Source: a virus
IMG/VR virus record: IMGVR_UViG_3300042691_038416
Location: 60,140 to 124,139 of that record
Direction: 5' to 3' (one strand)
Length of the DNA: 64,000 nt
Below are positions 1-64,000 of the stretch, one piece after another. How positions within the stretch are numbered: the first letter of the stretch is position 1; the number at the start of each line of letters is the position of its first letter. The notes beneath the pieces are model-generated. The model was not told where the DNA came from, did no database searches, and saw nothing but the letters and a program-made list of their open reading frames with translations. Made by a program: the position numbers and the translations under genes.

Positions 1-126
1 ATAAGCCTGTTTAGACGATGAACATGATGTCATTGCCATCATAATCGCTAGAATAATTAGTGTAGCAGTAGCTGCTTGAAATGTTGACATCACTAGATGT
101 TGTGTGAAATTTAAAGCTTTTTTCAT
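1..126 (-). CDS. N-terminal part of a small lipoprotein-like protein (runs off window)
   Basis: An ATG at 126 opens 42 codons that remain open to the window edge. Residues 15-35 are hydrophobic and end in TSC followed by SSSKQ, which looks like a type II signal peptide with a lipobox cysteine, or else a single membrane span. The start context AAACACATG recurs at other genes here, and a promoter of the phage family lies about 27 bases upstream. No family is recognised and the C-terminus is unseen. Confidence 0.6.
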   Translation of the reverse strand, partial: MKKALNFTQHLVMSTFQAATATLIILAIMMAMTSCSSSKQAY

Positions 127-152
127 GTGTTTATGTTTTTAAATTATTTTAC

Positions 153-183
153 TAAATATAAATTATATTATTAAATAATCCTA
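153..183 (-). promoter_or_regulatory. Phage-family promoter for the gene at 1-126
   Basis: On the minus strand CTAGGATT is followed after the usual spacing by TATATTTA (153-160), the -33 and -7 boxes of the repeated promoter. Its -33 box touches the end of the gene at 181-459. Confidence 0.6.
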
Positions 184-459
184 GCGCTGCCACTCAGCAG
201 CTGTCCCCCAGTACTCAATACAAAACGAATCACATCTGGTAATTTGCATCTTATATCCCTCAGTTTGCTTATAAAATTCAAGTGCGGCGATTGAATCTTT
301 AGTGTCCATAATAAAAAAGTTGGTGGTGATTGACCCTGATACATCCTGGCCACCATAAAGTTTAGCCTTATTTATGAAAGACGCTTTATACATGTGTCCA
401 TCTTTCTTACAGGCAGTCATACTTAAAATTGCAAACGCGATAACGGCTAATTTTTTCAT
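181..459 (-). CDS. Small predicted lipoprotein, paralogue of the C-terminal part of 506-1384
   Basis: 92 residues. An N-terminal signal peptide (MKKLAVIAFAILSMTAC) ends in a clear lipobox with Cys17, so the protein should be a lipid-anchored exported protein. The remaining 75 residues end in CIEYWGTAAEW. The protein aligns over its second half with the C-terminal domain of the neighbouring gene (TTnF....KDs....fYK......sd...I.YWGT..EW), so the two are paralogues. Function is unknown. Such small lipoproteins in phages could act in host envelope modification or superinfection exclusion; that is inference. Confidence 0.75.
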   Translation of the reverse strand: MKKLAVIAFAILSMTACKKDGHMYKASFINKAKLYGGQDVSGSITTNFFIMDTKDSIAALEFYKQTEGYKMQITRCDSFCIEYWGTAAEWQR

Positions 460-477
460 GTGCTTTTTATTTTTGTT

Positions 478-508
478 TGAATATAAGTTAATGGACCTGG
501 TGATCCTA
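478..508 (-). promoter_or_regulatory. Phage-family promoter for 181-459
   Basis: Minus strand: TAGGATCACC as -33 region and TATATTCA (478-485) as -7 box. The -33 box overlaps the stop codon of the preceding gene. Confidence 0.6.
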
Positions 509-1384
509 TCTACCTTGTGCTTTCCACTCCTTGCGAGTACCCCAATATGTGATTGTAACTGAGTCTGACTTAGGCATCAGTTCCTTAAACACAGACGTTT
601 CCTTATACCAGTCCCAGCAGGCGGTATCTTCCTTAGACACGTGAATAAAATCTGTTGTCACTAACATGCCTGTGTTTTCTAACTCCTGGTAGTAGGCGAC
701 CTCGTAAACATATTTTTTGCTAGCGCATGAGGCGAAGATTGAAGATGATATAATAATAATAATTAATTTTTTCATATAATTTTTAATTTTAGATGAACAT
801 AGGATAAAAGAATCTGCTTCCCTAGCAGGTACTCCCTCGGGCTCAAAGTACCAGCGCTGGTTATTATAATCTGCTATTTTATTTACCTCGGCAAGTTCAC
901 CGTAGGAATTTTTTACGTGCTCAAAGATCATCTTATAGTCTGGCGAATCACCTGGTATCACGCCTCCTAAGAGGTCGGCGAACCTAGAGTTTGAGGCATC
1001 GACGGTCTCTTGATCCGCAGACACCCCACAGTAACTAGCCTCTTTAACCTCGCTGATAAACATCCCAGTGTAGAGACCTTTTAGGCGGTGCCGTCCGACA
1101 AATTGATCTGCGTTGCACCAGATGAAAATACAGTGCTTGTCTCTTAAAAGTGGAACCTGCTTTTCTCCTACGGCATATAATCCTTCGCCTATCCTAGAGA
1201 CATTCATCAATCCATAAGGTGTCCCGTGGCCCATCATCAAAATTTGATCGTGCGAGCGGATTTCCTTCTCCAGACGGTGTCTAGAAACTCCTTTTGTTAA
1301 CACAGTAGCACCCTCTAGGCCGCTGTAGATAGGGCGAAGAAAATCTGTTGATCGATCGTCTGGATGAATGATTAAGGTTTTCAT
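506..1384 (-). CDS. Caspase-like domain fused in frame to a small lipoprotein
   Basis: 292 residues from the ATG at 1384; the open frame extends further upstream, but a promoter at 1406-1437 rules that out. Residues 1-203 form a soluble domain with MGHGTPYG (His53) and IFIWCNADQ (Cys90), the spacing and context of a clan CD (caspase/CHAT-like) His-Cys pair. Residues 204-292 begin with a new MKK signal peptide and lipobox (FASC, Cys220) and are homologous to the lipoprotein at 181-459. No stop separates the parts. Either the product is one polypeptide with an internal hydrophobic segment, or the lipoprotein starts separately at the ATG at 775 in a start context (TTATATGAAAAAA) typical of this genome. 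Local GC content is higher than in the neighbours, suggesting recent acquisition. The protease assignment is tentative. Confidence 0.6.
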   Translation of the reverse strand: MKTLIIHPDDRSTDFLRPIYSGLEGATVLTKGVSRHRLEKEIRSHDQILMMGHGTPYGLMNVSRIGEGLYAVGEKQVPLLRDKHCIFIWCNADQFVGRHRLKGLYTGMFISEVKEASYCGVSADQETVDASNSRFADLLGGVIPGDSPDYKMIFEHVKNSYGELAEVNKIADYNNQRWYFEPEGVPAREADSFILCSSKIKNYMKKLIIIIISSSIFASCASKKYVYEVAYYQELENTGMLVTTDFIHVSKEDTACWDWYKETSVFKELMPKSDSVTITYWGTRKEWKAQGR

Positions 1385-1405
1385 AGGCTGTAATTTTATA
1401 ATTAT

Positions 1406-1437
1406 TAAATATAAGGCGAGGGGTAAGGGGACCCTAA
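1406..1437 (-). promoter_or_regulatory. Phage-family promoter for 506-1384, overlapping a hairpin
   Basis: Minus strand TTAGGGT as -33 and TATATTTA (1406-1413) as -7 at the standard distance. The -33 box lies inside the right half of the hairpin at 1428-1446. Confidence 0.6.
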
Positions 1438-1446
1438 CCGGGTCCC
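1428..1446 (-). terminator. GC-rich hairpin after 1466-1765
   Basis: Seven-base arms GGGACCC and GGGTCCC with loop GGTTA on the minus strand. It stands between the stop of 1466-1765 and the next promoter. No clear T-run follows, so it is a weak terminator candidate. Confidence 0.4.
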
Positions 1447-1465
1447 TTCCCTTTACTTTAACCAA

Positions 1466-1765
1466 TTAACCTCTTTCTAATTCAACAACATCTGAATTAT
1501 TCTTCTTGGCTAACGCTACTTGGCGCTTTGAATTTACATTAACCGGCCTTCCCTTCTTAAGCTCAATTCCATTACTAACCTTCTCATTACGCTTCTTAAT
1601 AATTTCTTGGCGCTTAGATCCCTCAATAACTGGGCGACCTCGTTTCAACAACCCCGCCTCTCGTTTGGCGTTACGATCTTGAATTTTCATTTGACGTGCA
1701 CTGTTTGGATTAGCTGGACGTCCTTTTTGTTTTGTTTCTGTGGTGTTTGTGATTGTGTTTTTCAT
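1466..1765 (-). CDS. Protein with three AT-hook-like GRP repeats
   Basis: 99 residues, very basic. Three repeats of the form (K/R)GRPxxxxSxRQ occur near residues 14-25, 42-53 and 72-83, with basic linkers. GRP flanked by K/R is the AT-hook core, which binds the minor groove of AT-rich DNA. A role as a nucleoid-like or transcription-related DNA-binding protein on the AT-rich phage genome is inferred. It has its own promoter at 1810-1841 and the AAAGGTTATG start context. Confidence 0.75.
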   Translation of the reverse strand: MKNTITNTTETKQKGRPANPNSARQMKIQDRNAKREAGLLKRGRPVIEGSKRQEIIKKRNEKVSNGIELKKGRPVNVNSKRQVALAKKNNSDVVELERG

Positions 1766-1809
1766 AACCTTTTTTTTTAATTGTTTTTATTATTTATTTT
1801 TTAACATTT

Positions 1810-1841
1810 TAAATATATGTAACTGAACCCTGAAATCCTAA
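1810..1841 (-). promoter_or_regulatory. Phage-family promoter for 1466-1765
   Basis: Minus strand TTAGGATTTC (-33) and TATATTTA at 1810-1817 (-7), 24 bases apart start to start. Confidence 0.75.
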
Positions 1842-1842
1842 C

Positions 1843-1998
1843 TTAAAATTGAATCAAATCAATTGCTTTTGTTCCAATACTTTTCCCATTCTTATAAACC
1901 CAATAATTTGGATCCATACCTGATGCCATGATGTCATCTAATAATTCATGAATGGTGTTGAATTTCTTTTTGTAATACTTACAGTTGAGTGTGTACAT
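1843..1998 (-). CDS. Small protein of unknown function
   Basis: 51 residues (MYTLNCKYYKKF...IDLIQF) from an ATG at 1998 in the context AAGATATG. It ends just before the promoter of the next gene and has its own promoter 20 bases upstream, which supports its reality despite its size. The composition is mixed, with no membrane segment and no known family. Confidence 0.6.
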   Translation of the reverse strand: MYTLNCKYYKKKFNTIHELLDDIMASGMDPNYWVYKNGKSIGTKAIDLIQF

Positions 1999-2017
1999 AT
2001 CTTATTTTTCTTTTATT

Positions 2018-2050
2018 TAAATATAAGTAACAGGATCCTGTATGCCTAAC
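2018..2050 (-). promoter_or_regulatory. Phage-family promoter for 1843-1998
   Basis: Minus strand TTAGGCATAC (-33) and TATATTTA at 2018-2025 (-7). Confidence 0.7.
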
Positions 2051-2075
2051 CTGGCCTTAAAAATGGAAATAAACG

Positions 2076-2112
2076 TTTTAAAAAGCGGAGAGCGCCCACA
2101 ACAGCGCCCTCC
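2076..2112 (-). terminator. Rho-independent terminator of the tRNA transcript
   Basis: On the minus strand a nine-pair GC-rich stem (arms 2104-2112 and 2087-2095, one G-T pair) with an eight-base loop is followed by GCTTTTTAAAA. It lies downstream of the three tRNA/tRNA-like genes and ends the transcript started at 2776-2807. Confidence 0.75.
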
Positions 2113-2147
2113 TAAAACACACACATGAAAATCACTATAAACACTAG

Positions 2148-2246
2148 TCGCTGAGGTGAGATTCGAACTCACATTTTCTACTCTGGCCTTAACCGCGGGT
2201 TGACCTTTTTCGAGGTGTTATCCATTTAATTTTACACTACTCAGCT
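2148..2246 (-). tRNA. tRNA-like gene with unresolved anticodon
   Basis: The 99-base element has a good T arm (GTGAG, loop TTCGAAT, CTCAC), an acceptor stem with six pairs (GCTGAG/CTCAGC), T8-A9 and a D arm (GTGT...ACAC) containing GG. Between the D and T arms are about 41 bases that fold as a hairpin (GGTCAACC CGC GGTT) rather than as a normal anticodon arm. CTCGAAAA resembles a serine tRNA anticodon loop, but its stem does not pair well. It could be a degenerate class II tRNA or one carrying an insertion. Confidence 0.5.
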
Positions 2247-2343
2247 TGGCTCTGCCTCTTATGAGGTGGCTTTATACATCAGCCTTGGGTCTCAAACCCT
2301 CAGAACCTGAATTGGCCCGTCGGCCCCATCCGTCGATGGTTTG

Positions 2344-2416
2344 TTGCGGAGACAGGAATCGAACCTGTGACCTCCAGGTTATGAGCCTGGCGAGCTACCT
2401 CTGCTACCACTCCGCG
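2344..2416 (-). tRNA. tRNA-Met(CAT), initiator-like
   Basis: 73 bases. Acceptor CGCGGAG pairs with CTCCGC and leaves a C1-A72 mismatch, the hallmark of bacterial initiator tRNA. Anticodon arm CCAGG CTCATAA CCTGG, T loop TTCGATT. The D region (TGGTAGCAGAGGTAGCTCG) also resembles fMet tRNA. Only two of the three G-C pairs next to the initiator anticodon loop are present. Confidence 0.9.
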
Positions 2417-2427
2417 ATATTTCTTTG

Positions 2428-2512
2428 TACTCGGGGCGGGGGTCGAACCCGCACGGCCTCTTCGGCCAAGGGATTTTAAGTCCCTCGTGTATACCAGTTT
2501 CACCACCCGAGC
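2428..2512 (-). tRNA. tRNA-Leu(TAA)
   Basis: 85-base class II tRNA. Acceptor GCTCGGG/CCCGAGT, anticodon arm AGGGA CTTAAAA TCCCT giving anticodon TAA, long variable arm GGCCGAAGAGGCC, T arm GCGGG TTCGACC CCCGC. It follows the stop of 2519-2755 directly and is likely cotranscribed with it. Confidence 0.92.
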
Positions 2513-2518
2513 ATACTT

Positions 2519-2755
2519 TTAATTCACATTCACTTCAATCGTACCTAACATCTCTGACTCTAACACTTCTAAAACACACTCTACTATGTGAACCTTCCTT
2601 GGCTCTAACTTTGGCTTTAACCCTGGCTCTACTCCCAGTACTTCATTTAATATTTCTAATAATTCCTCTGGCTCTAAGCCCACTATATTCATTACTGTTT
2701 CCACTGGATGGCCTGCGGCTATCATTTGGAGTGCTGTGTGTGATTTGTTTTTCAT
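2519..2755 (-). CDS. Small acidic protein, upstream gene of the tRNA transcript
   Basis: 78 residues. Residues 1-40 are helical with a two-helix look (ALQMIAAGHPVETVMNIVGLEPEELLEILNE, shown here only for shape), reminiscent of small helix-turn-helix proteins. The second half is rich in E, P and V. AAAGGTTATG start context and a strong promoter at 2776-2807. Function unknown; its tail runs into tRNA-Leu. Confidence 0.6.
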   Translation of the reverse strand: MKNKSHTALQMIAAGHPVETVMNIVGLEPEELLEILNEVLGVEPGLKPKLEPRKVHIVECVLEVLESEMLGTIEVNVN

Positions 2756-2775
2756 AACCTTTTTTTCTTATAAAT

Positions 2776-2807
2776 TAAATATATGAAGCTGGATTTTGAA
2801 AGCCAAA
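2776..2807 (-). promoter_or_regulatory. Phage-family promoter for 2519-2755 and the tRNAs
   Basis: Minus strand TTTGGCTTTC (-33) and TATATTTA at 2776-2783 (-7), exact consensus geometry. Confidence 0.8.
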
Positions 2808-2809
2808 TC

Positions 2810-3016
2810 TTACTTTGAAAGAATTTCTTGAATTTCTTGTTTAACAGAATCAGACATTGGTGCCCCTGAAGTTTCATAACACCACAATAATTGTTTAGCC
2901 AACAATTTTTTGTCCTGTAATGAAATGTTGTCGTTCCATTTTAGTAATCCTGTAATTGTTCCTGTCATGTAACTTGAAAGTGAACTTAAGGTGAAATACT
3001 TTTCAGCGTAATCCAT
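2810..3016 (-). CDS. Small protein of unknown function
   Basis: 68 residues, mainly helical (MDYAEKYFTLSSL...IQEILSK), no membrane segment. Its stop lies against the next promoter and its own promoter is 26 bases upstream of the ATG. No family recognised. Confidence 0.7.
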   Translation of the reverse strand: MDYAEKYFTLSSLSSYMTGTITGLLKWNDNISLQDKKLLAKQLLWCYETSGAPMSDSVKQEIQEILSK

Positions 3017-3042
3017 AGTGTCTTTGTGTTTTTTATTATGAT

Positions 3043-3074
3043 TAAATATATGAAGTTGAATCTAGTAAGCCAAA
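3043..3074 (-). promoter_or_regulatory. Phage-family promoter for 2810-3016
   Basis: Minus strand TTTGGCTTAC (-33) and TATATTTA at 3043-3050 (-7). Confidence 0.8.
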
Positions 3075-3077
3075 TTT

Positions 3078-3137
3078 GGGGGTATATCCTTATATCTCTT
3101 GTATAGGGGAGAAGGGGGCGGGATCGCAACAGGGGGG
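3078..3137 (+). other. G-rich tract cluster, possible G-quadruplex
   Basis: Plus-strand runs of 5, 4, 5, 3 and 6 guanines lie within 60 bases (3078-3082, 3106-3109, 3114-3118, 3120-3122, 3132-3137) in an otherwise very AT-rich genome. The last four runs have spacers of 4, 1 and 9 bases, compatible with a G-quadruplex. It lies between a promoter and the end of the previous gene, with no sizeable gene. Confidence 0.45.
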
Positions 3138-3142
3138 TTACC

Positions 3143-3205
3143 TTACCACCACTCTCCTATCACCCATTCATCTCCACACCTGTCACATACTATACTTATA
3201 TACAT
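3143..3205 (-). CDS. Possible 20-residue CxxC micropeptide
   Basis: Frame MYISIVCDRCGDEWVIGEWW with one CxxC pair. The only support is its zinc-knuckle-like composition and its position in an otherwise empty gap. No promoter or strong start context was seen, so chance is possible. Confidence 0.2.
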   Translation of the reverse strand: MYISIVCDRCGDEWVIGEWW

Positions 3206-3235
3206 ATTTGTTTATATTGTTATAGGACAGGTGTG
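3175..3235. repeat. Inverted repeat with 10-base arms
   Basis: CACACCTGTC (3175-3184) and GACAGGTGTG (3226-3235) are perfect inverted copies separated by 41 very AT-rich bases. This could be a cruciform, an operator pair or part of a replication or regulatory site. It sits beside the G-rich tracts. Confidence 0.6.
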
Positions 3236-3246
3236 ACATACGTTTG

Positions 3247-3462
3247 TCACCCATTTCTCTCCATCTCATCCACTTTATCTTGAATCTGCTCCATTAGGAT
3301 TGGATCACTTATCTCATATCCACTTTTGGTCCTCAATGTACAATCAATCACTTTACCTTCCTCATTCAACCATTCTTTATAGAACACCACCTCACCTGTT
3401 TCAAGTTGAAATCGATATTCCGCCTCTGTCACTGTTGATTTACTTGTGAATAATAGTTCCAT
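3247..3462 (-). CDS. Small beta-rich protein of unknown function
   Basis: 71 residues with alternating strands (AEYRFQLETGEVVFYKEWLNE as the core) ending in an acidic helix. Start context AAAACACATG; own promoter at 3486-3516. No family recognised. Confidence 0.7.
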   Translation of the reverse strand: MELLFTSKSTVTEAEYRFQLETGEVVFYKEWLNEEGKVIDCTLRTKSGYEISDPILMEQIQDKVDEMERNG

Positions 3463-3485
3463 GTGTTTTTATTTTTTATTTGAAT

Positions 3486-3516
3486 TGAATATATGTTATC
3501 CTACTTTGTAAGCCTA
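3486..3516 (-). promoter_or_regulatory. Phage-family promoter for 3247-3462
   Basis: Minus strand TAGGCTTAC (-33) and TATATTCA at 3486-3493 (-7). Confidence 0.7.
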
Positions 3517-3810
3517 TCCCAAAAATACCTTCAACGTCCTACCCCCATCTTGATATGACAATTCAATATCTATAAAATCATTTGTTTCCTTATACAATGT
3601 CATAATCCGTCCCGCTCGCATACTGTTTTTAGCATGATTGATCACCTCAAATCGAGTCACGTTATAATCATTTTTCAATTGATGTAACATTTGTTCTTTC
3701 AACCCTACCTGTTCAATGATGTATTGCATTGTTTCCCCATCCACATCCATTTCATTTAGTGTTTGAATGATGTAGTTGATTCTTGCTTCGTTGTGTTCTG
3801 AGTGTGTCAT
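3514..3810 (-). CDS. Small protein of unknown function
   Basis: 98 residues: a helical N-terminal half (residues 1-45) and a beta-rich C-terminal half ending in GGRTLKVFLG. It follows 3820-4080 by 9 bases and is probably cotranscribed with it. No recognised family. Confidence 0.7.
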   Translation of the reverse strand: MTHSEHNEARINYIIQTLNEMDVDGETMQYIIEQVGLKEQMLHQLKNDYNVTRFEVINHAKNSMRAGRIMTLYKETNDFIDIELSYQDGGRTLKVFLG

Positions 3811-3819
3811 GTTATTTTC

Positions 3820-4080
3820 TTATTTATTGATTCTTACCATATATTGTCCTTCCACGATACGATCTGCTTCTGTATATCCCGCTGAATCGTATTCAGGGCC
3901 TTCATCTGTTATTTCTTCCACATCATATTCAGATTCATATCCTCCATCTACAGTTTCATCGTTACCTTCTACATCTCCATTCATTACTCGTTCTAAAGCA
4001 TCTTGTTCATTTTCTGCTTCAACTTCATATACCCATAAATGGTGTATTACTCGTGTTTCTGTGATTGCAAATTTTTTCAT
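3820..4080 (-). CDS. Small protein with ferredoxin-like beta-alpha pattern and acidic region
   Basis: 86 residues. The start MKKFAITETRVIHHLWVYEVEA followed by ENEQDALERVMNGD (given in two parts) has the beta-helix pattern of small 'DpnD/PcfM-like' phage proteins; that similarity is from memory and tentative. Residues 35-70 are acidic. Promoter at 4101-4131. Confidence 0.7.
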   Translation of the reverse strand: MKKFAITETRVIHHLWVYEVEAENEQDALERVMNGDVEGNDETVDGGYESEYDVEEITDEGPEYDSAGYTEADRIVEGQYMVRINK

Positions 4081-4100
4081 ATGCTTCTTTTTTAACAGTT

Positions 4101-4131
4101 TAAATATATGTAACCAAACTTTGGAATCCTA
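4101..4131 (-). promoter_or_regulatory. Phage-family promoter for 3820-4080 and 3514-3810
   Basis: Minus strand TAGGATTCC (-33) and TATATTTA at 4101-4108 (-7). Confidence 0.75.
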
Positions 4132-4329
4132 TTATTTAAACTCCATTACTAATTTACGAGCCGTATTTGGACTTGAATGAACCAAATTAACAAAATCAAA
4201 ACTACCCGAATTGTTAAATGCGGTTTTAATTGCTTCATTCCACGCTGTACTCTTGTACTTCAATTTTGAGTCCAAGTTGCGTAGTTTCTCAATTAACTGT
4301 TGTTTTTCGATTGTGCTTTTTCTTACCAT
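4132..4329 (-). CDS. Small basic helical protein
   Basis: 65 residues, basic N-terminal helix (VRKSTIEKQQLIEKLRNLD) and a short C-terminal helix ending in VMEFK. Own promoter at 4357-4387. Function unknown. Confidence 0.65.
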   Translation of the reverse strand: MVRKSTIEKQQLIEKLRNLDSKLKYKSTAWNEAIKTAFNNSGSFDFVNLVHSSPNTARKLVMEFK

Positions 4330-4356
4330 GTGTGTTATGTGTTTTTATTATTTATT

Positions 4357-4387
4357 TAAATATATGTCAAAGAATCTTGGAATCCTA
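4357..4387 (-). promoter_or_regulatory. Phage-family promoter for 4132-4329
   Basis: Minus strand TTAGGATTCC (-33) and TATATTTA at 4357-4364 (-7). The -33 box overlaps the stop of 4385-4555. Confidence 0.75.
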
Positions 4388-4555
4388 ATACCACTCATAC
4401 CATAAATTTAGCAGTTGAGTTGTGAATATGATCACTGCTATTCCGGCGCACGTCATTCGTGTTCCATATAATTGTCGTTTATTTTTAAACCATTTTTCAG
4501 GTAACACATTTGCCGCAATTAGGAGCGACCATCCTATAATGTTTAATACGAACAT
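4385..4555 (-). CDS. Small membrane protein
   Basis: 56 residues (MFVLNIIGWSLLIAANVLPE...WYEWY). Two hydrophobic segments, residues 2-17 and 36-50, flank a basic loop (KWFKNKRQLYGTR), suggesting a two-span inner-membrane protein. The start overlaps the end of 4543-4662, so it is the last gene of the 4877-4907 promoter. Confidence 0.55.
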   Translation of the reverse strand: MFVLNIIGWSLLIAANVLPEKWFKNKRQLYGTRMTCAGIAVIIFTTQLLNLWYEWY

Positions 4556-4662
4556 GTTTTATTTATTTTATATTTTTTAATTAAATGTTGTTCCCAATGA
4601 TAACATAAGTATCCTGACGCTATCACAGCTCCGATTAGTGATGCTATCATATTATTTTTCAT
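4543..4662 (-). CDS. Very small membrane protein
   Basis: 39 residues: one hydrophobic segment (residues 4-22, MIASLIGAVIASGYLCYHW) then a basic tail. Its start overlaps the stop of 4652-4852 and its stop overlaps the next start, the tight packing seen in real operons here. Confidence 0.45.
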   Translation of the reverse strand: MKNNMIASLIGAVIASGYLCYHWEQHLIKKYKINKTCSY

Positions 4663-4852
4663 TTTTATATTGTTCCAAACACTTCTCACACCCAATATGG
4701 TCTACTCCTTCAATTCGGGCCCAATTACTTGCTAGTGCTGGTGTGCCACATAAGTTACCTGTTCCTGATTTGTAAATGTGCGCTGTGTTGCTCCACACAT
4801 TACCTTTGTTTCCATAAATGGAATAACCTGATTTAAGATCTTTTGTGTTCAT
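4652..4852 (-). CDS. Small protein with cysteine pair, phage-specific family
   Basis: 66 residues. The middle part reads HIYKSGTGNLCGTPALASNW and the end IGCEKCLEQYK; Cys34 and the CEKC pair could bind a metal. I have seen similar short proteins in other phages as unknowns, so the call is 'conserved phage protein' only. Start context ACAAACATATG. Confidence 0.7.
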   Translation of the reverse strand: MNTKDLKSGYSIYGNKGNVWSNTAHIYKSGTGNLCGTPALASNWARIEGVDHIGCEKCLEQYKNEK

Positions 4853-4876
4853 ATGTTTGTGTTTTTTATAACTTAT

Positions 4877-4907
4877 TAAATATATGTCACTGGATTCTGT
4901 AGTCCTA
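4877..4907 (-). promoter_or_regulatory. Phage-family promoter for 4652-4852 and two following genes
   Basis: Minus strand TAGGACTAC (-33) and TATATTTA at 4877-4884 (-7). Confidence 0.7.
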
Positions 4908-5243
4908 GCCTTCTATTTTCTCCATCATTCCATTAGCAATTGCTCTTATTTTAATATCATCAAAGTTTGATTCACCTTTACAAAAGATGATCCAAAATGC
5001 AACCTCATCCGCGTCAACCCATCCCTTGACTTGGTCATGTCCAAAATCAAACCAATTTCCATCCTTATCCCATATGGCTATCTCAGCTGTGCTTGATTCC
5101 ACTCTATCCATTTTCATTTCGCCTTGAATAGGTGCAGTCAGGTTTCTTCGTTCACAGTAGCTTCCTGTCCCGAATTGAACGGATATTGTGATTCCGTTTT
5201 TGAATTCCATTTGGAATCCTTTATTTTGTGTTGATCTAAACAT
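4905..5243 (-). CDS. Conserved-looking protein of unknown function
   Basis: 112 residues. Mostly beta (GITISVQFGTGSYCERR, then EIAIWDKDGNWF), then the helix DADEVAFWIIFCKGES. A second Met at residue 12 could also be the start, but the AAAGGTTATG context favours 5243. Own promoter. No function inferred. Confidence 0.7.
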   Translation of the reverse strand: MFRSTQNKGFQMEFKNGITISVQFGTGSYCERRNLTAPIQGEMKMDRVESSTAEIAIWDKDGNWFDFGHDQVKGWVDADEVAFWIIFCKGESNFDDIKIRAIANGMMEKIEG

Positions 5244-5267
5244 AACCTTTTATTTTTTTATTTAGAC

Positions 5268-5299
5268 TAAATATATGACGCCTTATCCTGTTTGCCTAA
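5268..5299 (-). promoter_or_regulatory. Phage-family promoter for 4905-5243
   Basis: Minus strand TTAGGCAAAC (-33) and TATATTTA at 5268-5275 (-7). Confidence 0.75.
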
Positions 5300-5300
5300 C

Positions 5301-5519
5301 CTACTTAATATCAAGTATTTTAATAATTATGTAAGCAGTTATTAGTAACAAAAACACTGCTACCATTAACGCTACAGGTAACCATAGTGGGGCCAAAACC
5401 CAACCCCAACCCCAATCAATCACATTTGTTAGTTTTAGTGTTATAAACACTATTGTTAACACCATTAATGTATCAATTGATGGTCCCTCAAATTTGACTA
5501 CTGTTTTTTTATCATCCAT
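5301..5519 (-). CDS. Small two-span membrane protein
   Basis: 72 residues. Hydrophobic segments at about 17-34 and 42-70, separated by DWGWGWV; the N-terminus is charged. The ATG overlaps the stop of the previous gene by one base (5519), so it is the last gene of a three-gene operon. Function unknown. Confidence 0.7.
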   Translation of the reverse strand: MDDKKTVVKFEGPSIDTLMVLTIVFITLKLTNVIDWGWGWVLAPLWLPVALMVAVFLLLITAYIIIKILDIK

Positions 5520-5785
5520 TAGAACTCATAATTATCGTGAACATCATTATCATAATTGTCATACTCCTCCCATTCCTCAGGATATGTTTCTAAATACTCT
5601 GTGTCACAATGACTCAAAATAACATCCAACAAATAATCATAATCACCACTCATAGCCTCATCTAAGACCTGTTTTGTTTCTTCTTTAGACCATCCTGCTT
5701 CACGCGCGGCCACTTGGAACGCTCCCATAATAACAAAAGCGTTACCGTTAATACCAACTAGGTTAAGTTTTACTTTGTTTTTCAT
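5519..5785 (-). CDS. Conserved small phage/Bacteroidota protein
   Basis: 88 residues. KVKLNLVGINGNAFVIMGAF followed by AAREAGW and GDYDYLL is a pattern common to small proteins of Bacteroidota and their phages, without assigned function. The C-terminal 25 residues are acidic and aromatic. Middle gene of the operon from 6101-6131. Confidence 0.75.
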   Translation of the reverse strand: MKNKVKLNLVGINGNAFVIMGAFQVAAREAGWSKEETKQVLDEAMSGDYDYLLDVILSHCDTEYLETYPEEWEEYDNYDNDVHDNYEF

Positions 5786-5790
5786 ATGTG

Positions 5791-6075
5791 TTATGCTTTA
5801 TCAATTACATTATCAATAGGTACCTTTTTGCCATTTGAACGGCCTGGAAATACAACTGAAATGACTGCTCTATCTTCATACATGCCAAATCCAGCTACTT
5901 GTTTCACTTTACCTCGGAAATTACCATTACTAAACCTAACAATAACTGTGTCACCAACACCTACTACTTTGTCATTTAACAAACGCAATTTGTACTCACC
6001 ATCATTGAAGGCGTTACTATTTGGTCGTTGTGCCCAAAAAATTCTGTCTTGTTTTAATGCTTCATTTCTGTCCAT
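5791..6075 (-). CDS. Small beta-rich protein, SH3-like
   Basis: 94 residues. From residue 30 on the pattern VVGVGDTVIVRFSNGNFRG looks like a small SH3-type barrel. Such folds bind nucleic acids or proteins, but no specific family is recognised. First gene of its operon with AAAGGTTATG start. Confidence 0.65.
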   Translation of the reverse strand: MDRNEALKQDRIFWAQRPNSNAFNDGEYKLRLLNDKVVGVGDTVIVRFSNGNFRGKVKQVAGFGMYEDRAVISVVFPGRSNGKKVPIDNVIDKA

Positions 6076-6100
6076 AACCTTTATTTTTTTTTTATTTACT

Positions 6101-6131
6101 TAAATATATGTTAATAGATTCTGAAATCCTA
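6101..6131 (-). promoter_or_regulatory. Phage-family promoter for the 6075-5301 operon
   Basis: Minus strand TAGGATTTC (-33) and TATATTTA at 6101-6108 (-7). Confidence 0.75.
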
Positions 6132-6410
6132 ATTCTCATCAAAATAATTTCCTTCATCTTTAGAAAAAGCTGAGCCATGATCCGGTTCATCCGGGAAACC
6201 ATAATCATCTTCTTCATCATCAGGAAACATAGCGTTCCATTCATCTTCAGTAATACCGGTCATGAAAAATTCACGTTCAGCCGCTGTTAAGTTAGGAAAT
6301 GCGTACTGTATTTTCATTCCTCTCTCATAATCAAGTAATTGCTGTTGTGTGATGTTTAGATCCAATGTTCTAGTCACACCTGAGACCTGTGATTTTCTAG
6401 TTACTTCCAT
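6129..6410 (-). CDS. Small acidic protein of unknown function
   Basis: 93 residues. A middle motif FPNLTAAEREFFMTGITEDEW is followed by an acidic tail (DDEEDDYGF). Similar short proteins with 'LT..ER.F...GIT..EW' occur in other phages as unknowns. Overlaps 6397-6627 by 14 bases. Confidence 0.7.
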   Translation of the reverse strand: MEVTRKSQVSGVTRTLDLNITQQQLLDYERGMKIQYAFPNLTAAEREFFMTGITEDEWNAMFPDDEEDDYGFPDEPDHGSAFSKDEGNYFDEN

Positions 6411-6627
6411 TTTTGTAAACAGTTATATCATTTAAACACATTGCATGACGCCACATACCAGAGTCCTCAAATAGACCCATAACCAATTCAGCATCACCTT
6501 TTGCTTGTTGTAACGCGTATGTTACTTCATTAAGTATTTCTTCACTATGATTAGCTGCTACCTGATGGTAGTGTTCACTTTCAGTTACAAACTGATCAAC
6601 AGCTTGTTCGATTTCTTCTTTATTCAT
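6397..6627 (-). CDS. Small helical acidic protein
   Basis: 76 residues, helical and acidic, with HYHQVAANH near residue 20. Sits between two overlapping genes of one short operon. No family recognised. Confidence 0.65.
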   Translation of the reverse strand: MNKEEIEQAVDQFVTESEHYHQVAANHSEEILNEVTYALQQAKGDAELVMGLFEDSGMWRHAMCLNDITVYKNGSN

Positions 6628-6754
6628 GACTAAATTTATTATTTCTAGGTTTACGTTTATATGCTTTTTTACTTGGAACCGTTTTTTGAGTAGTTCTAAT
6701 CTGTTGGATTTGTAAATCCCTTCTTAATGATCCGGTTGTGTTTTCTGTTTTCAT
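6620..6754 (-). CDS. Small basic protein, probably from a leaderless mRNA
   Basis: 44 residues (MKTENTTGSLRRDL...KPRNNKFSHE), strongly basic. An upstream in-frame start at 6808 is ruled out because the promoter at 6761-6792 lies downstream of it. The ATG is only 6 bases from the -7 box, so the transcript should begin at or next to the start codon. Confidence 0.6.
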   Translation of the reverse strand: MKTENTTGSLRRDLQIQQIRTTQKTVPSKKAYKRKPRNNKFSHE

Positions 6755-6760
6755 ATAATA

Positions 6761-6792
6761 TAAATATAAGTTAAGGAGCTCAGTTACCCAAG
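6761..6792 (-). promoter_or_regulatory. Phage-family promoter inside a hairpin, leaderless type
   Basis: Minus strand CTTGGGTAAC (-33) and TATATTTA at 6761-6768 (-7). The -33 box is in the loop of the hairpin at 6775-6796. Confidence 0.65.
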
Positions 6793-6796
6793 CTCC
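6775..6796 (-). terminator. Hairpin after 6813-7202 merged with promoter
   Basis: Minus strand GGAGCT, ten-base loop, AGCTCC, then CTTAACTT. The T-run is poor, so terminator strength is doubtful. Confidence 0.4.
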
Positions 6797-6812
6797 CTTC
6801 CTTACCATCTAA

Positions 6813-7202
6813 TTATTCTTGTACTTCAACTAATGTATTTTCTACAATCGGTTCTACAATTGCTGGGTAACAGTTGTAAACTTCATCCATGATTCCATTG
6901 TCATCATATGAACACTCAATAATGCCTTTAATGTTTCGTTTTATTTCACGTTGATCAATGTTTAGATCCACTGTAAAATCTCTACCATAATTGTTGTTAA
7001 TTTCAATTTCAATTGAATCTTCATCCAAGTCAAATTCATTGTCAATTTGAAAATTGATTGATTCAACTAATGATGAGGCAATGTGTTTAACAAATCGTTC
7101 CATTTGTTCTTTTGTGAATGTGAATTCTGCTTTAGCAGTTTCCATTTCTGATACGGCCTTATTTAAGGCGTCCAATTGTGTTTTGATGTCTTGTAAGTTC
7201 AT
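6813..7202 (-). CDS. Acidic protein of unknown function
   Basis: 129 residues. N-terminal coiled-coil-like helix (LQDIKTQLDALNKAVSEMET), then an alternating acidic beta-rich part with DLDEDSIEIEINNNYG. Start context GCACATATG. No family recognised. Confidence 0.65.
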   Translation of the reverse strand: MNLQDIKTQLDALNKAVSEMETAKAEFTFTKEQMERFVKHIASSLVESINFQIDNEFDLDEDSIEIEINNNYGRDFTVDLNIDQREIKRNIKGIIECSYDDNGIMDEVYNCYPAIVEPIVENTLVEVQE

Positions 7203-7223
7203 ATGTGCTTTTTTTATTTGAAC

Positions 7224-7254
7224 TAAATATAAGTTAATTTACTCTGAAAACCTA
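7224..7254 (-). promoter_or_regulatory. Phage-family promoter for 6813-7202
   Basis: Minus strand TAGGTTTTC (-33) and TATATTTA at 7224-7231 (-7). Confidence 0.7.
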
Positions 7255-7455
7255 TTCCTCTTCTTCCTCATAAGGCCAAGTAGATGGATTATCAAAAACA
7301 TCATCAAACCACTCCATTTCAAACAGTTGAAGTGCTTCTATAGCCTGAGATCCTTCTAAATAATTGTTAATTATCCATTCCAAAATAGTTTCATTTGGAA
7401 TACCCCTTTCATTTAAACGTTCCAATAATACTTTAACTTGTTTTCGGTTTGTCAT
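7252..7455 (-). CDS. Small helical protein, paralogue of 7483-7707
   Basis: 67 residues. LLERLNERGIPNETILEWII and ALQLFEMEWF match the neighbouring gene position by position, so the two arose by tandem duplication. The ATG is 8 bases from the -7 box. Function unknown. Confidence 0.65.
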   Translation of the reverse strand: MTNRKQVKVLLERLNERGIPNETILEWIINNYLEGSQAIEALQLFEMEWFDDVFDNPSTWPYEEEEE

Positions 7456-7463
7456 TTTCAGTT

Positions 7464-7495
7464 TAAATATATGTTTATGAATTTAGTCTTCGTCC
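7464..7495 (-). promoter_or_regulatory. Promoter with good -7 but weak -33 box for 7252-7455
   Basis: TATATTTA at 7464-7471 on the minus strand. The expected -33 region lies within the coding end of 7483-7707 and lacks the GG(C/A)TT core. Confidence 0.4.
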
Positions 7496-7707
7496 TTCAC
7501 TTTATACTTACTGTTTGAGTACTCATCATCATACTCATCTTCATTTCCGAAAAATTCTTGTTCTGCTGCTAATAGAGCTTGATATGCTTCATTTGCATCC
7601 ATATAATCCCTAATTAAATAATCTAATAATGAACTAGATGTGATACCATCTCCTTCATTAGTTAATTTATCCAAAAGCATTAGCGCTCGTTCACGATTAG
7701 TTTTCAT
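7483..7707 (-). CDS. Small helical protein, paralogue of 7252-7455
   Basis: 74 residues. LLDKLTNEG...LLDYLIRDYMDANEAYQALLAAEQEFF parallels the downstream paralogue, and the tail is acidic. Its ATG overlaps the stop of 7697-7867. Confidence 0.65.
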   Translation of the reverse strand: MKTNRERALMLLDKLTNEGDGITSSSLLDYLIRDYMDANEAYQALLAAEQEFFGNEDEYDDEYSNSKYKVKDED

Positions 7708-7867
7708 TTGGCATAACAGTTTTTTGAATATTCAATACTCGTTTTTTATCACTTGGTTTGTAGTATTCTTTAGCAATCATAATTGCTTCAACTAAATCAT
7801 AATTAACTCGAGTACGACCCCATTTTGTTGATTGTAAGTCGTTTCTAAAGAATGGTGAGAATATCAT
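7697..7867 (-). CDS. Small protein of unknown function
   Basis: 56 residues (MIFSPFFRNDLQSTKWGR...MPNEN). It starts 19 bases from a promoter and its end overlaps the start of 7483-7707 by 11 bases. It contains one probable helix (YDLVEAIMIAKEYYK) with an aromatic N-terminus. No family recognised. Confidence 0.55.
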   Translation of the reverse strand: MIFSPFFRNDLQSTKWGRTRVNYDLVEAIMIAKEYYKPSDKKRVLNIQKTVMPNEN

Positions 7868-7885
7868 ATTTTTTTTTATTTAGAT

Positions 7886-7916
7886 TAAATATATGTTTTA
7901 GAATTTTGGAATCCAA
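7886..7916 (-). promoter_or_regulatory. Phage-family promoter for 7697-7867 and 7483-7707
   Basis: Minus strand TTGGATTCC (-33) and TATATTTA at 7886-7893 (-7). The -33 box is inside the end of 7898-8329. Confidence 0.75.
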
Positions 7917-8329
7917 GGTGTAGTAATCTCTCCTTCAATCCAAAACCCACCATAATAACCGTTATGTGAGTTATGATTTACAATTGTGAATACTCCATTT
8001 GTGGTTTCAAATTCAAGAAACATTGTTTCATGAACATCACCATAATCATCATCAATGTACTCAGCTGGTTTAGCATAAACATTAGTTAGTTTTGCTCCTG
8101 AATATTCTTTTAGATTGTCATCACAAACCATATATCTATGTTCACAACATGATTGTCCACCATCCCATATCCTTAGGGCTGTATCATCAGTGAAATTGAT
8201 ATACAAATTATCATCTTCAATACAAACACTAGCAATTGTTTTATCTAGTGATCCTTGAATAGCGAAACGTGTTTCATCGTCTCCTATTGATAGCGCTCTT
8301 AACATAACGCCTAAACCTGTATTAGTCAT
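7898..8329 (-). CDS. Protein resembling a DUF7448-type domain
   Basis: 143 residues. A beta-rich domain with LRIWDGGQSCCEHRYMVCDD around residues 52-71, followed by long acidic strands and a C-terminal NHNSHNGYYGGFWIEG. The CCE motif and overall pattern recall a domain of unknown function common in phages (DUF7448, from memory). Directly after 8331-8687 with one base between. Confidence 0.65.
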   Translation of the reverse strand: MTNTGLGVMLRALSIGDDETRFAIQGSLDKTIASVCIEDDNLYINFTDDTALRIWDGGQSCCEHRYMVCDDNLKEYSGAKLTNVYAKPAEYIDDDYGDVHETMFLEFETTNGVFTIVNHNSHNGYYGGFWIEGEITTPWIPKF

Positions 8330-8330
8330 A

Positions 8331-8687
8331 TTAATTTATTTGTAAACAATAAGCAAAACTTTCTTGGTAATCATCATTGTCAGCCATTTCTCTTAATTTC
8401 TCAACTGTAATTGAGTTATAGAAACGCTCTCCACGTCCAATTACATCATAAACTAAATCACTCCAACTATCATCACTTGCTTCAATTCCCGGACCACCAT
8501 CATGTCCTAACCAAGCATCTTGGTATTTTTCAAATAACATTACAGCTTTTTCTTCAATGAATGATTCTAACATTTTGAATTCCTTTTTAGGTAATTCAGA
8601 CCAATTAAAACTAATTCGTTCATAGTCATGATCAAATTTCCATTTAGCATCTTCGATCATTTTCCAACATTTTTGTTCTTGTGTCAT
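8331..8687 (-). CDS. Protein of unknown function
   Basis: 118 residues, mixed helix and acidic loops (WLGHDGGPGIEASDDSWSD near the middle). First gene of a two-gene operon; start context AAAGGCACATG contains an AGG. No family recognised. Confidence 0.65.
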   Translation of the reverse strand: MTQEQKCWKMIEDAKWKFDHDYERISFNWSELPKKEFKMLESFIEEKAVMLFEKYQDAWLGHDGGPGIEASDDSWSDLVYDVIGRGERFYNSITVEKLREMADNDDYQESFAYCLQIN

Positions 8688-8705
8688 GTGCCTTTTTATT
8701 TGAGT

Positions 8706-8736
8706 TAAATATACGTTTAAAAAACTAGAAATCCTA
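8706..8736 (-). promoter_or_regulatory. Phage-family promoter for 8331-8687 and 7898-8329
   Basis: Minus strand TTAGGATTTC (-33) and TATATTTA at 8706-8713 (-7). Confidence 0.75.
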
Positions 8737-8741
8737 ACTCA

Positions 8742-9554
8742 TTATTCTTCTACTTCAGCCGCTTTAATGTTTGAATAAACGATTTGAGTACCTGTTAGCT
8801 GGAAATATAATTTATTTGCTACCTCACCATTTCGATTTTTAGTGAACTCCATATATGTTCCACCTCCATCACGATTTGATTCACGTCTCATTTCCATCAT
8901 TCCATCTGTCATGTGTTTCAATTTATTACTACCTACAAACACTCCTGCTTTAGTAACTTGTTGAATCAACATAAATGATGTGTACTTATTAGTTTTGTTG
9001 TTACCCTTATTGTTTTGGGTACAAACATCTACCAACCATGATTCAGCTGTTTTACGATCCCATCCCATATCAGTTCTAACATCATCAATCACTTCAGCAA
9101 TACTATCAATCAGTACCAAATCCCAACCCATGTTTAGAACTTGTTCAACCATGTCTTTAGCATTGTGTTGAGCATAATCACTTACAAACAAAGTATCAAC
9201 ATAACCAAACTGTGGATAACGTTGTGTGTACTTAAACATCTGTTTCTTTCCCATTTCACCTGAAATGAACAAACATTTACGAGTTGGATTTTTTAATTGT
9301 GTCATGGCTAAAAAGTCTAGCAACACAGTTGTTTTACCCACTCCTGGATCACCAACACACATCACATTTGAAGCGCATGGCATTCCACCTTCATGACTGA
9401 TCAATAAGTCAAGTACTGTTCCTGATTCCATCTGCTCCATCATTCGGGAGTCAATGTTTAGGTTCTTTAGCTTTGTGATTTGGCTAAAGTCAATTTGTAC
9501 ATGTGCCATTTGTGCTGGTTTGTTTTTTGTTGCTGGACGGCCTCTTTTTTTCAT
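8742..9554 (-). CDS. RadA-like RecA-fold ATPase with an N-terminal AT-hook
   Basis: 270 residues. Walker A GDPGVGKT at 68-75, SGE at 98-100, Walker B LVLID at 146-150, then QVTKAGVFVGSNKLKHMTD and the KNRNG motif, the order and wording seen in RadA/Sms (KNRFG in RadA). The zinc finger and the C-terminal Lon-like domain of RadA are missing. Residues 1-10 (MKKRGRPATK) form an AT-hook. Likely role: DNA-dependent recombination or branch migration, or helicase loading. The start at 9554 is fixed by AAAGGTTATG and the promoter just upstream; the longer frame would start inside the promoter. Confidence 0.8.
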   Translation of the reverse strand: MKKRGRPATKNKPAQMAHVQIDFSQITKLKNLNIDSRMMEQMESGTVLDLLISHEGGMPCASNVMCVGDPGVGKTTVLLDFLAMTQLKNPTRKCLFISGEMGKKQMFKYTQRYPQFGYVDTLFVSDYAQHNAKDMVEQVLNMGWDLVLIDSIAEVIDDVRTDMGWDRKTAESWLVDVCTQNNKGNNKTNKYTSFMLIQQVTKAGVFVGSNKLKHMTDGMMEMRRESNRDGGGTYMEFTKNRNGEVANKLYFQLTGTQIVYSNIKAAEVEE

Positions 9555-9577
9555 AACCTTTATTTTTTTGTGTATAC

Positions 9578-9609
9578 TAAATATATGGTAAGAAATTTTG
9601 TAAGCCAAA
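9578..9609 (-). promoter_or_regulatory. Phage-family promoter for the RadA-like gene
   Basis: Minus strand TTTGGCTTAC (-33) and TATATTTA at 9578-9585 (-7). Confidence 0.8.
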
Positions 9610-9610
9610 C

Positions 9611-9898
9611 TTATAATCCCTCTAATCCATCATTCAGCGTCACATCCCAATCATCATCATCTCTAACCAATAAAGCCGTTTCGAATGGTTCATCAATACC
9701 TGTTTCCCAAAACATTTCAATTCCAAATTCAACATCTGGGTGTGCTGAGATACGTGCTTCGATGTTATCAAATACTTGTTCTTGATCCTCTATGATTTGA
9801 ACGTCATATGGATGTAGTGGTAGTGTTTGGAATTCACCTAACGAATTATTATACGCCACTAACCATTGATCATTTGCTTTAAATAGTCTTCCTTTCAT
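9611..9898 (-). CDS. Conserved small phage protein
   Basis: 95 residues from the ATG at 9898 (MKGRLFKANDQWLVAYN...). K(G)RL..NDQWLVAY, TLPLHPYD and VEFGIEMF form a pattern found in many short Bacteroidota phage proteins of unknown role; this is from memory. It overlaps the end of 9879-10100 by 20 bases in another frame. A longer in-frame start at 10012 would run through that gene and is rejected. Confidence 0.75.
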   Translation of the reverse strand: MKGRLFKANDQWLVAYNNSLGEFQTLPLHPYDVQIIEDQEQVFDNIEARISAHPDVEFGIEMFWETGIDEPFETALLVRDDDDWDVTLNDGLEGL

Positions 9899-10100
9899 AT
9901 GTTTCTTGATAATACTGTTCTGCTGGTAGTGGGAACTTAAACTTGGTTGATGCTTGTCCCGTTTCATAGTCTGTCTTGCTTTGCTCTTTCTCCATTGCTT
10001 TGGCTTGTTCAATCAATTCATACATTACATGATGTACTCCAACTGTTGATTCAAGTTTGATAAATTCTTGTTCAAGCCATTGTACCGCTGTTTGTTTCAT
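9879..10100 (-). CDS. Conserved small phage protein
   Basis: 73 residues. TAVQWLEQEF at the start and IEQAKAMEKEQ in the middle are typical of a small family widespread in Bacteroidota phages, function unknown. Promoter at 10120-10150. Confidence 0.75.
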   Translation of the reverse strand: MKQTAVQWLEQEFIKLESTVGVHHVMYELIEQAKAMEKEQSKTDYETGQASTKFKFPLPAEQYYQETYERKTI

Positions 10101-10119
10101 ATTTTTCTTTTTAACAAGT

Positions 10120-10150
10120 TAAATATAAGTTAAAAGATTTTGAAAGCCTA
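10120..10150 (-). promoter_or_regulatory. Phage-family promoter for 9879-10100 and 9611-9898
   Basis: Minus strand TAGGCTTTC (-33) and TATATTTA at 10120-10127 (-7). Confidence 0.8.
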
Positions 10151-10348
10151 TAGAAGTCTCCCCTCACCACTTTCATACCATTTTTCTACACTGCCATATT
10201 TGGCTATTTGTTGATTTCCTTCTTCTTCAACCTTGCGATATGCTTCTCTCCAATATTGCTTTGTTTCTTCATTCGCATCAGAAGTGTATGTACCTGAGAA
10301 TAGGCATAGTTCGTCTATTTCTTGGTCTGTTAGTTTAAATGGATTCAT
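10148..10348 (-). CDS. Small acidic protein of unknown function
   Basis: 66 residues, acidic and aromatic, helical (LTDQEIDELC..., then EETKQYWREAYRKVEEE). Last of six genes overlapping by 1-4 bases that start at 11972. Confidence 0.65.
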   Translation of the reverse strand: MNPFKLTDQEIDELCLFSGTYTSDANEETKQYWREAYRKVEEEGNQQIAKYGSVEKWYESGEGRLL

Positions 10349-10551
10349 TTTTTATTCAAGTGTTCAATAGATGTGATTATAGTATTTCTAATTGGATAGC
10401 AAGCAATAACTTCATATCTATCATCTTTATTCACCCAAAACTCATAGCATCCTGCTTGGGAATATTTCATACCATCGCAGATTATAGATGTTTGATGTGT
10501 ACTATCTGAGTTATTGTAGTATCCAAGAATTGTTATGTTGTATTTTTTCAT
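10345..10551 (-). CDS. Small beta-rich protein, distant paralogue of 10551-10820
   Basis: 68 residues. The pattern YNITILGYYNN...TSIICDG...FWVNKDD...IITSIEHL parallels the periplasmic-looking part of the next upstream gene, but without its membrane anchor. Four-base overlap downstream and one-base overlap upstream. Confidence 0.6.
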   Translation of the reverse strand: MKKYNITILGYYNNSDSTHQTSIICDGMKYSQAGCYEFWVNKDDRYEVIACYPIRNTIITSIEHLNKK

Positions 10552-10820
10552 TATTTATATTCTACGCTTACAATGTGTTTATTAACTATTTTTAATCCAT
10601 CTTTCCACAATGAATCACCTTTAACTGAGTCGCATTCAATTATTGGTGTGTGGTAATATCCTGCTGTCTCATATACAATATGAACTTGTAGTGGATATTT
10701 TTTAGTTGGTTGTTTGTTGGTAGATGAAGCCAATCCAAATCCTATTACTAATCCAAATACTAACGCAGTCATTGGTATCGCAAAGTATTTTACATTAAAT
10801 GTTGTCCATTCATCACTCAT
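10551..10820 (-). CDS. Membrane-anchored small protein
   Basis: 89 residues: one membrane span at about 12-31 (YFAIPMTALVFGLVIGFGLA), then a beta-rich part with YYHTPIIECDSVKGD. The similar strands and CD motif in 10345-10551 suggest duplication. Function unknown. Confidence 0.65.
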   Translation of the reverse strand: MSDEWTTFNVKYFAIPMTALVFGLVIGFGLASSTNKQPTKKYPLQVHIVYETAGYYHTPIIECDSVKGDSLWKDGLKIVNKHIVSVEYK

Positions 10821-11497
10821 ATTTCAAATATATTTCCGTTTGAACTTAATTTACCAAATTTTCCATCAGTCACAACTGAACCATTTGAGTAGGTGGTTCC
10901 TGGATAAGCACTTAACTGTCTTACACCTGCATTGATAATATCTTCACAGTTATGAATGTGACCAAACAATACTAGTTTAGGTTGTATTTTCAACATATGT
11001 TTTCTCATAGCTGAACATCCACAAAACTCAAGTTCATTTTCTCTATTGTAACTCAGATCCATTATTGTTGCTGGTGGACCATGTGATACAACTATATCTG
11101 TTCCTTCAGGAATTGACTGCCATGTCTTATTCATTTTATCTCTTGACTTGTTATAAGCCCAACCCACTCCAAATGATGGTGTATAAGGTGTACCCCAGAT
11201 TTTAATACCTTCAATTTCAGTTGAATTGTTTTCTAAATAAACAATACCTTTACTAGTGAAATCAGCAGGTCTGACTAAGCGCTTCTCAATACTTGTATCA
11301 TGATTTCCAGCTACAAACACTTTATGTTTGATTGGAAGTGATGAGTACCACTCAATAAAGTCTCTTACCTCAGGTTCATTCAAGTATGGATTACTTGGGT
11401 TTGAACAATCACCTGAGTGAATAACCATATCAACTCCATCAGGTATATTTAGCAGACCATGAAATGTATGAGTATCACTTATGTGCCAAATTTTCAT
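10817..11497 (-). CDS. Calcineurin-like metallophosphoesterase
   Basis: 226 residues with the full motif set of the family: DTH at 8-10, GD at 29-30, GNHD near 65, SHGP near 138 and GHIH near 175. Two metal ions would be bound by these residues. The family cleaves phosphodiesters or phosphomonoesters (nucleotides, nucleic acids); the phage substrate cannot be told. Length is usual for the short YfcE/MPP-type members. Overlaps both neighbours by four bases. Confidence 0.88.
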   Translation of the reverse strand: MKIWHISDTHTFHGLLNIPDGVDMVIHSGDCSNPSNPYLNEPEVRDFIEWYSSLPIKHKVFVAGNHDTSIEKRLVRPADFTSKGIVYLENNSTEIEGIKIWGTPYTPSFGVGWAYNKSRDKMNKTWQSIPEGTDIVVSHGPPATIMDLSYNRENELEFCGCSAMRKHMLKIQPKLVLFGHIHNCEDIINAGVRQLSAYPGTTYSNGSVVTDGKFGKLSSNGNIFEI

Positions 11498-11682
11498 TTT
11501 GAGAATTTTTCAATTGTTTTATTAACAATGAAACCAAATATTGAAAATGTTACTACCATTCCTATAAACCCAAGTACATATCTCCAACTATCAGTTGTTG
11601 TAAATAAGAAGTACAAGGCAAACAATAATGTACATGTTAGGAACCCAGTTAAGTAATTTTCAGGTGTAAATAATTTTTTCAT
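11494..11682 (-). CDS. Small two-span membrane protein
   Basis: 62 residues with spans at about 11-28 and 34-53 and charged ends. ATGA overlaps on both sides. Function unknown. Confidence 0.65.
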   Translation of the reverse strand: MKKLFTPENYLTGFLTCTLLFALYFLFTTTDSWRYVLGFIGMVVTFSIFGFIVNKTIEKFSK

Positions 11683-11972
11683 ATTTTATGTATTGTATAA
11701 GTGCTATTTTTTGTTTTGAATTTATTTTCACTAATGATCTCAGTGATTTCAGTAGTTAACCACATATAATTTCCTGGTCCGGTTGGATCAAGTACAATAC
11801 TACGACCAACAGCCGGTTCATTATGTACCTTACCACCTACACCATTCTTATTCCATTCTATAAACTTAATGACTGAAGCAGGCATTCGTATATCATCTTC
11901 AAGACGAGTGACAACATAGTTATCTTTTACTAAGTCCATAAATATTTTTGGTCGATCTATCTTATTTTTCAT
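11679..11972 (-). CDS. Small beta-rich protein from a probably leaderless mRNA
   Basis: 97 residues. PASVIKFIEWNKNG and GRSIVLDPTGPGNYMWLTT suggest an SH3-like or beta-barrel fold. First gene of a six-gene operon. The ATG is 4 bases from the -7 box, so transcription should begin at the start codon. Confidence 0.7.
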   Translation of the reverse strand: MKNKIDRPKIFMDLVKDNYVVTRLEDDIRMPASVIKFIEWNKNGVGGKVHNEPAVGRSIVLDPTGPGNYMWLTTEITEIISENKFKTKNSTYTIHKI

Positions 11973-11976
11973 GTTC

Positions 11977-12007
11977 TAAATATAAGTTAAAAGATTTTGA
12001 AAACCTA
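11977..12007 (-). promoter_or_regulatory. Phage-family promoter, leaderless type, for the 11972-10148 operon
   Basis: Minus strand TTAGGTTTTC (-33) and TATATTTA at 11977-11984 (-7), 4 bases before the ATG. Confidence 0.75.
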
Positions 12008-12550
12008 ATCCCACCAATTTTCTATATGTTTATTTAATGTATTAAATAATAAACGTCTTGCTCGTTCATGATTTTCTCTACCCATATAAAGAGCAATTCG
12101 TGATCTATCTGAATTGGAACCCAATTTTGCTACAACGCGTTTATATATTAATGGATACTTTTTGAAGTAACCATCTAAATTATCTTCAATTACTTCTGAA
12201 TGCATTGTGTAGTATGGATCACCATTTTCATCTTTGTCTTCAGTTGGAATAAAATCAAATTTTGTTTCATAGTAATCAAAATATTCTAATCCATACCATT
12301 CCTCTTGAACACGTTCAATCAATTTAATACATAATCTCATTCTAGCTACTTCATGTTCATAACCAACAAACCACTGTCTTTGCTCAGTGTAGTCAGCTGT
12401 ATTTTTTATCTTGAATTTAAGAACTTCAAATATAAAGTGATCATCATAGTCTTTATCATTCCAAATGATTGGGAGCCACCTCCATAAATTCTTAATACGT
12501 CCACCTAAATCAAGGAAGAAGTATCTAATGTCAGTATATATCTTTTTCAT
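12005..12550 (-). CDS. Conserved phage protein of unknown function
   Basis: 181 residues, helical, rich in W, Y, D and R (RIKNLWRWLPIIWNDKDYDD, later ARMRLCIKLIERVQEEWYG and ENHERARRLLFN). Proteins with this pattern are frequent in large phages without known role (from memory). The ATG is 3 bases from a -7 box. Confidence 0.7.
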   Translation of the reverse strand: MKKIYTDIRYFFLDLGGRIKNLWRWLPIIWNDKDYDDHFIFEVLKFKIKNTADYTEQRQWFVGYEHEVARMRLCIKLIERVQEEWYGLEYFDYYETKFDFIPTEDKDENGDPYYTMHSEVIEDNLDGYFKKYPLIYKRVVAKLGSNSDRSRIALYMGRENHERARRLLFNTLNKHIENWWD

Positions 12551-12553
12551 AAT

Positions 12554-12587
12554 CTAAATATAAATAAAAAAGTAGGCCAGCCCAAAT
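12554..12587 (-). promoter_or_regulatory. Promoter inside terminator, leaderless type, for 12005-12550
   Basis: Minus strand TTTG falls in the hairpin loop, exactly 20 bases before TATATTTA (12554-12561), the canonical Bacteroidota spacing. The ATG at 12550 follows 3 bases later. Confidence 0.6.
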
Positions 12588-12600
12588 TAAGGCTGGCCTA
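12571..12600 (-). terminator. Rho-independent terminator of the DUF932 gene
   Basis: Ten-pair stem TAGGCCAGCC/GGCTGGCCTA with an eight-base loop, followed on the minus strand by CTTTTTTATT. Very stable for this AT-rich genome. Confidence 0.85.
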
Positions 12601-12611
12601 AAATCAACTAA

Positions 12612-13418
12612 TTAACTCAAACAATATTCTATTGCCAACTCATATAATTTACTATTCAACTCAATATCTTTATTAAAATTCTTAATCTTACGTGCTTTAC
12701 GTGTTTTGGTTGAGTAACCATACTTGAAATCACCATCAATTACTTTTTCTTGTACTCGGTTAAACACACTCCACAAATCATTTCCTTCATCTTCCTTACG
12801 AGTTGCTTTTACAAACTCGTTATAGTCAATTGTGATACGTTTCATTTCAACCTCACCAAAACGAGCCTCAAGAGCATCCTTAGCAAACTTAAGAATCTGC
12901 TTATCCGTCAATTGAGTCTGTTTAAATTTATTCATTGACTCAACTGTGAGTGGAAGTTTCTCAACCATCGCTGTGATTGTCTTCTGTAGCTCACTAAAAT
13001 CATATCCAAAGTGCCTAATCTTCAAATCAGCAAAATCTTGAGTTGAAATCACCAAACCATTCTCACATACCAACCTAAACAAACCAGCTCGGAATGTGAA
13101 AGCATTTTTACCATCACTACTATTAGTTAACAAAATTTGAGGCCAAACTGTATCACCATCACTCCCATTAATAACAATGTCTGGATTTCGAAAAACAATT
13201 AAATGTTTTTGATAACCAGCATTGGCTCCTCGAGCGCGAACCTGTTTAGCATCAGTTACTTTCCATCCCAACACTTCCATGTCCTCAATAATTTTATAAG
13301 TTGGAATGTGGGTGTACTTCTCACTTGTATTGTGAGCACCTTTGGTAGCAAAAATAGAATTTGCTTTTTCTTTAATTTGTTCCTTAGTGAGGAACTCTTG
13401 TGATTGAGTGTTTAGCAT
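12612..13418 (-). CDS. DUF932 (phage/plasmid-like TIGR03299) family protein
   Basis: 268 residues. HIPTYKIIEDMEVLGW at the N-terminus, HLIVFRNPDI and ILLTNSSDGKNAFTFRAGLFRLVCENGL (in parts) form the typical DUF932 core, where the 'R...F...CSNG' segment is conserved. The family is common on phages and plasmids and its function is not established. It has its own promoter and terminator, suggesting independent and strong expression. Confidence 0.85.
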   Translation of the reverse strand: MLNTQSQEFLTKEQIKEKANSIFATKGAHNTSEKYTHIPTYKIIEDMEVLGWKVTDAKQVRARGANAGYQKHLIVFRNPDIVINGSDGDTVWPQILLTNSSDGKNAFTFRAGLFRLVCENGLVISTQDFADLKIRHFGYDFSELQKTITAMVEKLPLTVESMNKFKQTQLTDKQILKFAKDALEARFGEVEMKRITIDYNEFVKATRKEDEGNDLWSVFNRVQEKVIDGDFKYGYSTKTRKARKIKNFNKDIELNSKLYELAIEYCLS

Positions 13419-13460
13419 AACCTTTTTTTTAGTTTGAGTTACTTATTTTTTCTTATACAC

Positions 13461-13492
13461 TAAATATATGAGTAAATTTTCTGTAAGCCAAA
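13461..13492 (-). promoter_or_regulatory. Phage-family promoter for the DUF932 gene
   Basis: Minus strand TTTGGCTTAC (-33) and TATATTTA at 13461-13468 (-7). Confidence 0.8.
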
Positions 13493-13496
13493 TTTT

Positions 13497-13631
13497 TTAT
13501 TCTTTTTCCTTAAAATATTCTTTTAGTATTTTAGCTTCACGTTCAGTTCTGCTTTCAATATTTCGTTTAGAACCAGTTATAACTAAAAATGCTATTAATA
13601 AAACATTCAATATTATGGTAGTTACTAGCAT
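13497..13631 (-). CDS. Small single-span membrane protein
   Basis: 44 residues: hydrophobic residues 2-20 then a charged helix (SKRNIESRTEREAKILKEYF). Its ATG follows the stop of 13632-13820 directly. Function unknown. Confidence 0.55.
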   Translation of the reverse strand: MLVTTIILNVLLIAFLVITGSKRNIESRTEREAKILKEYFKEKE

Positions 13632-13820
13632 TTAACTTAATTTATTTTTCTTATTAAAGTTAATATAATCATAATCATCTTCCTCAACCACTTGAACAAT
13701 TTCAACAAAGTCATATTCAGCAATAGCTGCTGCTTCTTCTTCAGCTTCTTGTTTAGTTATAAATCCTAAATCAGATTTAAACCATTGTCCATGTACATCT
13801 TGTATGAGGAATGTATACAT
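13632..13820 (-). CDS. Small acidic protein downstream of a tRNA-like gene
   Basis: 62 residues (MYTFLIQDVHGQWFKSD...). An earlier in-frame ATG at 13895 lies inside the tRNA-like gene and is rejected. The pattern QWFKSDLGFITKQEAEEEAA suggests a beta-hairpin and helix; the tail is acidic. Confidence 0.6.
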   Translation of the reverse strand: MYTFLIQDVHGQWFKSDLGFITKQEAEEEAAAIAEYDFVEIVQVVEEDDYDYINFNKKNKLS

Positions 13821-13855
13821 GTTGTGTTGTTTATTTATACATATTAACACTTTTG

Positions 13856-13943
13856 CGGTCAGAACAGGAATCGAACCTGTGTTCTTATTCATCACATGTG
13901 TGAATAACTCTTATTAATTGCCTCACCATTCAGCCACCTGACC
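13856..13943 (-). tRNA. Class II tRNA-like gene, serine or leucine type, anticodon uncertain
   Basis: 88 bases. Acceptor GGTCAGG/TCTGACC with G73, T arm ACAGG TTCGATT CCTGT, D arm GCT...GGC with GG. The expected anticodon arm reads AATTA ATAAGAG TTATT, with one mismatch and AAG in the anticodon place; an alternative pairing uses TTATTCA/TGAATAA as a long arm. G73 favours serine, AAG would mean leucine. Possibly a decayed or unusual tRNA. Confidence 0.55.
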
Positions 13944-14160
13944 ATTTCGCCCAACCGTTTCCGGCTGTCCCTAATACCGAATAGCATCGCTCAGCGGCAA
14001 CCCACTTTCGTGAGAGGTTAGGACTTGTGTGTTAACTTACTACTGTTACTGGTACACCAACCAACCGACTTAGGCTCAAGTAATCGGCTCAGGTCCCTGT
14101 GAGCAATGACCTCACTTCTCATCATGCGGGACACATTAGCTGATTATCAGTCAGCACGTG
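13944..14160 (-). ncRNA. Structured non-coding RNA region between two tRNA genes
   Basis: 217 bases without a credible reading frame, clearly richer in GC than its surroundings and full of complementary arms on the minus strand: GCTGA/TCAGC, GTCCC/GGGAC around GTGAG/CTCAC, ACTT/AAGT with CCG/CGG, GTCCTAA/TTAGGGAC around CTCAC-GAAA-GTGGG, and CCG-GAAA-CGG. Two GAAA tetraloops are present. I cannot match it to tmRNA, RNase P RNA, a group I intron or the hammerhead core. It lies immediately downstream of tRNA-Glu in the same transcript. Confidence 0.5.
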
Positions 14161-14235
14161 TAGTCCGTACGGGATTCGAACCCGTGATCTCTTCCGTGAA
14201 AGGGAAGTGTCCTAAACCAGCTAGACGAACGGACC
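14161..14235 (-). tRNA. tRNA-Glu(TTC)
   Basis: 75 bases. Acceptor GGTCCGT/ACGGACT, anticodon arm CTTCC CTTTCAC GGAAG giving TTC, T arm ACGGG TTCGAAT CCCGT. Confidence 0.93.
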
Positions 14236-14242
14236 ATGTTTA

Positions 14243-14536
14243 TTAAACTAAAAACTCAACTTCAATTTCCTCAGATATCTTATTCATAATTTCATCAGCC
14301 CATTGATATGAGTCTAATGGAACAAATCTATCTGATTTATATCCCATTTCACGACCTAATCGTTCTGAGTATGGTGAGATAATTTCATCAAGAGCGATAG
14401 CGGAACCATCATTAGATAGTATTTCTCTAATTGTATATGTCTCACCTACTTTTAATTTACTTAATGCTTCAATGGTTTCAGGTCGATTATCTTTAGGTGT
14501 ATTATTGATACAAACTACTTTTTGTCCTACATCCAT
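14243..14536 (-). CDS. Small conserved phage protein, SH3-like
   Basis: 97 residues. VGQKVVCINNTP and LKVGETYTIREI are typical of a small family in phages with a barrel-like N-terminal part; the tail EEIEVEFLV is acidic. No known function. Its ATG overlaps the preceding stop by one base. Confidence 0.7.
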   Translation of the reverse strand: MDVGQKVVCINNTPKDNRPETIEALSKLKVGETYTIREILSNDGSAIALDEIISPYSERLGREMGYKSDRFVPLDSYQWADEIMNKISEEIEVEFLV

Positions 14537-14730
14537 TACTTATCTTCTCCTTTATAAGGTTCTGTTTCAATTGTTTTAGGTAAAGGTAAACCATATATTT
14601 TTATCAATTTAACATATGTTTCATCTCCCTTTCTACACTCAACCCACAATCCATTTTCTTTACCATTTGTGGTGAGTGGAATAATAATCAATTCTTCTTT
14701 AAATAAATTCTTAAACCAATTAATAATCAT
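14536..14730 (-). CDS. Small protein of unknown function
   Basis: 64 residues from the ATG at 14730 (MIINWFKNLFKEELIIIP...), which overlaps the preceding stop; an upstream ATG at 14754 is possible. N-terminal amphipathic helix then beta pattern with GLWVECRKGDETYVKLIKIY. No family recognised. Confidence 0.6.
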   Translation of the reverse strand: MIINWFKNLFKEELIIIPLTTNGKENGLWVECRKGDETYVKLIKIYGLPLPKTIETEPYKGEDK

Positions 14731-15031
14731 ATGCTTCCCAACTTGTGAGTTCAAATACTAATCTTAATTCAATAACTTCTTTTGTTTCTTCATCTACAGT
14801 TGCTGTTGCTCGAAATCCACCTGTAGCGTTTATATAATTTGATTTTTCTTTTACAGCACCATCATAAGCACCATGAAGTAAATCCATTGCACATTTAAAT
14901 AATGCTCCGGTAGTGGGTACTTCACCTTCACTAGTAGCCCATGTCCAGTTTAGTAATGTCATGGCTTTATGAACTTTTCCCCAATTAAAGTTCTCAATAA
15001 TACTATCAATTGCTTTTTCTTTATTTAACAT
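14720..15031 (-). CDS. Protein of unknown function
   Basis: 103 residues from the AAAGGTTATG-type start at 15031. Helix AIDSIIENFNWGKVHKAMTL then TWATSEGEVPTTGALF and the beta pair GGFRATATVDEETKEVIELR. A Bacteroidota-phage family of unknown function is likely, from memory. An earlier in-frame start is excluded by the promoter at 15043-15073. Confidence 0.7.
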   Translation of the reverse strand: MLNKEKAIDSIIENFNWGKVHKAMTLLNWTWATSEGEVPTTGALFKCAMDLLHGAYDGAVKEKSNYINATGGFRATATVDEETKEVIELRLVFELTSWEAYDY

Positions 15032-15042
15032 AACCTTTTTAT

Positions 15043-15073
15043 TGAATATAAATTTAAAAACTTTATAAGCCAA
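15043..15073 (-). promoter_or_regulatory. Phage-family promoter for the 15031-14243 operon and tRNA-Glu
   Basis: Minus strand TTTGGCTTAT (-33) and TATATTCA at 15043-15050 (-7). Confidence 0.75.
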
Positions 15074-15074
15074 A

Positions 15075-15200
15075 TTATACTGTTTCTTCCCAAACTCCAA
15101 TAAATTCAGAGATAAGTAATACAATTGAAGCCAATATCATATCATATGGTAGGAGAATATATCCTATCATTCTAATAAATGATTTGGTAAAACTAAGCAT
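15075..15200 (-). CDS. Very small membrane protein
   Basis: 41 residues: a basic start (MLSFTKSFIR) and one long hydrophobic stretch (residues 11-37). The position just downstream of tRNA-Arg and before a promoter is its main support. Confidence 0.4.
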   Translation of the reverse strand: MLSFTKSFIRMIGYILLPYDMILASIVLLISEFIGVWEETV

Positions 15201-15253
15201 TTTGTGTTTTTTAGGATCTGGATGATTCATCTTCTTTATATTTTAATTGTTAG

Positions 15254-15327
15254 TAGTCCCGACGAGGATCGAACTCATAACCTACTGCTTAGAAGGCAGT
15301 TGCTCTATCCAATTGAGCTACGGGACC
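15254..15327 (-). tRNA. tRNA-Arg(TCT)
   Basis: 74 bases. Acceptor GGTCCCG/CGGGACT, D arm GCTC...GAGC, anticodon arm ACTGC CTTCTAA GCAGT giving TCT, T arm with TTCGATC. Confidence 0.93.
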
Positions 15328-15332
15328 ATATT

Positions 15333-15407
15333 TTAACAGTATGGACATTCATATCCTCGTTCTCTAACATCATAATATTTTTGACACTTAGAACATTTTT
15401 TCCACAC
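15333..15407 (-). CDS. Possible 24-residue zinc-ribbon micropeptide between tRNAs
   Basis: Frame WKKCSKCQKYYDVRERGYEC ending in PYC and a stop; two CxxC pairs 13 residues apart are exactly a rubredoxin-like zinc ribbon. The only in-frame start I see is GTG at 15407. The frame could also be a remnant of a longer protein cut by the tRNA genes. Confidence 0.35.
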   Translation of the reverse strand: MWKKCSKCQKYYDVRERGYECPYC

Positions 15408-15422
15408 TTCATGATTAAATAG

Positions 15423-15499
15423 TACTCCCGGAGGGACTTGAACCCACGTGTAACCAACTACCCTTTCTACATGGTATAAGCATGAGGGGATACGGGAGC
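15423..15499 (-). tRNA. tRNA-like gene with irregular core
   Basis: 77 bases with seven-pair acceptor GCTCCCG/CGGGAGT and a T arm with TTCAAGT, one stem mismatch. The core does not fold normally: a hairpin CATG CTTATAC CATG lies where the D arm should be, and a D-loop-like AGTTGGTTA comes after it. This order is reversed relative to a normal tRNA. Confidence 0.45.
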
Positions 15500-15505
15500 G
15501 TGAAT

Positions 15506-15763
15506 TCATATTGTTATTGTTACTTTATTATCTTTAAAACTAATTTCTTTTATTACTCTTATTTTACCATCCATGAAATATCTTCCCACATCCATTCCTA
15601 CTCTAATAAATGGACCACCTGATGGATCAACAAACTCAATAACTCCATCTAGATTTGTTCCTACTCTATAATAATCACCTCCTATCATTTCTATTTGATT
15701 ATCACTAATCTGTTTAAAAATAATATCATCTCCGTAGCGGTTAATATAACTTGCGGTCTTCAT
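15506..15763 (-). CDS. Small beta-rich protein of unknown function
   Basis: 85 residues of alternating strands (FKQISDNQIEMIGGDYYRVG, later YFMDGKIRVIKEISFKDNKV). It overlaps the end of the coiled-coil gene upstream by 23 bases. No family recognised. Confidence 0.6.
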   Translation of the reverse strand: MKTASYINRYGDDIIFKQISDNQIEMIGGDYYRVGTNLDGVIEFVDPSGGPFIRVGMDVGRYFMDGKIRVIKEISFKDNKVTITI

Positions 15764-15971
15764 TTTGAGTTCGATTTCTTAGGATTGATTCTAGTATGAT
15801 TTTTTTGTTTGCTTCATCTCTTGCTTCTCTTTCAAGTTGGGAATTTTTACTTTTGAGCAGATTAATTTCTTGCTCTAGCTTAGTATTCTTCTTTTCCAGT
15901 TTAATATAAGCTATAGATATTCCTATTAATAAAAGTATAAGAGAAACAATCATGTGTTTGATTTTTTTCAC
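15741..15971 (-). CDS. Membrane-anchored coiled-coil protein
   Basis: 76 residues if the GTG at 15971 is used, or 70 from the ATG at 15953. A membrane span (about 7-24) is followed by a heptad-rich coiled coil (KLEKKNTKLEQEINLLKSKN and on). The layout resembles phage i-spanins or small lysis-associated proteins, but it is far from the endolysin, so this is a weak guess. Confidence 0.6.
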   Translation of the reverse strand: MKKIKHMIVSLILLLIGISIAYIKLEKKNTKLEQEINLLKSKNSQLEREARDEANKKIILESILRNRTQNEDRKLY

Positions 15972-15978
15972 TGGTGAA

Positions 15979-15994
15979 AGGGGCCGTAGCCCCT
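15979..15994 (-). terminator. Hairpin AGGGGC-TACG-GCCCCT
   Basis: Six strong pairs with a four-base loop, plus outer GGTG/CACC pairing, directly after 16023-16250. No long T-run follows; it may terminate or may attenuate the GTG-started gene behind it. Confidence 0.55.
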
Positions 15995-16022
15995 AAAAAC
16001 ACCAAAGAAAAATTATTGAAAA

Positions 16023-16250
16023 TTAAGCGGTTTGCTTAACACGACGACGTGAAACATAATACATTGCATTAGCAATATCATCATTAATACGACGACGACG
16101 AGCTTTCACATTTGAGATGTGAGACTCAGAGTAACCAGTTTCAGCAGCGATGCGCTGGTTGTCACCACGGCGTTCACGTGCCATGTAGAATGCTAAAATT
16201 GCTGTGCGGTTCATACGACGCTTCAGAGATTTCATTTTACTTTTTTTCAT
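16023..16250 (-). CDS. Small arginine-rich helix-turn-helix protein
   Basis: 75 residues. NQRIAAETGYSESHISNVKA (residues 31-50) is a clear helix-turn-helix of the XRE type, flanked by Arg-rich helices. Probable transcriptional regulator of phage or host genes. Start context AAACGTTATG, promoter at 16289-16320. Confidence 0.75.
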   Translation of the reverse strand: MKKSKMKSLKRRMNRTAILAFYMARERRGDNQRIAAETGYSESHISNVKARRRRINDDIANAMYYVSRRRVKQTA

Positions 16251-16288
16251 AACGTTTTTTTTTGTTTTTAATTTTTAAATTTATATTA

Positions 16289-16320
16289 TTAATATATGTT
16301 AAAAGATTTTGGAAGCCAAA
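16289..16320 (-). promoter_or_regulatory. Phage-family promoter for the HTH gene
   Basis: Minus strand TTTGGCTTCC (-33) and TATATTAA at 16289-16296 (-7). Confidence 0.75.
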
Positions 16321-16336
16321 CTTTTTAACTTCTCTT

Positions 16337-16501
16337 TTATTTAATCCATTCTTCATAACCCATAACTATAGCCTCCACAATTGATAATTGAGGATTTTCT
16401 TTCATACTCTTAAGGGCGAATGTGACTACTTCTGCTTCTAATCCATAACCAGAGGCATTTTTAATTGCGTTTCCTATAATTTTAAGTTCTTCTAATTCCA
16501 T
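16337..16501 (-). CDS. Small helical protein
   Basis: 54 residues (MELEELKIIGNAIKNASGYG...YEEWIK), helical, moderately acidic. The start context AAAAGTTATG and an exact promoter upstream support it. The pattern VVTFALKSMKENPQLSIVEA recalls conserved small phage proteins of unknown role. Confidence 0.65.
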   Translation of the reverse strand: MELEELKIIGNAIKNASGYGLEAEVVTFALKSMKENPQLSIVEAIVMGYEEWIK

Positions 16502-16519
16502 AACTTTTTTATTATATAA

Positions 16520-16551
16520 TAAATATAAGTTAAAGAATTTAGGAAGCCAAA
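16520..16551 (-). promoter_or_regulatory. Phage-family promoter for 16337-16501
   Basis: Minus strand TTTGGCTTCC (-33) and TATATTTA at 16520-16527 (-7). Confidence 0.8.
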
Positions 16552-16553
16552 TT

Positions 16554-18875
16554 TTATGGATATAGGTAAGAGGACATTATCTTATAATCTTCACTACCAA
16601 AATGTACTAAAATGACAGAAGCCTCATTTGCTAAAGTTATACTACTATTATTATCAATTGTTCCTCCACTTGGAGCATTTACAGAATAACTAGATCCTCC
16701 ACCAGTGTTTTTTATCATAAAAACTTTTCCTGTCTCATATCCTGTAGCCATATTAAGATCAGTTTTTATTTCTATAGCGCAAAATCTATTATCTATATTA
16801 TCTGTGGCTGTGGCTACACTTAAACCAGGAACAGTTAATGATCTAACACCATCATCATATGTAAAATTAGTATGACCTGTAAAATTATCACTATTCCCAG
16901 CATATTGAACTCGACCTGGAGAACCTCCACTACCGTTATTAGGTTTATAAAATATTGTTGTGGTACCTGCTCCATCATCTGATCCTGAGTAATTGCTACC
17001 AGAAAATTTTAAAACAACAGAATTTGAATATGATGTGGCATTAACTTGTAAATCTTTAAGAGTTCCACCTCCACCGCCACCACCACCTCCAAAAGCACTA
17101 GAGGCAGTATAATATAATTGACCTGTAGTGGTATTGATAGTGACCACATTAGATTGGTTAGTGGTAGTTAACATTGGGAAAAATACACTACCAGAAGAAT
17201 TTAAACTACCTGTGACACTTAATATACTACCATTAAATCTAAAATTAGACTCACCATTTATTGTATTAGCAGTTCCTGTGGCTGTAAGAATATAATTATC
17301 AAAATTATTATTTATAGTTACTCCACTTCCTCCACCAAACGCACTTGATGCTGTATAATATAATTGTCCGGTTGCTGTATTAATTGTGACTACATTAGAT
17401 TGATTAGTAGTGGTTAACTCAGGAAAATAAATGGCTCCTGAGGAAAACATTCGTGTAGTACTAACTCCAAGCATATCAGCTCTAGTACCAGCGTTAGCCC
17501 CTTTACCTATAACAAATACATCTGTTGTGTTATTTTGTTTGTTATAATAACCTATAGCTGTTTGAGCTGAACCTGACGCTATAGTTCCTACACCTGAGGC
17601 ATGAGAAAAATTTCCAAACGCTGTTGTTTCTGATCCTTCAGCATGTGAGGCTGTTCCTATAGCATTTGTAACTGATCCCTCAGCATGTGAGTATACTCCT
17701 GATGCTGTTGTGACATTTCCTTCTGAGTGAGCATATACTCCTAGTGCTGTAGTACTATATCCTTCAGCATGTGATGAGGCTCCTGATGCAAAAGTTAACT
17801 GACCTTCAGCGTGTGAATATAAACCAGCAGCAGTAGTATTAATTCCTTGAGCTAAACTTTTAGATTCATATTGGAAAAGAAAACTAGCATCTCCTTCAAA
17901 AGTACTAGCTGAATTAAACTGTACTGAATATTCTACACCACCCGGATTTGTACTTCCTCCTCCACCAAATGCGCTTGATGCTGTATAATATAGTTGTCCT
18001 GTAGTTGTGTTAATAGTTACAACATTTGACTGATTTGTTGTTGTTAACCCTGGAAGAAAAACATTTCCTGAGGCAAATGTTCTAGTTGAACTTACTCCAA
18101 AAGCATCTGCTCTTGATCCTATACCTGCTCCATTACCAACTGTAAATAAATCAGTTGTATTACCTTGTGTGTTATATTGGCCTACTACAGTTTGCGCTGC
18201 TCCAGAAGCTACTGTATTTTGACCTAAAGCTGTTGAAGCTTCTCCTTTAGCAACAGTACCAGCATTAGCAGCAAATGAGTAGTTTCCTGATGCGTGCGCA
18301 CTTAAATTAAATGCTGCTGTTTGGGTTCCAGAAGCAGTACTATTATATCCAAAAGCAATTGATCTATTTCCACTTACTAATGAATATCCTCCTCCAACAA
18401 ATCCACCATCCCCATCAATAGTGATAATATTATTATCACCCATAGCTAAAGCTGAGTTCCCAGAAACATTATTATTTTGTCCAAATGCTACTGAGCTATC
18501 ACTTCCTGATATATTTAAATTATAACCAACAGCTATTGAGTTGATTGCATTCACTACAGGAGGTGCTCCGCCACCTGATGATCCTAAAGATAAACTTCTA
18601 GATTCATACTGATAAAGAAAATTATCATCACCTTCTAAAACACTAGCTGAGTTAAATTGAACAGAATATTCTACTCCGCCAGGAGGTGTTCCTCCTCCTC
18701 CAAGAGCAGTTGAAGCTGTGATAAATACTCGTCCACTGCTACTTATTATTAGTACATCAGATACAGTTGTTGGTGGTGTTGTTAGTGTTGTGAAATCTAC
18801 ACTACCTGAAACAAGTAAACTACTTGATACTTTTAGATCTTTAAAACTACCTGATCGAGCTACAAATGTTGGCAT
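16554..18875 (-). CDS. Tail-fibre-like protein with YadA-head-type repeats
   Basis: 773 residues, rich in S, T, G, A. Two long arrays of 14-residue repeats of the type SHAEGxxTxASGxYxHAEG (about residues 125-230 and 345-440), the left-handed beta-roll of trimeric YadA/Hep_Hag heads. Segments of the form YYTASSAFGGG(G/S) with TNQSNVVTINT recur three to four times as spacers. Starts with MPTFVARSGSFKDLKV. It probably forms part of a long trimeric fibre. One base separates it from the paralogous 18877-20682 gene upstream. Confidence 0.8.
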   Translation of the reverse strand: MPTFVARSGSFKDLKVSSSLLVSGSVDFTTLTTPPTTVSDVLIISSSGRVFITASTALGGGGTPPGGVEYSVQFNSASVLEGDDNFLYQYESRSLSLGSSGGGAPPVVNAINSIAVGYNLNISGSDSSVAFGQNNNVSGNSALAMGDNNIITIDGDGGFVGGGYSLVSGNRSIAFGYNSTASGTQTAAFNLSAHASGNYSFAANAGTVAKGEASTALGQNTVASGAAQTVVGQYNTQGNTTDLFTVGNGAGIGSRADAFGVSSTRTFASGNVFLPGLTTTNQSNVVTINTTTGQLYYTASSAFGGGGSTNPGGVEYSVQFNSASTFEGDASFLFQYESKSLAQGINTTAAGLYSHAEGQLTFASGASSHAEGYSTTALGVYAHSEGNVTTASGVYSHAEGSVTNAIGTASHAEGSETTAFGNFSHASGVGTIASGSAQTAIGYYNKQNNTTDVFVIGKGANAGTRADMLGVSTTRMFSSGAIYFPELTTTNQSNVVTINTATGQLYYTASSAFGGGSGVTINNNFDNYILTATGTANTINGESNFRFNGSILSVTGSLNSSGSVFFPMLTTTNQSNVVTINTTTGQLYYTASSAFGGGGGGGGGTLKDLQVNATSYSNSVVLKFSGSNYSGSDDGAGTTTIFYKPNNGSGGSPGRVQYAGNSDNFTGHTNFTYDDGVRSLTVPGLSVATATDNIDNRFCAIEIKTDLNMATGYETGKVFMIKNTGGGSSYSVNAPSGGTIDNNSSITLANEASVILVHFGSEDYKIMSSYLYP

Positions 18876-18876
18876 A

Positions 18877-20682
18877 TTAGTTATTGTATGGTGTTGCTAT
18901 CCAGTAAACATTACCGGTTAATGCGTCTGTTGAGTTTGAGTTAATTGTGAATGCATTCGCTACTTTCCCTTCTATTGTCCATGACCTAGCATCTTCACCA
19001 GTGACTGTTATAGCATAATTAGTATTAGGATATACTACTGAGAAATTAACTGTTGCTTGATAATTATCTACTCCACCTGGCTGTGTGAATGAACCAGGTG
19101 CTACTTCTCCTGCTTTTAATGTTGGTATATAAGAAGCTGTAGGAGCATATGAGGCAGACACAGCATATGAACTTGATAAAGCATATGAACTACTTAAAGC
19201 ATATGAACTACTCAAAGCATAAGATGAACTAACAGCGTGACTAGCTGTCCCAATTAATTGACCAGTTAATGATCCAGTATATGAACCTGTAAAACTAGTT
19301 GCTGAGATTGAGGTGAGTCCTGTTATAGTAGAAGCTAATGTTAAACTATCACTAGATTCTACAGCTAAATTAGTACCAGCTAAATCAGTTAATAAATCAG
19401 AGTAAATAATATATTTATTGGCTCCATCATTTACAAATACTTTATCTGATGAAGCTAAGTTAGTTGTAGCTACAGTTGGGAATACTGGTGTTGCTGTTAC
19501 ATTTGTTAATCCGGCTCCATTTCCAGTAAATGATCCACTAAATGAACCTGTTAAACTTGAATTAGCTCCAGTTAACTGAATTGATGTATTACCTGTTATT
19601 GTAGTGCCATTATCTGTTAGACTAGAATTAGCAAATGCAGTTCCAGTCCATTTAGTTATAACATCAGTTGTTAAAGCTGAGGCTCCACTCACAGCTACAG
19701 TTTGAGCTGATCCTCCATTATATGAGAATGCAGTTATACCTGTACCTTGAGATAAGGAACTCCCTACAGATCCAGCACCTGGAGCATATGAGGCTGATAC
19801 AGCATATGAACTAGACAGAGCATATGATGAACTTAAGGCATAGCTAGAACTTATAGCCACACTAGCACTTTCTGCCCAACTTGCTGTTCCTGTTAATGTT
19901 CCTATAAATGAACCACTAAATGAACCTGTGTTAAAAACAATATCAAAAGTAGATCCATCTCCTTTAGTAAATGTAATAGTTCCATTAGCTATAGAAGCTG
20001 TTATAAGTGAGTTATTAGAAGTAAGAGCAGTGGATGAAGTATAAAATACTTGTTTTGAAGAACTATCAAATACTAAAACACTAGGTTTGCTAGCTACTTG
20101 TGTTAAACCAGGTAAATATAAAGAATTTGAGACATATGTAGCTGTAGAATTTACTCCAAAAGCATCTGCTCTAGTTGTTATACTTCCACTTCCAATAATA
20201 AATAAATCTGTTGTATTACCACTTTTATTATAAGTACCTATTGCTACTTGTCCATTACCTGCCGCTATTGTTCCTTCACCTGCCGCAAATGAGTAATCAC
20301 CTGATGCCACAGTACTTGAACCTATTGATTTAGCATAATCACCTGATGCTTGTGTGCTATTTCCTTCAGCATGTGAATGATTTCCACTAGCTATATTTGA
20401 TAAACCTTCAGCGTGAGCGTAATCACCTGACGCGGTTGTACCTTTTCCTTCAGCATGTGAGTATAAACCTGACGCGTCTGAGCCACTTCCGTGGGCAAAT
20501 GATGTTGAACCATCAGTTGAATTAATTAAATTACCTTGAATAAGATCAGCATCTATAATAATAGTATTTTGAGCAGTCCCATTTAAAGCATTAATTATTC
20601 TAGCGACGTGTTCCGCCTGAACTATCTGTCCAGTAACAATAGGATTGGGTGAAGCTCCTGAGCCGGTATTTAATGTAGCCAT
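18877..20682 (-). CDS. Second tail-fibre-like protein, paralogue with SSYAL repeats
   Basis: 601 residues. N-terminal TGSGASPNPIVTGQIVQAEH, a SHAEG/ASG repeat array near 62-150, then two arrays of the heptad SSYALSS (around 280-300 and 485-510) and a C-terminal beta domain with YPNTNYAITVTGED. SSYAxS repeats occur in fibres of other large phages and probably form a triple coiled shaft. Shares segment types (TTDLFIIGSG, ADAFGVNST) with 16554-18875, so the two are paralogues. Confidence 0.8.
   Translation of the reverse strand: MATLNTGSGASPNPIVTGQIVQAEHVARIINALNGTAQNTIIIDADLIQGNLINSTDGSTSFAHGSGSDASGLYSHAEGKGTTASGDYAHAEGLSNIASGNHSHAEGNSTQASGDYAKSIGSSTVASGDYSFAAGEGTIAAGNGQVAIGTYNKSGNTTDLFIIGSGSITTRADAFGVNSTATYVSNSLYLPGLTQVASKPSVLVFDSSSKQVFYTSSTALTSNNSLITASIANGTITFTKGDGSTFDIVFNTGSFSGSFIGTLTGTASWAESASVAISSSYALSSSYALSSSYAVSASYAPGAGSVGSSLSQGTGITAFSYNGGSAQTVAVSGASALTTDVITKWTGTAFANSSLTDNGTTITGNTSIQLTGANSSLTGSFSGSFTGNGAGLTNVTATPVFPTVATTNLASSDKVFVNDGANKYIIYSDLLTDLAGTNLAVESSDSLTLASTITGLTSISATSFTGSYTGSLTGQLIGTASHAVSSSYALSSSYALSSSYALSSSYAVSASYAPTASYIPTLKAGEVAPGSFTQPGGVDNYQATVNFSVVYPNTNYAITVTGEDARSWTIEGKVANAFTINSNSTDALTGNVYWIATPYNN
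19143..19236. repeat. 21-base tandem repeats coding SSYALSS
   Basis: AGCATATGAACTACTTAA-type units recur four to five times with few differences on the plus strand, within the fibre gene. Confidence 0.75.
19783..19860. repeat. Second block of SSYALSS-coding tandem repeats
   Basis: Three to four copies of the same 21-base unit, more diverged, elsewhere in the fibre gene. Recombination between the blocks could shorten or lengthen the shaft. Confidence 0.65.
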
Positions 20683-20702
20683 TTATGAATCTAGATTTTG
20701 TT

Positions 20703-20711
20703 ATAAATATT
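20703..20711 (-). promoter_or_regulatory. Candidate late-type box AATATTTAT for the fibre genes
   Basis: Minus strand AATATTTAT, 20 bases before the ATG at 20682, with no TTnGGnTT box at the usual distance. The same box stands before other structural or exported genes (25637, 58901, 61226). Confidence 0.35.
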
Positions 20712-20731
20712 TACAAAACCTAGAAACACCC

Positions 20732-21298
20732 TTAATTCTCGAATATATTTTTTAGTTTTTCAGTTTCAATAATACGTTGAAGTCTACTAACATATAAACT
20801 ATCTTCAGCATATCTTTCTCCAAGTTTTCTAAAATATTCAGATTCATTAGAAACATTACACATTACAGAACTTTGATACATAGCGTAATCATATACACAA
20901 TCCACCCAGTCTCTATAAGACGCATATGTATTTTTTTCACCTTGAGCTGAGGTGACACGTTGGCGTGCTTTACGCATACCGAACATATTATTATTTTGTT
21001 TAAATACTTTACTAGTGAAATTTCCTGATTCTAGTTTAGCCTGAGCTAGCACAATATGTGGGTATTTCACATTACAGCTCTCTAATAGTTTTATTAATGC
21101 TTTTTCACTGAAAGGTACAGATGGTATAGTAATTGTATCTGTTGTTTTTCGATGGATTATCCTACTAATTGCTTTATTAGAGGAAGCATATCCCAAACCA
21201 AACACTAATACTATAAGTGTGAGAAATCCAATTATTGGAGTTCTAAACTTAACAGGTACATAGACCAGTTTTTCTTTATTAAAATAAAATAGTTTCAT
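20732..21298 (-). CDS. Membrane-anchored glucosaminidase (endolysin-like)
   Basis: 188 residues from the ATG at 21298, or 194 from 21316. An N-terminal membrane segment (about 18-36) is followed by a glucosaminidase (LYZ2/FlgJ-type) domain: HIVLAQAKLESGNF with the catalytic Glu, NNMFGMR, then NTYASYRDWVDCVYDYAMY. The single N-terminal anchor could be a signal-arrest-release segment. It should cleave GlcNAc-MurNAc bonds in peptidoglycan. Adjacent to the fibres and a two-span small membrane protein that could be a holin. Confidence 0.85.
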   Translation of the reverse strand: MKLFYFNKEKLVYVPVKFRTPIIGFLTLIVLVFGLGYASSNKAISRIIHRKTTDTITIPSVPFSEKALIKLLESCNVKYPHIVLAQAKLESGNFTSKVFKQNNNMFGMRKARQRVTSAQGEKNTYASYRDWVDCVYDYAMYQSSVMCNVSNESEYFRKLGERYAEDSLYVSRLQRIIETEKLKNIFEN

Positions 21299-21302
21299 AT
21301 TT

Positions 21303-21476
21303 TTATTGATTTTCATTATCGATTTCTTCTCGTTGAATTGAAATAATAATAATTACCATCACATGAAAAAGACTTACTAATAATTGATGATTAGTAGGTT
21401 CAGGAACCGCAAATAAGGTATGAAGTAATGATACTAATGATACTAGATATATAATTCCTACTATAAACCTTTTCAT
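21303..21476 (-). CDS. Small two-span membrane protein, possible holin
   Basis: 57 residues (MKRFIVGIIYLVSLVSLLHT...QREEIDNENQ): spans at 5-23 and 32-47, acidic C-terminal tail. Its stop lies in front of the endolysin start with overlap of the first in-frame ATG. Position and shape suggest a holin, but no family is recognised. Starts with AAAGGTTATG. Confidence 0.6.
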   Translation of the reverse strand: MKRFIVGIIYLVSLVSLLHTLFAVPEPTNHQLLVSLFHVMVIIIISIQREEIDNENQ

Positions 21477-21497
21477 AACCTTTTATTTTATTTAAGC

Positions 21498-21533
21498 TAA
21501 ATATATTGAAAAAGGCTCGGTAATCCGAGCCTT
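21498..21533 (-). promoter_or_regulatory. Promoter merged with terminator, before the endolysin operon
   Basis: Minus strand CTCGGATTAC (-33) lies in the hairpin 21512-21533 and TATATTTA at 21498-21505 is the -7 box; the distance equals that of the normal promoters. Confidence 0.65.
21512..21533 (-). terminator. Rho-independent terminator after 21538-21798
   Basis: AAGGCTCGG-ATTA-CCGAGCCTT on the minus strand followed by TTTCAA. Nine-pair stem. Confidence 0.85.
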
Positions 21534-21537
21534 CCTT

Positions 21538-21798
21538 TTAGAATCTATTTGCTATTTTTCTTAACAATTCATCCTCTTCATTTGTTAATTGGAGTCGATT
21601 TTTATAAATCTTAATTAACATATCATTAAATTCTTTTTCCAAAACTGATGATTTTGGATCAGAATTAAGAATGAACCATCGACCTGTTGATTTTAAAGTA
21701 TCAACAAATTTATTGATATCTCTTTCACTACATAATTCAATAAATTCATCTACACTTAGATCAATTTCTGCTTCTACATCTTTATAAAATTGTGGCAT
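21538..21798 (-). CDS. Small protein of unknown function
   Basis: 86 residues. Acidic helical protein: DLSVDEFIELCSERDINKFV then helices to the end (LTNEEDELLRKIANRF). Start context AAAAGTTATG; follows the ClpP-like gene by 12 bases. No family recognised. Confidence 0.65.
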   Translation of the reverse strand: MPQFYKDVEAEIDLSVDEFIELCSERDINKFVDTLKSTGRWFILNSDPKSSVLEKEFNDMLIKIYKNRLQLTNEEDELLRKIANRF

Positions 21799-21810
21799 AA
21801 CTTTTTATTT

Positions 21811-22494
21811 TTAAGGTTTATAAATTTCATCTGCGAATCCTAAATCAACTGTTTCTTCAGCTGTTAGGATAGTATCAAAATTCAGCATTTCTTTTAATAC
21901 TGATCTGAGTTCTTCTTTTTTAGTTTCTGCTTTCCTAGAAAACGTTTTAGGTGAATCTAATATACTTGATAAAGTTTTAGCTAAATATCCATGACCTTCT
22001 TTTTCTTCCTTATCTAACATAGCTTTAAGGTATATTTCCTCCATATCATAATTTATACGTCTTTCCTCATTTACCCATTTTTCAATTAATGGTAAAGAAG
22101 CATCATCAAATGAAGTACCTCCATAATGTATCATAAATCTACTATTAGGCATCAGAATACGATTATCAGCCGCTTGTAAAATAATACTACCCATACTCAT
22201 AGCATAACCATACACTTTAATAGTACAATGACATCTAGCGTTTTGAATAGCATCATAAATAGCCATTCCATGATACCACTCACCACCTGGGTTATTCATG
22301 ATGATAGTGATTTCATTATCGTTTTTAGATTCTAAAACATGCAATCCTTTAATAAATGATTCAGCCATTAAGTGATCAACACCTGATTCATATTCAGAAG
22401 TTCTATCAACTGAGCCCATATATAGGACTCTATTTTCTACATCTAGATTATGGTTAAACCATTTATCTATGCTTTCTTTTGTTAGTGTTGCCAT
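21811..22494 (-). CDS. clpP: ClpP-like serine protease
   Basis: 227 residues. NNPGGEWYHGMAIYDAI near 67-83, YGYAMSMGS with the catalytic Ser100, RFMIHYGG with His123 and LTAEETVDLGFADEI near the C-terminus with the third catalytic position in the preceding NFD. All parts of the ClpP fold are present and the length is usual. In phages ClpP-like proteins act as head maturation proteases or as accessory host-type proteases; the place next to DNA ligase does not decide. One base from the ligase gene upstream. Confidence 0.88.
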   Translation of the reverse strand: MATLTKESIDKWFNHNLDVENRVLYMGSVDRTSEYESGVDHLMAESFIKGLHVLESKNDNEITIIMNNPGGEWYHGMAIYDAIQNARCHCTIKVYGYAMSMGSIILQAADNRILMPNSRFMIHYGGTSFDDASLPLIEKWVNEERRINYDMEEIYLKAMLDKEEKEGHGYLAKTLSSILDSPKTFSRKAETKKEELRSVLKEMLNFDTILTAEETVDLGFADEIYKP

Positions 22495-22495
22495 A

Positions 22496-23575
22496 TTATT
22501 CGTAACTTTCTCTATCTATCTTAATCACATATGGAAACCTAGGTACTCCATCTGGTGTTAAGTTAAAATATTTTACTGTAGCTGATTTACCTATTAATTG
22601 GTCTCGTTCAGCCCACATACGTTGACATTCCTCCCAATTGAATTTAGGTGATGAATTAAAACGTTTACCTGTTTTACTTTCAAATATAAATGAACCTACC
22701 ATTCCTGTCTTGTTACCAATCCCTTCCTCAACACCTAGAATAGTATATTCTTCATCAATAAATGATTTATGTTTTAAAAGTGATTTGGAGCGTTTATTTT
22801 CATATGGTTTGTCTAAACGAACCATTTGACCTTCATAACCCCAATCAATATAATCTTCATACCAGTCTTTTAATATATCTTCATCTCCACAAACATCAGT
22901 TCTTACTCGTTTACAACAATCAGGTAAACTCATCTCAATTAATGTTGTATATCTTTCTATAAATGTTCCTTTATGGCTTGGTAAATCGTAAATATGATAT
23001 TCAATCGCTTTAGCTGATGCGTTTAAGTCCTCTACTGTTGGCTTAGTCTTTTTAACCAATGAACAAATAGCGTTGAAATCATTTGCAAACTTATCAGCAT
23101 ATAACTCACCATCAAATATTAGATTTGGATTATCTTTAAACAGCGACTCCATTGTCTCAAAAATATGAGGTGCACTAATAATTCGTTTTCCATTTCTACT
23201 CCACATTCCATCTTTCTTTACAATACAACGAATACCATCTAATTTTGGTTGTGAGTATACTGGGTATTTTATTTTGGATTTTTCTTTATGCCAGTCATGA
23301 GCTAACATTGGTTCAAAAAATGTTTCATTATCAATATCAGAGATATTTTCAAATGAACCTGCTTCCATTTTCTTACGATGAAGCGCAGTTGCCTCCTTCA
23401 TGGCTTGTTCCTCAGCTGTACAATATGATTTAGCAGCACATACTTTCCATTCAGATACTGTTTTAATTCCATCAGTATAACCTGATATGGTTCTGTATTT
23501 GTTGCCTTCTACTTCAACAACATATTCATTAATTTTGCCGTTTGTAGCGCGAGAGTATAGTGTGTTTAGTTTCAT
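22496..23575 (-). CDS. ATP-dependent DNA ligase with N-terminal WGR-like region
   Basis: 359 residues. Motif I SQPKLDGIR with the adenylated Lys111, motif III LIFDGELY, motif IV YEGQMVRL, motif V LLKHKSF, then an OB-fold with YFNLTPDGVPRFP near the end. Residues 1-75 resemble a WGR-type DNA-binding domain (YVVEVEGNKYRTISG). Function: nick sealing in replication and repair. AAAGGTTATG start; transcribed with 23581-23766. Confidence 0.92.
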   Translation of the reverse strand: MKLNTLYSRATNGKINEYVVEVEGNKYRTISGYTDGIKTVSEWKVCAAKSYCTAEEQAMKEATALHRKKMEAGSFENISDIDNETFFEPMLAHDWHKEKSKIKYPVYSQPKLDGIRCIVKKDGMWSRNGKRIISAPHIFETMESLFKDNPNLIFDGELYADKFANDFNAICSLVKKTKPTVEDLNASAKAIEYHIYDLPSHKGTFIERYTTLIEMSLPDCCKRVRTDVCGDEDILKDWYEDYIDWGYEGQMVRLDKPYENKRSKSLLKHKSFIDEEYTILGVEEGIGNKTGMVGSFIFESKTGKRFNSSPKFNWEECQRMWAERDQLIGKSATVKYFNLTPDGVPRFPYVIKIDRESYE

Positions 23576-23580
23576 AACCT

Positions 23581-23766
23581 TTATATAATATCAAAATATA
23601 AACATATTAAATAAGTAACAGTGAACCATATCACTAAACTTATCCAATCTTTTTCTTTAATAGTTTTAATAATCCATTCTACAATATTATAGATGAAACC
23701 AATAATTACTAAAATAATTAAAAATAACCACATGTTTTCTAAGAATGAATTTTTATTTGTACTCAT
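23581..23766 (-). CDS. Small two-span membrane protein
   Basis: 61 residues with spans at 13-32 and 43-60 and a charged loop (KTIKEKDW). Start context AAAAGTTATG. Function unknown. Confidence 0.65.
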   Translation of the reverse strand: MSTNKNSFLENMWLFLIILVIIGFIYNIVEWIIKTIKEKDWISLVIWFTVTYLICLYFDII

Positions 23767-23782
23767 AACTTTTTTATCTCTA

Positions 23783-23813
23783 TAAATATAAGAAAAAAGA
23801 TCAAGTAAGCCTA
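23783..23813 (-). promoter_or_regulatory. Phage-family promoter for 23581-23766, ligase and ClpP genes
   Basis: Minus strand TAGGCTTAC (-33) and TATATTTA at 23783-23790 (-7). Confidence 0.75.
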
Positions 23814-24085
23814 ATACTTCTTAATTTTAATTTTGTATATTCTTTTAAATTTTTAACAAGAACCATGTAAACATCTCGATGTATTCTTGATTTAATGCAA
23901 TATATTTCAAAATTTTTTATAATTCTAAAACAACAATCTATATGGTTCCCAGTTGTACAAGACTTAATAATAGATAATATCTTATTATATTTAATACGAA
24001 TCTTTTTAAATTCGTCCGAATGCTCTAGTGTCTTTGATTTTCCTTGGGTCCACATCATTTGGGAAAAGAAGTCCTCGCTTCTCAA
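23801..24085 (-). CDS. Small basic protein of unknown function
   Basis: 94 residues at most, basic with several Cys (IIKSCTTGNHIDCCFRIIKN). It overlaps the upstream gene by 80 bases, so a later start (Met at 24058) is possible. The end KLKLRSIRLT meets the promoter region. No family recognised. Confidence 0.5.
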   Translation of the reverse strand: MRSEDFFSQMMWTQGKSKTLEHSDEFKKIRIKYNKILSIIKSCTTGNHIDCCFRIIKNFEIYCIKSRIHRDVYMVLVKNLKEYTKLKLRSIRLT

Positions 24086-24317
24086 CTTTATCTAGATTAA
24101 CAATGGTATTTGTACCATATAAATATGTGGGACCTTCATAGATTTCAGTAACATATTCCTTACCCTTAATCTGAGATATTCTTCTAGGATATGTAAATGA
24201 TCTAAATTCTCTACAAGTCACTCTATACCAATTTCCATTTGGTAATTGAACTTCTAAACACCCAGCTGAATTAAATGGGTATTCTAACTTTATTGTTGCG
24301 CCTCTTTTTTCTGACAT
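24006..24317 (-). CDS. Small beta-rich protein of unknown function
   Basis: 103 residues. Strand pattern (TIKLEYPFNSAGCLEVQLPN, YRVTCREFRSFTYPRR) and a basic C-terminus. Overlaps both neighbours in the 25051-23801 operon. Confidence 0.6.
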   Translation of the reverse strand: MSEKRGATIKLEYPFNSAGCLEVQLPNGNWYRVTCREFRSFTYPRRISQIKGKEYVTEIYEGPTYLYGTNTIVNLDKVEKRGLLFPNDVDPRKIKDTRAFGRI

Positions 24318-24528
24318 TTGGTTTAGTATCTAAAAACATTTGTTCTAATTTAAGATGATAATGCATTTGTAGAAAATTAAATTTTTCTTGACCTTGTAAT
24401 GGTTTTGCTTCATCTAAGTCTTCTGAGAAGAATGGATAACCTTCTCTACAACCTGCAAATACTCTAGCTCGTTCATCTAAAATAATGAACTCAGGTTCTT
24501 CTTCATACTCCTGTCTACTCTTCTTCAT
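24271..24528 (-). CDS. Small protein of unknown function
   Basis: 85 residues. EFIILDERARVFAGCREGYP then SEDLDEAKPLQGQEKFNFL and a basic tail (VRKKRRNNKVRIP). The pattern 'DER.RVF.G' with 'S.DLdeAk.l' resembles small phage proteins of unknown role. Confidence 0.65.
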   Translation of the reverse strand: MKKSRQEYEEEPEFIILDERARVFAGCREGYPFFSEDLDEAKPLQGQEKFNFLQMHYHLKLEQMFLDTKPNVRKKRRNNKVRIPI

Positions 24529-24770
24529 TTTTGTTTTTTATATTTTTTAAATGCTTCATCTAGGTAATGAGATAGTTCAGATGGCACATCTTCATTAAGT
24601 GGCTCTAAATATTTTTTTAGATTCTTTTTATCAAATGCATACCAAGCAAAAGTATATTTTATATAAATCTTATCTCCTTCTTCTTTATAATTAAAAGTCA
24701 TCTCATCTGAGGTGATAATTGGGAATACTTCAATTAGTGCTTTTTTAGCTTTTGTTCGTTTCCAACTCAT
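24525..24770 (-). CDS. Small protein of unknown function
   Basis: 81 residues, basic, with a beta hairpin (DKIYIKYTFAWYAF) and helical end. Four-base overlaps with both neighbours. Confidence 0.6.
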   Translation of the reverse strand: MSWKRTKAKKALIEVFPIITSDEMTFNYKEEGDKIYIKYTFAWYAFDKKNLKKYLEPLNEDVPSELSHYLDEAFKKYKKQK

Positions 24771-25051
24771 ATAATTCCTAATTCTTTAGCTCTAGTATAA
24801 GCAACCATCTTACCATTAGCTGGGTTTAAATATTTACGTTTTGTTTTAGGTAATTTTTCATTTTCAACCTCATCAATCTCATCCTTAAACCATCCTTTAG
24901 GATAAAATATCTCAACCATAAGAGGCCCATTTGGACTTTTATCTAAGTCATAGTGCCATTTTTGACTAACACCATCCTCAAATTTAACATCCCGAATAAA
25001 TTTTCGTGGTTGTGATTCAGCGGTTTGTTCAACTGGTCTACCTTTCGCCAT
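24767..25051 (-). CDS. Small protein with N-terminal KGRP
   Basis: 94 residues. MAKGRPVEQ is a minimal AT-hook-like start, then a beta-rich domain (KWHYDLDKSPNGPLMVEIFY) and basic end. First gene of the operon; AAGGTTATG start. Function unknown; DNA association is possible. Confidence 0.6.
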   Translation of the reverse strand: MAKGRPVEQTAESQPRKFIRDVKFEDGVSQKWHYDLDKSPNGPLMVEIFYPKGWFKDEIDEVENEKLPKTKRKYLNPANGKMVAYTRAKELGII

Positions 25052-25066
25052 AACCTTAATTTTTAT

Positions 25067-25102
25067 TAAATATAAAAAAGAAGGCTCGGTATTCCGAGCC
25101 TT
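25067..25102 (-). promoter_or_regulatory. Promoter merged with terminator for the 25051-23801 operon
   Basis: Minus strand CTCGGAATAC (-33, within the hairpin) and TATATTTA at 25067-25074 (-7). Confidence 0.65.
25081..25102 (-). terminator. Rho-independent terminator after 25114-25620
   Basis: AAGGCTCGG-AATA-CCGAGCCTT followed by CTTTTTT on the minus strand. Confidence 0.88.
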
Positions 25103-25113
25103 TTTAAATTTTA

Positions 25114-25620
25114 TTAATCACCTTTATATTTCAAACTATCATAAAAGCGTTGAACCGCTTCTTGATATTCTGGTGACTCTTCGTAATCTTTTATTCTTTT
25201 TTGATGAGCTAAATATTCATCAGATACTAATGTACCTCTCACAATATTATCTTTACCAGCAATTGAGATTCTTTCAGTTGTAAATCTTGGTTCTTCACCA
25301 TTATATGTAGATTTATATGTATCTACCCATTTTTTAGCTTTTTCTTTAGAGTATAAGAAACCATTTTCAGCCCCAATATTTGGAACCAAAATAAAGATAT
25401 CAATATACCTCATATCTTTTCTAGGAACTTCTTTATCAGTTTCAGGCAAATCATTATATGTAGGTAATTTTTCTAATGGTAAACCTAATCTATTACCTTT
25501 TCCACCTGTTGGAGGTACAAACCCAATTGCTTTTTTAAGTGCAGCATTAATTGGATCTTCTGCTTCTAGAATAGATTTAACTTCTTCTTGTATGATTTGC
25601 TTTAATTCTGATTTTTTCAT
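25114..25620 (-). CDS. Protein with the shared N-terminal MKKSELKQIIQEEV peptide, probable virion protein
   Basis: 168 residues. Residues 1-20 (MKKSELKQIIQEEVKSILEA) are almost the same as the start of 26210-27175, while the rest is unrelated. Such amphipathic 'LK.II.EE(I/V)...L' starts occur on many proteins of large phages and may act as a targeting tag, comparable in idea to the capsid-targeting sequence of T4 internal proteins. The remainder is an unrecognised alpha/beta domain. Confidence 0.7.
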   Translation of the reverse strand: MKKSELKQIIQEEVKSILEAEDPINAALKKAIGFVPPTGGKGNRLGLPLEKLPTYNDLPETDKEVPRKDMRYIDIFILVPNIGAENGFLYSKEKAKKWVDTYKSTYNGEEPRFTTERISIAGKDNIVRGTLVSDEYLAHQKRIKDYEESPEYQEAVQRFYDSLKYKGD

Positions 25621-25636
25621 ATTTGTAGTATATGTT

Positions 25637-25645
25637 ATAAATATT
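25637..25645 (-). promoter_or_regulatory. Candidate late-type box AATATTTAT for 25114-25620
   Basis: AATATTTAT on the minus strand, 16 bases before the ATG at 25620, in a 23-base gap without the usual promoter. Confidence 0.3.
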
Positions 25646-26153
25646 ATGCCTTCTTTGGTCTTCCACGTTTACCAGTGCTTCTCTTCTGTCTCTCAATACG
25701 TTCTGCTTCTCTAGCCGCTTTCACTTCAGGATCAAGCGCTCTACGCCCACGTTTACCTCCAGTTGGTTTATACACTGCTATTGATTTAAGTTCACTTGGA
25801 TCTTTTTTAGGACGACCACGTTTACCTTTAGGTCCAGTTGTTACTTTTTCCTTAACAGTGTTTTGAGCTTTAGAAAAATAATTTTTCATACCTAACTGAT
25901 ATGGGTGTACTACTACCTCATCTAAATAGAAATTATATGTACCTCCATCAGGGCCAGTCACCTCAAATCCACCTTGTGGAAAACCCGGTGAACCTGGTTC
26001 AAAACGTTTTCTAAGTGTAAAATACATTTGTGGATCATCAAAGTGACGAGCTGGCAGTACTCTACAATTAGGTTTAAAATTTAGGAATTTTTCCTCAACA
26101 TCTGTGAAATACTTGTAAGGAGGAAATGCTTCTGTGTTTTCGTTGATTTTCAT
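25644..26153 (-). CDS. DNA-binding protein with C-terminal AT-hooks
   Basis: 169 residues. Residues 1-100 form a folded domain of unknown type (PPYKYFTDVEEKFLNFKPNC at the start). Then come KGKRGRPKKD, GGKRGRRALD and TGKRGRPKKA, three AT-hook-like motifs; the first and third are perfect RGRP cores. Probable binding to AT-rich phage DNA. AAAGGTTATG start. Confidence 0.78.
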   Translation of the reverse strand: MKINENTEAFPPYKYFTDVEEKFLNFKPNCRVLPARHFDDPQMYFTLRKRFEPGSPGFPQGGFEVTGPDGGTYNFYLDEVVVHPYQLGMKNYFSKAQNTVKEKVTTGPKGKRGRPKKDPSELKSIAVYKPTGGKRGRRALDPEVKAAREAERIERQKRSTGKRGRPKKA

Positions 26154-26170
26154 AACCTTTTTATTTAAGT

Positions 26171-26206
26171 TAAATATATGAAAAAGGGCCCGGTAATCCG
26201 AGCCCT
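26171..26206 (-). promoter_or_regulatory. Promoter merged with terminator for 25644-26153
   Basis: Minus strand CTCGGATTAC (-33, within the hairpin) and TATATTTA at 26171-26178 (-7). Confidence 0.65.
26185..26206 (-). terminator. Rho-independent terminator after 26210-27175
   Basis: AGGGCTCGG-ATTA-CCGGGCCCT with one A-C mismatch, followed by TTTTTCA on the minus strand. Confidence 0.82.
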
Positions 26207-26209
26207 AAA

Positions 26210-27175
26210 TTATTTTCCTTTTCTTAATGCTGCAAAATCAGCTCCTGTAATTTTGTCCTCAGGTGGTGCTGCTTTAGCTATTTTCATTTGCTTTTTAGTC
26301 AATTCATCCATTGGAGCTTTGTTACTCATTAAGAAGTTATGTACTTCTTCAATATCATCTTTTGATGTAGCGATATGATCCGCGGCCCAGTCATGACCAT
26401 TTGCTAAAATAGCATCAACCATTTGAGGATCTAGACTTAACATTTCTTCAACCTCTTTTTTAATGGTTTCAAGATTTTGAAAGAACATGTATTTTTCTGA
26501 ATTCTCATTTAGTTTTTCAGTCATTCCATATCCTTTAATTCTGAATCCTTGCCCACCAGCACCATATTTTGTTTCAGGATTGATTTGTTTAGCTATAAGT
26601 GATAATATTCTAGCATCAGCTCTAGTAATTTCAATTCCTATTCCCCAATCATCATCTTGTACATCATAATAAATGTATTTATCATTTTCACCAGGAATAG
26701 TAACAGTTAATGATACCTCTCCTTCTTTAGATGGACTTGAATGATATTTGTGGTAAACAATATCAGTAATTGTACCACCTAATAATGGTTTTCCAATAAA
26801 TTTACTAAAAAAGGCACGACCCATAGATACTGTTCTTTGATCTTGGTTTCTAGAACGAGATATATTTGTTGCTCTTTTAAATAGTTCAGGAGAAATTTCA
26901 TTTAACTCTTTACTCTGAATATCAGATATAATATCACTTAAGAAATCATCATCATTCATCAAACTCATTATCTCATTACGTGTCCATCTAGGATTCTCAC
27001 CTGTTGGCATTTTATCATTTTTTAAATAATTAAATATCATTCCAATTATTTCATCTTGAGATTTACCTTTAGCTTTATCTTTAATAGCTTTAGATATTGT
27101 GTCTGAGTATCTAGTTTCATTTAATACTTTAGATACTTCTTCTTGTATGATTTGCTTTAATTCTGATTTTTTCAT
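26210..27175 (-). CDS. Large protein with the shared N-terminal peptide, probable virion protein
   Basis: 321 residues. Starts with MKKSELKQIIQEEVSKVLNE, shared with 25114-25620. The rest has a helical N-terminal half, a beta segment (GGTITDIVYHKYHSS) and a C-terminal helical region ending in FAALRKGK. Family unknown. Such tagged proteins of large phages are often found in virions, which is the basis for the inference. Confidence 0.65.
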   Translation of the reverse strand: MKKSELKQIIQEEVSKVLNETRYSDTISKAIKDKAKGKSQDEIIGMIFNYLKNDKMPTGENPRWTRNEIMSLMNDDDFLSDIISDIQSKELNEISPELFKRATNISRSRNQDQRTVSMGRAFFSKFIGKPLLGGTITDIVYHKYHSSPSKEGEVSLTVTIPGENDKYIYYDVQDDDWGIGIEITRADARILSLIAKQINPETKYGAGGQGFRIKGYGMTEKLNENSEKYMFFQNLETIKKEVEEMLSLDPQMVDAILANGHDWAADHIATSKDDIEEVHNFLMSNKAPMDELTKKQMKIAKAAPPEDKITGADFAALRKGK

Positions 27176-27189
27176 AATTTATTTTAAAT

Positions 27190-27621
27190 TTATTTTACTA
27201 TGTTATGTCTCCAACCAACTGTAAAAATAGCTGATTGGCCAAATGATGTTGCACCCCAAGACATAGCTTCTATTGTAAATAAAATGTCTCTATTTTTATC
27301 TGGACGATTTGATCTTAATTGTAGATATGTTGTTGAAGGCCATATTCTAGCTCCAAGTGATAATTCATATTTAGAATCAAAAGTATATCCTACACCTGCT
27401 TTAGCTGTTAAAATACTAGGAAATGCTAATCCACCTTGATAATCTAATAATACTCCACTATTAAATCTAGTAGTAGCACCATATAAAAATGATGCTCCAG
27501 GAAATAAAGGAACTGTTCCAACACTTACACCAGCATTAAGCTCAGTGTATGTTGTTGTGGTTTGTGCTTTACTTATATTGAAGCATAAAGCTAAAATAAA
27601 CAGTAATAATAATTTTTTCAT
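27190..27621 (-). CDS. Secreted beta-barrel-like outer-membrane protein
   Basis: 143 residues. Signal peptide (MKKLLLLFILALCFNISKAQ) typical of Bacteroidota, then about eight alternating amphipathic strands ending in the aromatic-free FTVGWRHNIVK. Resembles the size and pattern of eight-stranded OmpW/OmpX-like barrels. An outer-membrane location could alter phage adsorption; inference. ATGA overlap with the gene upstream. Confidence 0.7.
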   Translation of the reverse strand: MKKLLLLFILALCFNISKAQTTTTYTELNAGVSVGTVPLFPGASFLYGATTRFNSGVLLDYQGGLAFPSILTAKAGVGYTFDSKYELSLGARIWPSTTYLQLRSNRPDKNRDILFTIEAMSWGATSFGQSAIFTVGWRHNIVK

Positions 27622-27764
27622 TTTCCTTGACCTCTATATGGTTTCTTCCAATTTTTACTTGATTTTAAAACACTAGTCTTTTTCTTACTATGAACACCAG
27701 GACGGCTGATGTTCTTTTTTATAATAACTTTAGATGTGTCTTTACCTGATTTTTTTGCAGCCAT
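27618..27764 (-). CDS. Small lysine-rich protein
   Basis: 48 residues (MAAKKSGKDTSKVIIKKN...RGQGK), about one third Lys/Arg, proline-poor. The ATGA overlap with the following gene supports it. It could be a nucleic-acid-binding or virion-internal peptide; SRPGVHSKKKTS resembles short basic proteins seen in other Bacteroidota phages. Confidence 0.65.
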   Translation of the reverse strand: MAAKKSGKDTSKVIIKKNISRPGVHSKKKTSVLKSSKNWKKPYRGQGK

Positions 27765-27795
27765 TGTATATGTTTTTACTTATACATATATAACT

Positions 27796-28113
27796 TTATG
27801 CTGCTGATTCAGATTTGTTTAAAATTTTAATAGCCTTAGTTATTTCAGCACAATCTTCATACATCTCGCGATCTTCAAAATATTTTAGATTTTCTTTAAG
27901 AGTATCACTAAAACTAGTTTTTTCTAAAGTTATATCAAATATTGTATTTTCTTCTAAACATTTAACACTTAATACATGAACATTTTTCCTACGTGTTTTC
28001 AAATTACTTAATATTGAACCCACTATGGCTTGAGATATACTAAAATGTTTTTTATCAACTAAATCTTGGAAATCAGTCATTGATCTGACTTCAATTTCTT
28101 TTGGCTTACCCAT
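27796..28113 (-). CDS. Conserved phage protein with UVR-like C-terminal motif
   Basis: 105 residues. The N-terminal half (IEVRSMTDFQDLVDKKHFSI) is a small mixed domain. The C-terminal ENLKYFEDREMYEDCAEITK resembles the UvrB/UvrC (UVR) helix pair, a protein-protein contact motif. A partner cannot be named. Confidence 0.65.
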   Translation of the reverse strand: MGKPKEIEVRSMTDFQDLVDKKHFSISQAIVGSILSNLKTRRKNVHVLSVKCLEENTIFDITLEKTSFSDTLKENLKYFEDREMYEDCAEITKAIKILNKSESAA

Positions 28114-28115
28114 AT

Positions 28116-28274
28116 TTAAAATAGTTTTAGGAAGTTTTTATTTATTTTTTTCTCTTTTAGCTTCTGCATTTTCTCATCATTCTTCAACATTTTAGAAGCT
28201 AATTTATCTAAATGTTCAGACTTCTGTTTATCGTAGTCTTTAACTAATCTATCATGATTCTTGTTCTTAGCCAT
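28116..28274 (-). CDS. Small lysine-rich helical protein
   Basis: 52 residues (MAKNKNHDRLVKDYDKQKSE...FLKLF), a single charged helix likely to form a coiled coil. It sits two bases upstream of 27796-28113. A box AATATTTAT stands 6 bases before its ATG. Confidence 0.6.
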   Translation of the reverse strand: MAKNKNHDRLVKDYDKQKSEHLDKLASKMLKNDEKMQKLKEKKINKNFLKLF

Positions 28275-28289
28275 ACATCAATAAATATT

Positions 28290-28943
28290 TTAAAGTCTTG
28301 AAATAAACTCAGAACCATCATCTTCTGGTTTAGGAGGTTGGTAGAGACCTAATTCTGCTAGTCTTTGTTTTTGATAATCGTCTAATTGAAAATCTACTGC
28401 CTCACTAGTGTTATATGTAGGCTGATGTGTTTCTAACTGTTGTATATCTTTTTGATTAAATATTTCACCAACATTTAAGAAATAACAGTTATAACATAAA
28501 AACCTAATATTACCTAAGTTATAATGATTTGGATTATTATCTTTAAAATTTAGGATAAGTGGTATTTTATAATCATTAACTCGACGTTCATGAAAACCAC
28601 AAATACCACACTCTTCTTTTAGATAACCTTCATCAACCATTTTTCTTTTGATATCCTCAGATCTAAAATGAACAGCAGCTATTCTACCTTCAATCACATC
28701 TAATACATCCCATTGAGATTTTTTCTCTGGATTGCCAGCTAAGAATTTAGGAATACCTTTACCAGCTTGATTTTTATGAGCTTCAAATAATGACCTACCA
28801 CCTTCAAATTCATGATATCTTTTAGCCCACATTTTATAGTGAATATAAGAGCAATTAAGGTAGCGTGCTGCAGCCTTATTACTCTTAGTCATTTTCATAG
28901 CTAAAAGTACTTGTTCTTTTGTTAATGGTTTTGGTTTAGGCAT
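28290..28943 (-). CDS. HNH-like zinc protein with N-terminal helix-turn-helix, catalytic His lost
   Basis: 217 residues. Residues 5-50 contain a helix-turn-helix (NKAAARYLNCSYIHYKMWAK), as in phage HNH homing-type proteins. Then CGIC ... CYNC frames a segment that in active HNH enzymes reads LHHxDG.N; here it reads LNFKDNNPNHYNLGNIRFL, lacking the catalytic His pair. The protein may bind DNA without cutting it, or act as a regulator. One-base overlap with the following gene. Confidence 0.7.
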   Translation of the reverse strand: MPKPKPLTKEQVLLAMKMTKSNKAAARYLNCSYIHYKMWAKRYHEFEGGRSLFEAHKNQAGKGIPKFLAGNPEKKSQWDVLDVIEGRIAAVHFRSEDIKRKMVDEGYLKEECGICGFHERRVNDYKIPLILNFKDNNPNHYNLGNIRFLCYNCYFLNVGEIFNQKDIQQLETHQPTYNTSEAVDFQLDDYQKQRLAELGLYQPPKPEDDGSEFISRL

Positions 28944-29278
28944 TACTCTTCTAAATCTTCTAAATCAACATCTTTTATTTCTTCAATATCTTCTAACTCA
29001 ATTGTTTCCTCATCATCTTCTTCTTCAATTTCTTCATCTGGGTGAGGAGGATCATCTTTTCTACGACCATATAATTTATGTTCTAATTCTTGATACTTAT
29101 CATAGTCTTCACGATCCATGATAACAACATCATTATATGTATGGTCTCCTTCTCCTACAACAACAGTGACACCTGCTTTTTTACCTGTTGTAGAACATTT
29201 AACACATTGTGTTGCTGATGGTAGAATTTCTAGTCGTTTTGGGTGGATTTCTTCTCCACATGCGTTGCACTTTTTCAT
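28943..29278 (-). CDS. DksA/TraR-like zinc-finger protein with acidic tail
   Basis: 111 residues. CNACGEEIHPKRLEILPSAT followed by QCVKC is the DksA/TraR zinc-finger pattern (CxxCG...R......CxxC). The C-terminal 45 residues are almost entirely acidic. DksA-type proteins bind the RNA polymerase secondary channel, but the long coiled coil with its tip residues is missing, so an RNA polymerase role is only a possibility. AAAGGTTATG start. Confidence 0.65.
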   Translation of the reverse strand: MKKCNACGEEIHPKRLEILPSATQCVKCSTTGKKAGVTVVVGEGDHTYNDVVIMDREDYDKYQELEHKLYGRRKDDPPHPDEEIEEEDDEETIELEDIEEIKDVDLEDLEE

Positions 29279-29286
29279 AACCTTTT

Positions 29287-29694
29287 TTATTTGTCTGTAT
29301 TGTTTTCTTTTCTTAAGCGTTCAAGTAAGTCCCATAAATCTGAGGATGTTTTAACTATTACTTCCTCATCTTCTTTTCCTTCAAATTGAAGAAGTAGAGG
29401 AGCAATATTTTCACCATCTAATTCTCTAGCAAATATGTACCATAAAATAATTTCTGCCTCCCAAACATTATATTTAAGACACAGACAATTTTCAATAATT
29501 TGATAGAATTTTTCTTCGTACTCTAATAAATTTATTTTATACTTTTCATAAGCTTCATTTGACCTAATCCAAACTTCATAAAACATATCTACTGTTTCAA
29601 TAAATAATTCTTTTTCAGTTATTATTTTTTGTTTTGTAGGTCTTTCATTTAACTTAAGTTTTTTACCAAAATTATTCAGATTTGGTTTCTTCAT
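29287..29694 (-). CDS. Protein of unknown function
   Basis: 135 residues, helical (TVDMFYEVWIRSNEAYEKYK and on) with a basic N-terminus (FGKKLKLNERPTKQK). No recognised family. Overlaps 29672-29857 by 23 bases. Confidence 0.65.
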   Translation of the reverse strand: MKKPNLNNFGKKLKLNERPTKQKIITEKELFIETVDMFYEVWIRSNEAYEKYKINLLEYEEKFYQIIENCLCLKYNVWEAEIILWYIFARELDGENIAPLLLQFEGKEDEEVIVKTSSDLWDLLERLRKENNTDK

Positions 29695-29857
29695 ATGTTT
29701 CTATATTATATAACGTAGTGAATGTGTATTCATCAATTTGTTTTCGTTCAGAAAAATAAATTAACGCTTCATTTTCATTTGGAGCCAAAATTTTATCAAT
29801 TGGTTCCTTTTTAATATCATTCTTATGATAATAAAAATAAGGTTTAAAATCTAGCAT
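29672..29857 (-). CDS. Small protein of unknown function
   Basis: 61 residues, mixed, aromatic start (MLDFKPYFYYHKNDIKKEP). First gene after the promoter at 29874-29906. Confidence 0.6.
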   Translation of the reverse strand: MLDFKPYFYYHKNDIKKEPIDKILAPNENEALIYFSERKQIDEYTFTTLYNIETYEETKSE

Positions 29858-29873
29858 ATCTTTTCTTTCTTTA

Positions 29874-29906
29874 TAAATATAGGTTAAAGATTTTAGGAAG
29901 CCAAAT
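29874..29906 (-). promoter_or_regulatory. Phage-family promoter for 29672-29857 and following genes
   Basis: Minus strand TTTGGCTTCC (-33) and TATATTTA at 29874-29881 (-7). Confidence 0.8.
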
Positions 29907-29907
29907 C

Positions 29908-31053
29908 TTAAATTTTAATTAAATCTTTCTCAAAAGTTTTTAAGTTCATTATAGTAATTTTAAAACAATCTAATTCAAACTCACCTATCTCTCCTGATTC
30001 AGTGATGATATCTGCTAAATTTTGAATGATATTAAATTGGTTCATACCAAATTTAAAAGTATCAAATTCAACTAAAATATAGTTTTGTTTTTCATTATGG
30101 TATGGTTTAATACGCTCCCATAAATCATATTTTGTATTTGGTTGCTCATTTTGAATATATGAATTATAGTCACAGTCAACATATATAGTAGAACACCACG
30201 GTTCAAGAACTTCTAATAATTGTTGATTACAGTTTTTAATTATAAATCCAATATCATACTTATGAGGAATAATTGGATATTGGTACTCATCATTTTTAAT
30301 CCAACTACCCCATTTACGTAAATAATTTCTAGCTGCTCGTTGAGATACTACTTTATAATAATCATCATCTTTACCTATTTGTTCATTCCATCTATGGCCT
30401 CTACAAGTTAAATGGTAAACAAAAGCGTCTCTACTTTGAACTAACTCATATCCATTTAAAATCCATCTTTGAAATATATCTGAGTCTTCATATGGAAACG
30501 GAGCAAATAGTGGATCATGACCTCCAATTGCTTGAAAATCTTCTTTATATAAAATCCAAGGCGCAAACATTCCTTTTGTTGTTTGATTTTTAAATTCATC
30601 TTGAGCTTCTAAACAATATTTTTCAAAAGCATCTATATTTAAAGTATCAAAATCAAGACCAAAATCCTTAATAATTTTTTCTTTACCTGCTGGATGGAGA
30701 GGAGGCTCAATTCTAGTACCACATACCACAGTAAGTGGTTTTAAATGTTTTAATAAATTTTTAGTATAATTAGGACCAACAATCATATCAGCATGTAATA
30801 TACCTACAATATTATTTGTAGCTAATTCTATACCTTTATCATATAGGATAGTATGCCCTACTCTAATGTCACTTTTATATATTATTAGTTTATCATCAAT
30901 AGATTGTAATCCTTGAATCCAAGACCATGTACCATCAGTAGAACCATCATCTAATAGTATTATTTCAGCTTCAGGTTCATGTTTTTTAATAGAAGTATAA
31001 ACATTTTTTAAATGTTGTAAATTATTATAACTTGGTATTATAAATGATATCAT
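29908..31053 (-). CDS. Family 2-type glycosyltransferase with C-terminal extension
   Basis: 381 residues from the ATG at 31053, which makes the ATGA overlap with the preceding gene. N-terminal GT-A fold: ISFIIPSYNNLQHL, LLDDGSTDGTW with the nucleotide-sugar Asp, and HADMIVGPN as DxD-like motif. Around 170-215 WILYKEDFQAIGGHD...DSDIFQR is the acceptor part of GT2/GT27-like enzymes. The last 120 residues are unassigned. Last gene of the glycan operon; it would transfer a sugar to the growing glycan or to a protein. Confidence 0.85.
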   Translation of the reverse strand: MISFIIPSYNNLQHLKNVYTSIKKHEPEAEIILLDDGSTDGTWSWIQGLQSIDDKLIIYKSDIRVGHTILYDKGIELATNNIVGILHADMIVGPNYTKNLLKHLKPLTVVCGTRIEPPLHPAGKEKIIKDFGLDFDTLNIDAFEKYCLEAQDEFKNQTTKGMFAPWILYKEDFQAIGGHDPLFAPFPYEDSDIFQRWILNGYELVQSRDAFVYHLTCRGHRWNEQIGKDDDYYKVVSQRAARNYLRKWGSWIKNDEYQYPIIPHKYDIGFIIKNCNQQLLEVLEPWCSTIYVDCDYNSYIQNEQPNTKYDLWERIKPYHNEKQNYILVEFDTFKFGMNQFNIIQNLADIITESGEIGEFELDCFKITIMNLKTFEKDLIKI

Positions 31054-31889
31054 AGTGGAAAGCATATTAAGTTAGTAGTTCCTTCTTGTAATGTTACATC
31101 TCTATAAGATAAAACAGGTTTATTTTTATCATATAAAGAATAATAATTAATTTCATTATACGCTACATAATTAACCTTACTAATAGCGTTTATTAATTCA
31201 TCTATTTCTTTAGCATTTAAACCAGCATATACTTCTGTAATTAGTATAGGTTTATTTGTATCTAAAATTTCTTTAATAGTAGGTATGATATCTTTATCAT
31301 ATCCTTCAGCATCTATTTTAACTAAACTTATGTTTTTAATAAAATCAGGATGATATTCTTTTAAAAATTTAGTGACATTAACTCCATAAACATCTAAAGG
31401 AAATGAATGTCCTGTTACTCCTATACCAGCATTTAAAGCCTCAGCAAATCCTCCATTACATAATCCTGGATCTGAGTAGTGAAATGTTAAGGGTCCGTCT
31501 TCTTTAACACATGCCAAATTATAAGGAATAATATTAGAATTTAATTTAGAGTTAGCCTCTAATACTTCATAAGCAGCAGGATTAGGTTCAAATGATATTA
31601 CTTTATTAGCAAATAATGAGAACATAATAGCAACATTTCCAGCTTGTGCTCCTATATCTAAAACATTCGAGTTAGGTTTAATTAATGTTTTTATTCCTTC
31701 TATATTTTTTAATACCCATTCTTGTCTTTGATGAGTAAAGAAATCTTCTTGATTAGGATGTTTCCATTTATAATAATTAATATTATAATTAGATATTTTA
31801 TGATTATTTGATTCTATAGGAAAATGTAAATTATTTTGTTTTAAATAATCTAAAACTGCTTCTCTATAGTTTTTTATTTTATCAATCAT
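31050..31889 (-). CDS. FkbM-family methyltransferase
   Basis: 279 residues. SAM motif VLDIGAQAGNVAIMF near 78-92, FEPNP about 20 residues later, then LVKIDAEGYDKDII, the two FkbM signatures. The family methylates sugar hydroxyls and similar groups. One base from the acetyltransferase gene. Likely O-methylates the operon's glycan. Confidence 0.85.
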   Translation of the reverse strand: MIDKIKNYREAVLDYLKQNNLHFPIESNNHKISNYNINYYKWKHPNQEDFFTHQRQEWVLKNIEGIKTLIKPNSNVLDIGAQAGNVAIMFSLFANKVISFEPNPAAYEVLEANSKLNSNIIPYNLACVKEDGPLTFHYSDPGLCNGGFAEALNAGIGVTGHSFPLDVYGVNVTKFLKEYHPDFIKNISLVKIDAEGYDKDIIPTIKEILDTNKPILITEVYAGLNAKEIDELINAISKVNYVAYNEINYYSLYDKNKPVLSYRDVTLQEGTTNLICFPL

Positions 31890-31890
31890 T

Positions 31891-32427
31891 TTATTTATAT
31901 AAAGTATTATATTCGTTTTTAAGCATACCTAACATATAAGAATCTAAGTATTCTCCATTTTTATAAACATGTTGTCTTAAAACTCCTTCATCTTTAAATC
32001 CTATTTTCCTATAAACATGAATTGAATCATTATTAGAATAAACTTCACACCAAATACGATTTAAATTTAATTCTTCAAATCCATATTTAATTAAAGTTAA
32101 TAACATATCTTTACCATAACCTTTTCCTCTATATTCTGGATTTCCTAAGGTTATTCCAAATTCACCAGTTTTATATATAGGATGTATATGATTCAAGAAT
32201 GCTACACCTATATTTATATTTGGATTATCAATAGGTTTAACTATAAAATGATGCCAGGTTGAATCCTTCATCATTATATTCTCATACCAATTTAATTGAT
32301 CTTCTAAATTAGATTCTCTATATTCTCTATAATATTTTCTATGCTCAGGATTATTTCTCCACTCAAGAAGTAAAGGCATATCTTCTTTTTGAGGTTTAAC
32401 TAAATAAATAAGATTTCCTTTTATCAT
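31891..32427 (-). CDS. GNAT N-acetyltransferase, PseH-like
   Basis: 178 residues. GNAT core: WRNNPEHRKYY, then GITLGNPEYRGKGYGKDMLL as the acetyl-CoA site and NRIWCEVYSNNDSIHVYRKIGF. Similar to RimJ/RimL and PseH, which acetylates the 4-amino group of the UDP-sugar in pseudaminic acid synthesis. The assignment to that step comes from the neighbours. Confidence 0.8.
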   Translation of the reverse strand: MIKGNLIYLVKPQKEDMPLLLEWRNNPEHRKYYREYRESNLEDQLNWYENIMMKDSTWHHFIVKPIDNPNINIGVAFLNHIHPIYKTGEFGITLGNPEYRGKGYGKDMLLTLIKYGFEELNLNRIWCEVYSNNDSIHVYRKIGFKDEGVLRQHVYKNGEYLDSYMLGMLKNEYNTLYK

Positions 32428-33068
32428 AATATTTCTCTAAGAAGTTTAAATTTCTCACAATATAAAGATCCTACTTCTGATCCCCAAACTTTCATTAGGT
32501 TTTCTATATTCTCATAACTTCTAGTATGAGGATATGGTCTCATTTCTTTATCATATACTTTTAATGCTTTTAATTTAGTTTCAACTTCATGTTGATTTAA
32601 GGTAAGATATGTTGTAGCATCAAAAGTAGTTAATGGATTATAATCTGTAGATGAAGGAACATAATATGAATATATTTTCATTTTTTTACCATATTGTGGT
32701 CTAAAGACAGTTAGAGCAGCTTTAGTTACAATTTGATGATCAATATTTAAATCTCCAGTAAAATGAGTAAATATAATATCTGGTTGAATAATAATATTTG
32801 ACTCTAAGAATTTACAAATTTCTAATAACGGAACCGAATCCATAGCATTATCTGGAAATGTTCCTGATTTGAATTCTTTTATTTTTAGTATCTCTGATAC
32901 TTCTTGTAACTTAGAATTCCTATTTTCTTCTTCATTATTTCTACTTCCTACTCCATCAGTAAAAGTAAGAAGTTGAACATGGTGGCCTTCACTAGTTAAT
33001 TTAAATATAGTTCCTCCACAACCTAAAGTTTCATCATCTGGATGAGCAGCTAATACTAAAATATTCAT
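32424..33068 (-). CDS. PIG-L/LmbE-family deacetylase
   Basis: 214 residues. AAHPDDETLGCGG (residues 7-19) contains the zinc-binding His and Asp-Asp; IFTHFTGDLNIDHQIV carries the further zinc His. The family removes N-acetyl groups from GlcNAc-type substrates. With the formyltransferase next door it could exchange an acetyl group for a formyl group. Four-base overlaps on both sides. Confidence 0.88.
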   Translation of the reverse strand: MNILVLAAHPDDETLGCGGTIFKLTSEGHHVQLLTFTDGVGSRNNEEENRNSKLQEVSEILKIKEFKSGTFPDNAMDSVPLLEICKFLESNIIIQPDIIFTHFTGDLNIDHQIVTKAALTVFRPQYGKKMKIYSYYVPSSTDYNPLTTFDATTYLTLNQHEVETKLKALKVYDKEMRPYPHTRSYENIENLMKVWGSEVGSLYCEKFKLLREIL

Positions 33069-33718
33069 TTTTTTCTAATTTTAACATCTGAAATGATTTC
33101 ATTATTTTCTAATTTAGCTCTACTAAATTCAAGTCTAAATTCTCCTATATCAATATAAGCATTAGGATATTCTTTTGAATCTAAAATTCTTATTTGATTA
33201 TATATAGAGTAAAGTGAATCATCAAATTTAATTTGATTATCTTTTTTTCTTTTATAAATTTGAGATTCTCCAAATTGAGGTCTAGGAATTAAATCTTCAT
33301 TAATACATTTCAAAATTAAATCTTTAGTGATAATAGCTATAGTAATCCAAATATCAGTTATATTTCCTTGTAATGTTATAGGTGATGAACAATATATTCC
33401 TCCAGAATCAATCTCTTCTTTCATTTCTATAATATTAACATAACTAGAAGTTATTTCATCTAAAATTTGATTTTGAAGTGGGCTACCTCCTTTACCTTTA
33501 GGTAAATTTCCAGTATGAATAACAGCACATTTATAATTCTCAAAAATATCTTTAGAAACTATTTCAGACCAATGAAAGAAAAAAATCCAATTTGGATTGT
33601 ATTTCTCTACAATTTCTTTAGTTAAAGAATTAACCCAATGTATATTGATTTTTTGTTTTAAAGAATTATATAAAAATTCTGACCATTCATTATTTTTAGA
33701 TACTAGTAATATTTTCAT
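33065..33718 (-). CDS. Formyltransferase-family protein, sugar N-formyltransferase-like
   Basis: 217 residues, shorter than Fmt. VIHTGNLPKGKGGSPLQNQI corresponds to the 'HPSLLP.yRG..P...AI' formyl-folate motif and keeps the His; EIDSGGIYC keeps the Asp. The first Asn of the usual NxH triad is replaced (CAVIH), so activity should be checked. Enzymes of this group formylate amino sugars (e.g. Qui4N, Fuc4N). Confidence 0.75.
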   Translation of the reverse strand: MKILLVSKNNEWSEFLYNSLKQKINIHWVNSLTKEIVEKYNPNWIFFFHWSEIVSKDIFENYKCAVIHTGNLPKGKGGSPLQNQILDEITSSYVNIIEMKEEIDSGGIYCSSPITLQGNITDIWITIAIITKDLILKCINEDLIPRPQFGESQIYKRKKDNQIKFDDSLYSIYNQIRILDSKEYPNAYIDIGEFRLEFSRAKLENNEIISDVKIRKK

Positions 33719-34689
33719 ATAAAACTATCCTCCTCATAATCTTTTTCAGCTGTTTTACCTAATATAAAATTAAAACTAGTAGCTGAGATATTTCCTTCTA
33801 AAAATGGTCGTTTAGTAGTGATATTATTTTTAGTAAAAATATCTCCTTTTTTAATATTAGTTTTAGCTACTATTGAACGTCTCGCTTTAATAAAATCTTT
33901 TTCTGATTTAGAGTATTCTTCATTTTGTGGAGTGAAAGCAATTTCTGCTATTCTAATATTAGAAATCATCTCCATTAATTGAATAGGCTCTAAAGCAAAT
34001 GGATGATCAGGACCGGGTAAATGTTTACTTAATGTAAAATGTTTTTCTATCACTTGGGCTCCAGCAGCTACTGCTAATGATGGAATTAGAGTAGACATAG
34101 TGTGATCTGATAAACCACATTTAAATCTAGAATCTAATGATAATTTTTTAACTGTGTTTAAATCAATATCATCTATAGGAGTTGGATAAGCATTATTACA
34201 ATGTAATAATGTTATATCATTAGTATATTTAGAAGTTATATTTAATAATTTATCTATCCATTCATATTTAAATCCTATACCTAAAGATATAATTAGAGGT
34301 AATTTAGATGATGCTACCATCTCTACAAATCTAAAATCTGTAGCCTCAAATCCTGCTATTTTTAATCGTTTGACTCCTAAAGCAACTAACTCATCAACTG
34401 CTTTTTCATCGAATGGAGTAGACATAAATTCAATATCTTTTTCATCACAATATTGTTTTAAATCTTTTTGCCATTCACGAGGTAACTCAATATCTTTAAT
34501 TAGTTGATTGATATTTTTATAACCAGCAAAATCAGGGACATTTTTAGCATATAATGTTTCTGAAGAATATGTTTGGAATTTAACAGCGTCTGCTCCAGAA
34601 TGAATTGCTACATCTATTAAAGCTAAGGCTTGATCAAAGTTACGATTATGATTTGCTCCTGCTTCTGCTATTATAAAAGTTGTATTCAT
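33715..34689 (-). CDS. NeuB-family nonulosonic acid synthase (PseI/LegI/NeuB-like)
   Basis: 324 residues. TIM barrel with IAEAGANHNRNFDQAL at the start, ADAVKFQTY, CGLSDHT, EKHFTLSKHLPGPDHPFALE and a C-terminal SAF (antifreeze-like) domain from about 270. The enzyme condenses a six-carbon 2,4-diamino or N-acetylmannosamine-type sugar with phosphoenolpyruvate to a nine-carbon nonulosonic acid. Key enzyme defining the operon's product. Four-base overlaps on both sides. Confidence 0.92.
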   Translation of the reverse strand: MNTTFIIAEAGANHNRNFDQALALIDVAIHSGADAVKFQTYSSETLYAKNVPDFAGYKNINQLIKDIELPREWQKDLKQYCDEKDIEFMSTPFDEKAVDELVALGVKRLKIAGFEATDFRFVEMVASSKLPLIISLGIGFKYEWIDKLLNITSKYTNDITLLHCNNAYPTPIDDIDLNTVKKLSLDSRFKCGLSDHTMSTLIPSLAVAAGAQVIEKHFTLSKHLPGPDHPFALEPIQLMEMISNIRIAEIAFTPQNEEYSKSEKDFIKARRSIVAKTNIKKGDIFTKNNITTKRPFLEGNISATSFNFILGKTAEKDYEEDSFI

Positions 34690-35198
34690 TGATTCTCTTT
34701 TTGTTCGTATTCTAATATTTTAGCATTAACTCTTTCAAAATAATAAGATATTTCAACTAAATAATCTTTAGCTCTTTCATTTGTTGTTGTATCTTTTATT
34801 TTCTTTAGCAATTCAAATACACTATGATGAGAATGATCTAAGTATTGTTGACCTAATACTCTTTTATCCTCAGTAAATTCACTTCTAGATTTATTATTTC
34901 CTTCCCAGTCATTTCCTGGAGCTTTACTATAATTTCCTAATTTTATTACAGCATTATTAGCAAAATTTACTAGAAGTATAAAATCTTTATGGTATTCAAA
35001 ATCAGTTAATCCATTTGCATTTCTTAACATCTGACAAATAGTACGAGGATCATCTATATTAGAAGAACCTCCCTTTACTGATTTATACTCAGAATATTCA
35101 TGTAATGGCATATGTTTTTCATTTGAAAAACAAAATAAAGTTTCTGTGTCTACTACTTGATTAACTATAAAAAAATTAGATAATGGTGGTTTATTCAT
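34686..35198 (-). CDS. Unknown protein inside the nonulosonic acid operon
   Basis: 170 residues, no family recognised. Notable are HMPLHEYSEYKSVKGGSSNI and LGQQYLDHSHHSVFELLKKI; the His-rich stretch might bind metal. Four-base overlaps on both sides tie it to the pathway. Confidence 0.7.
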   Translation of the reverse strand: MNKPPLSNFFIVNQVVDTETLFCFSNEKHMPLHEYSEYKSVKGGSSNIDDPRTICQMLRNANGLTDFEYHKDFILLVNFANNAVIKLGNYSKAPGNDWEGNNKSRSEFTEDKRVLGQQYLDHSHHSVFELLKKIKDTTTNERAKDYLVEISYYFERVNAKILEYEQKENQ

Positions 35199-36016
35199 AT
35201 TAAATGTTTCAATAAATTATTAGCTTCTTTAAAATTATTCATACATTGTTGTTTATTATTAACCTGATTCAGAAAATAAATAATTTCATTAATATACATT
35301 TGGTTATCTATTTTAAGATGGACTCGTTTTAAATAATCTTTTTCTAATATATCATAATAACGTTGATAATCCTCTGATAGATAGTTTAGAGTAAAATCAG
35401 CTATAGTTCCAGATTCAAATTCTATTCTTCCTGTGACTAAATCCTCAGTATCATTAGTTATATCAGTTAATTTATTTTTAATATAAGAAATATTTTTTAA
35501 AGGGCCAAACTTATAATAAAGATAATCTAATTCATGGATTGCGTCTAATAATATTCCTCCTCCTAAATTTTTATTAGAACTATAAGATTTTAAATGATTA
35601 GTTCCTGGTCTCCATTTTTTAAGATTATACCCAAAATAAACATTAATATATCTACTATTAGAATCAATTTGTTGTATTTCAGGTATAAATCTTAAATTAC
35701 AACCAACCATAGTTATTAAATTTTTTTCTTTAACTATAGCTAGTAATTCTTCAATACCATCTATTTTTGTATAAAAAGGTTTTTCACAAAATATAGACAC
35801 ACCATATTGAGCTAATTTAATACAGTGTTCAATATGATTAATATTAGGAGTACAAACTAAACCTATATCAAAATTTTCTTGTAAAATATTATCTATATTA
35901 TCAATCTCATCTATATCAACAATTCGGGTTTGTACTCCTAAATTATTTAGATTAGATGAATGTCTTTTACCTATAGACCCACCACCTATTATTATTGCTT
36001 TTAAATTTTTCTCCAT
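35195..36016 (-). CDS. Gfo/Idh/MocA-family oxidoreductase
   Basis: 273 residues. Rossmann GGGSIGKRHSSNL at 12-24 and FCEKPFY around 95, the NAD(P) and catalytic Lys motifs of this family. Acts on nucleotide sugars or cyclitols. Shorter than most members. In nonulosonic clusters such enzymes often accompany the synthase. Confidence 0.85.
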   Translation of the reverse strand: MEKNLKAIIIGGGSIGKRHSSNLNNLGVQTRIVDIDEIDNIDNILQENFDIGLVCTPNINHIEHCIKLAQYGVSIFCEKPFYTKIDGIEELLAIVKEKNLITMVGCNLRFIPEIQQIDSNSRYINVYFGYNLKKWRPGTNHLKSYSSNKNLGGGILLDAIHELDYLYYKFGPLKNISYIKNKLTDITNDTEDLVTGRIEFESGTIADFTLNYLSEDYQRYYDILEKDYLKRVHLKIDNQMYINEIIYFLNQVNNKQQCMNNFKEANNLLKHLI

Positions 36017-36795
36017 TGAATTAAACTACCAACATTATGGAATCCCCCATCTCCACAAAACCAATCTGGTTTATATGTGTCAATTTTTATAAGATTCTCA
36101 TTTTCAAGATCAGTTAATATTTGTATTAAATTTTGATTATAATTTGGATTTCCAGAATATTGAGGATTACCATTTTCCATTTGAAATCCAACTGGTTCTA
36201 TATGAGTGAATTTAATATTATTTATTTTTAATAGATCTAAGAATAATTGTTTATCTAAATAAGGTATTTGTTCAACTGAGTAACTAGTGTAGAAACATAT
36301 ATTTTTATAATTTTTTTCTATTATAAAAGAATATAAACTACTCCAATCATAATAATTAAAATGTAAAGATATTATTGGTAAATCATATTTTTTTACTATA
36401 GCGCTACAAACATCTTGTCCTCCTGCTGTGTATTCTCCGGCTATATATGTTACATTTGGATATTTAGAAGAAAATTCTTCATATAACATAAAAATATTTC
36501 TCCCAAATCCACTACCTAATTCTATAACAGCATCAACAGAATCATCTATTTGAGAACCTATAGTTGACATAACAGATTGTCTTTTTAAAGATGCTGCTTC
36601 TTTAATTGTTACTGTTTTAATATTATTATCATATATAATATTTACAGTATTTTTTTCTATAAATTCATTAGATTTAAATTGATAAGCTGGGTTAAATTGA
36701 TCCCAGTAGTTTAATTTAGTTATAAGATCTTTTAAAGATAATTCTTCTGAACTTATTTGGGAAATTAAAGAACCCCAATTTGATTCGTAACTCAT
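36001..36795 (-). CDS. Class I SAM-dependent methyltransferase
   Basis: 264 residues. VIELGSGFGRNIFMLYEEF near 92-110 is the SAM-binding motif I. The C-terminal part (SLIQWRK) is specific to sugar methyltransferase-like proteins in such clusters. Overlaps the oxidoreductase start by 16 bases. Confidence 0.75.
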   Translation of the reverse strand: MSYESNWGSLISQISSEELSLKDLITKLNYWDQFNPAYQFKSNEFIEKNTVNIIYDNNIKTVTIKEAASLKRQSVMSTIGSQIDDSVDAVIELGSGFGRNIFMLYEEFSSKYPNVTYIAGEYTAGGQDVCSAIVKKYDLPIISLHFNYYDWSSLYSFIIEKNYKNICFYTSYSVEQIPYLDKQLFLDLLKINNIKFTHIEPVGFQMENGNPQYSGNPNYNQNLIQILTDLENENLIKIDTYKPDWFCGDGGFHNVGSLIQWRKI

Positions 36796-36806
36796 ATTTT
36801 TTATTT

Positions 36807-37496
36807 TTAAAGGTTAATATATAATTTTTCTGCTATTTCAAATTGCCAAGGCCAATCAATATCAAAACATTCAATTTCTTCCATCACAAAGAAATTTGGA
36901 TCTTTTGGTTGTTTAAATGAACCCATATATATTCCATTAGCTACATCTTCAGTTGAACCCGCGTATAATGAGTGAGCTGCTTCATAGCATGTCTCTACAA
37001 ATTTAGTTTCTAATGTTGCTAAGTATTTATCTTCTCCAAAAAAACGATTTATCATAACTCCATCATTATTAAATAAAAATGTTTTCTTTTCAAATACTCC
37101 AAATAATCCGTTTGAATCTACTTCAAGAAACTTGTTAACAAAATTATCTATTGTTTCTACTTTTAAAAGTGGATTACAAGCATTTATAAGTACAAAATAT
37201 TTAAAAGGTAATTTGTCATGCCACTCAAATACTTTTTGAATTGTTACAGGTTCTTGAGTTGATTCTTCACTTCGTACAAAATAGTTGATTCCATATTTAT
37301 TAGCTATATCAATTAATTCTTGATCCATAACTGATAGATAGAAATTTTCTTTAGGAATAATAGATGATTGTAAAACTTTATTTATAGCTATTTCAAATAA
37401 ATTAGAATTAGCAAATGGTTTAAGCATTTTATTTGGAACTCGAGTTGATTGAGTTCTTGCTTGAATAACAAAAATTATATCTTTTATATTTTTCAT
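36807..37496 (-). CDS. CMP-nonulosonic acid synthetase-like cytidylyltransferase
   Basis: 229 residues from the ATG at 37496. VIQARTQSTRVPNKMLKPF is the NeuA/KdsB/PseF nucleotide-binding motif; NACNPLLKVETIDNF follows the pattern of the second sugar and metal site (usually QPTSPLR). Activates the product of the NeuB-type enzyme with CTP. The longer in-frame start at 37535 would overlap the preceding gene and is less likely. Confidence 0.85.
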   Translation of the reverse strand: MKNIKDIIFVIQARTQSTRVPNKMLKPFANSNLFEIAINKVLQSSIIPKENFYLSVMDQELIDIANKYGINYFVRSEESTQEPVTIQKVFEWHDKLPFKYFVLINACNPLLKVETIDNFVNKFLEVDSNGLFGVFEKKTFLFNNDGVMINRFFGEDKYLATLETKFVETCYEAAHSLYAGSTEDVANGIYMGSFKQPKDPNFFVMEEIECFDIDWPWQFEIAEKLYINL

Positions 37497-37497
37497 A

Positions 37498-38076
37498 TTA
37501 TTTAAATAAATTAAGTATTTGATCTTGAGGAACATCTAAAGATATATGAGCATACGGTTGAAGTCCTCCTCCATTTCTAAAACAGTGAATATTAAAATAA
37601 TCTGGATTTAGCTGTAAACATCCTCCTGGTACTTGATGAGGCTGAGAAATTAGATATTCATTAAATATAAAATTTTTACATCCACGTTTTAATAATTCTA
37701 TGAAGAAATTTTCTTGAGTTTCTTTACTCTCATACATCATAGTACCTTGAGTATAAATTAAACAGTTAGATAAATCTAGTAAAATATTATTAGCATATTC
37801 TGTAAAATCTTTTATTGAGCATTCATGATATTCTAAATTTTCAAATTTATCAACCCATACTATTTCATCAAATGGAGCTATATCAAATCCTATTAATTTA
37901 TATTTATTATTAAAAGGTTTAAAATCTCTTCCAGATGCACAACCAAAATTAATAATGGTATTAATATTTTTTGGTAAAATATCAATTATGTTATATAAGA
38001 ATAGTTCTGGGGTAAGATATTCTTGTTTTTGAAGCTTAAAATAATGATTCCAATTAATCCAATGAGGATAATTCAT
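37498..38076 (-). CDS. SAM-dependent methyltransferase-like protein
   Basis: 192 residues. IINFGCASGRDFKPFNNKYK and GFDIAP resemble motifs I and II of class I methyltransferases. Substrate unknown; the place suggests sugar methylation. One base from both neighbours. Confidence 0.65.
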   Translation of the reverse strand: MNYPHWINWNHYFKLQKQEYLTPELFLYNIIDILPKNINTIINFGCASGRDFKPFNNKYKLIGFDIAPFDEIVWVDKFENLEYHECSIKDFTEYANNILLDLSNCLIYTQGTMMYESKETQENFFIELLKRGCKNFIFNEYLISQPHQVPGGCLQLNPDYFNIHCFRNGGGLQPYAHISLDVPQDQILNLFK

Positions 38077-38077
38077 A

Positions 38078-38941
38078 TTAATATATTTTTAAATATTTTT
38101 GTTTTTCTTTTAAATTAATATAATCTTGAGAATTAGGATTAATTTGATTAACTGTAGGGTCATAATTAATATTTAAACCATTTCTAAGCCAAATAGCATC
38201 AGGTCTTAAATATAAAGCATGACTCATACATCTAAATCCTTTAGATACTAAACCTCCTCTATGGTAACCACTATTATTAGTAATAATAACATCTCCTACT
38301 GTACCCTTAAAAGTAACAGCAGCGTTATTACATATCTCAGTTTGTTCTGAGGTCATATTATAACTTCCACCATTACTATATATGTAATCTTCAAAAGTTG
38401 TTTTACCTTGATTTAAAATAAAATTTCCACCACAGTAACTATTAGGTACATACTGTAGTGCTCCATTTTCTTCTTCTACATCATGATAATAGATAAAAAC
38501 TTTCATTAATTTATAATCTTCTCCATCTCTATGCCAGTTTTGAGATCCACTTCTTCCTAAAGGACGTTCACCGTGAATCCAAAATAAAACATTATAAATT
38601 AAAGGATCTATTTTTAAAAATCTAGTAGATAATTCAATAAAATAATCATTTAAATACAAATTAAATAAATCTCCATCTTGTAAAGATAATCCTCGGTTTA
38701 AATAATCATAATGAGTTATTTCATAAAATTTATCTTTATTTTTTATATTTAAACCTTGTTTGATAGTTTCTAATTGGTACTGTATTTCTGGATTTGAAAG
38801 CATTTGATCATAAAAATCACTTGCTTTATTAAAAGATTCTATCCCAGATGAATCTAGAATATCAACAACATTTGTTTTATAATATCCTACTGTCTCTAAA
38901 TTATGTAGTGCTTCTAACACTTTTTGTTCATTGTAAGCCAT
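38078..38941 (-). CDS. PhyH-like Fe(II)/2-oxoglutarate dioxygenase
   Basis: 287 residues. NWHRDGEDY (HxD) near 157, EENGALQYVPNSY, and NNSGYHRGG with the distal His and Arg, which make up the iron and 2-oxoglutarate site. The family hydroxylates or oxidises small molecules and sugars. An oxidative step on the glycan is inferred. Confidence 0.82.
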   Translation of the reverse strand: MAYNEQKVLEALHNLETVGYYKTNVVDILDSSGIESFNKASDFYDQMLSNPEIQYQLETIKQGLNIKNKDKFYEITHYDYLNRGLSLQDGDLFNLYLNDYFIELSTRFLKIDPLIYNVLFWIHGERPLGRSGSQNWHRDGEDYKLMKVFIYYHDVEEENGALQYVPNSYCGGNFILNQGKTTFEDYIYSNGGSYNMTSEQTEICNNAAVTFKGTVGDVIITNNSGYHRGGLVSKGFRCMSHALYLRPDAIWLRNGLNINYDPTVNQINPNSQDYINLKEKQKYLKIY

Positions 38942-38951
38942 AAATTTTTTA

Positions 38952-40232
38952 TTAGTTGTTTTTTCTAAAAATTGCTATTGGGCGTTTTCCTTCTAAGACA
39001 CTATCAATATTATTAAGATTTTCACTTAAAAATTTAAATGCTTTATCAGCAGCATCAATTGTTTTTTGAATATCTTTTTTAGTATGAGCGAAACTTATAT
39101 AAATCACATTTGGAAATAATATTCCTTGTTTTACCATTTCTTGGTAAAATAAAGCTTTTAATCCATCAGCATCTGGGTATGTCTCAGAATTAAAAGTTAA
39201 ATTATGTCTAGGAGCGTCACCAGCAAAATTAATATCTAGATTATATTTTTTAGCTGCTTCTTTGATTCCTAAGTCAAGCATATTTCCTAATTCCCAAATA
39301 TAATTGTAGTTTTTAGTTTTAAGTTCTTTAATAGTTTCAATAGCAGCTACTAATGATAAACATTCACCTCCAAAAGTCATAGAATAAAAAACATAATCTA
39401 ATTCTTTCATAAATTCTTTTTTACCAGCTATAGCGGCTAAAGGCATTCCATTAGCTACAGCTTTACCTAAACAACATAAATCAGGAGTTACACCAAAATA
39501 TTCTTGAGCGCCACCTAAACTCCATCTAAACCCAGTTACTACTTCATCAAAAATAAGAACAACTTTATATTTATCACACAAATCTCTTACACCTTGTAAA
39601 AATCCAGGAGCAGGAGTAGTTAATGCTTGTGGCTCAATAATAACAGCAGCTACATCATCTTTTTTAAGTAATTCTTCTAAACTATCTAAATTATTAAACT
39701 CAAATTCATCTATTAAGTCTTTTAAACATTTAGGTACACCATAATCTCTAATTGAAATGGCATGCCAATCTCCCCATCCATGATAACCACCTTTAGGTTT
39801 TAATATTTTTTCTTTACCTGTATATGAACGAGCTATTCTTACTGAGGCTAGATTAACATCTGTTCCGTTTTTACCAAAACGAACTTGCTCAGCACAAGGT
39901 ACCACTTCACTAATTAATTGAGCTAATTCTTGTTCTAATAAAGTAGGCCAAGAAAATATAATACCATTTTTAAGTTGTTTTTTAATAGCTTTATTTGTAC
40001 GATTATGGTTATAACCTAGAATAATTGGTCCTAAACCACACATATAATCAAGATATTTTTTATCATCAAGACCATATAAATAGGCTCCTTTACCTGATTT
40101 TACAAATTTAGGATAAACTCCATCTACAAATTGATCAGGACATTTACTCATTGTTTGAGTACCTCTAGGCATAAGTCTAAGAGCATTATCCCAAAGTTCT
40201 TGTTCATTAATTTTCTTCTTTTTAATTAGCAT
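38952..40232 (-). CDS. Class III PLP aminotransferase (GSA-aminomutase-like)
   Basis: 426 residues. LIFDEVVTGFRWSLGGAQEY and LGKAVANGMPLAAIAG with the PLP Lys are as in glutamate-1-semialdehyde aminomutases and acetylornithine-type transaminases. In nonulosonic pathways the amino group is normally set by a DegT-type enzyme (PseC), so this is probably a different aminotransferase family used for the same or another sugar position. Length normal. Confidence 0.85.
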   Translation of the reverse strand: MLIKKKKINEQELWDNALRLMPRGTQTMSKCPDQFVDGVYPKFVKSGKGAYLYGLDDKKYLDYMCGLGPIILGYNHNRTNKAIKKQLKNGIIFSWPTLLEQELAQLISEVVPCAEQVRFGKNGTDVNLASVRIARSYTGKEKILKPKGGYHGWGDWHAISIRDYGVPKCLKDLIDEFEFNNLDSLEELLKKDDVAAVIIEPQALTTPAPGFLQGVRDLCDKYKVVLIFDEVVTGFRWSLGGAQEYFGVTPDLCCLGKAVANGMPLAAIAGKKEFMKELDYVFYSMTFGGECLSLVAAIETIKELKTKNYNYIWELGNMLDLGIKEAAKKYNLDINFAGDAPRHNLTFNSETYPDADGLKALFYQEMVKQGILFPNVIYISFAHTKKDIQKTIDAADKAFKFLSENLNNIDSVLEGKRPIAIFRKNN

Positions 40233-41223
40233 CTTTTAAACCTTTATTTATTAGTTTTGTTAAATAATCTATATCATGATTTAAAAATATACCTGAGTTA
40301 AATTCTTGACCTGTATATTTTTCTAAAATATATTCTTTTTCTGTGTATTGAGGAATAACACAAAGTAATTTATTACAATGTTCAGTTGTGAATCCTGGTA
40401 AGAAATTTGAGTGATATGTGAATGGCAACTCAGTTTTTGCTATCATATCTTCATGAAATTTTTCTCCTGGACGCATTCCTATAGTATTATATTTAATTTC
40501 TTTATTTGTTATTTGAGATAAGGCTTTAATTATAGTTTCCATATCAAATGAGTCAAAATAAGGAATAAATACTTCTCCTCCAATACTATTAATTAAAGAA
40601 GATAATACAGTATTAACTGCATCTTCTAATGTAAATAAAAATCTTGTACAATCCAAAGAAGTAACATTAATACTTTTATTTTGGTTAACTAAATCTAACC
40701 ATAAAGGAATAAATGAACCTCTACTAGCTATTACATTACCGTATCTAACTGAACTAAAAATAGTATTAGGAGAATTATAATCAGAATTTGTAAATAATCT
40801 TTCTGCTGTGAATTTAGATGCTCCATATACATTAATAGGAATACATGCTTTATCTGTAGAAACTAAAATACATTTATCAACGTTAGCTTCCATAGCAGCA
40901 TTAGCAACATTTATAGAACCCTGGATATTTGTTTTAACACATTCTTCAGGATAATATTCCATGTCATCAATACGTTTTAAAGCGGCGGCGTGGATAATAT
41001 AATTCGGTTTATGTTTTTTACATGTTTTGACTAATTGTTCATAATCTCTAACATCACCAATTACTTTAATAATTGATTTATCTTGACCAAAATATAAAGC
41101 TTGTTTACCTTCATCACGACTATAAACAATAATTTTACAATTATATTTTTTAAGACGTTGGATGATAGCTCTACCTAATGAACCTGTTCCTCCAGTAATT
41201 AATATAGTTTTATTATTAAACAT
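40222..41223 (-). CDS. PseB-like UDP-GlcNAc 4,6-dehydratase
   Basis: 333 residues. SDR Rossmann motif TGGTGSLGRA, HAAALKRIDDMEYYPEECVK, STDKACIPINVYGASK with the catalytic Tyr-Lys, GNVIASRGSFIPLW and GMRPGEKFHE are the sequence marks of the inverting dehydratases PseB/FlaA1. First step of pseudaminic acid synthesis. Confidence 0.88.
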   Translation of the reverse strand: MFNNKTILITGGTGSLGRAIIQRLKKYNCKIIVYSRDEGKQALYFGQDKSIIKVIGDVRDYEQLVKTCKKHKPNYIIHAAALKRIDDMEYYPEECVKTNIQGSINVANAAMEANVDKCILVSTDKACIPINVYGASKFTAERLFTNSDYNSPNTIFSSVRYGNVIASRGSFIPLWLDLVNQNKSINVTSLDCTRFLFTLEDAVNTVLSSLINSIGGEVFIPYFDSFDMETIIKALSQITNKEIKYNTIGMRPGEKFHEDMIAKTELPFTYHSNFLPGFTTEHCNKLLCVIPQYTEKEYILEKYTGQEFNSGIFLNHDIDYLTKLINKGLKDAN

Positions 41224-42400
41224 ATAAATTTTCTATTTCATTAACAATTCTTTCTGATGCTTTAAAATCATTAAAGTCATCGAATATTTTTAACACTGAT
41301 TTAGCATTAGGAGAATCTATTTCTAACCATTTAAAATTATCATCATAAATTATTAAATTATTTTTAATAATATTAATTAAATTATTTTTTCTATCAATAG
41401 CCTTATCAATAAATTTAGGATCTATTTTATCAACTAACTCTTCAAATGAATTTACTCTCATAATTGGAGCCCAAAAATCATAATGTTTAGTATGATTATA
41501 ATTTTGTAGATCAAATCCTTTTTCAATTCCAATATCTTTAATATCAAAAATAACTGTTTTTTTATTTAACACTAAAGAATAATACATTATTGAACTTATT
41601 ATGCCAACATTTATATCTGAAGCTTTGACTATAGATTGAAATGAGGCTTCATCTTTTATTACTTTAATATAAGGAATATTTTTTAGATTATCAAAATTAT
41701 TTTCAAAATCTTTTGAAAAATCAATATATTCTACAGGATGAGGTTTATAAAATAATTCATATTCACTATGAAGTTTTTCTACTATATTTTTAGTTTTATC
41801 TAAAATCTCATCATGCATAAATTTATTCATAGAACCATAAATAATAATAATTGGTTTTATTTTTTTATATGGTTCTATATCAATAAGACTATCAAATTTA
41901 GAATTACCTACTATTTTAGTTTTATGAGTTACCCAACTAGCTATTTTTTTAGTTTCAAATACCCAGTCACTATGATCAAAAAACATATCTATTAAATTTG
42001 TAGGAAAAGACTTTCTACTATATAATTCTAATTTAGAGTCAATTTCTGAGTATAACCAACTTGAGTTTTCAATACAACATATTAAAGTTCCTAGTTGTTT
42101 AAATTCTACAAACATTGATTTTTCTGGTTCCCAATTTTCTCTACTTACTAGTAATACATCAGGAATAAAAGGTAAGGTTATACCACCTAAAGTTTTAGCA
42201 ATATATGTTTTGTTTGACTCTGTTACATTAGAATCATACATAAAACTATTTAATGAAATGTGAGGATATTGAGTACTTAATTCATTTGTATATAAAAAGA
42301 AAAAATTATGATCTCGTTTTTTTATTTCTTTAACAATGTTAATTAATTCTACAGTACATCTATCACTAGTAGAAACTATTAATATATTTTTCTTTTTCAT
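41216..42400 (-). CDS. GT-B-type glycosyltransferase-like protein
   Basis: 394 residues. Two Rossmann halves; the second has IIIYGSMNKFMHDEILDK, FYKPHPVEY and ASDINVGIISSIMYYSLVLN, the pattern of the poly-glycerol-phosphate or capsule glycosyltransferases and also of UDP-GlcNAc 2-epimerase-like folds. It could be a transferase for the CMP sugar or a PseG-like hydrolase; I cannot decide. Confidence 0.7.
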   Translation of the reverse strand: MKKKNILIVSTSDRCTVELINIVKEIKKRDHNFFFLYTNELSTQYPHISLNSFMYDSNVTESNKTYIAKTLGGITLPFIPDVLLVSRENWEPEKSMFVEFKQLGTLICCIENSSWLYSEIDSKLELYSRKSFPTNLIDMFFDHSDWVFETKKIASWVTHKTKIVGNSKFDSLIDIEPYKKIKPIIIIYGSMNKFMHDEILDKTKNIVEKLHSEYELFYKPHPVEYIDFSKDFENNFDNLKNIPYIKVIKDEASFQSIVKASDINVGIISSIMYYSLVLNKKTVIFDIKDIGIEKGFDLQNYNHTKHYDFWAPIMRVNSFEELVDKIDPKFIDKAIDRKNNLINIIKNNLIIYDDNFKWLEIDSPNAKSVLKIFDDFNDFKASERIVNEIENLYV

Positions 42401-43359
42401 TTTAATTTTTCAATATCGTTCTCAACCATTTTCTTAACCATATCACTAAAACTAGTTTTTGGAGACCATCTTAACTCAGAGTTTGCTTTAAAATAACTAC
42501 CTCGTAACACATCTACTTCAGCTGGTCTCATAAATCTTGGATCTTGTTTAATATAAGAAGACCAATCTGTTATTCCAACAACTTTAAAAGCCTCATCTAA
42601 AAATTCTCTAATAGATCTAGTTTCATTAGTAGCAATTACATAGTCATCTGCTTTATCTTGTTGTAACATTAACCACATTGCTTCAACATAATCAGGAGCA
42701 TATCCCCAATCTCGTTTAGCATCTAGATTACCTAATGTAATATGATCTGAGAGTCCTAAATGGATTCTAGCTACACCATCAGATATTTTTCTAGTTACAA
42801 ATTCAATACCTCTTCTTTCACTTTCATGGTTAAATAAAATACCACTACAAGCAAACATATTATATGATTCTCTATAATTCTTTGTAATCCAATGTCCATA
42901 TAATTTAGCTACACCATATGGTGATCTAGGATAGAAAGGAGTATTTTCATTAGCTGGATTTTCTACCATTCTACCAAACATTTCTGAGCTTGATGCTTGA
43001 TAGAATTTAATTTTTTCATGACCATACTCTCTAATTGCTTCAAGTATTCTTAATACTCCTAAACCAGTCACATTAGATGTTTGTTCAGGTGTATTCCAGC
43101 TCTCACCTACAAATGATTGAGCTGCTAAGTTATATACTTCATCTGGGTTAGATTCTTTTAATGCTCTTAAAAGTGAATTTTGATCTGTTAAATCACCTTT
43201 TATAAAATTAATTTTACCTTCTAAGTGTTTAATATTAGTTCTATTTTCACCTGAACTTCTTCTCTCTAAACCATATATAGTATAACCTTTTTGGAGGAGG
43301 AAGTCAGCTAAATGACTTCCATCCATACCATTTATACCTGTAATTAGGGCTGTTTTCAT
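42397..43359 (-). CDS. gmd: GDP-mannose 4,6-dehydratase
   Basis: 320 residues. TGINGMDGSHLADFLLQKGY, YNLAAQSFVGESW, YQASSSEMFG and PRSPYGVAK (catalytic Tyr-Lys), then GNLDAKRDWGYA: full Gmd signature. Makes GDP-4-keto-6-deoxymannose, precursor of fucose, rhamnose, perosamine and others. It belongs to a GDP-sugar branch different from the UDP branch of PseB. Confidence 0.92.
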   Translation of the reverse strand: MKTALITGINGMDGSHLADFLLQKGYTIYGLERRSSGENRTNIKHLEGKINFIKGDLTDQNSLLRALKESNPDEVYNLAAQSFVGESWNTPEQTSNVTGLGVLRILEAIREYGHEKIKFYQASSSEMFGRMVENPANENTPFYPRSPYGVAKLYGHWITKNYRESYNMFACSGILFNHESERRGIEFVTRKISDGVARIHLGLSDHITLGNLDAKRDWGYAPDYVEAMWLMLQQDKADDYVIATNETRSIREFLDEAFKVVGITDWSSYIKQDPRFMRPAEVDVLRGSYFKANSELRWSPKTSFSDMVKKMVENDIEKLK

Positions 43360-43979
43360 AATGAATTGTAATAACTATTTTGTTTTTCTTGTCTTTCTAC
43401 TGTTTTAGGATGATATAAAGCATAATCTTCTAATCCAGGTAAATGAGCATAATTTTTATATCCATCTAACTTTTCATGAACTTTATTAATCCATTTGATT
43501 TCAGGAGTATTTTTATAAATTCTCCATTGATGATCAGGCCATTGAATCCATCCTTTTTCATTTATTTTCCAACCCCATCTTTTAACATAATTTTCATCTA
43601 CTTTAGGATATAAAGTATTTACTCTAGGAACTAAGATGATATCAGATTCATTGTTTTCTAAAATGAATGGTAAACTTTCTATTAAAGTTATGTTAGGATA
43701 TTCATCAGCGTCAATTTGAAAGATCCAATCTCCAGAACATATATGATTTAACTCATTTTTCCAGTTTGCAAAATGTCCTTTAAATTCACTTTCTTTTAAA
43801 GTGATCCAATTTGCTGATGAGTATCTATAAAGTTGATCTAATAATTCTTGTGATGCTTTTGGTTTATCAAGTAAGACTACAATTTCGTCTTCTTGTCTTA
43901 TATTTTCTTTTAGAAGAGGAATTAAACAACTAATTTCTTCTAGTTCATTACAAACTGTTATAGCATAACTTATTTTCAT
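43356..43979 (-). CDS. Small family 2 glycosyltransferase-like protein, leaderless start
   Basis: 207 residues. ISYAITVCNELEEISCLIPL and IVVLLDKPKAS, then GDWIFQIDADEYPN as DxD motif, GT2-like GT-A fold, short C-terminal part. First gene of the 17-gene glycan operon; the ATG is 5 bases from the -7 box, so the operon mRNA should be leaderless. It also uses an ATGA overlap with gmd. Confidence 0.8.
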   Translation of the reverse strand: MKISYAITVCNELEEISCLIPLLKENIRQEDEIVVLLDKPKASQELLDQLYRYSSANWITLKESEFKGHFANWKNELNHICSGDWIFQIDADEYPNITLIESLPFILENNESDIILVPRVNTLYPKVDENYVKRWGWKINEKGWIQWPDHQWRIYKNTPEIKWINKVHEKLDGYKNYAHLPGLEDYALYHPKTVERQEKQNSYYNSL

Positions 43980-43984
43980 ATAAT

Positions 43985-44017
43985 TAAATATATAAAACTT
44001 TTTTTATTAAGCCAAAT
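43985..44017 (-). promoter_or_regulatory. Phage-family promoter, leaderless type, of the glycan operon
   Basis: Minus strand TTTGGCTTAA (-33) and TATATTTA at 43985-43992 (-7). The only recognised promoter for 14 kb of overlapping genes. Confidence 0.78.
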
Positions 44018-44481
44018 TATTTTTCTTCTTCAGGAAAAATTCCTATATAAGAAAGTGCTTCCATAAAGTCTTTCATTTCATAATTCATAATAGAACCCAT
44101 ATCCATTCTATATTCATAGAATTGTCCTGGTTTACCTTTGATTGGATATTTTTCTTTTTCCTCTTCAGCTACTTTTACTGCTTTTACAGCTGACCATTTA
44201 GAATCTTCTTTAGAAGTACCATTATAGAACACCATACCTTGTTGAGGTAAATTAATAGTTGTTGGCATCCAAACTAAATCTTCATCATCTGTAAATAAAA
44301 GATCCTTATATAATTCAGGTAAAACAGAAATTTGTTTTTCATAAAATTCCTGTCCTTCTTTCATTAAAGAGTTTGTAGTAAATCCACAACCAAAACAAGA
44401 ATATGTTTTAATTTCAGGACCATTTTCTGTTACATAACAAGCATCTGATCCACAATGCTTACATATTATTAGATTATCCAT
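44017..44481 (-). CDS. Zinc-ribbon protein of unknown function
   Basis: 154 residues. N-terminal CKHCGSDACYVTENG...CFGCGF (two CxxC pairs) is a zinc ribbon. The rest (DDEDLVWMPTTINLPQQGMV and an acidic end) is a conserved-looking domain without a family known to me. Overlaps the glycosyltransferase stop by 8 bases. Confidence 0.72.
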   Translation of the reverse strand: MDNLIICKHCGSDACYVTENGPEIKTYSCFGCGFTTNSLMKEGQEFYEKQISVLPELYKDLLFTDDEDLVWMPTTINLPQQGMVFYNGTSKEDSKWSAVKAVKVAEEEKEKYPIKGKPGQFYEYRMDMGSIMNYEMKDFMEALSYIGIFPEEEK

Positions 44482-45787
44482 TTTCTTCTATTTTTTGCAA
44501 TTTTGGTAACTCAATTTTCTTTAATTGTGGTAATTTAAGTTGAACTTGTTTAGGAAATTCAGGAATACGTTTTAAATATTCACCTAACTTCTCAGTCATT
44601 TTTTCAAAATTAAAATTTGTCTTAGCAAAATATGCTTGACGTTTAGCTCCGTCTGAGTAGTTTTTATAGTTTTCATAAACATCTCTTAAATAAAATCCTA
44701 CTTGACCTAGATCAGGTGAGAACCATTTAAATTCTTTATGTAACCATTGATTAGCTGCGCTTGGATGGACATTTGTTAATGTACCCTCAATTAATGGAGT
44801 AAATTCTTTATTTAAGAAATCTAAATGACCACTCCAATTAGTTGTAATTAATGGTTTTTTACTTTGAGTAAATTCAACTAACGGTAAACCATATCCTTCT
44901 CCTTTAGTCAATGAAACCATTGCTTTAATTTTAGGATGATTATAAATCTCATTCATTTCCTCATCTGTAAATTCACCATGTAATAGATAAACATTAGGTA
45001 AATCAGTTGAATTTACAGTGTCCCGAATTACTTTTATACGTTTCAAAATCTCATCTCTATCCATATAACTAGGACCTACAATAGATGTTTTTAAAACTAG
45101 TGCTGGGCGATTTTTCTTGTTTTTAAAAGTCTCAAAAAACGCTTTAATTAATAGACCTACATTTTTTCTATCCTCGCCTACATCTCCTTGTAACCAATGT
45201 CCTACAAACAGATAACAAAATTCTTCAGGAATTGTATTTAACGCTCCAATTTCTTTATTTGGTGTTTCTAAAAATTTATAGATATTAGTATTCATACCTA
45301 CAAATAATACTTCAACAGGTGTTTTTAACTCAATATTTCCTTCAAACATTTTAGTTTGAGGATTTTGTTTTTGGTATTTAGAAATTTCAAATCCTTTTTT
45401 ACCATGTTCAGATGATACTAGAACTAAATCCATTCTATTACATCCCTCAATCCAATCACCTGGAACTAAATCTGTTTCTAATCCTGCTGTGATTCCAATA
45501 TTGTATTTACCTACTTTTTGGAATTCAGTTGGAATAGTCATCCAAATAAAAACATCAGGCTGAGTTGTTAATTGACCTTGTATCATATAGTCATTTAAAA
45601 ATTTCCACTCAGGATTATCATCAATAAACCCATTTGGAGTATTTCCCCAACCGCAAGAAATAATTTTAATATCCCACTCGTCTTTTTTTAATTCAATTAT
45701 TGATTTAGTAGTGTCACGAGCTAAACTACCATATCCTGATAAGGTATCTACTGGAGCGTAGATTACACAACTATTTTTACCGCTCAT
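44474..45787 (-). CDS. GT4-type glycosyltransferase
   Basis: 437 residues. GT-B fold: N-terminal GYGSLARDTTKSIIEL, C-terminal VSLTKGEGYGLPLVEFTQSK, where the EGYGLP segment is the donor-binding E-x7-E region. Partner of 45789-47228 one base upstream. May decorate phage protein, DNA or cell-surface glycan; unknown. Confidence 0.82.
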   Translation of the reverse strand: MSGKNSCVIYAPVDTLSGYGSLARDTTKSIIELKKDEWDIKIISCGWGNTPNGFIDDNPEWKFLNDYMIQGQLTTQPDVFIWMTIPTEFQKVGKYNIGITAGLETDLVPGDWIEGCNRMDLVLVSSEHGKKGFEISKYQKQNPQTKMFEGNIELKTPVEVLFVGMNTNIYKFLETPNKEIGALNTIPEEFCYLFVGHWLQGDVGEDRKNVGLLIKAFFETFKNKKNRPALVLKTSIVGPSYMDRDEILKRIKVIRDTVNSTDLPNVYLLHGEFTDEEMNEIYNHPKIKAMVSLTKGEGYGLPLVEFTQSKKPLITTNWSGHLDFLNKEFTPLIEGTLTNVHPSAANQWLHKEFKWFSPDLGQVGFYLRDVYENYKNYSDGAKRQAYFAKTNFNFEKMTEKLGEYLKRIPEFPKQVQLKLPQLKKIELPKLQKIEENG

Positions 45788-45788
45788 A

Positions 45789-47228
45789 TTAATAAAGTAA
45801 TTTATGATTTAAAACTCTTTTTTGAATATTTTTAGTATTGATAAGTTCAAATTTTTCTCTAGGTGTCCAAGTAGCAAATAAATGATCTAATGTTTCAATA
45901 ATTCGTTTACCCATTTTTTCACCTGTGAAACCTGCTTCATTACTTAAAGCCCACTCACGTCCTTTTAATCCTCTTTCTTTAAGTTTTTCTCTACCTAAAG
46001 TATAAGCAAATTTAATCTGATTAGCCGCATCTTCAGCTGTACATCTATCATCCCAAATATAAGGTGTGACTGGTGATCCTTGAATTGAACGATTTGTTGG
46101 ATATACTGGTAATGCCCATTCACCATGTTCTCTTAAAGTACCATTATGGTTTGAAGGAAAATCAGCATCAAAATCTACCCATTTACCATTCTTAACAAAT
46201 CGCATTTGGTCTTGCATTCCACCAGTCACATTTGCAATAATTGGATTTCCAACTAAAAGCGCTTCTGTTAAACTTAATCCCCAACCTTCATTACTTGTTA
46301 ATAAGATCTGAGTGTCACTCATATTATATAACCAACTCATTTGTTCTGGTCCTAAACCAGGAGGTGTAAATATAATATTATATTTTGGATTTCCATCAAA
46401 CAAATAATCACATATTGCTCCTAAATCTGTTCCATTATCATCTACTACATGAGTATGAAGTACAAAAGCACATTTCTTAGCTTTTTCTTCAGATAATCCA
46501 TCAATAAAATATTTGTATGCTAAAAGTGTATCTGGAATTTGTTTACGACGAATGTTTCTAGAGTTAAAGAATAAAACAAAATCATATTCTTTTCCTTTAA
46601 AAATTTGACTTTTAAATTCTCTAAATTTAGGATCATTCTTATCAATTGGTTTAAAAATATTTTCATTTAAACCATGAGGAACATATTCAATAATTTTTTT
46701 CTTAGCTTTTTCTTCACCTAAAACTAATTTATTGATATTAACAGTTTGTTTAGAAATACCTAATAATGCATCACATGCTTCATAGAATGGTCTATTATAC
46801 ATTGGAGCTGGATAATCATCCCAAATATTGAGATAAATAATAGGCATTTTTCTTCTAATTTCATTTTCAATCTGAAATAACCACATAAAGTATCTTGGAT
46901 CAGTGATCAAGAAAATGGCATCTGGTTTTTCAATTTTAATGAGTTGTCTAATTAGATTTGGATCACCATATCCATCTACAGGATACATCACAACAGAAGC
47001 ATCTGTTAAACCTGTATTTGTATTAGTGTCTCCAGATAAATCTAATCTTTTTCCTTTATCAGGATGATTGATTGCTCCTGCAATCTGAACCCAATTAAAA
47101 TGTTGAGCTGTATTTAAAACCATTTCACGAGCAACAGTTGCTACTCCAGAATGTACTCTTAAATCATCACAAATTAATAAGATCTTTTTCCTCTCATTTT
47201 GAGGTAAATAAGCAAAACTTGAATTCAT
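45789..47228 (-). CDS. Large GT4-type glycosyltransferase
   Basis: 479 residues. ILLICDDLRVHSGVATVARE at the N-terminus and LLTSNEGWGLSLTEALLVGN as donor-binding motif. Similar fold to 44474-45787 and directly upstream, so the two probably act together. Outside the nonulosonic operon. Confidence 0.82.
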   Translation of the reverse strand: MNSSFAYLPQNERKKILLICDDLRVHSGVATVAREMVLNTAQHFNWVQIAGAINHPDKGKRLDLSGDTNTNTGLTDASVVMYPVDGYGDPNLIRQLIKIEKPDAIFLITDPRYFMWLFQIENEIRRKMPIIYLNIWDDYPAPMYNRPFYEACDALLGISKQTVNINKLVLGEEKAKKKIIEYVPHGLNENIFKPIDKNDPKFREFKSQIFKGKEYDFVLFFNSRNIRRKQIPDTLLAYKYFIDGLSEEKAKKCAFVLHTHVVDDNGTDLGAICDYLFDGNPKYNIIFTPPGLGPEQMSWLYNMSDTQILLTSNEGWGLSLTEALLVGNPIIANVTGGMQDQMRFVKNGKWVDFDADFPSNHNGTLREHGEWALPVYPTNRSIQGSPVTPYIWDDRCTAEDAANQIKFAYTLGREKLKERGLKGREWALSNEAGFTGEKMGKRIIETLDHLFATWTPREKFELINTKNIQKRVLNHKLLY

Positions 47229-47239
47229 AGAACTTGTTT

Positions 47240-47425
47240 TTAGTCTTTAATTTTTGGATTTGAATAATTGGTAACTTGTTTTCTAAAATCTTCATTAGTA
47301 AGATATAAATCAATTGCCCGATTAACAAGCTTATTTAAAGAAAATTTTCTCTTAACACATTCGATTTTAAAGTTGTCAAATAGATCCTTGTCTACTTTGA
47401 CAGAGGTTAATTGTGTATTGTCCAT
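47240..47425 (-). CDS. Ribbon-helix-helix-like small DNA-binding protein
   Basis: 61 residues. LTSVKVDKDLFDNFKIECVK and FSLNKLVNRAIDLYL fit the strand-helix-helix of Arc/MetJ-type repressors. It stands at the front of the glycosyltransferase operon, so autoregulation is possible. Confidence 0.72.
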   Translation of the reverse strand: MDNTQLTSVKVDKDLFDNFKIECVKRKFSLNKLVNRAIDLYLTNEDFRKQVTNYSNPKIKD

Positions 47426-47447
47426 AACATTATTTATTGTATATATA

Positions 47448-47480
47448 TAAATATATGTAGATCTAATTAGATTGCACTTT
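47448..47480 (-). promoter_or_regulatory. Promoter with good -7 and weak -33 box
   Basis: TATATTTA at 47448-47455 on the minus strand before 47240-47425. The -33 region lies in the end of 47467-48414 and lacks the GG(C/A)TT core. Confidence 0.4.
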
Positions 47481-48414
47481 CACATAAATCTTTTTTATCT
47501 TTAAAAGGACAATACATACAACTATTTTTTGATGGTGTAGGTTGATGATCAGTTGATTTAAAAGAACCATCTATACTAAATACATCTTCTATAAATGATG
47601 TTAATGCACTTTTAGCTTTATTTACTTTAGTTTTACCATTTGCTGGAGTAAATTCTTGAACACGTTTTTGAGGAAATTCACTTTCCTCCCATATTTTACG
47701 TTTTACAATAAAAAACTTAACATCAATATTATCAGCTGGGACTCCGAACTGTTCACTAAAGTATGTTTTATATAATAGGATTTGAAATTGTTTTATTTCA
47801 TCTTTCTTTTCCTTATCACTCCACCCACGTGTACTTGTTTTTATATCATATATAATAAATTCATTAGTTGGTTCATGATACATTACTAAATCAATAAATC
47901 CATTGAAATAAAGGTTGTTATAGCGTTTATCTGGTGAAATAACAATTGGGATCTCGATTCCAACTAAATGCCATCCTCTTGAACTAAAATACTCACCTCT
48001 ACGTTTTTTAACAAAATTAATAATAGCAATGCCATCATCAAAAAATTCTCTCATTGTTCCAGGATCACTGAAATGAACTGATTTATTATTTTGGTATTCT
48101 TTTGAATATACTTCTCTAAATTTTTCTTCAAAATATGTTTCTAAATCAATTCTATCTGCTGCTGCTCCTGATTCATTATAAGCTACACTTAAATAATGTT
48201 GTAATGTTTCATGGATTGCTGTTCCAAATACTGTATTAATAGTTGGAGTGTATACTTTATGACCATCTCTATATTGTAGTGCCCATTTTTTAGGGCAAGA
48301 CAAATACATTGATAATTGAGAATAAGATATACTTTTATGGAATGCATAATTAATTTCAATTGGTTTGAAATTCTTTATACGTTTTAGTACATCAGGCAAT
48401 TTATTTTTGGCCAT
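47467..48414 (-). CDS. PD-(D/E)XK nuclease of the Cas4/RecB type with Cys cluster
   Basis: 315 residues. YSQLSMYLSCPKKWAL near 30 and SCMYCPFKDKKDLC at the C-terminus carry one plus three Cys, the iron-sulphur arrangement of Cas4/AddB. GFIDLVMY and IIYDIKTS hold the D and D-x-K nuclease residues, and Q in IKQFQILLY follows. Probably a 5'-3' exonuclease for recombination or host DNA processing. Downstream of the clamp loader. Confidence 0.85.
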   Translation of the reverse strand: MAKNKLPDVLKRIKNFKPIEINYAFHKSISYSQLSMYLSCPKKWALQYRDGHKVYTPTINTVFGTAIHETLQHYLSVAYNESGAAADRIDLETYFEEKFREVYSKEYQNNKSVHFSDPGTMREFFDDGIAIINFVKKRRGEYFSSRGWHLVGIEIPIVISPDKRYNNLYFNGFIDLVMYHEPTNEFIIYDIKTSTRGWSDKEKKDEIKQFQILLYKTYFSEQFGVPADNIDVKFFIVKRKIWEESEFPQKRVQEFTPANGKTKVNKAKSALTSFIEDVFSIDGSFKSTDHQPTPSKNSCMYCPFKDKKDLCESAI

Positions 48415-48415
48415 A

Positions 48416-48766
48416 CTATTTTTTCCACATTCCGTTTTGCACTATCTGAGCAATAATACCATAGTTAGTAATATCTCTATAACTATCAGTTGTAGATTCA
48501 TCTGCTACTCGATTTTCTTTACCTAACAAAACTAGATTTTTTAAACGATTCATTTTATCATTCATTCGAATCCAAACTGCTGTTAATGAAAGTTTCTTTT
48601 CATCTTGAGTTTCAAGACGTGTACCCATAGAAATATTATCTAGACCATAATCTAACATCTTTCCAGCAAATAATTCATATTGTTCCTTAAGAATCTTTTT
48701 ATATTCTCTAGCTACTTCTGGATACTCTTCTTCCATTTGTTGGATGACTGTTTTTTCTGTTGCCAT
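48416..48766 (-). CDS. DUF1599/Nmad1-like protein
   Basis: 116 residues. GKMLDYGLDNISMG, WIRMNDKMNRLKNLV and ADESTTDSYRDITNYGIIAQ match the 'nucleotide modification associated domain 1' (DUF1599). The family was linked by genome context to DNA base modification. Its direct activity is unknown. Confidence 0.82.
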   Translation of the reverse strand: MATEKTVIQQMEEEYPEVAREYKKILKEQYELFAGKMLDYGLDNISMGTRLETQDEKKLSLTAVWIRMNDKMNRLKNLVLLGKENRVADESTTDSYRDITNYGIIAQIVQNGMWKK

Positions 48767-48768
48767 TT

Positions 48769-49221
48769 TTATTTAATTAATTTTTTAATTTCTTTTTCAT
48801 CAATTCCTTTAGCTACTAAAATATTCTCTAACCATTTTTTATCAGTTAATGAAATATATTCTTCTGCTTCACTTATAGAACATTCAAAATATTCTGCTAT
48901 ATGCTGAGCTGCTTCAGGTGAAGTCTTTTTTGTATTTGACTTAATATAAGCTGAGTAAGTGTTTTTAGATTGTGGAATCATAAAACAGTATACTTCATAT
49001 AACTTTTTAGGATCTTTTAAATTCAAACCTTGAACATAATTTACAATCTCAATATACTTAGGATTCATACTTAAAAAACGATGAATCATATAATTATTAA
49101 ATTGTTTTTGTTGGTCTGGATTAAATGAATCCCAAGATGGTTTAGTATCAATGATTGCTTTTATCCAATCAAATACAGTAAATGACTTACTTTTTGTTGT
49201 TGTATTCTTCATATTCTTCAC
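48769..49221 (-). CDS. Clamp-loader small subunit (T4 gp62-like)
   Basis: 150 residues (141-148 if a later Met is used). VFDWIKAIIDTKPSWDSFNP, NNYMIHRFLSMNP and NTYSAYIKSNTKK are the features of phage clamp-loader subunit A. It works with the AAA+ subunit at 49432-50367 to load the sliding clamp. Confidence 0.82.
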   Translation of the reverse strand: MKNMKNTTTKSKSFTVFDWIKAIIDTKPSWDSFNPDQQKQFNNYMIHRFLSMNPKYIEIVNYVQGLNLKDPKKLYEVYCFMIPQSKNTYSAYIKSNTKKTSPEAAQHIAEYFECSISEAEEYISLTDKKWLENILVAKGIDEKEIKKLIK

Positions 49222-49435
49222 GAATTTCCTTAGGCAACAATGCTGTTAAGATTTTACCTGTTTTTACATCAATGAATACAGGAATAGGAATAATAGCATC
49301 CTCAGATGTACCAACTAAAAACTTACTTGCTTTTCTTAGCACTACTGCTTCTTGAAATACTTGATTTCCATCTTCTGATTCTACAGGGACAGTTTGTTTA
49401 ATGTCCACATTCATTTTCATTTGTTCTTGGTTCAT
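49187..49435 (-). CDS. Small protein between the clamp-loader genes
   Basis: 82 residues, beta-rich (EAVVLRKASKFLVGTSEDAI then PIPVFIDVKTGKIL). Overlaps the downstream gene by 35 bases and the upstream by 4. Function unknown; the place suggests a replication role. Confidence 0.65.
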   Translation of the reverse strand: MNQEQMKMNVDIKQTVPVESEDGNQVFQEAVVLRKASKFLVGTSEDAIIPIPVFIDVKTGKILTALLPKEIREEYEEYNNKK

Positions 49436-50367
49436 ATTACTTTTTTATTATTTATTGTTTCTAATATTTTTGATATACACGCCATTATATTGATTTCTTT
49501 ATCAAGTCTAAATGTTGCGTGGTACATATATTCTTCTAAATAACAGATGATTAAACCATCGTTACCTTTAGAATATTCACTTAAATACTCATATAAAAAC
49601 TTATATAAATCATCAAAATCATTTACATCAGCATTTGCTATAATTTGTCTAATATTGTTAAATGATTTGTTAGACGGTTTTTTTAATTCCTCTAATATAT
49701 GTTCTTTATATTGTTCATCTGTATCATTTAATTCACCTAATTTTAGAGCTCCATCAACAGTATATTTTTGACAATTGTTAATGATTTTTCTAAAATCAGG
49801 ATAGAACTTGTTTACAATAGTAACTAGATCTGGAATTTCATATTCAATATTTTCTTTATCTAGAATAACACTAACATGTTGTGCTACTACTTTTTTAGTA
49901 GGAGGAGATAAATCAAATTCTTGTAAACGACTTCTTAATGGTTCTATAAGACGTTCTGGGTAGTTACCTGTTAAGATAAAACGTGTTGTTAAACTATATG
50001 TTTCCATCATGTTTAACAATATAACTTGTGATGCTTGTAAAATATGAGTGGCTTCATCTAGAATCACTATTTTAAGTGGTTTAAATGAACCAGCGGCAGC
50101 AAATGCTCCTACTTTATCTCTCATAACATCAATTGATCGTTCATCAGTTGCATTAATATATAAGTAATCACAATCAATATTATTAACTAATATTTTAGCA
50201 ATTGTGGTTTTACCTGCGCCTGGTTTACCTGCAAATAGTAAATGAGGGATATCTTGATTCTTAATGAATTCTTGAAATTTGGTTTTAATTTCATCTTTAC
50301 AAATATATCCTTCTAATGTATCAGGACGATATTTTTCATTTAGAATTGTGTGTAACCTTTTTGACAT
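49432..50367 (-). CDS. Clamp-loader AAA+ ATPase (T4 gp44/RFC-like)
   Basis: 311 residues. Walker A FAGKPGAGKTTIAK near 45, Walker B VILDEATH, sensor FILTGNY, SRC-like LRSRLQEF. The order is that of RFC small subunits and T4 gp44. Loads the sliding clamp at 52845-53579 onto primed DNA. Confidence 0.92.
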   Translation of the reverse strand: MSKRLHTILNEKYRPDTLEGYICKDEIKTKFQEFIKNQDIPHLLFAGKPGAGKTTIAKILVNNIDCDYLYINATDERSIDVMRDKVGAFAAAGSFKPLKIVILDEATHILQASQVILLNMMETYSLTTRFILTGNYPERLIEPLRSRLQEFDLSPPTKKVVAQHVSVILDKENIEYEIPDLVTIVNKFYPDFRKIINNCQKYTVDGALKLGELNDTDEQYKEHILEELKKPSNKSFNNIRQIIANADVNDFDDLYKFLYEYLSEYSKGNDGLIICYLEEYMYHATFRLDKEINIMACISKILETINNKKVI

Positions 50368-50380
50368 AACTTATTTTTAT

Positions 50381-50411
50381 TAAATATATAGAATATTTCT
50401 CTGAAATCCAA
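50381..50411 (-). promoter_or_regulatory. Phage-family promoter for the clamp-loader operon
   Basis: Minus strand TTGGATTTC (-33) and TATATTTA at 50381-50388 (-7). Confidence 0.75.
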
Positions 50412-50412
50412 A

Positions 50413-50657
50413 TTAATAGTCTCCGTAGATATTAAACTTTTTAGGTGGAGGAGCTTCTACATTTTCAGTAGTAATAACATATAACTCACCTTTTAATGGT
50501 TCAAGTCTAAACGCTTGAGGTTTAATAGTACTTTTTTGATAATATGCTTCTAATGTTTCAGTTAACGAATTATAAACTGTATCCTCACCATTAAGTAGCG
50601 ACCAGCGGTCCCCAGGGGGGACACGCTTCGCTATCAATATATTCTTTTCTTGTTCCA

Positions 50658-50658
<1 letters not shown>
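50413..50658 (-). CDS. Small protein of unknown function behind groEL
   Basis: 81 residues. ILIAKRVPPGDRWSLLNGED near the start is coded by a GC-rich palindrome (50596-50633), then a beta and Pro-rich end (APPPKKFNIYGDY). One-base overlap with groEL. No family recognised. Confidence 0.65.
50596..50633. repeat. GC-rich imperfect palindrome inside a gene
   Basis: TAGCGA...TCGCTA, GCG...CGC and GTCCCC...GGGGAC pair one inside the other in 38 bases, all in frame with the 50413-50658 protein. GC-rich in an AT-rich environment. Confidence 0.6.
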
Positions 50659-52298
<1,640 letters not shown>

Positions 52299-52303
52299 TT
52301 AAT

Positions 52304-52591
52304 TTATTCTATAACTGCTAATACTTGTGATTCTTGACATGCCCAATATTCTTGACCTTCATGATCAAGTTTAGTTGGTCCCATAGCTGGTAGATATACT
52401 TTTTGACCTACTTCTAATGTTGTTTTAATGTAATTACCAGTGACTGACCAGTAGCCGTCTCCAACAGAGACAATAGTTCCTACTAATCCTTTTTCTTTTC
52501 CTAAATCTGGTACTACAATTGAACCATAAGTGGTTTCTTCCTCTTCTTGAGGTTTAACAATAATGTTGTTGAAAACTGCTTTTAATGACAT
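52304..52591 (-). CDS. groES: GroES co-chaperonin
   Basis: 95 residues. Typical ten-kDa beta barrel: NNIIVKPQEEEETTYGSIVV with mobile loop, GTIVSVGDGYW, VGQKVYLPAMGPTKLDHEGQ and EYWACQESQVLAVIE. The mobile loop differs from the host type, suggesting it is tuned to the phage GroEL. Confidence 0.92.
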   Translation of the reverse strand: MSLKAVFNNIIVKPQEEEETTYGSIVVPDLGKEKGLVGTIVSVGDGYWSVTGNYIKTTLEVGQKVYLPAMGPTKLDHEGQEYWACQESQVLAVIE

Positions 52592-52630
52592 AATCTTTAT
52601 TTTATAACTTTATTTACTTATATAAATATA

Positions 52631-52852
52631 TTAAAAATCCAGTTCTAATTGACCTGTTTCAGGAATTATTTGAGCTTCATCAATTTTAATAGCGAAATAA
52701 TATAATCCATCCTTTTTTAAAACTGTATCCGCACCTATATATTCTTTATATTCTAACACAAACTCTTCTTTAATACTAGTTTCTTTAATTGTTCGTTTGA
52801 TAATATATAAATTATCTTGAAAATTAATAACTTTTTTTACTAAATTAAACAT
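52631..52852 (-). CDS. Small protein of unknown function
   Basis: 73 residues, beta-rich (YIIKRTIKETSIKEEFVLEY) ending in the acidic TGQLELDF. The tail resembles a clamp-binding peptide (QLELDF is close to the QL(S)LF clamp-binding box); it is encoded directly behind the clamp gene. Confidence 0.6.
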   Translation of the reverse strand: MFNLVKKVINFQDNLYIIKRTIKETSIKEEFVLEYKEYIGADTVLKKDGLYYFAIKIDEAQIIPETGQLELDF

Positions 52853-53579
52853 CTTTCTTTACAATATAATAAGTACTTGTTGTTTTATTTGTTTTAAATT
52901 CTAATTTAATTAGACCTTCTAAATTAACAGACATTTTAGCTGTTTCATAATCTTTATTACAACTAAGTATCTCTTTAAGTAGATCTGAATTAAATGCTAA
53001 TTCAAATTCCTTATTAGTGTTTTTATTAATATTTAAATAATAAGATACTTTATTGGCATATTCAATATCACCACCAAATGTAAGTTCTAATTGAGGGTCA
53101 CCATCTAAACTAGAATATGGATTAATAACCACTGTAGTACTTTCAGGTAATGCTGATTTAGCTTTAATTAAAGCTGTTATAGCTTCAGATTCTAATTCAA
53201 TTTCAATATCCCATTCTTCAGATCCACTATATGCTCCTGTTTTAGGAATTGTTAAAATGTCTGCTAATGAATAATTAACTGTAAATTGCTGATCAGCAAT
53301 AATTAATTTATTAAATATTTTATTATTTTTAACAAAACTCAACATCACTTCACCTGCTGTGATATTAATTAATTTTAGTAGCTGTGAAGTATTACTAATA
53401 CCAAATGATGAATCTTCTAGTTTAAATTCATTATGATTTATTTCACCAATCATTTCTCGTGTTGGTGCTGTAAATTTAATATTTAGAATATCATCTTTAA
53501 TATCCCATTTAACAGCTTCAATTAAGCCATTAAGATAATATTTATTAATTATGGATTGTAGTTCTACTTTATTTATCAT
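52845..53579 (-). CDS. Sliding clamp (T4 gp45-like)
   Basis: 244 residues. Start INKVELQSIINKYYLNGLIE, middle FGISNTSQLLKLINITAG and end KMSVNLEGLIKLEFKTNKTT follow the two-domain pattern of T4-type processivity clamps. It should form a trimeric ring with the polymerase at 53627-56212. Confidence 0.85.
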   Translation of the reverse strand: MINKVELQSIINKYYLNGLIEAVKWDIKDDILNIKFTAPTREMIGEINHNEFKLEDSSFGISNTSQLLKLINITAGEVMLSFVKNNKIFNKLIIADQQFTVNYSLADILTIPKTGAYSGSEEWDIEIELESEAITALIKAKSALPESTTVVINPYSSLDGDPQLELTFGGDIEYANKVSYYLNINKNTNKEFELAFNSDLLKEILSCNKDYETAKMSVNLEGLIKLEFKTNKTTSTYYIVKKDV

Positions 53580-53593
53580 AACTTTTATTTAGT

Positions 53594-53624
53594 TTAATAT
53601 AAGAAAAATATTTTAGAAGTCCAA
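53594..53624 (-). promoter_or_regulatory. Phage-family promoter for the clamp gene
   Basis: Minus strand TTTGGACTTC (-33) and TATATTAA at 53594-53601 (-7). Confidence 0.72.
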
Positions 53625-53626
53625 AT

Positions 53627-56212
53627 TTAGAAACTAAAAAACTTTTTAATGTTAGGATTAAGTGATGGAAACTCCCACTTCAAATCACCATATAAGTTCT
53701 TTAATTTATTTCCTAATAACGACTCAAATATCTCCTCAACATCAATATATTGTTTAACAAATTCCTCAATTTCAGGTGGTACTTGAGCATTTGGAATACC
53801 TATTGTTTCTAGATTATAAGGATTTTGTTTTAGATTAACTATAAACAACTTATCACCTTCAATAATAGATTCATACTTTTTATCTAATTTTTTAAACTTA
53901 AGTAAGTCATTATATCTCACAGATGCTTTTGTATTAGCTGGTGCTTTCAACCTAAATGAGCTAAACATTTCTCCTGCTCTAGCTGGTATATGATATGCTG
54001 ATATTTGTTTTACTCCTGTGGGTTTACCTAATTCTTTTGGATTAAGTGTTTTAAGTGACTTATAGAAGTCAACTATGTTATTATCTATTTCCTCTTTTGA
54101 TTTACCAAACAAAATATCCTTAATTAGATTCTCACCAAACTTTTTAAATAACTTATTCATGTTTGACTTCATCAATTCAAGTCCTTTCATGTCTAATTCT
54201 TCAACAGGAACACCTTCCTTATTAGTGACATACATAGCATACCTTCGTTTACCAGTTGTAAGTACACCAGCACAAATTACTTCTTGTTTTAATTGGAAGT
54301 AGTGAGTGCCAGGTTTAATATTGAATAATTTCTTACTTAACTCGTTTAGGTAATCATTTGAATATGTTTGTATTTCATGAGCTAGTTCTAGTATTTTATC
54401 GTTTTTATCTTCTGGTTTAAGATTTGGATATCTATGTTTGATTAGATCACCTAACACAATATACATAGAATCTGTGTCACTAATACAAATATGTTGTTTA
54501 TCAACACCTAATTCATCATTTATAGTTTTATTAACATAAACAATACTTTCTTGGGTTAAGCGTTGACCACTGTTTGTGATAGCAGCACTACAAATCAAAT
54601 GACCATCAGTATACCTCCAACCATTTTTAGCATATGTACCATACATTGCGTTCTGTAAGATCTTAAATGAATGTTGAAACAAATCATATAATTTATAATT
54701 GGTCCAATCTTCTTCTTTACCTGCTTTCTTTTTTAATGCTCTGTAATGTTCTCGTTTTTCAAACCAACCTTGTAAAATAGTAGAACAAATGCTTTGTTCA
54801 TTAGTATCAAATATAGCACCTGAAGCAGCTATTGTATAATCATTTTTTTCAATTAAATCAATTAGTGTTTTTAATTTAATTTTAGCTGATTTAAGTTTAT
54901 AATTTGTTTTGTCTAATTTTTCAACAGTCACTTCTTCATTAGGATCTCTTTCTTTAAGTTTTTCTAATGAATGATTTTGTTCATAAGTAGAATGATATGG
55001 TACTTTAATTCTACCAATTAATGTTTCAATCCCTAAATTAAGTGATTTAATAATACTAGGATATAGTGAAGTAAAGTCTAAGTCAATCACATCAAAATAT
55101 AAACCAGGTACTGGTTCTAATAAGTAACCACCAGCATATGTTTCATTAGCTGCTTTTAGAGATGGATTATGAGTAGTTGGTTTATTAGGTGAGATAATAC
55201 CTTCACGACGTAAATACTTTAAGATAGCACCCTCATTCATAACTGTATTCCAATAAACACTTTCATATGGAATATTACAGATATGAGAAATCATAATTGT
55301 TAGGTCAATAAATTTTAATTTACCTTCTAGTTTTTCAATGATTTCAACATCTCGTAAGTTATAGTCTATAAAGGTATTTATATCATTTTTAAATAATGTA
55401 TTTAAATTTCCCTCGTATTCTACCTTACCTAAGTTAACGTATTTTAAACCAATATCTCCTAATTTATATGATGGTTCTTCCTTCATAATATATTTTTTAT
55501 GAAGTAACATATAGTCTAGATGATTAACTCCACCAACAGTAATCTGATGCTCACCATTAAAATCACGATAATCTACTTTACGAATAGGAGATAAACGTAA
55601 TACTTCATCTTCACCCATTACTTGTTTAATTCTAAAATACAAGTAAGGCATATCAAAGTATTCTGAGTTATATCCTACTAATATAGTTGGATCTAATTCT
55701 TCTAGTTTGTCTAAGAATCGTTTAATTAATTCTTTTTCAGAACCACAAGGTATGATATGTTGACCATCTTGATTATATTCTTTTATTTCCTTTGTTTTAT
55801 CTACAATTAAACATATTTTTTGTTTAGTTGTAACATCTATCAAAGCAATAGAAGTTAAAGGCATAGGAGCAGAAGAAATATATTCAGGTGTTAATGCTCC
55901 ACCCATTTCAATCTCAATGTCGAAATAAACTATATTATGCCATTCAGGTACAACATCATCATACTTGTAATATAATTCACGTAATACAACTAATTCTTTA
56001 TCAATATCTTTTTCTAATAAATTAGTATCTTCTTTATCATATTTTTTAGTTGGTATAGCCCAACCACCAGTTAATACTGGTTGAGCATTTTCTTGCCAAT
56101 CATCAACACGTCTCCAATAAGTTGGTTGATATTGAAATTGTGACCAACCTGTTTGATCATCACGAAGATAATAAGTGTATGATTTACGGTCGTAATAAAT
56201 TGATTGGTACAT
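53627..56212 (-). CDS. Family B DNA polymerase with 3'-5' exonuclease (T4 gp43-like)
   Basis: 861 residues. ExoI VYFDIEIEMG near 110, ExoII GYNSEYFDMPYL, ExoIII YNLRDVEIIEKL; polymerase motif A LDFTSLYPSIIKSLN, motif B LQNAMYGTYAKNGW, motif C ISDTDSMYI. All catalytic Asp present. The length matches T4-like enzymes. The phage replicative polymerase. Confidence 0.96.
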   Translation of the reverse strand: MYQSIYYDRKSYTYYLRDDQTGWSQFQYQPTYWRRVDDWQENAQPVLTGGWAIPTKKYDKEDTNLLEKDIDKELVVLRELYYKYDDVVPEWHNIVYFDIEIEMGGALTPEYISSAPMPLTSIALIDVTTKQKICLIVDKTKEIKEYNQDGQHIIPCGSEKELIKRFLDKLEELDPTILVGYNSEYFDMPYLYFRIKQVMGEDEVLRLSPIRKVDYRDFNGEHQITVGGVNHLDYMLLHKKYIMKEEPSYKLGDIGLKYVNLGKVEYEGNLNTLFKNDINTFIDYNLRDVEIIEKLEGKLKFIDLTIMISHICNIPYESVYWNTVMNEGAILKYLRREGIISPNKPTTHNPSLKAANETYAGGYLLEPVPGLYFDVIDLDFTSLYPSIIKSLNLGIETLIGRIKVPYHSTYEQNHSLEKLKERDPNEEVTVEKLDKTNYKLKSAKIKLKTLIDLIEKNDYTIAASGAIFDTNEQSICSTILQGWFEKREHYRALKKKAGKEEDWTNYKLYDLFQHSFKILQNAMYGTYAKNGWRYTDGHLICSAAITNSGQRLTQESIVYVNKTINDELGVDKQHICISDTDSMYIVLGDLIKHRYPNLKPEDKNDKILELAHEIQTYSNDYLNELSKKLFNIKPGTHYFQLKQEVICAGVLTTGKRRYAMYVTNKEGVPVEELDMKGLELMKSNMNKLFKKFGENLIKDILFGKSKEEIDNNIVDFYKSLKTLNPKELGKPTGVKQISAYHIPARAGEMFSSFRLKAPANTKASVRYNDLLKFKKLDKKYESIIEGDKLFIVNLKQNPYNLETIGIPNAQVPPEIEEFVKQYIDVEEIFESLLGNKLKNLYGDLKWEFPSLNPNIKKFFSF

Positions 56213-56227
56213 AACCTTTATTTAATA

Positions 56228-56824
56228 TTAAAAAAATTTCTTAAGATCTGGTTTAAAATAGTTAATGTTTTTCATCACTTTTCTATCTCTTGATCTATAG
56301 ACAATCCAATATTCACCTACTTTTTCATAATGACATGGTTCACCTTGTTGTTCAGATCTTACTTTAACTGTTTCAATTGCTTCTTCTTCTGTCTTACAAG
56401 CTTTACTCATGTTTGATGCTTGTACCTCAGCATACGCATCCTGGAATTTATCTTTTAAACCATGAAGCATAACTCCATTACCTGTTGCTACATAAGTGAT
56501 ATCACAAAGTGCATCTAATACTTCTACAATATTTCCTGTTTCACAAGCTTCCTTATATTCCTCTAATTCTTCTAAAATAAAATTATAAACAAACATCCAT
56601 TCTTTTTCATCTGGAATATTTGGAGTATAAGTATTTGGCTTGCCCATTGTAGCATTAAATTCCTCTACTTCAGAGATATAAGGTACATAATTTAGTTTTT
56701 GTTCTAATGAAACAATTTTTTCTATAACATCATCACCTAATTCAATTTTAGACATCATTGACAAATCAATAACTTGTGATTTAAGTACTTTTATTAATTC
56801 TTGGTAGATTTTTTCTTTTTCCAT
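56228..56824 (-). CDS. MazG-like nucleotide pyrophosphohydrolase-type protein
   Basis: 198 residues from the ATG at 56824; the longer frame would start inside the promoter. ILEELEEYKEACETGNIVEV followed by LDALCDITYVATG gives the EExxE...D metal site of MazG/HisE-like enzymes. C-terminal beta part (EPCHYEKVGEYWIVYRSRD). Likely hydrolyses NTPs or dNTPs. Cotranscribed with the polymerase gene. Confidence 0.8.
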   Translation of the reverse strand: MEKEKIYQELIKVLKSQVIDLSMMSKIELGDDVIEKIVSLEQKLNYVPYISEVEEFNATMGKPNTYTPNIPDEKEWMFVYNFILEELEEYKEACETGNIVEVLDALCDITYVATGNGVMLHGLKDKFQDAYAEVQASNMSKACKTEEEAIETVKVRSEQQGEPCHYEKVGEYWIVYRSRDRKVMKNINYFKPDLKKFF

Positions 56825-56841
56825 ATAACTTTTATTTTTTA

Positions 56842-56877
56842 TTAATATAAGAAAAAAGGCTTGGATCACCAAGCCTT
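56842..56877 (-). promoter_or_regulatory. Promoter merged with terminator for the polymerase operon
   Basis: Minus strand CTTGGTGAT (-33, inside the hairpin) and TATATTAA at 56842-56849 (-7). Confidence 0.6.
56856..56877 (-). terminator. Rho-independent terminator after the beta-helix gene
   Basis: AAGGCTTGG-TGAT-CCAAGCCTT followed by TTTTCTTA on the minus strand. Confidence 0.88.
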
Positions 56878-56900
56878 AATTAAGAACTTTAAATTAAATA

Positions 56901-58346
56901 TTATCTAGGTACTGCTAAGAAATAATATCTGTTAGAACCACACCCTCCACCACTACAATTTTGTACAGCTGTTCCACTAAACCAAGTAGGAACTGTGGTA
57001 CTAGGTGTTTGAGTTGTTAAAGAGTTTTCATTATATTTTAATATCCAACCTACAGCACCTGCGTTATTAAATGCTTTACCAGCTTTGAACACCCAATAAG
57101 ACACATGAGATATTTCTGCTGTGATATAACCACCTGTAGCACCTATATCTGCTAAGATAGAAGCGTATTGTCCAAATACTTTATCTATTGTAACAATACC
57201 ATTAGCCATTCTAACTTTAATAAATGCTTCTGTAGCACCTTGAGTACATTCAAAGTGAGTATTACGTACTGTAAAATCTTTTACTACTGTTGAGGATTGT
57301 CCATCAAAATCAATACCTGCTCTAACTGAAAATCCTTCGATAATACAATCTTCAACTACAACACCTGAGGCAGCTACAATTTTAAAAGCAACATCTCCCG
57401 AACCAAAGTATCTGCAGCTTCTAAAAGTAGTATGGTTTGATTGAGAGTTTGAGTTGGAAGATCCAGCCCAGTTACCTCTATCAGCTACCCAACCAGAAAC
57501 GCAGTTAGTAGCAAAGCAGTTATCTACTGTGGTTCTCAAAGCAAAACGTAAGTGAATACATTCACCTAAAGTCTCGCCCATTATGTTTTGGTAATATGCA
57601 CCATAGGTAGGACCGATATCAATACCAATTTGAGTATTAGTGCCTTTCAATACTAAATTTCTAAAAGTACACCTGAGATCAATCATCGTATTAGCATCAC
57701 TATTATCTGTAGGTGAAGGTCTGCTAAATATAGGTGTAGTACCAGTAGATATTAATTTAGAATAGTTACCATCAATTTGAAAGTATTTAGAATATTTTTC
57801 AATCATTATAGATTTAGTACCAATGTAATAAGTACCACCTCTTGCTTTTACGCCACCACCATTCAATGTTGCTTGCTTAACAGCCATCTGCCAAGCTGCC
57901 CAATCAACAAGATCCGAGGTAGTAAAACCCATTCCTGGATAAAGAGCGTTGATAGTATCTTGTGTAATACCACGTTGAGCAAAAGTTTGATTTGCTCTGA
58001 TTGCTCCGTATTGTTCAGGTGTATAATCAGCTCCTCCTCCACTACCTCCTGATGAACTAATATATATAGTGTCTTTTGTTACAATAAATACAGTATCCTT
58101 TAATGATAAAGACTTAAATAAACTATCTTTAACCCAAGTAGTACTACCTGTATATCTATATTGATCCCCAGTTTTTGGGTTTATATTATAATATCCTGTT
58201 TTAATTATATTTCCGGTTCCAAATGGATTATAATTTAGAGTAGAGGTATCATTAGTAATACGATACCAAGTTATTGTTTTTTGCCCAAAAGATAAAGTAC
58301 TAGTTAATAATAAAACTGCTAATAATAATTGTTTTGTAAAATGCAT
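56901..58346 (-). CDS. Secreted right-handed beta-helix protein
   Basis: 481 residues. Signal peptide (MHFTKQLLLAVLLLTSTLSF, cleavage after GQ). After a linker with a Gly/Ser stretch, ADYTPEQYGAIRANQTF then GGGVKARGGTYYIG opens a pectate-lyase-like beta helix, with repeats such as TTFRSCRYFGSGDV and VVVEDCIIEGFSV. The C-terminus is RYYFLAVPR. It resembles phage tail-spike depolymerases, except that it has an export signal, which would be useless for a virion component made in the cytoplasm. A secreted glycan-binding or glycan-degrading protein is inferred. Confidence 0.75.
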   Translation of the reverse strand: MHFTKQLLLAVLLLTSTLSFGQKTITWYRITNDTSTLNYNPFGTGNIIKTGYYNINPKTGDQYRYTGSTTWVKDSLFKSLSLKDTVFIVTKDTIYISSSGGSGGGADYTPEQYGAIRANQTFAQRGITQDTINALYPGMGFTTSDLVDWAAWQMAVKQATLNGGGVKARGGTYYIGTKSIMIEKYSKYFQIDGNYSKLISTGTTPIFSRPSPTDNSDANTMIDLRCTFRNLVLKGTNTQIGIDIGPTYGAYYQNIMGETLGECIHLRFALRTTVDNCFATNCVSGWVADRGNWAGSSNSNSQSNHTTFRSCRYFGSGDVAFKIVAASGVVVEDCIIEGFSVRAGIDFDGQSSTVVKDFTVRNTHFECTQGATEAFIKVRMANGIVTIDKVFGQYASILADIGATGGYITAEISHVSYWVFKAGKAFNNAGAVGWILKYNENSLTTQTPSTTVPTWFSGTAVQNCSGGGCGSNRYYFLAVPR

Positions 58347-58876
58347 AATTTATAGATTTTATATAGTTTTTCATCAGTATGTAATCTTACAAAGTACATA
58401 CCATTTGATAATTTAGATAAATTTAAATTTGTGTGATAATCTATAATTTGTGTGTTATAAACCAATAAATTACTAGTTGTGTATACTGATATTTGTAAAT
58501 TTTCTACTAGTTGATTAATAAATATATTTACGTTATTAATAGCTGGGTTAGGTGAAATAACAGAAATTACAGGTTCATCTTTTTTAACTAACCAATAGTC
58601 ATAATCTGATGGATTAGAAAGAATTTTATTGTTTTTCACTTCTGTATAACCTAATATATTGTATGATTCATTATTTAAGTCAAAAATTTCATCACTAAAA
58701 TATGAAGGAACTCTCCAAACAACTATACCTAAATCATCAGTATGAATAATGTCATAATCTTCTATATTTGTTGATTTATAGTAAGATGTAGAAACTATAC
58801 CTATAGATTCATTATACTGAGATTTAACTTTTGTTGAAAAAGTAAGAAACAATATAATTAGAATGATATATTTCAT
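58319..58876 (-). CDS. Exported protein with type IX secretion sorting domain
   Basis: 185 residues. Signal peptide (MKYIILIILFLTFSTKVKSQ). Residues 85-100 contain DYDYWLVKKDE, the linker often seen before Bacteroidota CTDs. Then VISVISPNPAINNVNIFINQ, LQISVYTTSNLLVYN and LNLSKLSNGMYFVRLHTDEK make up the full type A T9SS C-terminal domain. The host T9SS should export it to the cell surface. It overlaps the beta-helix gene start by 28 bases, so both are made together. Confidence 0.82.
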   Translation of the reverse strand: MKYIILIILFLTFSTKVKSQYNESIGIVSTSYYKSTNIEDYDIIHTDDLGIVVWRVPSYFSDEIFDLNNESYNILGYTEVKNNKILSNPSDYDYWLVKKDEPVISVISPNPAINNVNIFINQLVENLQISVYTTSNLLVYNTQIIDYHTNLNLSKLSNGMYFVRLHTDEKLYKIYKLCILQNNYY

Positions 58877-58900
58877 TTGGTTTTGGTTGATTGTACACCA

Positions 58901-58909
58901 ATAAATATT
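58901..58909 (-). promoter_or_regulatory. Candidate late-type box AATATTTAT for the exported-protein genes
   Basis: AATATTTAT on the minus strand, 24 bases before the ATG at 58876. Confidence 0.35.
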
Positions 58910-58925
58910 GCGAAATTTTTAAAAT

Positions 58926-59936
58926 TTACGCGAAATTATTTAACCAAATGTACTTTGAATCACTATTATATAATTTTAGTTTTTGTTTATTTAAAAATTT
59001 AAATAATCCCCAATCACCAAAAAAGTAAGCAGTTTCTAATTTAATTTGAATACTATCTACTGAGTTAGGATCTGCTTTAAAGCAATTATTTACCCAAAAT
59101 ATTTCAGGAGAAACTACAACAGGTATATTATTATTTACAAAATCTGCTGTCACAATATTAAATGTCTCAGAATAACTCACTTGCATTCCAATATCCATTT
59201 GTTTAATCACATTAACAAATTCATGATGAGGCATCCATTCATGTTTAATTAATTTATGATATGGATTATTTGCGAATAAATTTTCTATATTTTTTAAAAT
59301 AGGTTCTCCTTTACCTTCAACTCGAGTAGCATTAATATGAAAATGAATAGATTTTCTTAAACTATTTCCAAAATTAATAGCTGCTACTGCTTGTATTAAT
59401 TGATTTTTTAAAGGTCTAATAGCTCCAAAACATCCTATATTGATATGAGTTTTAGGTTGTTTTTTATTTTTATGATTGTATACTGGGTAGTAATTTGGAA
59501 GATATAGGATAGGACGTTTTAATAATTCTGTAAGTTGTTTATCCATTCTTCTTGAATTAACAGATAAAATTACATTTTTACAATCTAGATACTTATAAAT
59601 CCACTCTATAGCGATTCCTTCACCTGATAAGAAAGGAATTTCACTGTGTAATCTAACAATCCATTTTACATTTGGATGTAATTTAGCTAAAACTTTAAAC
59701 TTTTCAGGCGTAACCCATAATGCTTCTATAATAACATGAGTTGGTTTATATAAATGGACTTCTTTATCTATAGAATTAGCATCAACTACATTTGCTAATT
59801 TAGCTTCTACTCCATTATGATTTAACATATTAACAACAAACTGAGCTGAATTGTACAGACCAGACGCTATAGGGGTATTAGTTATGTTTGAATAAATGTG
59901 TTTTTGTTTACTGATAAAAAGAAGTCTAGATTTCAT
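58926..59936 (-). CDS. Glycosyltransferase (GT-B type)
   Basis: 336 residues. LYNSAQFVVNMLNHNGVEAK at the N-terminus, INIGCFGAIRPLKNQLIQAV as middle motif and GMQVSYSETFNIVTADFVNN as the donor-binding part typical of GT4 proteins. It lies among exported proteins rather than in the glycan operon, so its acceptor is open. Confidence 0.75.
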   Translation of the reverse strand: MKSRLLFISKQKHIYSNITNTPIASGLYNSAQFVVNMLNHNGVEAKLANVVDANSIDKEVHLYKPTHVIIEALWVTPEKFKVLAKLHPNVKWIVRLHSEIPFLSGEGIAIEWIYKYLDCKNVILSVNSRRMDKQLTELLKRPILYLPNYYPVYNHKNKKQPKTHINIGCFGAIRPLKNQLIQAVAAINFGNSLRKSIHFHINATRVEGKGEPILKNIENLFANNPYHKLIKHEWMPHHEFVNVIKQMDIGMQVSYSETFNIVTADFVNNNIPVVVSPEIFWVNNCFKADPNSVDSIQIKLETAYFFGDWGLFKFLNKQKLKLYNSDSKYIWLNNFA

Positions 59937-59979
59937 AGGTTAAGGTTTCTCATAAATATAGAGAAATCTTAACTAAGGA

Positions 59980-60216
59980 TTATTCTATAGTAATTACTTC
60001 ACCACTTAATAATATTTCAATAGATTGTCCTCTTTTAAGTGGTTTATCTAAATTTATAAGTTTTAAAATCGCGTCACAAAAATTTCTTATACCTATAGGT
60101 TCACCTGGAGCTACATAAGCATCTTCGTATTCTCTACCTTCTACTTTAATTATTATAGGTTTATTTTTTGTTAACATGTATAACCCATTATGCTGTCTAG
60201 TTAACCACAATCTCAT
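59980..60216 (-). CDS. Small beta-rich protein of unknown function
   Basis: 78 residues (MRLWLTRQHNGLYMLTKNKP...EVITIE). Strand-rich, charged. 9 bases behind the lipoprotein gene. No family recognised. Confidence 0.65.
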   Translation of the reverse strand: MRLWLTRQHNGLYMLTKNKPIIIKVEGREYEDAYVAPGEPIGIRNFCDAILKLINLDKPLKRGQSIEILLSGEVITIE

Positions 60217-60225
60217 ATTAAATTC

Positions 60226-61200
60226 TTATCTAGGAGGGATAGCGGCATAACAATATCTTTTAGTAAACCACACAAATCCCTTAAAGTTAATCCACTGCTT
60301 TTGAAACGATGTCATATTATAGTAAATATTATTATACGTTTGAGTTTCAATATATAAATAAGGATTTGGATACCCAAAAGCAGCCGCTAAAGTAGGACCT
60401 GTGAAAGTATTACTAGCTCCCCAGGCTGTATTCTCAGCAGATATAATGATGTAGAGATTAATTCGTTTATTAGCCTGTCGTGCCCCTTTGGCGATAATAT
60501 CCAATCTGCCACCGGTGGCACCGGTACTTTGAGCATTAGCATAACTATAAGTAGGAATCCCATTTTGATAACAATGTAATAAAATTCTATCTGAATATCT
60601 AACTTGATCTTTAGAGGCAATAGTATCTATAGTTGATCCTAAGTTCTTATACCAACCCTCATAAAAATCATTTGTAACTATTGTTCCATTATTTATTTGT
60701 TGATTTATATTATTCCAGTTACTCCAAGTAGTAGCTCCATTCCACCACTCAAGTTCTAAATTAGCTATATTAATTTTTTTAGTAGGATCAGATTGTGAGT
60801 TATTATATCTAGTAATATTTCCTGTGGTTGAAAAAGTTGTTGAGCTACCACTCACTACAGCTCTAGTTGTTACACCACTATCATTTAATTGCTTTAAAAA
60901 ATTACTAAAATTAGTATAATTAGAAGTAGAAGATACAATTCCAGAAGTACTATAAAAATATACTCCTGTAAAGTTATATTTTTTAAGGTATCTACTAAAA
61001 GTATTTTTACCTTGAGTATTATTATATAATGTATCAGTTTTATCTACATACATTAATCTTTCCCAAGTTGGTATTCTTAAATCTAAAGGAATAGTTTTGT
61101 TTAGAGCACCTGATGGAGAAATTTCTTCTTTAGCACATCTAGTGACTGATAAACATAAGAATAGTAAGATAAGTAGGAAGTGTGTGGAGCCTGTTTTCAT
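60226..61200 (-). CDS. Predicted lipoprotein with glycosidase-like or unknown domain
   Basis: 324 residues. Signal peptide and lipobox (LCLSVTRC, Cys22) then PSGALNKTIPLDLRIPTWER and strand-helix units (FTGVYFYSTSGIVSS, DSGVTTRAVVSGSS, NLELEWWNGATTW) that look like a TIM-barrel glycosidase. It ends in RYCYAAIPPR, similar to the end of 56901-58346. Should reside on the host outer membrane. Enzyme activity is inferred only from fold appearance. Confidence 0.65.
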   Translation of the reverse strand: MKTGSTHFLLILLFLCLSVTRCAKEEISPSGALNKTIPLDLRIPTWERLMYVDKTDTLYNNTQGKNTFSRYLKKYNFTGVYFYSTSGIVSSTSNYTNFSNFLKQLNDSGVTTRAVVSGSSTTFSTTGNITRYNNSQSDPTKKINIANLELEWWNGATTWSNWNNINQQINNGTIVTNDFYEGWYKNLGSTIDTIASKDQVRYSDRILLHCYQNGIPTYSYANAQSTGATGGRLDIIAKGARQANKRINLYIIISAENTAWGASNTFTGPTLAAAFGYPNPYLYIETQTYNNIYYNMTSFQKQWINFKGFVWFTKRYCYAAIPPR

Positions 61201-61225
61201 GAAAAATAACAGTTTGTGGTTTCAT

Positions 61226-61234
61226 ATAAATATT
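61226..61234 (-). promoter_or_regulatory. Candidate late-type box AATATTTAT for the lipoprotein gene
   Basis: AATATTTAT on the minus strand, 25 bases before the ATG at 61200. Confidence 0.3.
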
Positions 61235-61245
61235 ATAATATTTAG

Positions 61246-62241
61246 CTAGTTTGATAAAGGCATTTTAATTGATGGGTGTGATTGATAATTTTCTATTTGA
61301 AAATCACCTATCTCCATACTATTAATATATCTACTTATAGTACTATACTCATGATTCCAAAACTCACTATTAACAAACAATTCAGGTAATTTAAATGGCT
61401 CTCTTGTTAATTGTTCCTTAATACCATCAATTTGATTTTCATAAATGTGGCAATCACCTAAATTACCAATCAATTCATCTGGTATCATATTTGTTGCTTC
61501 TGCTAATATATGAAGTAATAAACCATAGGAAGCAATGTTGAATGGTAAACCTAATGGAACATCTACGCTTCGTTGATTCCACATTAGAGAGATTGCTCTT
61601 CTTTGTACTCCAATTTTATCTAATACTTCATGATATTGTTCCTCTGTAAGGTATCCAATAGGAAAATCCATGACATCTCTAGTAGGTATTTTATTCCATA
61701 ATTCAAATCGTTCTTTTATAGACAACTCTCTTGTATAAACTTGAAATCCATAATGACAAGGAGGTAATACCATTTGATCTAATTCACCTACATTCCAAGC
61801 TGATACCATTAATCGTCTTGAGTCAGGTTCTGTTTTTAGACTATGAACTAATCTTGCAATTTGATCATACCAAAGTGAACCAACTGCTTTACCATCTTTA
61901 ACTAACCAACCTTGCCACTGTCTCCATTGCTTACCATAAATTGGACCTAATTCACCATCTGTTCTACCACTCTTCTCATAATCACCATCCCAAATATGGC
62001 AGTTGTTATCATGCAAAAACTTAATGTTGGTATCACCTCTTAAAAACCAAAGTAATTCTGTTACAATAGTTTTCCATGCCATCTTTTTAGTTGTTAATAA
62101 AGGAAATCCATCACTCATTTTATGACGAATTTGTCTACCAAATATAGAAATGGAATCTGTACCAGTTCTAGTTTGTTTTTTGGTTCCGTTGTCAAGAATG
62201 TCTTGGCAAAGAGATAGGTATTGTGGATCTATATTATTCAT
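61246..62241 (-). CDS. thyA: Thymidylate synthase
   Basis: 331 residues. TRTGTDSISIFGRQIRH, WFLRGDTNIKFLHDNNCHIW, MVSAWNVGELDQMVLPPCHY with the catalytic Cys, QRSVDVPLGLPFNIASYGLL: complete ThyA. Makes dTMP from dUMP with methylene-tetrahydrofolate. Overlap in pathway with folE upstream (folate supply). About 9 bases behind 62251-62847. Confidence 0.95.
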   Translation of the reverse strand: MNNIDPQYLSLCQDILDNGTKKQTRTGTDSISIFGRQIRHKMSDGFPLLTTKKMAWKTIVTELLWFLRGDTNIKFLHDNNCHIWDGDYEKSGRTDGELGPIYGKQWRQWQGWLVKDGKAVGSLWYDQIARLVHSLKTEPDSRRLMVSAWNVGELDQMVLPPCHYGFQVYTRELSIKERFELWNKIPTRDVMDFPIGYLTEEQYHEVLDKIGVQRRAISLMWNQRSVDVPLGLPFNIASYGLLLHILAEATNMIPDELIGNLGDCHIYENQIDGIKEQLTREPFKLPELFVNSEFWNHEYSTISRYINSMEIGDFQIENYQSHPSIKMPLSN

Positions 62242-62250
62242 AACTTTCTA

Positions 62251-62847
62251 TTAATAGTATTTTACTCCCCAAACTTTTATATTCATAGTATTAGGGGCAA
62301 CTGATGTGCCTCCAAAATAAGGATATAAAATATAACCAGTTTGTTTAGTGGTTCCTTTACCAACAACAAATCTAGTTGTTGCTTTACCATTTTGTACTAA
62401 TGTAATCCAAGATGTATCACCTGATAATTTTTGATCAACATAAATTGGTACTTGTCTTGCATAATTACCAATTTTTCTTGATACACGAACACCTGAAAAG
62501 TAAGAGTAATTGTAAAGCATTAGTGTATCAAGTTTCCAATTCCAACCTAATCTAGTTGAGTTAGTTTGATGTGCTCCATAAGAGTAACCATATGCTTTAT
62601 TAATGTCATTACTATCAGTTGTATTAAGTTTATATTTACAATTATCTTCAAACTGGATGTAATAAGACATTCTACTAATGCCTGGGTGGGTTTGATTTAA
62701 GCGAGGTGAACAAAAATGTGCTCCTTTCGCTATTGTAAAATTAATACTGTCTGCTACTCCAGAAGCAATATCTCCTCCAGTAGGAATACAAGCAGATCCA
62801 ATTAAAATTAATGTAAAAAAGAATAAAGAATAAATAAGTGTTTTCAT
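62251..62847 (-). CDS. Predicted lipoprotein of unknown function
   Basis: 198 residues. Lipobox LIGSAC (Cys20) after a hydrophobic signal. The rest is beta-rich with few charges (MSYYIQFEDNCKYKL, GYILYPYFGGTSV). No family recognised. Cotranscribed with thyA. The start is preceded by a 156-base leader with possible secondary structure. Confidence 0.65.
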   Translation of the reverse strand: MKTLIYSLFFFTLILIGSACIPTGGDIASGVADSINFTIAKGAHFCSPRLNQTHPGISRMSYYIQFEDNCKYKLNTTDSNDINKAYGYSYGAHQTNSTRLGWNWKLDTLMLYNYSYFSGVRVSRKIGNYARQVPIYVDQKLSGDTSWITLVQNGKATTRFVVGKGTTKQTGYILYPYFGGTSVAPNTMNIKVWGVKYY

Positions 62848-63003
62848 AATTTAAATTTTTATTTTAGGAAAGTAGAAGATGGGTGCGTGGACATCTACTT
62901 TTACGATTGGCGTTTCTTGCCGATTATGGAACCTGCCCTCACCACATGCATCAGCCCTTTCTACAGTTAAAAGATGCATGGTTTCCCAATCAACCTATAT
63001 TTT
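62848..63003 (-). other. Gene-free leader with GC-rich hairpins
   Basis: 156 bases between 63004-63222 and 62251-62847, GC-rich at 62880-62990. On the minus strand GCATC/GATGC, GGC/GCC and GTA-GATG/CATC-TAC can pair in turn. No reading frame of note and no T-run was seen. Possibly a structured leader of the lipoprotein-thyA transcript or a leftover of a lost gene. Confidence 0.35.
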
Positions 63004-63222
63004 TTAACAACCATCTTCTGGTATACGTCTTAGATTTACTATTTCATCATCAGACTCATCAAAACTGAAGTATTTACAAATTTCTGTCATTACATAGTGA
63101 TAGATATTTGCTTTAAATTGATCTTCATCTAGTGTATCTGTATGCCTGCGGGCTTTATAATACCCACCCTCAATACCTTTTTCAACTGCATCTGATAATA
63201 CTCTGTATTTATTTATTTTCAT
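63004..63222 (-). CDS. Small protein of unknown function
   Basis: 72 residues, helical and charged (LSDAVEKGIEGGYYKARRHT). One base from folE. The pattern recalls small conserved phage proteins; no function inferred. Confidence 0.65.
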   Translation of the reverse strand: MKINKYRVLSDAVEKGIEGGYYKARRHTDTLDEDQFKANIYHYVMTEICKYFSFDESDDEIVNLRRIPEDGC

Positions 63223-63223
63223 A

Positions 63224-63859
63224 TTAAAATTCTACTCCATTCTTTTGAATCGCATGTAAAAATTCTTCACGAATCAAATTATCTTTTTCCATAAATACTC
63301 CACTAAATTTATTTGTGGTCATAGTACTTGTAGGATGTTTGATTCCACGATTTGAACAACACATATGTTTTGAAGCTATACTTACAGCTACAGATCCACA
63401 TTCCATTTTCTTAGCTACAAAATCATGAATCTGTTGAGTAAGTGATTCTTGCATTTGAGGTCTACGTGCAAACCAATCTACAATACGATTTAATTTACTT
63501 AAACCAATCACATAATCACTAGGCACATAAGCTACAGTAGCATAACCAATAAATGGTAAATTATGATGTGCACACATTGATATTACTGGAATGCCTGTTT
63601 GAATAACAATACCATTATAATTTTCCTCATTTGGAAATACTGTAATATTAGGTTCGTCAGTTACTGATCCAATTACAAGATCTTTTAACCATGCTTTAGC
63701 TACACGACGAGGTGTGTCCATAGTTTGAGGATCTTTTTCATAATCAAAGCCTACTGATTTTAGAAATTCACCATAGTGTTTAGTAGCTTTGTCAATCATT
63801 TTTTCAACTTCCTTAGACGAACGAGGAAGATTTTCATTTGCTTTATTTAATAAGTCCAT
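63224..63859 (-). CDS. folE: GTP cyclohydrolase I
   Basis: 211 residues. ISMCAHHNLPFIGYATVAYV, LSKLNRIVDWFARRPQMQES, and KHMCCSNRGIKHPTSTMTTN: the zinc Cys/His and GTP-binding residues are present. Makes dihydroneopterin triphosphate, used for folate or, in many phages, for 7-deazaguanine DNA modification. No further deazaguanine genes appear in the window. Confidence 0.93.
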   Translation of the reverse strand: MDLLNKANENLPRSSKEVEKMIDKATKHYGEFLKSVGFDYEKDPQTMDTPRRVAKAWLKDLVIGSVTDEPNITVFPNEENYNGIVIQTGIPVISMCAHHNLPFIGYATVAYVPSDYVIGLSKLNRIVDWFARRPQMQESLTQQIHDFVAKKMECGSVAVSIASKHMCCSNRGIKHPTSTMTTNKFSGVFMEKDNLIREEFLHAIQKNGVEF

Positions 63860-63872
63860 ATTTTCTTTTTTA

Positions 63873-63904
63873 TTAATATATCAAAACTAATTTTGTAATC
63901 CAAA
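63873..63904 (-). promoter_or_regulatory. Phage-family promoter for folE and 63004-63222
   Basis: Minus strand TTTGGATTAC (-33) and TATATTAA at 63873-63880 (-7). Confidence 0.72.
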
Positions 63905-64000
63905 CTATTTTTCTATTTTTAGCCCACAATATAAATCAATCATAACCATTTCACGCTCAGCCATTTTCTTAGTCCAGCGTTTTTTCTTTCGTAAGTATTC
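63905..64000 (-). CDS. C-terminal end of a gene entering from the right
   Basis: 31 residues in the open frame (EYLRKKKRWTKKMAEREMVM...KIEK) up to a TAG at 63905-63907. Basic, helical. Too short for a family call. Confidence 0.5.
   Translation of the reverse strand, partial: EYLRKKKRWTKKMAEREMVMIDLYCGLKIEK

What the first reader, a model, noticed from the sequence alone, without database searches (positions are those of the whole stretch)
21498..21533. Terminator and promoter merged in one 36-base element
At 12554-12600, 21498-21533, 25067-25102, 26171-26206 and 56842-56877 (and less clearly 1406-1446 and 6761-6796), the -33 GG of the promoter lies inside the terminator hairpin and the T-run forms the spacer, while the distance to TATATTTA stays the same as in plain promoters. 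One short module thus ends one gene and starts the next, and the hairpin could also regulate initiation.
Basis: seen in the sequence. Interest (0 to 1): 0.7.

Follow-up and report, generated by a model that had tools for sequence, protein, structure and literature searches.

The report
Phage terminator doubling as next promoter
In a widespread group of large T4-like phages whose only cultured relative found here infects Flavobacterium, the same short stretch of DNA appears to encode the hairpin that stops one gene's transcript and the recognition box that starts the next one; this compact arrangement is known in outline from some E. coli phages but is built differently here.

Summary
The window is part of a 124-kb AT-rich phage with nearly all genes on the minus strand. 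It carries about 51 promoters (GTTWGGMTTNC...C-W-TATATTTA), all on the gene strand. At 21498, 25067, 26171, 56842 and 12554 a GC-rich hairpin plus U-tract overlaps the -33 box, with GG still exactly 21 nt before TATATTTA. Sites 6761 and 1406 have hairpins but no U-tract. In seven genomes of the family, 43 of 306 promoters carry such a hairpin, against 1.2 ± 1.3 expected when promoter columns are permuted. A cultured relative, Flavobacterium phage immuto, has a diverged box (GTTGC) and hairpins that changed with it. RNA-level marks (G·U rather than A·C defects, GNRA loops, U-tracts) sit alongside DNA-level marks (invariant GG, fixed spacing). This supports a fused intrinsic terminator and promoter. 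The new transcript should start downstream of the hairpin and so escape termination. The closest known kind is the promoter/stem-loop (PeSL) cassette of RB49-type T4 phages, where I saw stem-loops between -35 and -10. I rate it a new variant of a known kind. No transcript ends were measured; regulation of initiation by the hairpin remains untested.

The parts
21498..21536 (-). Fused module 1: hairpin 21536-21509 (AGGAAGGCTCGG-ATTA-CCGAGCCTTTTT), -33 GG at 21526-21525, -7 box TATATTTA 21505-21498; between the stop of ORF 21538-21798 and an ATG at about 21476 (57-aa ORF)
   Evidence: RNA MFE -18.4 kcal/mol
25067..25102 (-). Fused module 2: hairpin 25102-25081 (AAGGCTCGG-AATA-CCGAGCCTT), U-tract CUUUUUU, -7 box 25074-25067; between ORFs 25114-25620 and 24767-25051
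26171..26206 (-). Fused module 3: hairpin 26206-26185 (AGGGCTCGG-ATTA-CCGGGCCCT, one U.G wobble), U5 tract, -7 box 26178-26171; between ORFs 26210-27175 and 25644-26153
56842..56877 (-). Fused module 4: hairpin 56877-56856 (AAGGCTTGG-TGAT-CCAAGCCTT), U-tract, -7 box TATATTAA 56849-56842; upstream of a MazG-like gene and then DNA polymerase (53627-56212)
12555..12600 (-). Fused module 5, other register (centre -24.5): hairpin 12600-12573 (TAGGCCAGCCT-TAATTT-GGGCTGGCCTA), CTTTTTT tract, -7 box 12562-12555; between the DUF932 ORF 12612-13418 and ORF 12005-12550
   Evidence: promoter score weak (15-17 bits)
6761..6798 (-). Hairpin in the common register (AGGGAGCTTGGGTAACTGAGCTCCTT) with promoter box 6768-6761 but without a continuous U-tract; termination doubtful
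1406..1446 (-). Hairpin GGGACCC-GGTTA-GGGTCCC (1446-1428) overlapping TTAGG of a promoter (box 1413-1406), no U-tract; termination doubtful
16520..16551 (-). Plain promoter for comparison (TTTGGCTTCCTAAATTCTTTAACT-TATATTTA), no GC-rich hairpin

Best explanation
Each module is an intrinsic (Rho-independent) terminator whose hairpin DNA also carries the -33 recognition box of the next promoter, with the U-tract serving as part of the promoter spacer. RNA polymerase arriving from the upstream gene makes the hairpin and U-tract and releases its transcript about 14-18 nt before the next start site. A new polymerase with a sigma-A-type factor recognises TTWGG/TTYGG (-33) and TATATTWA (-7) on the same DNA and starts just past the -7 box. 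The new RNA lacks the hairpin and is therefore not terminated. Sequence structure, register and evolutionary conservation are shown here; termination, initiation and the sigma factor used are inferred. The likely benefit is compactness plus insulation of neighbouring units: the module costs roughly 10-25 bp more than a plain promoter.
For: (1) Hairpins at promoters: 43/306 versus 1.15 +/- 1.28 with promoter columns preserved; cultured relative 10/55 versus 0.03. (2) Fixed register: of 34 distinct perfect 7-bp YYYGG-N4-CCRRR hairpins in loci not chosen by this pattern, 32 have a -7-like box exactly 8 nt after the stem; the other two have one at 7 and 10. (3) RNA-level selection: stem defects are G-T in 11 and A-C in 1; GNRA loops 17/58 versus 0/441 plain promoters; 21 double-change cells versus 3.5 +/- 1.5 shuffled. 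(4) U-tract: 5.1 T of 7 versus 3.2 in plain promoters, p=2e-18; it appears only with stems of 8 bp or more. (5) DNA-level constraint: GG and distance retained; in immuto the box is GTTGC and hairpins read GTTGC..GCAGC or CTTG..CAAG. (6) Several registers reach the same overlap. (7) Modules sit between a stop codon and the next ATG.
Against: No 3' or 5' ends are known. Two of the seven listed sites lack a U-tract. The plain promoter box is itself a partial palindrome (TTWGG-N4-CNRAA), which biases hairpins towards the -17.5 centre, although the permutation control includes this bias. The covariation count used sequences chosen for pairing. The last base of the -7 box is A, not the G of the host consensus, so the sigma factor is uncertain. 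GNRA counts include related phages.
Confidence: 0.83

Rival explanations
1. The palindrome is an operator: a dimeric phage or host regulator binds the double-stranded inverted repeat over the -33 box, and the T-run is incidental.
For: Perfect palindromes centred on the -33 box at a fixed position are typical of operators; the plain box is itself a partial dyad.
Against: Defects in the stems are G-T and not A-C on the transcribed strand; loops differ and are often GNRA or UUCG; stem sequence varies by compensatory change; U-tract and stem go together; other registers (centres -23.5, -13.5) do not share one palindrome.
Confidence: 0.07
2. Hairpin promoter: the DNA strand extrudes a hairpin that the polymerase reads directly, as in phage N4 early promoters.
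For: Hairpin and promoter occupy the same bases at a fixed distance.
Against: Most promoters of the same consensus (263 of 306) have no such hairpin, so the hairpin is not needed for recognition; the bipartite -33/-7 layout resembles a sigma-A promoter.
Confidence: 0.04
3. The hairpin is an mRNA 3'-end stabiliser or processing site for the upstream message, not a terminator.
For: RNA-level selection alone does not separate the two; two sites lack U-tracts.
Against: Most long stems are followed directly by a U-tract.
Confidence: 0.05
4. Chance overlap in an AT-rich genome.
For: T-runs are common at 30% GC.
Against: 43 versus 1.15; 10 versus 0.03; 32 of 34 at one offset.
Confidence: 0.01

Closest known systems
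PeSL (early promoter stem-loop) cassettes of RB49/phi1-type T4 phages (Arbiol et al. 2010, doi 10.1093/gbe/evq006; paper not held, content recalled from memory, citation seen)
   Same: Small intergenic cassette combining an early promoter and a stem-loop said to terminate transcription; repeated through a T4-type genome. In RB49 I saw stem-loops lying between -35 and -10, e.g. AY343333 at 43031, 33335, 25338.
   Different: In RB49 the stem-loop fills the spacer or takes in the -10 box, and the spacer-filling examples have no U-tract. Here the -33 box itself forms the top of the stem (or loop and 3' arm, or 5' arm) and the U-tract is the spacer. The promoter is of Bacteroidota type and the sequences are unrelated. 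Cassette shuffling was not tested here.
Intrinsic (Rho-independent) terminators of phages, e.g. the 42 of Kayvirus vB_SauM-515A1 (PMC7698491)
   Same: GC-rich stem-loop followed by a U-tract at gene ends.
   Different: Here the stem sequence is constrained to contain the next promoter's box at a fixed distance.
Bacteroidota sigma-A promoters (-33 TTTG, -7 TAnnTTTG; PMC7366714, PMC9723704)
   Same: TTWGG at -33 and TATATTTA at the -12 to -5 position.
   Different: Final base A not G; [quoted passage not shown] johnsoniae (PMC7366714).
Phage N4 hairpin promoters (from memory)
   Same: Hairpin within promoter.
   Different: Here the hairpin is optional and shows RNA-level selection.

Membership tests
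Intrinsic (Rho-independent) terminator | GC-rich stem-loop in the transcript | tested here: met
   MFE -14 to -23 kcal/mol at the seven sites; covariation
Intrinsic (Rho-independent) terminator | U-tract directly after the stem | tested here: met
   Met at 5 of 7 listed sites; not met at 6761 and 1406; family-wide enrichment p=2e-18
Intrinsic (Rho-independent) terminator | Releases transcripts | not testable with these tools
   No transcript data
Bacteroidota sigma-A promoter | -7 box TAnnTTTG | tested here: inconclusive
   TATATTWA: TAnnTT met, final G replaced by A
Bacteroidota sigma-A promoter | -33 TTTG about 20 nt upstream | tested here: met
   TTWG with a 20-nt spacer to TATATTTA, GG in 50 of 51 sites
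PeSL cassette (RB49 type) | Promoter and stem-loop in one small intergenic cassette, repeated in the genome | tested here: met
   RB49 compared
PeSL cassette (RB49 type) | E. coli sigma-70 early promoter (TTGACA/TATAAT) | tested here: not met
   Promoter is TTWGG/TATATTWA
PeSL cassette (RB49 type) | Mediates modular shuffling by recombination | not tested
   Only a hint: near-identical modules at two genes of L045
N4-type hairpin promoter | Hairpin required at every promoter | tested here: not met
   263 of 306 promoters lack one

The most novel reading that the evidence does not exclude
The module is a transcription relay: polymerase that has just released the upstream RNA stays on the DNA, already lying over the next promoter about 14-18 nt before its start site, picks up sigma and re-initiates forward, so that the phage re-uses polymerases along a one-directional genome without letting them dissociate. 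Retention and re-initiation after termination are documented for bacterial RNA polymerase (PMC6978322), there mostly antisense; a fused forward promoter would exploit it.
Probability: 0.1. Interest if true: 0.85.

Novelty: new variant of a known kind. Interest (0 to 1): 0.52.

Why it matters
It shows sequence serving two codes at once, an RNA hairpin for the upstream unit and a DNA recognition box for the downstream unit, solved in at least three registers across a widespread phage group; the GGCTTGG-N4-CCAAGCC form alone hits at least 119 viral stretches and none of the cellular genomes searched. It gives a ready-made catalogue of likely transcription-unit boundaries in phages with no transcript data, a compact part for expression vectors in Bacteroidota, and a natural setting, with a cultured phage-host pair, in which to test whether polymerase can be handed directly from terminator to promoter.

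Tried and rejected
Chance overlap was rejected by column-permuted controls. The operator reading was disfavoured by the G-T versus A-C test and the loop types. The N4-like hairpin promoter was disfavoured because most promoters lack hairpins. Apparent promoters on the opposite strand of some hairpins (L058, L060) are the mirror reading of a palindrome in AT-rich DNA and were not counted as bidirectional promoters. Megablast of the window against named phages gave nothing; protein searches gave immuto and Microcystis phage Mel-JY01. The PeSL paper was not held, so RB49 was inspected directly. Literature searches for overlapping terminator-promoter elements found no matching report. The pattern scan of cellular genomes covers one stem sequence only, with a slightly different -7 box, and does not exclude other forms.

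Full report
What the window is. The window is positions 60140-124139 of a 124,139-bp virus record, about 30% GC, with 165 of 173 chosen ORFs on the minus strand. Protein families include a terminase, portal and baseplate wedge, DNA polymerase and GroEL, clamp-loader ATPase and thymidylate synthase. The closest named relative by terminase is Flavobacterium phage vB_FspM_immuto (59% identity; host Flavobacterium sp. LMO8), which is annotated with T4-like capsid genes. This is therefore a T4-like phage, most likely of a Bacteroidota host; the host is inferred from this relative and from the promoter type.

The promoters. A position weight matrix grown from TATATTTA sites converges on GTTWGGMTTNCNRAA...C-W-TATATTWA, with 51 sites above 14 bits on the minus strand and none on the plus strand. 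Six relatives (105-175 kb) each have 36-54 such promoters, nearly all on one strand.

The fused modules. In the window, 21498, 25067, 26171 and 56842 share one geometry: a tetraloop at -19..-16, GG closing the 5' arm, CC closing the 3' arm, and a U-tract that fills the spacer to TATATTWA. Site 12554 is a second register, with the box in the 3' part of the hairpin. Sites 6761 and 1406 have hairpins but no U-tract. Outside the window the same record has the same GGCTCGG-ATTA-CCGAGCC stem-loop at 15782, a third register at 20150 (TTAGGCCTCC as the 5' arm) and a terminator just upstream of a promoter at 17856. Each window module lies between an upstream stop codon and the next ATG, in a gap of 56-81 nt.

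Is it more than chance? Over seven genomes, 43 of 306 promoters have a stem of at least 7 bp with at least 4 GC pairs centred between -30 and -10. Permuting letters within each promoter column of each genome, which keeps the promoter consensus exactly, gives 1.15 +/- 1.28, maximum 6 in 40 runs. In immuto the figures are 10 of 55 and 0.03. Of 34 distinct perfect hairpins of the common type in loci not selected for it, 32 have a -7-like box at exactly 8 nt on one strand; the other two have one at 7 and 10 nt. A pattern scan found at least 119 viral stretches; of the matches listed, all but one have the same gap. One stem sequence searched in 84,980 cellular genomes gave none.

RNA hairpin or DNA palindrome? 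Among stems with one defect, the defect is G-T in 11, A-C in 1 (the antisense reading of an element) and other mismatches in 6, five of which have no U-rich tract. A double-stranded operator would show no G-T bias. Loops are GNRA in 17 of 58 strong hairpins and in none of 441 plain promoters at the same positions; UUCG loops occur in other registers. Five of seven stem pairs show double changes, with 21 such cells against 3.5 +/- 1.5 shuffled, though these sequences were chosen for pairing. U-richness of the spacer rises only with stems of 8 bp or more. These are marks of an RNA hairpin with a U-tract in the upstream transcript.

Promoter function kept. The box and spacing are preserved in the hairpin forms, and terminators that sit fully upstream of promoters have unrelated stem sequences. 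In immuto the promoter box has changed to GTTGC and the fused hairpins have changed to GTTGC..GCAGC or CTTG..CAAG forms. Just upstream of the DNA polymerase gene of different relatives, the same place holds the common register, the third register with UUCG-type loops, plain promoters, or none. The overlap has thus probably arisen or been rearranged more than once.

How it most likely works. Shown: structure, register, conservation. Inferred: the upstream transcript ends in the U-tract; sigma-A-type holoenzyme binds the same DNA and starts about 4 nt past the -7 box; the new RNA contains no hairpin and is exempt. The benefit is probably compactness with insulation. These phages overlap other signals too: in 39 of 306 promoters the TAG inside TTAGG ends the upstream reading frame.

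Comparison. PeSL cassettes of RB49-type phages are the nearest known kind. Direct inspection of RB49 shows stem-loops inside the -35/-10 spacer or enclosing the -10 box. The present modules work like them but differ in promoter class, in which promoter part is embedded, and in having the U-tract as spacer; shuffling was not tested. I therefore call this a new variant of a known kind. A forward polymerase relay is possible in principle (PMC6978322) but has no direct support here.

Noticed in passing
window promoters such as 7231, 6108, 4884, 3493, 485, 160; 39 of 306 promoters in seven genomes: The -33 box TTAGG doubles as the TAG stop codon of the upstream gene: upstream reading frames end exactly at -21 in 39 promoters, a sharp spike.
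   Followed up: partly
Relatives G003, G005, G007 (L094-L101, L110-L127): In some relatives the promoter reads GTTTGGCTTYC...TGTTATATTTA, with an added TGT before the -7 box; the late promoters of Kayvirus vB_SauM-515A1 read TGTTATATTA (PMC7698491), possibly a coincidence.
   Followed up: no
L045 at 3043 and 9017; record 15782 and window 21505: Near-identical fused modules stand before different genes in the same phage, a hint that modules are copied or shuffled.
   Followed up: no
L149 (RB49, AY343333) 43031, 42355, 39130, 36985, 33335, 25338, 3201: In RB49, stem-loops fill the -35/-10 spacer or take the -10 box into the loop, so that only upstream transcripts could form the full hairpin.
   Followed up: partly
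PP395634.1 (Microcystis phage Mel-JY01): A phage recorded from Microcystis has terminase 53% and DNA polymerase 33% identical to this Bacteroidota-type phage; the host assignment might deserve a check.
   Followed up: no
window 1-17000 versus record 1-56000: The promoters crowd in a region of small ORFs and are rare in the structural-gene region, which suggests a different late promoter there or long read-through units.
   Followed up: no

What the first reader, a model, noticed from the sequence alone, without database searches (positions are those of the whole stretch)
58319..58876. Phage protein with a type IX secretion C-terminal domain
Signal peptide plus a full type A T9SS sorting domain (SPNP...GMYFVRL pattern) means the phage product should be exported by the host's T9SS to the cell surface. 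I know of no described use of T9SS by phages. It could be a surface shield, adhesin or superinfection-exclusion factor in Bacteroidota.
Basis: partly seen in the sequence, partly recalled or inferred. Interest (0 to 1): 0.8.

Follow-up and report, generated by a model that had tools for sequence, protein, structure and literature searches.

The report
Phage-encoded cargo for host type-IX secretion
A virus of Bacteroidota bacteria carries a gene for a small protein bearing the host's own 'export me to the cell surface' tag; similar tagged genes recur in several unrelated phages, one of them cultured, and in one such family the tag is kept by selection, so phages very probably use this bacterial secretion machine, though what the exported protein does is unknown.

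Summary
Window 58319-58876, on the minus strand, encodes 185 aa with a Sec signal peptide and a C-terminal T9SS type A sorting domain: TIGR04183 37.2 bits (cut-off 23), PF18962 40 bits (cut-off 27). The predicted domain is a 7-stranded sandwich whose best solved match is a T9SS substrate CTD bound in the SprA/PorV translocon (8glk_D). It is not host contamination: a sister phage contig has a 38%-identical orthologue in the same gene order, also over both cut-offs. The gene sits in a variable slot enriched in exported proteins. The pattern is wider than those reports: CTD cargo occurs in four more phages of this lineage, the cultured Flavobacterium phage immuto and two huge phages; a ~630-aa phage cargo family has CTDs under purifying selection (median dN/dS 0.26). 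Most likely the product is exported by the host's T9SS to the surface of the infected cell. Its role (receptor masking, superinfection exclusion, adhesion) is inference. New member of a known, untested kind.

The parts
58319..58876 (-). T9SS type A cargo gene, 185 aa
   Evidence: ORF; TIGR04183 and PF18962 above curated cut-offs; codon usage; orthologue L052:7659-8210, 38% identity
58820..58876 (-). Sec signal peptide, residues 1-19, predicted cleavage before Q20
   Evidence: n-, h- and c-region by eye and rule; Q at +1 as in the Bacteroidetes Q-rule (PMC5837995); aligned signal peptide in orthologue
58568..58819 (-). passenger, residues 20-103, possibly one degenerate beta-blade (YDIIHTDDLGIVVW...NPSDYDYWLVK)
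   Evidence: 46% identical to orthologue, more than the CTD at 29%; no relative in INPHARED, GTDB genomes or Pfam; low-confidence strands in the model
58322..58567 (-). T9SS type A sorting domain (CTD) plus C-terminal extension, residues 104-185
   Evidence: 7 strands, residues 105-179; best PDB fold match 8glk_D, NucA CTD in the T9SS translocon; sequence profile hits 8glk_D and 8glj_D
56901..58346 (-). next gene: 481-aa secreted protein with beta-helix-like region and Q-rule signal peptide; overlaps the CTD gene by 28 nt; pair also found in L052
   Evidence: PF13229 22.7 bits, just under its cut-off 25.9; orthologue L052:8192-9457 in the same order
58926..59936 (-). glycosyltransferase-like protein in the same slot
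   Evidence: weak phrog_2170 match, E=0.0021
60226..61200 (-). putative lipoprotein, 324 aa, in the same slot
   Evidence: lipoprotein-type leader by eye
62251..62847 (-). putative lipoprotein, 198 aa, in the same slot
   Evidence: lipoprotein-type leader by eye
56901..63222 (-). variable accessory slot between the MazG-like gene (56228-56872) and folE (63224-63859)
   Evidence: slot content differs in nearly every relative; 4 of 6 exported proteins of the window lie here, p=2.7e-4

Best explanation
The gene is a phage-carried (moron-like) cargo gene for the host's type IX secretion system. Inferred route: Sec export; signal peptidase I cleavage before Q20; entry of the C-terminal beta-sandwich into the SprA pore with PorV; crossing of the outer membrane; and, as for other type A cargo, removal of the CTD with release of the ~80-residue passenger or its attachment to surface lipopolysaccharide. 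It acts with co-encoded exported proteins (beta-helix-like protein, two lipoproteins, glycosyltransferase-like protein) to change the surface of the infected Bacteroidota cell. Most plausibly it masks or competes for surface structures that phages bind, excluding rivals or stopping released progeny from sticking to the dying cell. Shown here: the two signals, the orthologue, the slot and the recurrence in other phages. Inferred: export itself, the Bacteroidota host and the surface role.
For: CTD over both curated cut-offs, with 7 predicted strands and best PDB fold match to a CTD captured in the T9SS translocon (8glk_D, TM 0.81 on the target), also found by sequence profiles. Orthologue in a sister phage, same order polB-MazG-betahelix-CTD, also over both cut-offs, with dN/dS about 0.47. 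All three SPI-type leaders of the window have Q at +1. Exported genes cluster in the slot. Other phage T9SS cargo over cut-off: four more phages of the lineage, cultured Flavobacterium phage immuto, two huge phages, 13 of 50 contigs carrying a linked module. CTDs of the ~630-aa phage cargo family are under purifying selection (median dN/dS 0.26). Literature: type A CTDs are necessary and sufficient for export via PorV (PMC10994853; PMC12618676), and C-terminal extensions are tolerated (PMC11285876).
Against: No export experiment. The host is inferred, not identified. This CTD is the faster-evolving half of the protein (29% against 46% identity), lacks the beta3-beta4 Gly, and has a C-terminal extension. 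The passenger has no identifiable function. No record in INPHARED holds a relative of the whole protein.
Confidence: 0.7

Rival explanations
1. T9SS jammer: the protein is mainly a CTD with a small passenger, and its job is to occupy SprA/PorV so that less host cargo (gliding adhesins, phage receptors) reaches the surface.
For: Small passenger in this and several other phage cargo proteins (136-243 aa in all). Phage receptors in Flavobacterium are thought to be part of the gliding machinery (PMC7345892).
Against: The passenger is better conserved than the CTD between the two orthologues (46% against 29%), the reverse of what a jammer predicts; other phage cargo carry large passengers (629-aa protein in G043; a subtilase in G031, though its CTD match is below cut-off).
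Confidence: 0.1
2. Decaying captured host gene: a fragment of a host T9SS protein carried along with no current function.
For: Very low G+C (22.2%, second lowest of 54 genes); missing loop Gly and C-terminal extension; the sister phage carries a second cargo-like gene with a truncated CTD (L052:6075-6593); blade-like passenger reminiscent of host repeat proteins (by eye).
Against: Intact ORF in two phages despite 62% amino-acid divergence, aligned signal peptide, same junction with the next gene and same KLC(I/V)LQN tail; dN/dS about 0.47, below 1.
Confidence: 0.15
3. Not a T9SS signal in practice: an Ig-like domain resembling a CTD that works in the periplasm or on the virion.
For: CTDs are Ig-like sandwiches and phages use Ig-like domains widely; the tail is atypical.
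Against: A cleavable Sec leader argues against a virion protein; matches are specific to the T9SS CTD family and to translocon-bound CTDs.
Confidence: 0.04
4. Host DNA joined to phage by assembly error.
For: Low G+C of the gene.
Against: Orthologous genes in the same order in two other contigs from different metagenomes (L052 and L111, 99.99% identical to each other); phage genes on both sides.
Confidence: 0.01

Closest known systems
T9SS type A sorting domain (TIGR04183 / PF18962 Por_Secre_tail), e.g. NucA CTD of Flavobacterium johnsoniae in PDB 8glk
   Same: Profile above cut-off, C-terminal position, Sec leader, 7-stranded sandwich, PNP and GxY motifs, Lys near the C-terminus
   Different: Phage-encoded; loop Gly replaced; about 9-residue C-terminal extension; very short passenger
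Cryophage T9SS cargo genes (Bellas et al. 2020, PMC7468147)
   Same: Type A CTD cargo genes in variable regions of a Bacteroidetes phage; same proposed hijack of host T9SS
   Different: Cryophage is a 76-kb circular phage with endoglucanase, GH39 and PA14 passengers; here a phage of at least 124 kb with T4-type polB and an ~80-aa passenger of unknown fold. MT820023 was not in the collection, so no direct comparison
T9SS sorting domains in crAss-like phages (de Jonge et al. 2019, PMC6949934)
   Same: Phage genes with T9SS sorting domains
   Different: Next to head genes and linked with BACON domains; a different phage group
Cohesin-T9SS cargo of Flavobacterium phage immuto (NC_055915 gp015, annotated only as cohesin domain-containing protein)
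   Same: Phage gene with Q-rule leader and type A CTD over cut-off
   Different: Cohesin passenger, different phage genus without this polB, inside an exported-gene module whose 251-aa marker protein is absent from the window's record
Q-rule secreted proteins of Porphyromonas gingivalis phages (PMC10367356)
   Same: Phage proteins adapted to Bacteroidota Sec/SPI export
   Different: The paper's text names no T9SS or sorting domain

Membership tests
T9SS type A cargo (TIGR04183/PF18962) | Profile match above curated cut-off | tested here: met
   37.2 vs 23 and 40 vs 27 bits; orthologue 31.4 and 33.2
T9SS type A cargo (TIGR04183/PF18962) | Domain at the C-terminus | tested here: met
   Residues 107-176 of 185; short C-terminal extensions are tolerated in studied CTDs (PMC11285876)
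T9SS type A cargo (TIGR04183/PF18962) | N-terminal Sec signal peptide | tested here: met
   Rule-based and by eye; no trained predictor available
T9SS type A cargo (TIGR04183/PF18962) | Seven-stranded Ig-like sandwich | tested here: met
   AlphaFold2: 7 strands 105-179, pLDDT about 70-93 over 111-180; 8glk_D TM 0.81, mirolase CTD TM 0.70 on target
T9SS type A cargo (TIGR04183/PF18962) | Conserved glycine in the beta3-beta4 loop | tested here: not met
   TTSNLLV (window) and ITHKLV (L052) in place of xNGKLV. Treated as non-defining: G to P was tolerated in RgpB though G to R was not, and the mirolase CTD lacks the motif
T9SS type A cargo (TIGR04183/PF18962) | Near-invariant lysine near the C-terminus | tested here: inconclusive
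   K173 and K176 both kept in the orthologue; the alignment does not settle which is equivalent to RemZ K1110
T9SS type A cargo (TIGR04183/PF18962) | SprA/PorV-dependent secretion | not testable with these tools
   Needs a secretion assay
T9SS type A cargo (TIGR04183/PF18962) | Host possesses a T9SS | not tested
   Host unknown; Q-rule leaders and CTDs point to Bacteroidota
Phage-encoded T9SS cargo (as in Cryophage) | CTD gene resident in a phage genome, not host contamination | tested here: met
   Syntenic orthologue in L052/L111
Phage-encoded T9SS cargo (as in Cryophage) | Lies in a variable region | tested here: met
   MazG-folE slot differs between relatives; neighbours polB 94% and folE 90% identical, cargo 38%
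T9SS type B cargo (TIGR04131) | Match to TIGR04131 | tested here: not met
   No match in the window's record

The most novel reading that the evidence does not exclude
Use of the host T9SS is a general, selected strategy of Bacteroidota phages. Unrelated lytic and huge phages carry a pool of exchangeable T9SS cargo genes, including a conserved ~630-aa cargo family linked to an exported module whose marker protein is seen in hundreds of viral contigs, and at least one type B cargo, by which they rebuild the infected cell's surface during infection.
Probability: 0.5. Interest if true: 0.8.

Novelty: new member of a known kind. Interest (0 to 1): 0.58.

Why it matters
T9SS is a main route by which many Bacteroidota build their surface (gliding adhesins, proteases, glycan-degrading enzymes), and phage receptors in Flavobacterium are thought to lie among these structures. 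If phages place their own proteins there, that is a way for a virus to recode the infected cell's surface, relevant to superinfection exclusion, receptor masking, progeny release and biofilm ecology. Finding such cargo in a cultured phage (immuto on Flavobacterium sp. LMO8) makes a so far purely predicted idea directly testable.

Tried and rejected
Single-protein search of IMG/VR gave nothing; the orthologue appeared only through the polB neighbourhood and then the two-sequence alignment. INPHARED tblastn of the whole protein: one chance hit. GTDB genome scan with A2: no bacterial relative, so the impression that the passenger is one blade of a host repeat protein stays an impression. PHROGs: no family. 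Cryophage record not held. Records MT836089 and MT836839 have CTDs but look like bacterial contigs (unverified faecal scaffolds), so not counted. One LR756501 hit is an internal CTD-like domain, not C-terminal. G031 and G042 type A matches are below the curated cut-off, used only as hints. The CsgG resemblance of the 251-aa module protein is by eye; Pfam finds nothing.

Full report
What is there. The ORF lies at 58319-58876 on the minus strand and encodes 185 aa. Residues 1-19 form a Sec leader that would be cut before Q20; residues 107-176 match the T9SS type A sorting domain with 37.2 bits in TIGR04183 (cut-off 23) and 40 bits in PF18962 (cut-off 27). It is the only type A CTD in the 124,139-bp virus record. 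The same family search exceeds its cut-off in only one of 14 control genomes. Codon usage favours this frame over the five others.

The phage. The window is nearly all on the minus strand and encodes a T4-type DNA polymerase B, GroEL/GroES, a clamp-loader-like protein, thyA, folE and a sugar-biosynthesis cluster (functions other than those named from the sequences). The polymerase finds at least 114 relatives in IMG/VR, 78 loci kept, and only distant ones among named phages.

Not contamination. In L052 (polB 94% identical) the order polB-MazG-betahelix-CTD recurs. The cargo orthologue there is 38% identical, passes both cut-offs and ends in the same KLC(I/V)LQN tail overlapping the next gene. 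A near-identical piece comes from another metagenome (L111). Between the two orthologues dN/dS is about 0.47, with the passenger 46% and the CTD 29% identical, while folE is 90% and polB 94% identical: a fast-evolving accessory gene, still constrained.

Slot. Between the MazG-like gene and folE, gene content differs in nearly every relative. In the window this slot holds 4 of the 6 exported proteins of the whole window (p=2.7e-4; exported proteins judged by simple rules and eye): the CTD protein, a 481-aa beta-helix-like secreted protein and two lipoproteins, beside a glycosyltransferase-like protein. All three signal-peptidase-I-type leaders in the window have Q at +1, as the Bacteroidetes Q-rule predicts (PMC5837995). 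The same adaptation was reported for P. gingivalis phages (PMC10367356).

Structure. AlphaFold2 on a 7-row alignment gives seven strands for residues 105-179 with pLDDT about 70-93 over 111-180; the passenger is low-confidence. The best PDB match is 8glk_D, the NucA substrate CTD bound in the F. johnsoniae T9SS (TM 0.81 on target), followed among CTDs by mirolase, PorZ and RemA. Sequence profiles find the T9SS substrate chains 8glk_D and 8glj_D as well. The beta3-beta4 Gly is replaced, but the published record on that residue is mixed, and C-terminal extensions are tolerated (PMC11285876). Lys residues near the C-terminus are present; such a Lys is the one near-invariant contact residue (PMC10994853).

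Recurrence. TIGR04183 over 79 records (78 of the polB lineage plus the L111 piece) finds four further phages over cut-off: G020, G032 (same slot, beside a collagen-like secreted protein), G043 and L052/L111. Below cut-off are a subtilase (G031) and a 765-aa protein that looks like a beta-helix (G042). G042 also has a type B CTD protein over cut-off (TIGR04131, 45.8 vs 35). Elsewhere: cultured Flavobacterium phage immuto (cohesin + CTD) and two huge phages. In G043 and immuto the cargo is followed by the same module, including a secreted protein 54% identical between them. That protein has at least 300 relatives in IMG/VR. Of 50 such records, 13 have a CTD gene over cut-off, a ~630-aa cargo upstream of the module protein wherever the locus shows it. 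In that family the CTD is under purifying selection (median dN/dS 0.26; passenger 0.13), so phage-borne CTDs are maintained, not merely captured. This evidence concerns the related family, not the window gene itself.

Mechanism. Shown: both export signals, conservation, location, recurrence. From established knowledge: type A CTDs are sufficient for SprA/PorV export, with release or LPS attachment. Inferred: the host is a T9SS-bearing Bacteroidota; the product reaches the surface; it masks or alters receptors. Flavobacterium phage receptors are suspected to belong to the gliding machinery (PMC7345892), which fits exclusion but does not prove it. A T9SS-jamming role and neutral decay are less likely but open.

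Novelty. Phage-encoded T9SS cargo was predicted for Cryophage, with the same hijack and exclusion idea (PMC7468147), and noted in crAss-like phages (PMC6949934). The window gene is a new member. What seems to go beyond those reports is the breadth across unrelated phages, a cultured example, a type B example and the selection on the CTD; the literature search covered open-licence papers only.

Noticed in passing
L122-L132, L144-L147, L150; L090 3923-8755; L091 7506-10683: Conserved exported module in Bacteroidota phages: ~630-aa (or cohesin 243-aa) T9SS cargo, a ~105-aa TM protein, a ~250-aa secreted protein (CsgG-like by eye) and a ~475-aa beta-barrel-like secreted protein; the 250-aa protein has at least 300 relatives in IMG/VR.
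   Followed up: partly
L089:1818-2393 (G042): Phage gene with a type B T9SS CTD (TIGR04131, 45.8 bits vs 35), near a papain-like lipoprotein (L089:196-1740, by eye) and a 765-aa beta-helix-like protein.
   Followed up: partly
L087:4364-6646 (G031): Secreted S8 subtilase (PF00082, 104.7 bits) with a sub-threshold T9SS CTD in a phage, near an endolysin-like gene and small exported genes.
   Followed up: partly
L052:6075-6593: Second T9SS-cargo-like gene with a Q-rule leader, acidic stretch and a CTD cut off after the NILGQ motif, in the same slot as the orthologue and just upstream of a GH19 endolysin.
   Followed up: partly
LR756501 and LR745206 (L100, L101, L103): Huge phages (735 and 635 kb) carry small secreted proteins of 136-199 aa with C-terminal type A CTDs over cut-off.
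   Followed up: partly
window 29908-43979: Large sugar-biosynthesis cluster: NeuB, cytidylyltransferase, class-III aminotransferase, Polysacc_synt_2 dehydratase, PIG-L deacetylase, formyltransferase-like, GNAT, GDP-mannose dehydratase; looks like a phage-encoded nonulosonic-acid-type glycan pathway.
   Followed up: partly
window 50658-52591: Phage-encoded GroEL and GroES pair next to a clamp-loader-like gene (named from the sequence).
   Followed up: no
window 58319-58876: G+C 22.2%, GC3 13%, second lowest of 54 genes, while the neighbouring beta-helix gene is 34.5%: the pair may have been assembled from different sources.
   Followed up: no
window 60226-61200: 324-aa putative lipoprotein without any family match; by eye may be a TIM-barrel-like glycosidase fold.
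   Followed up: no
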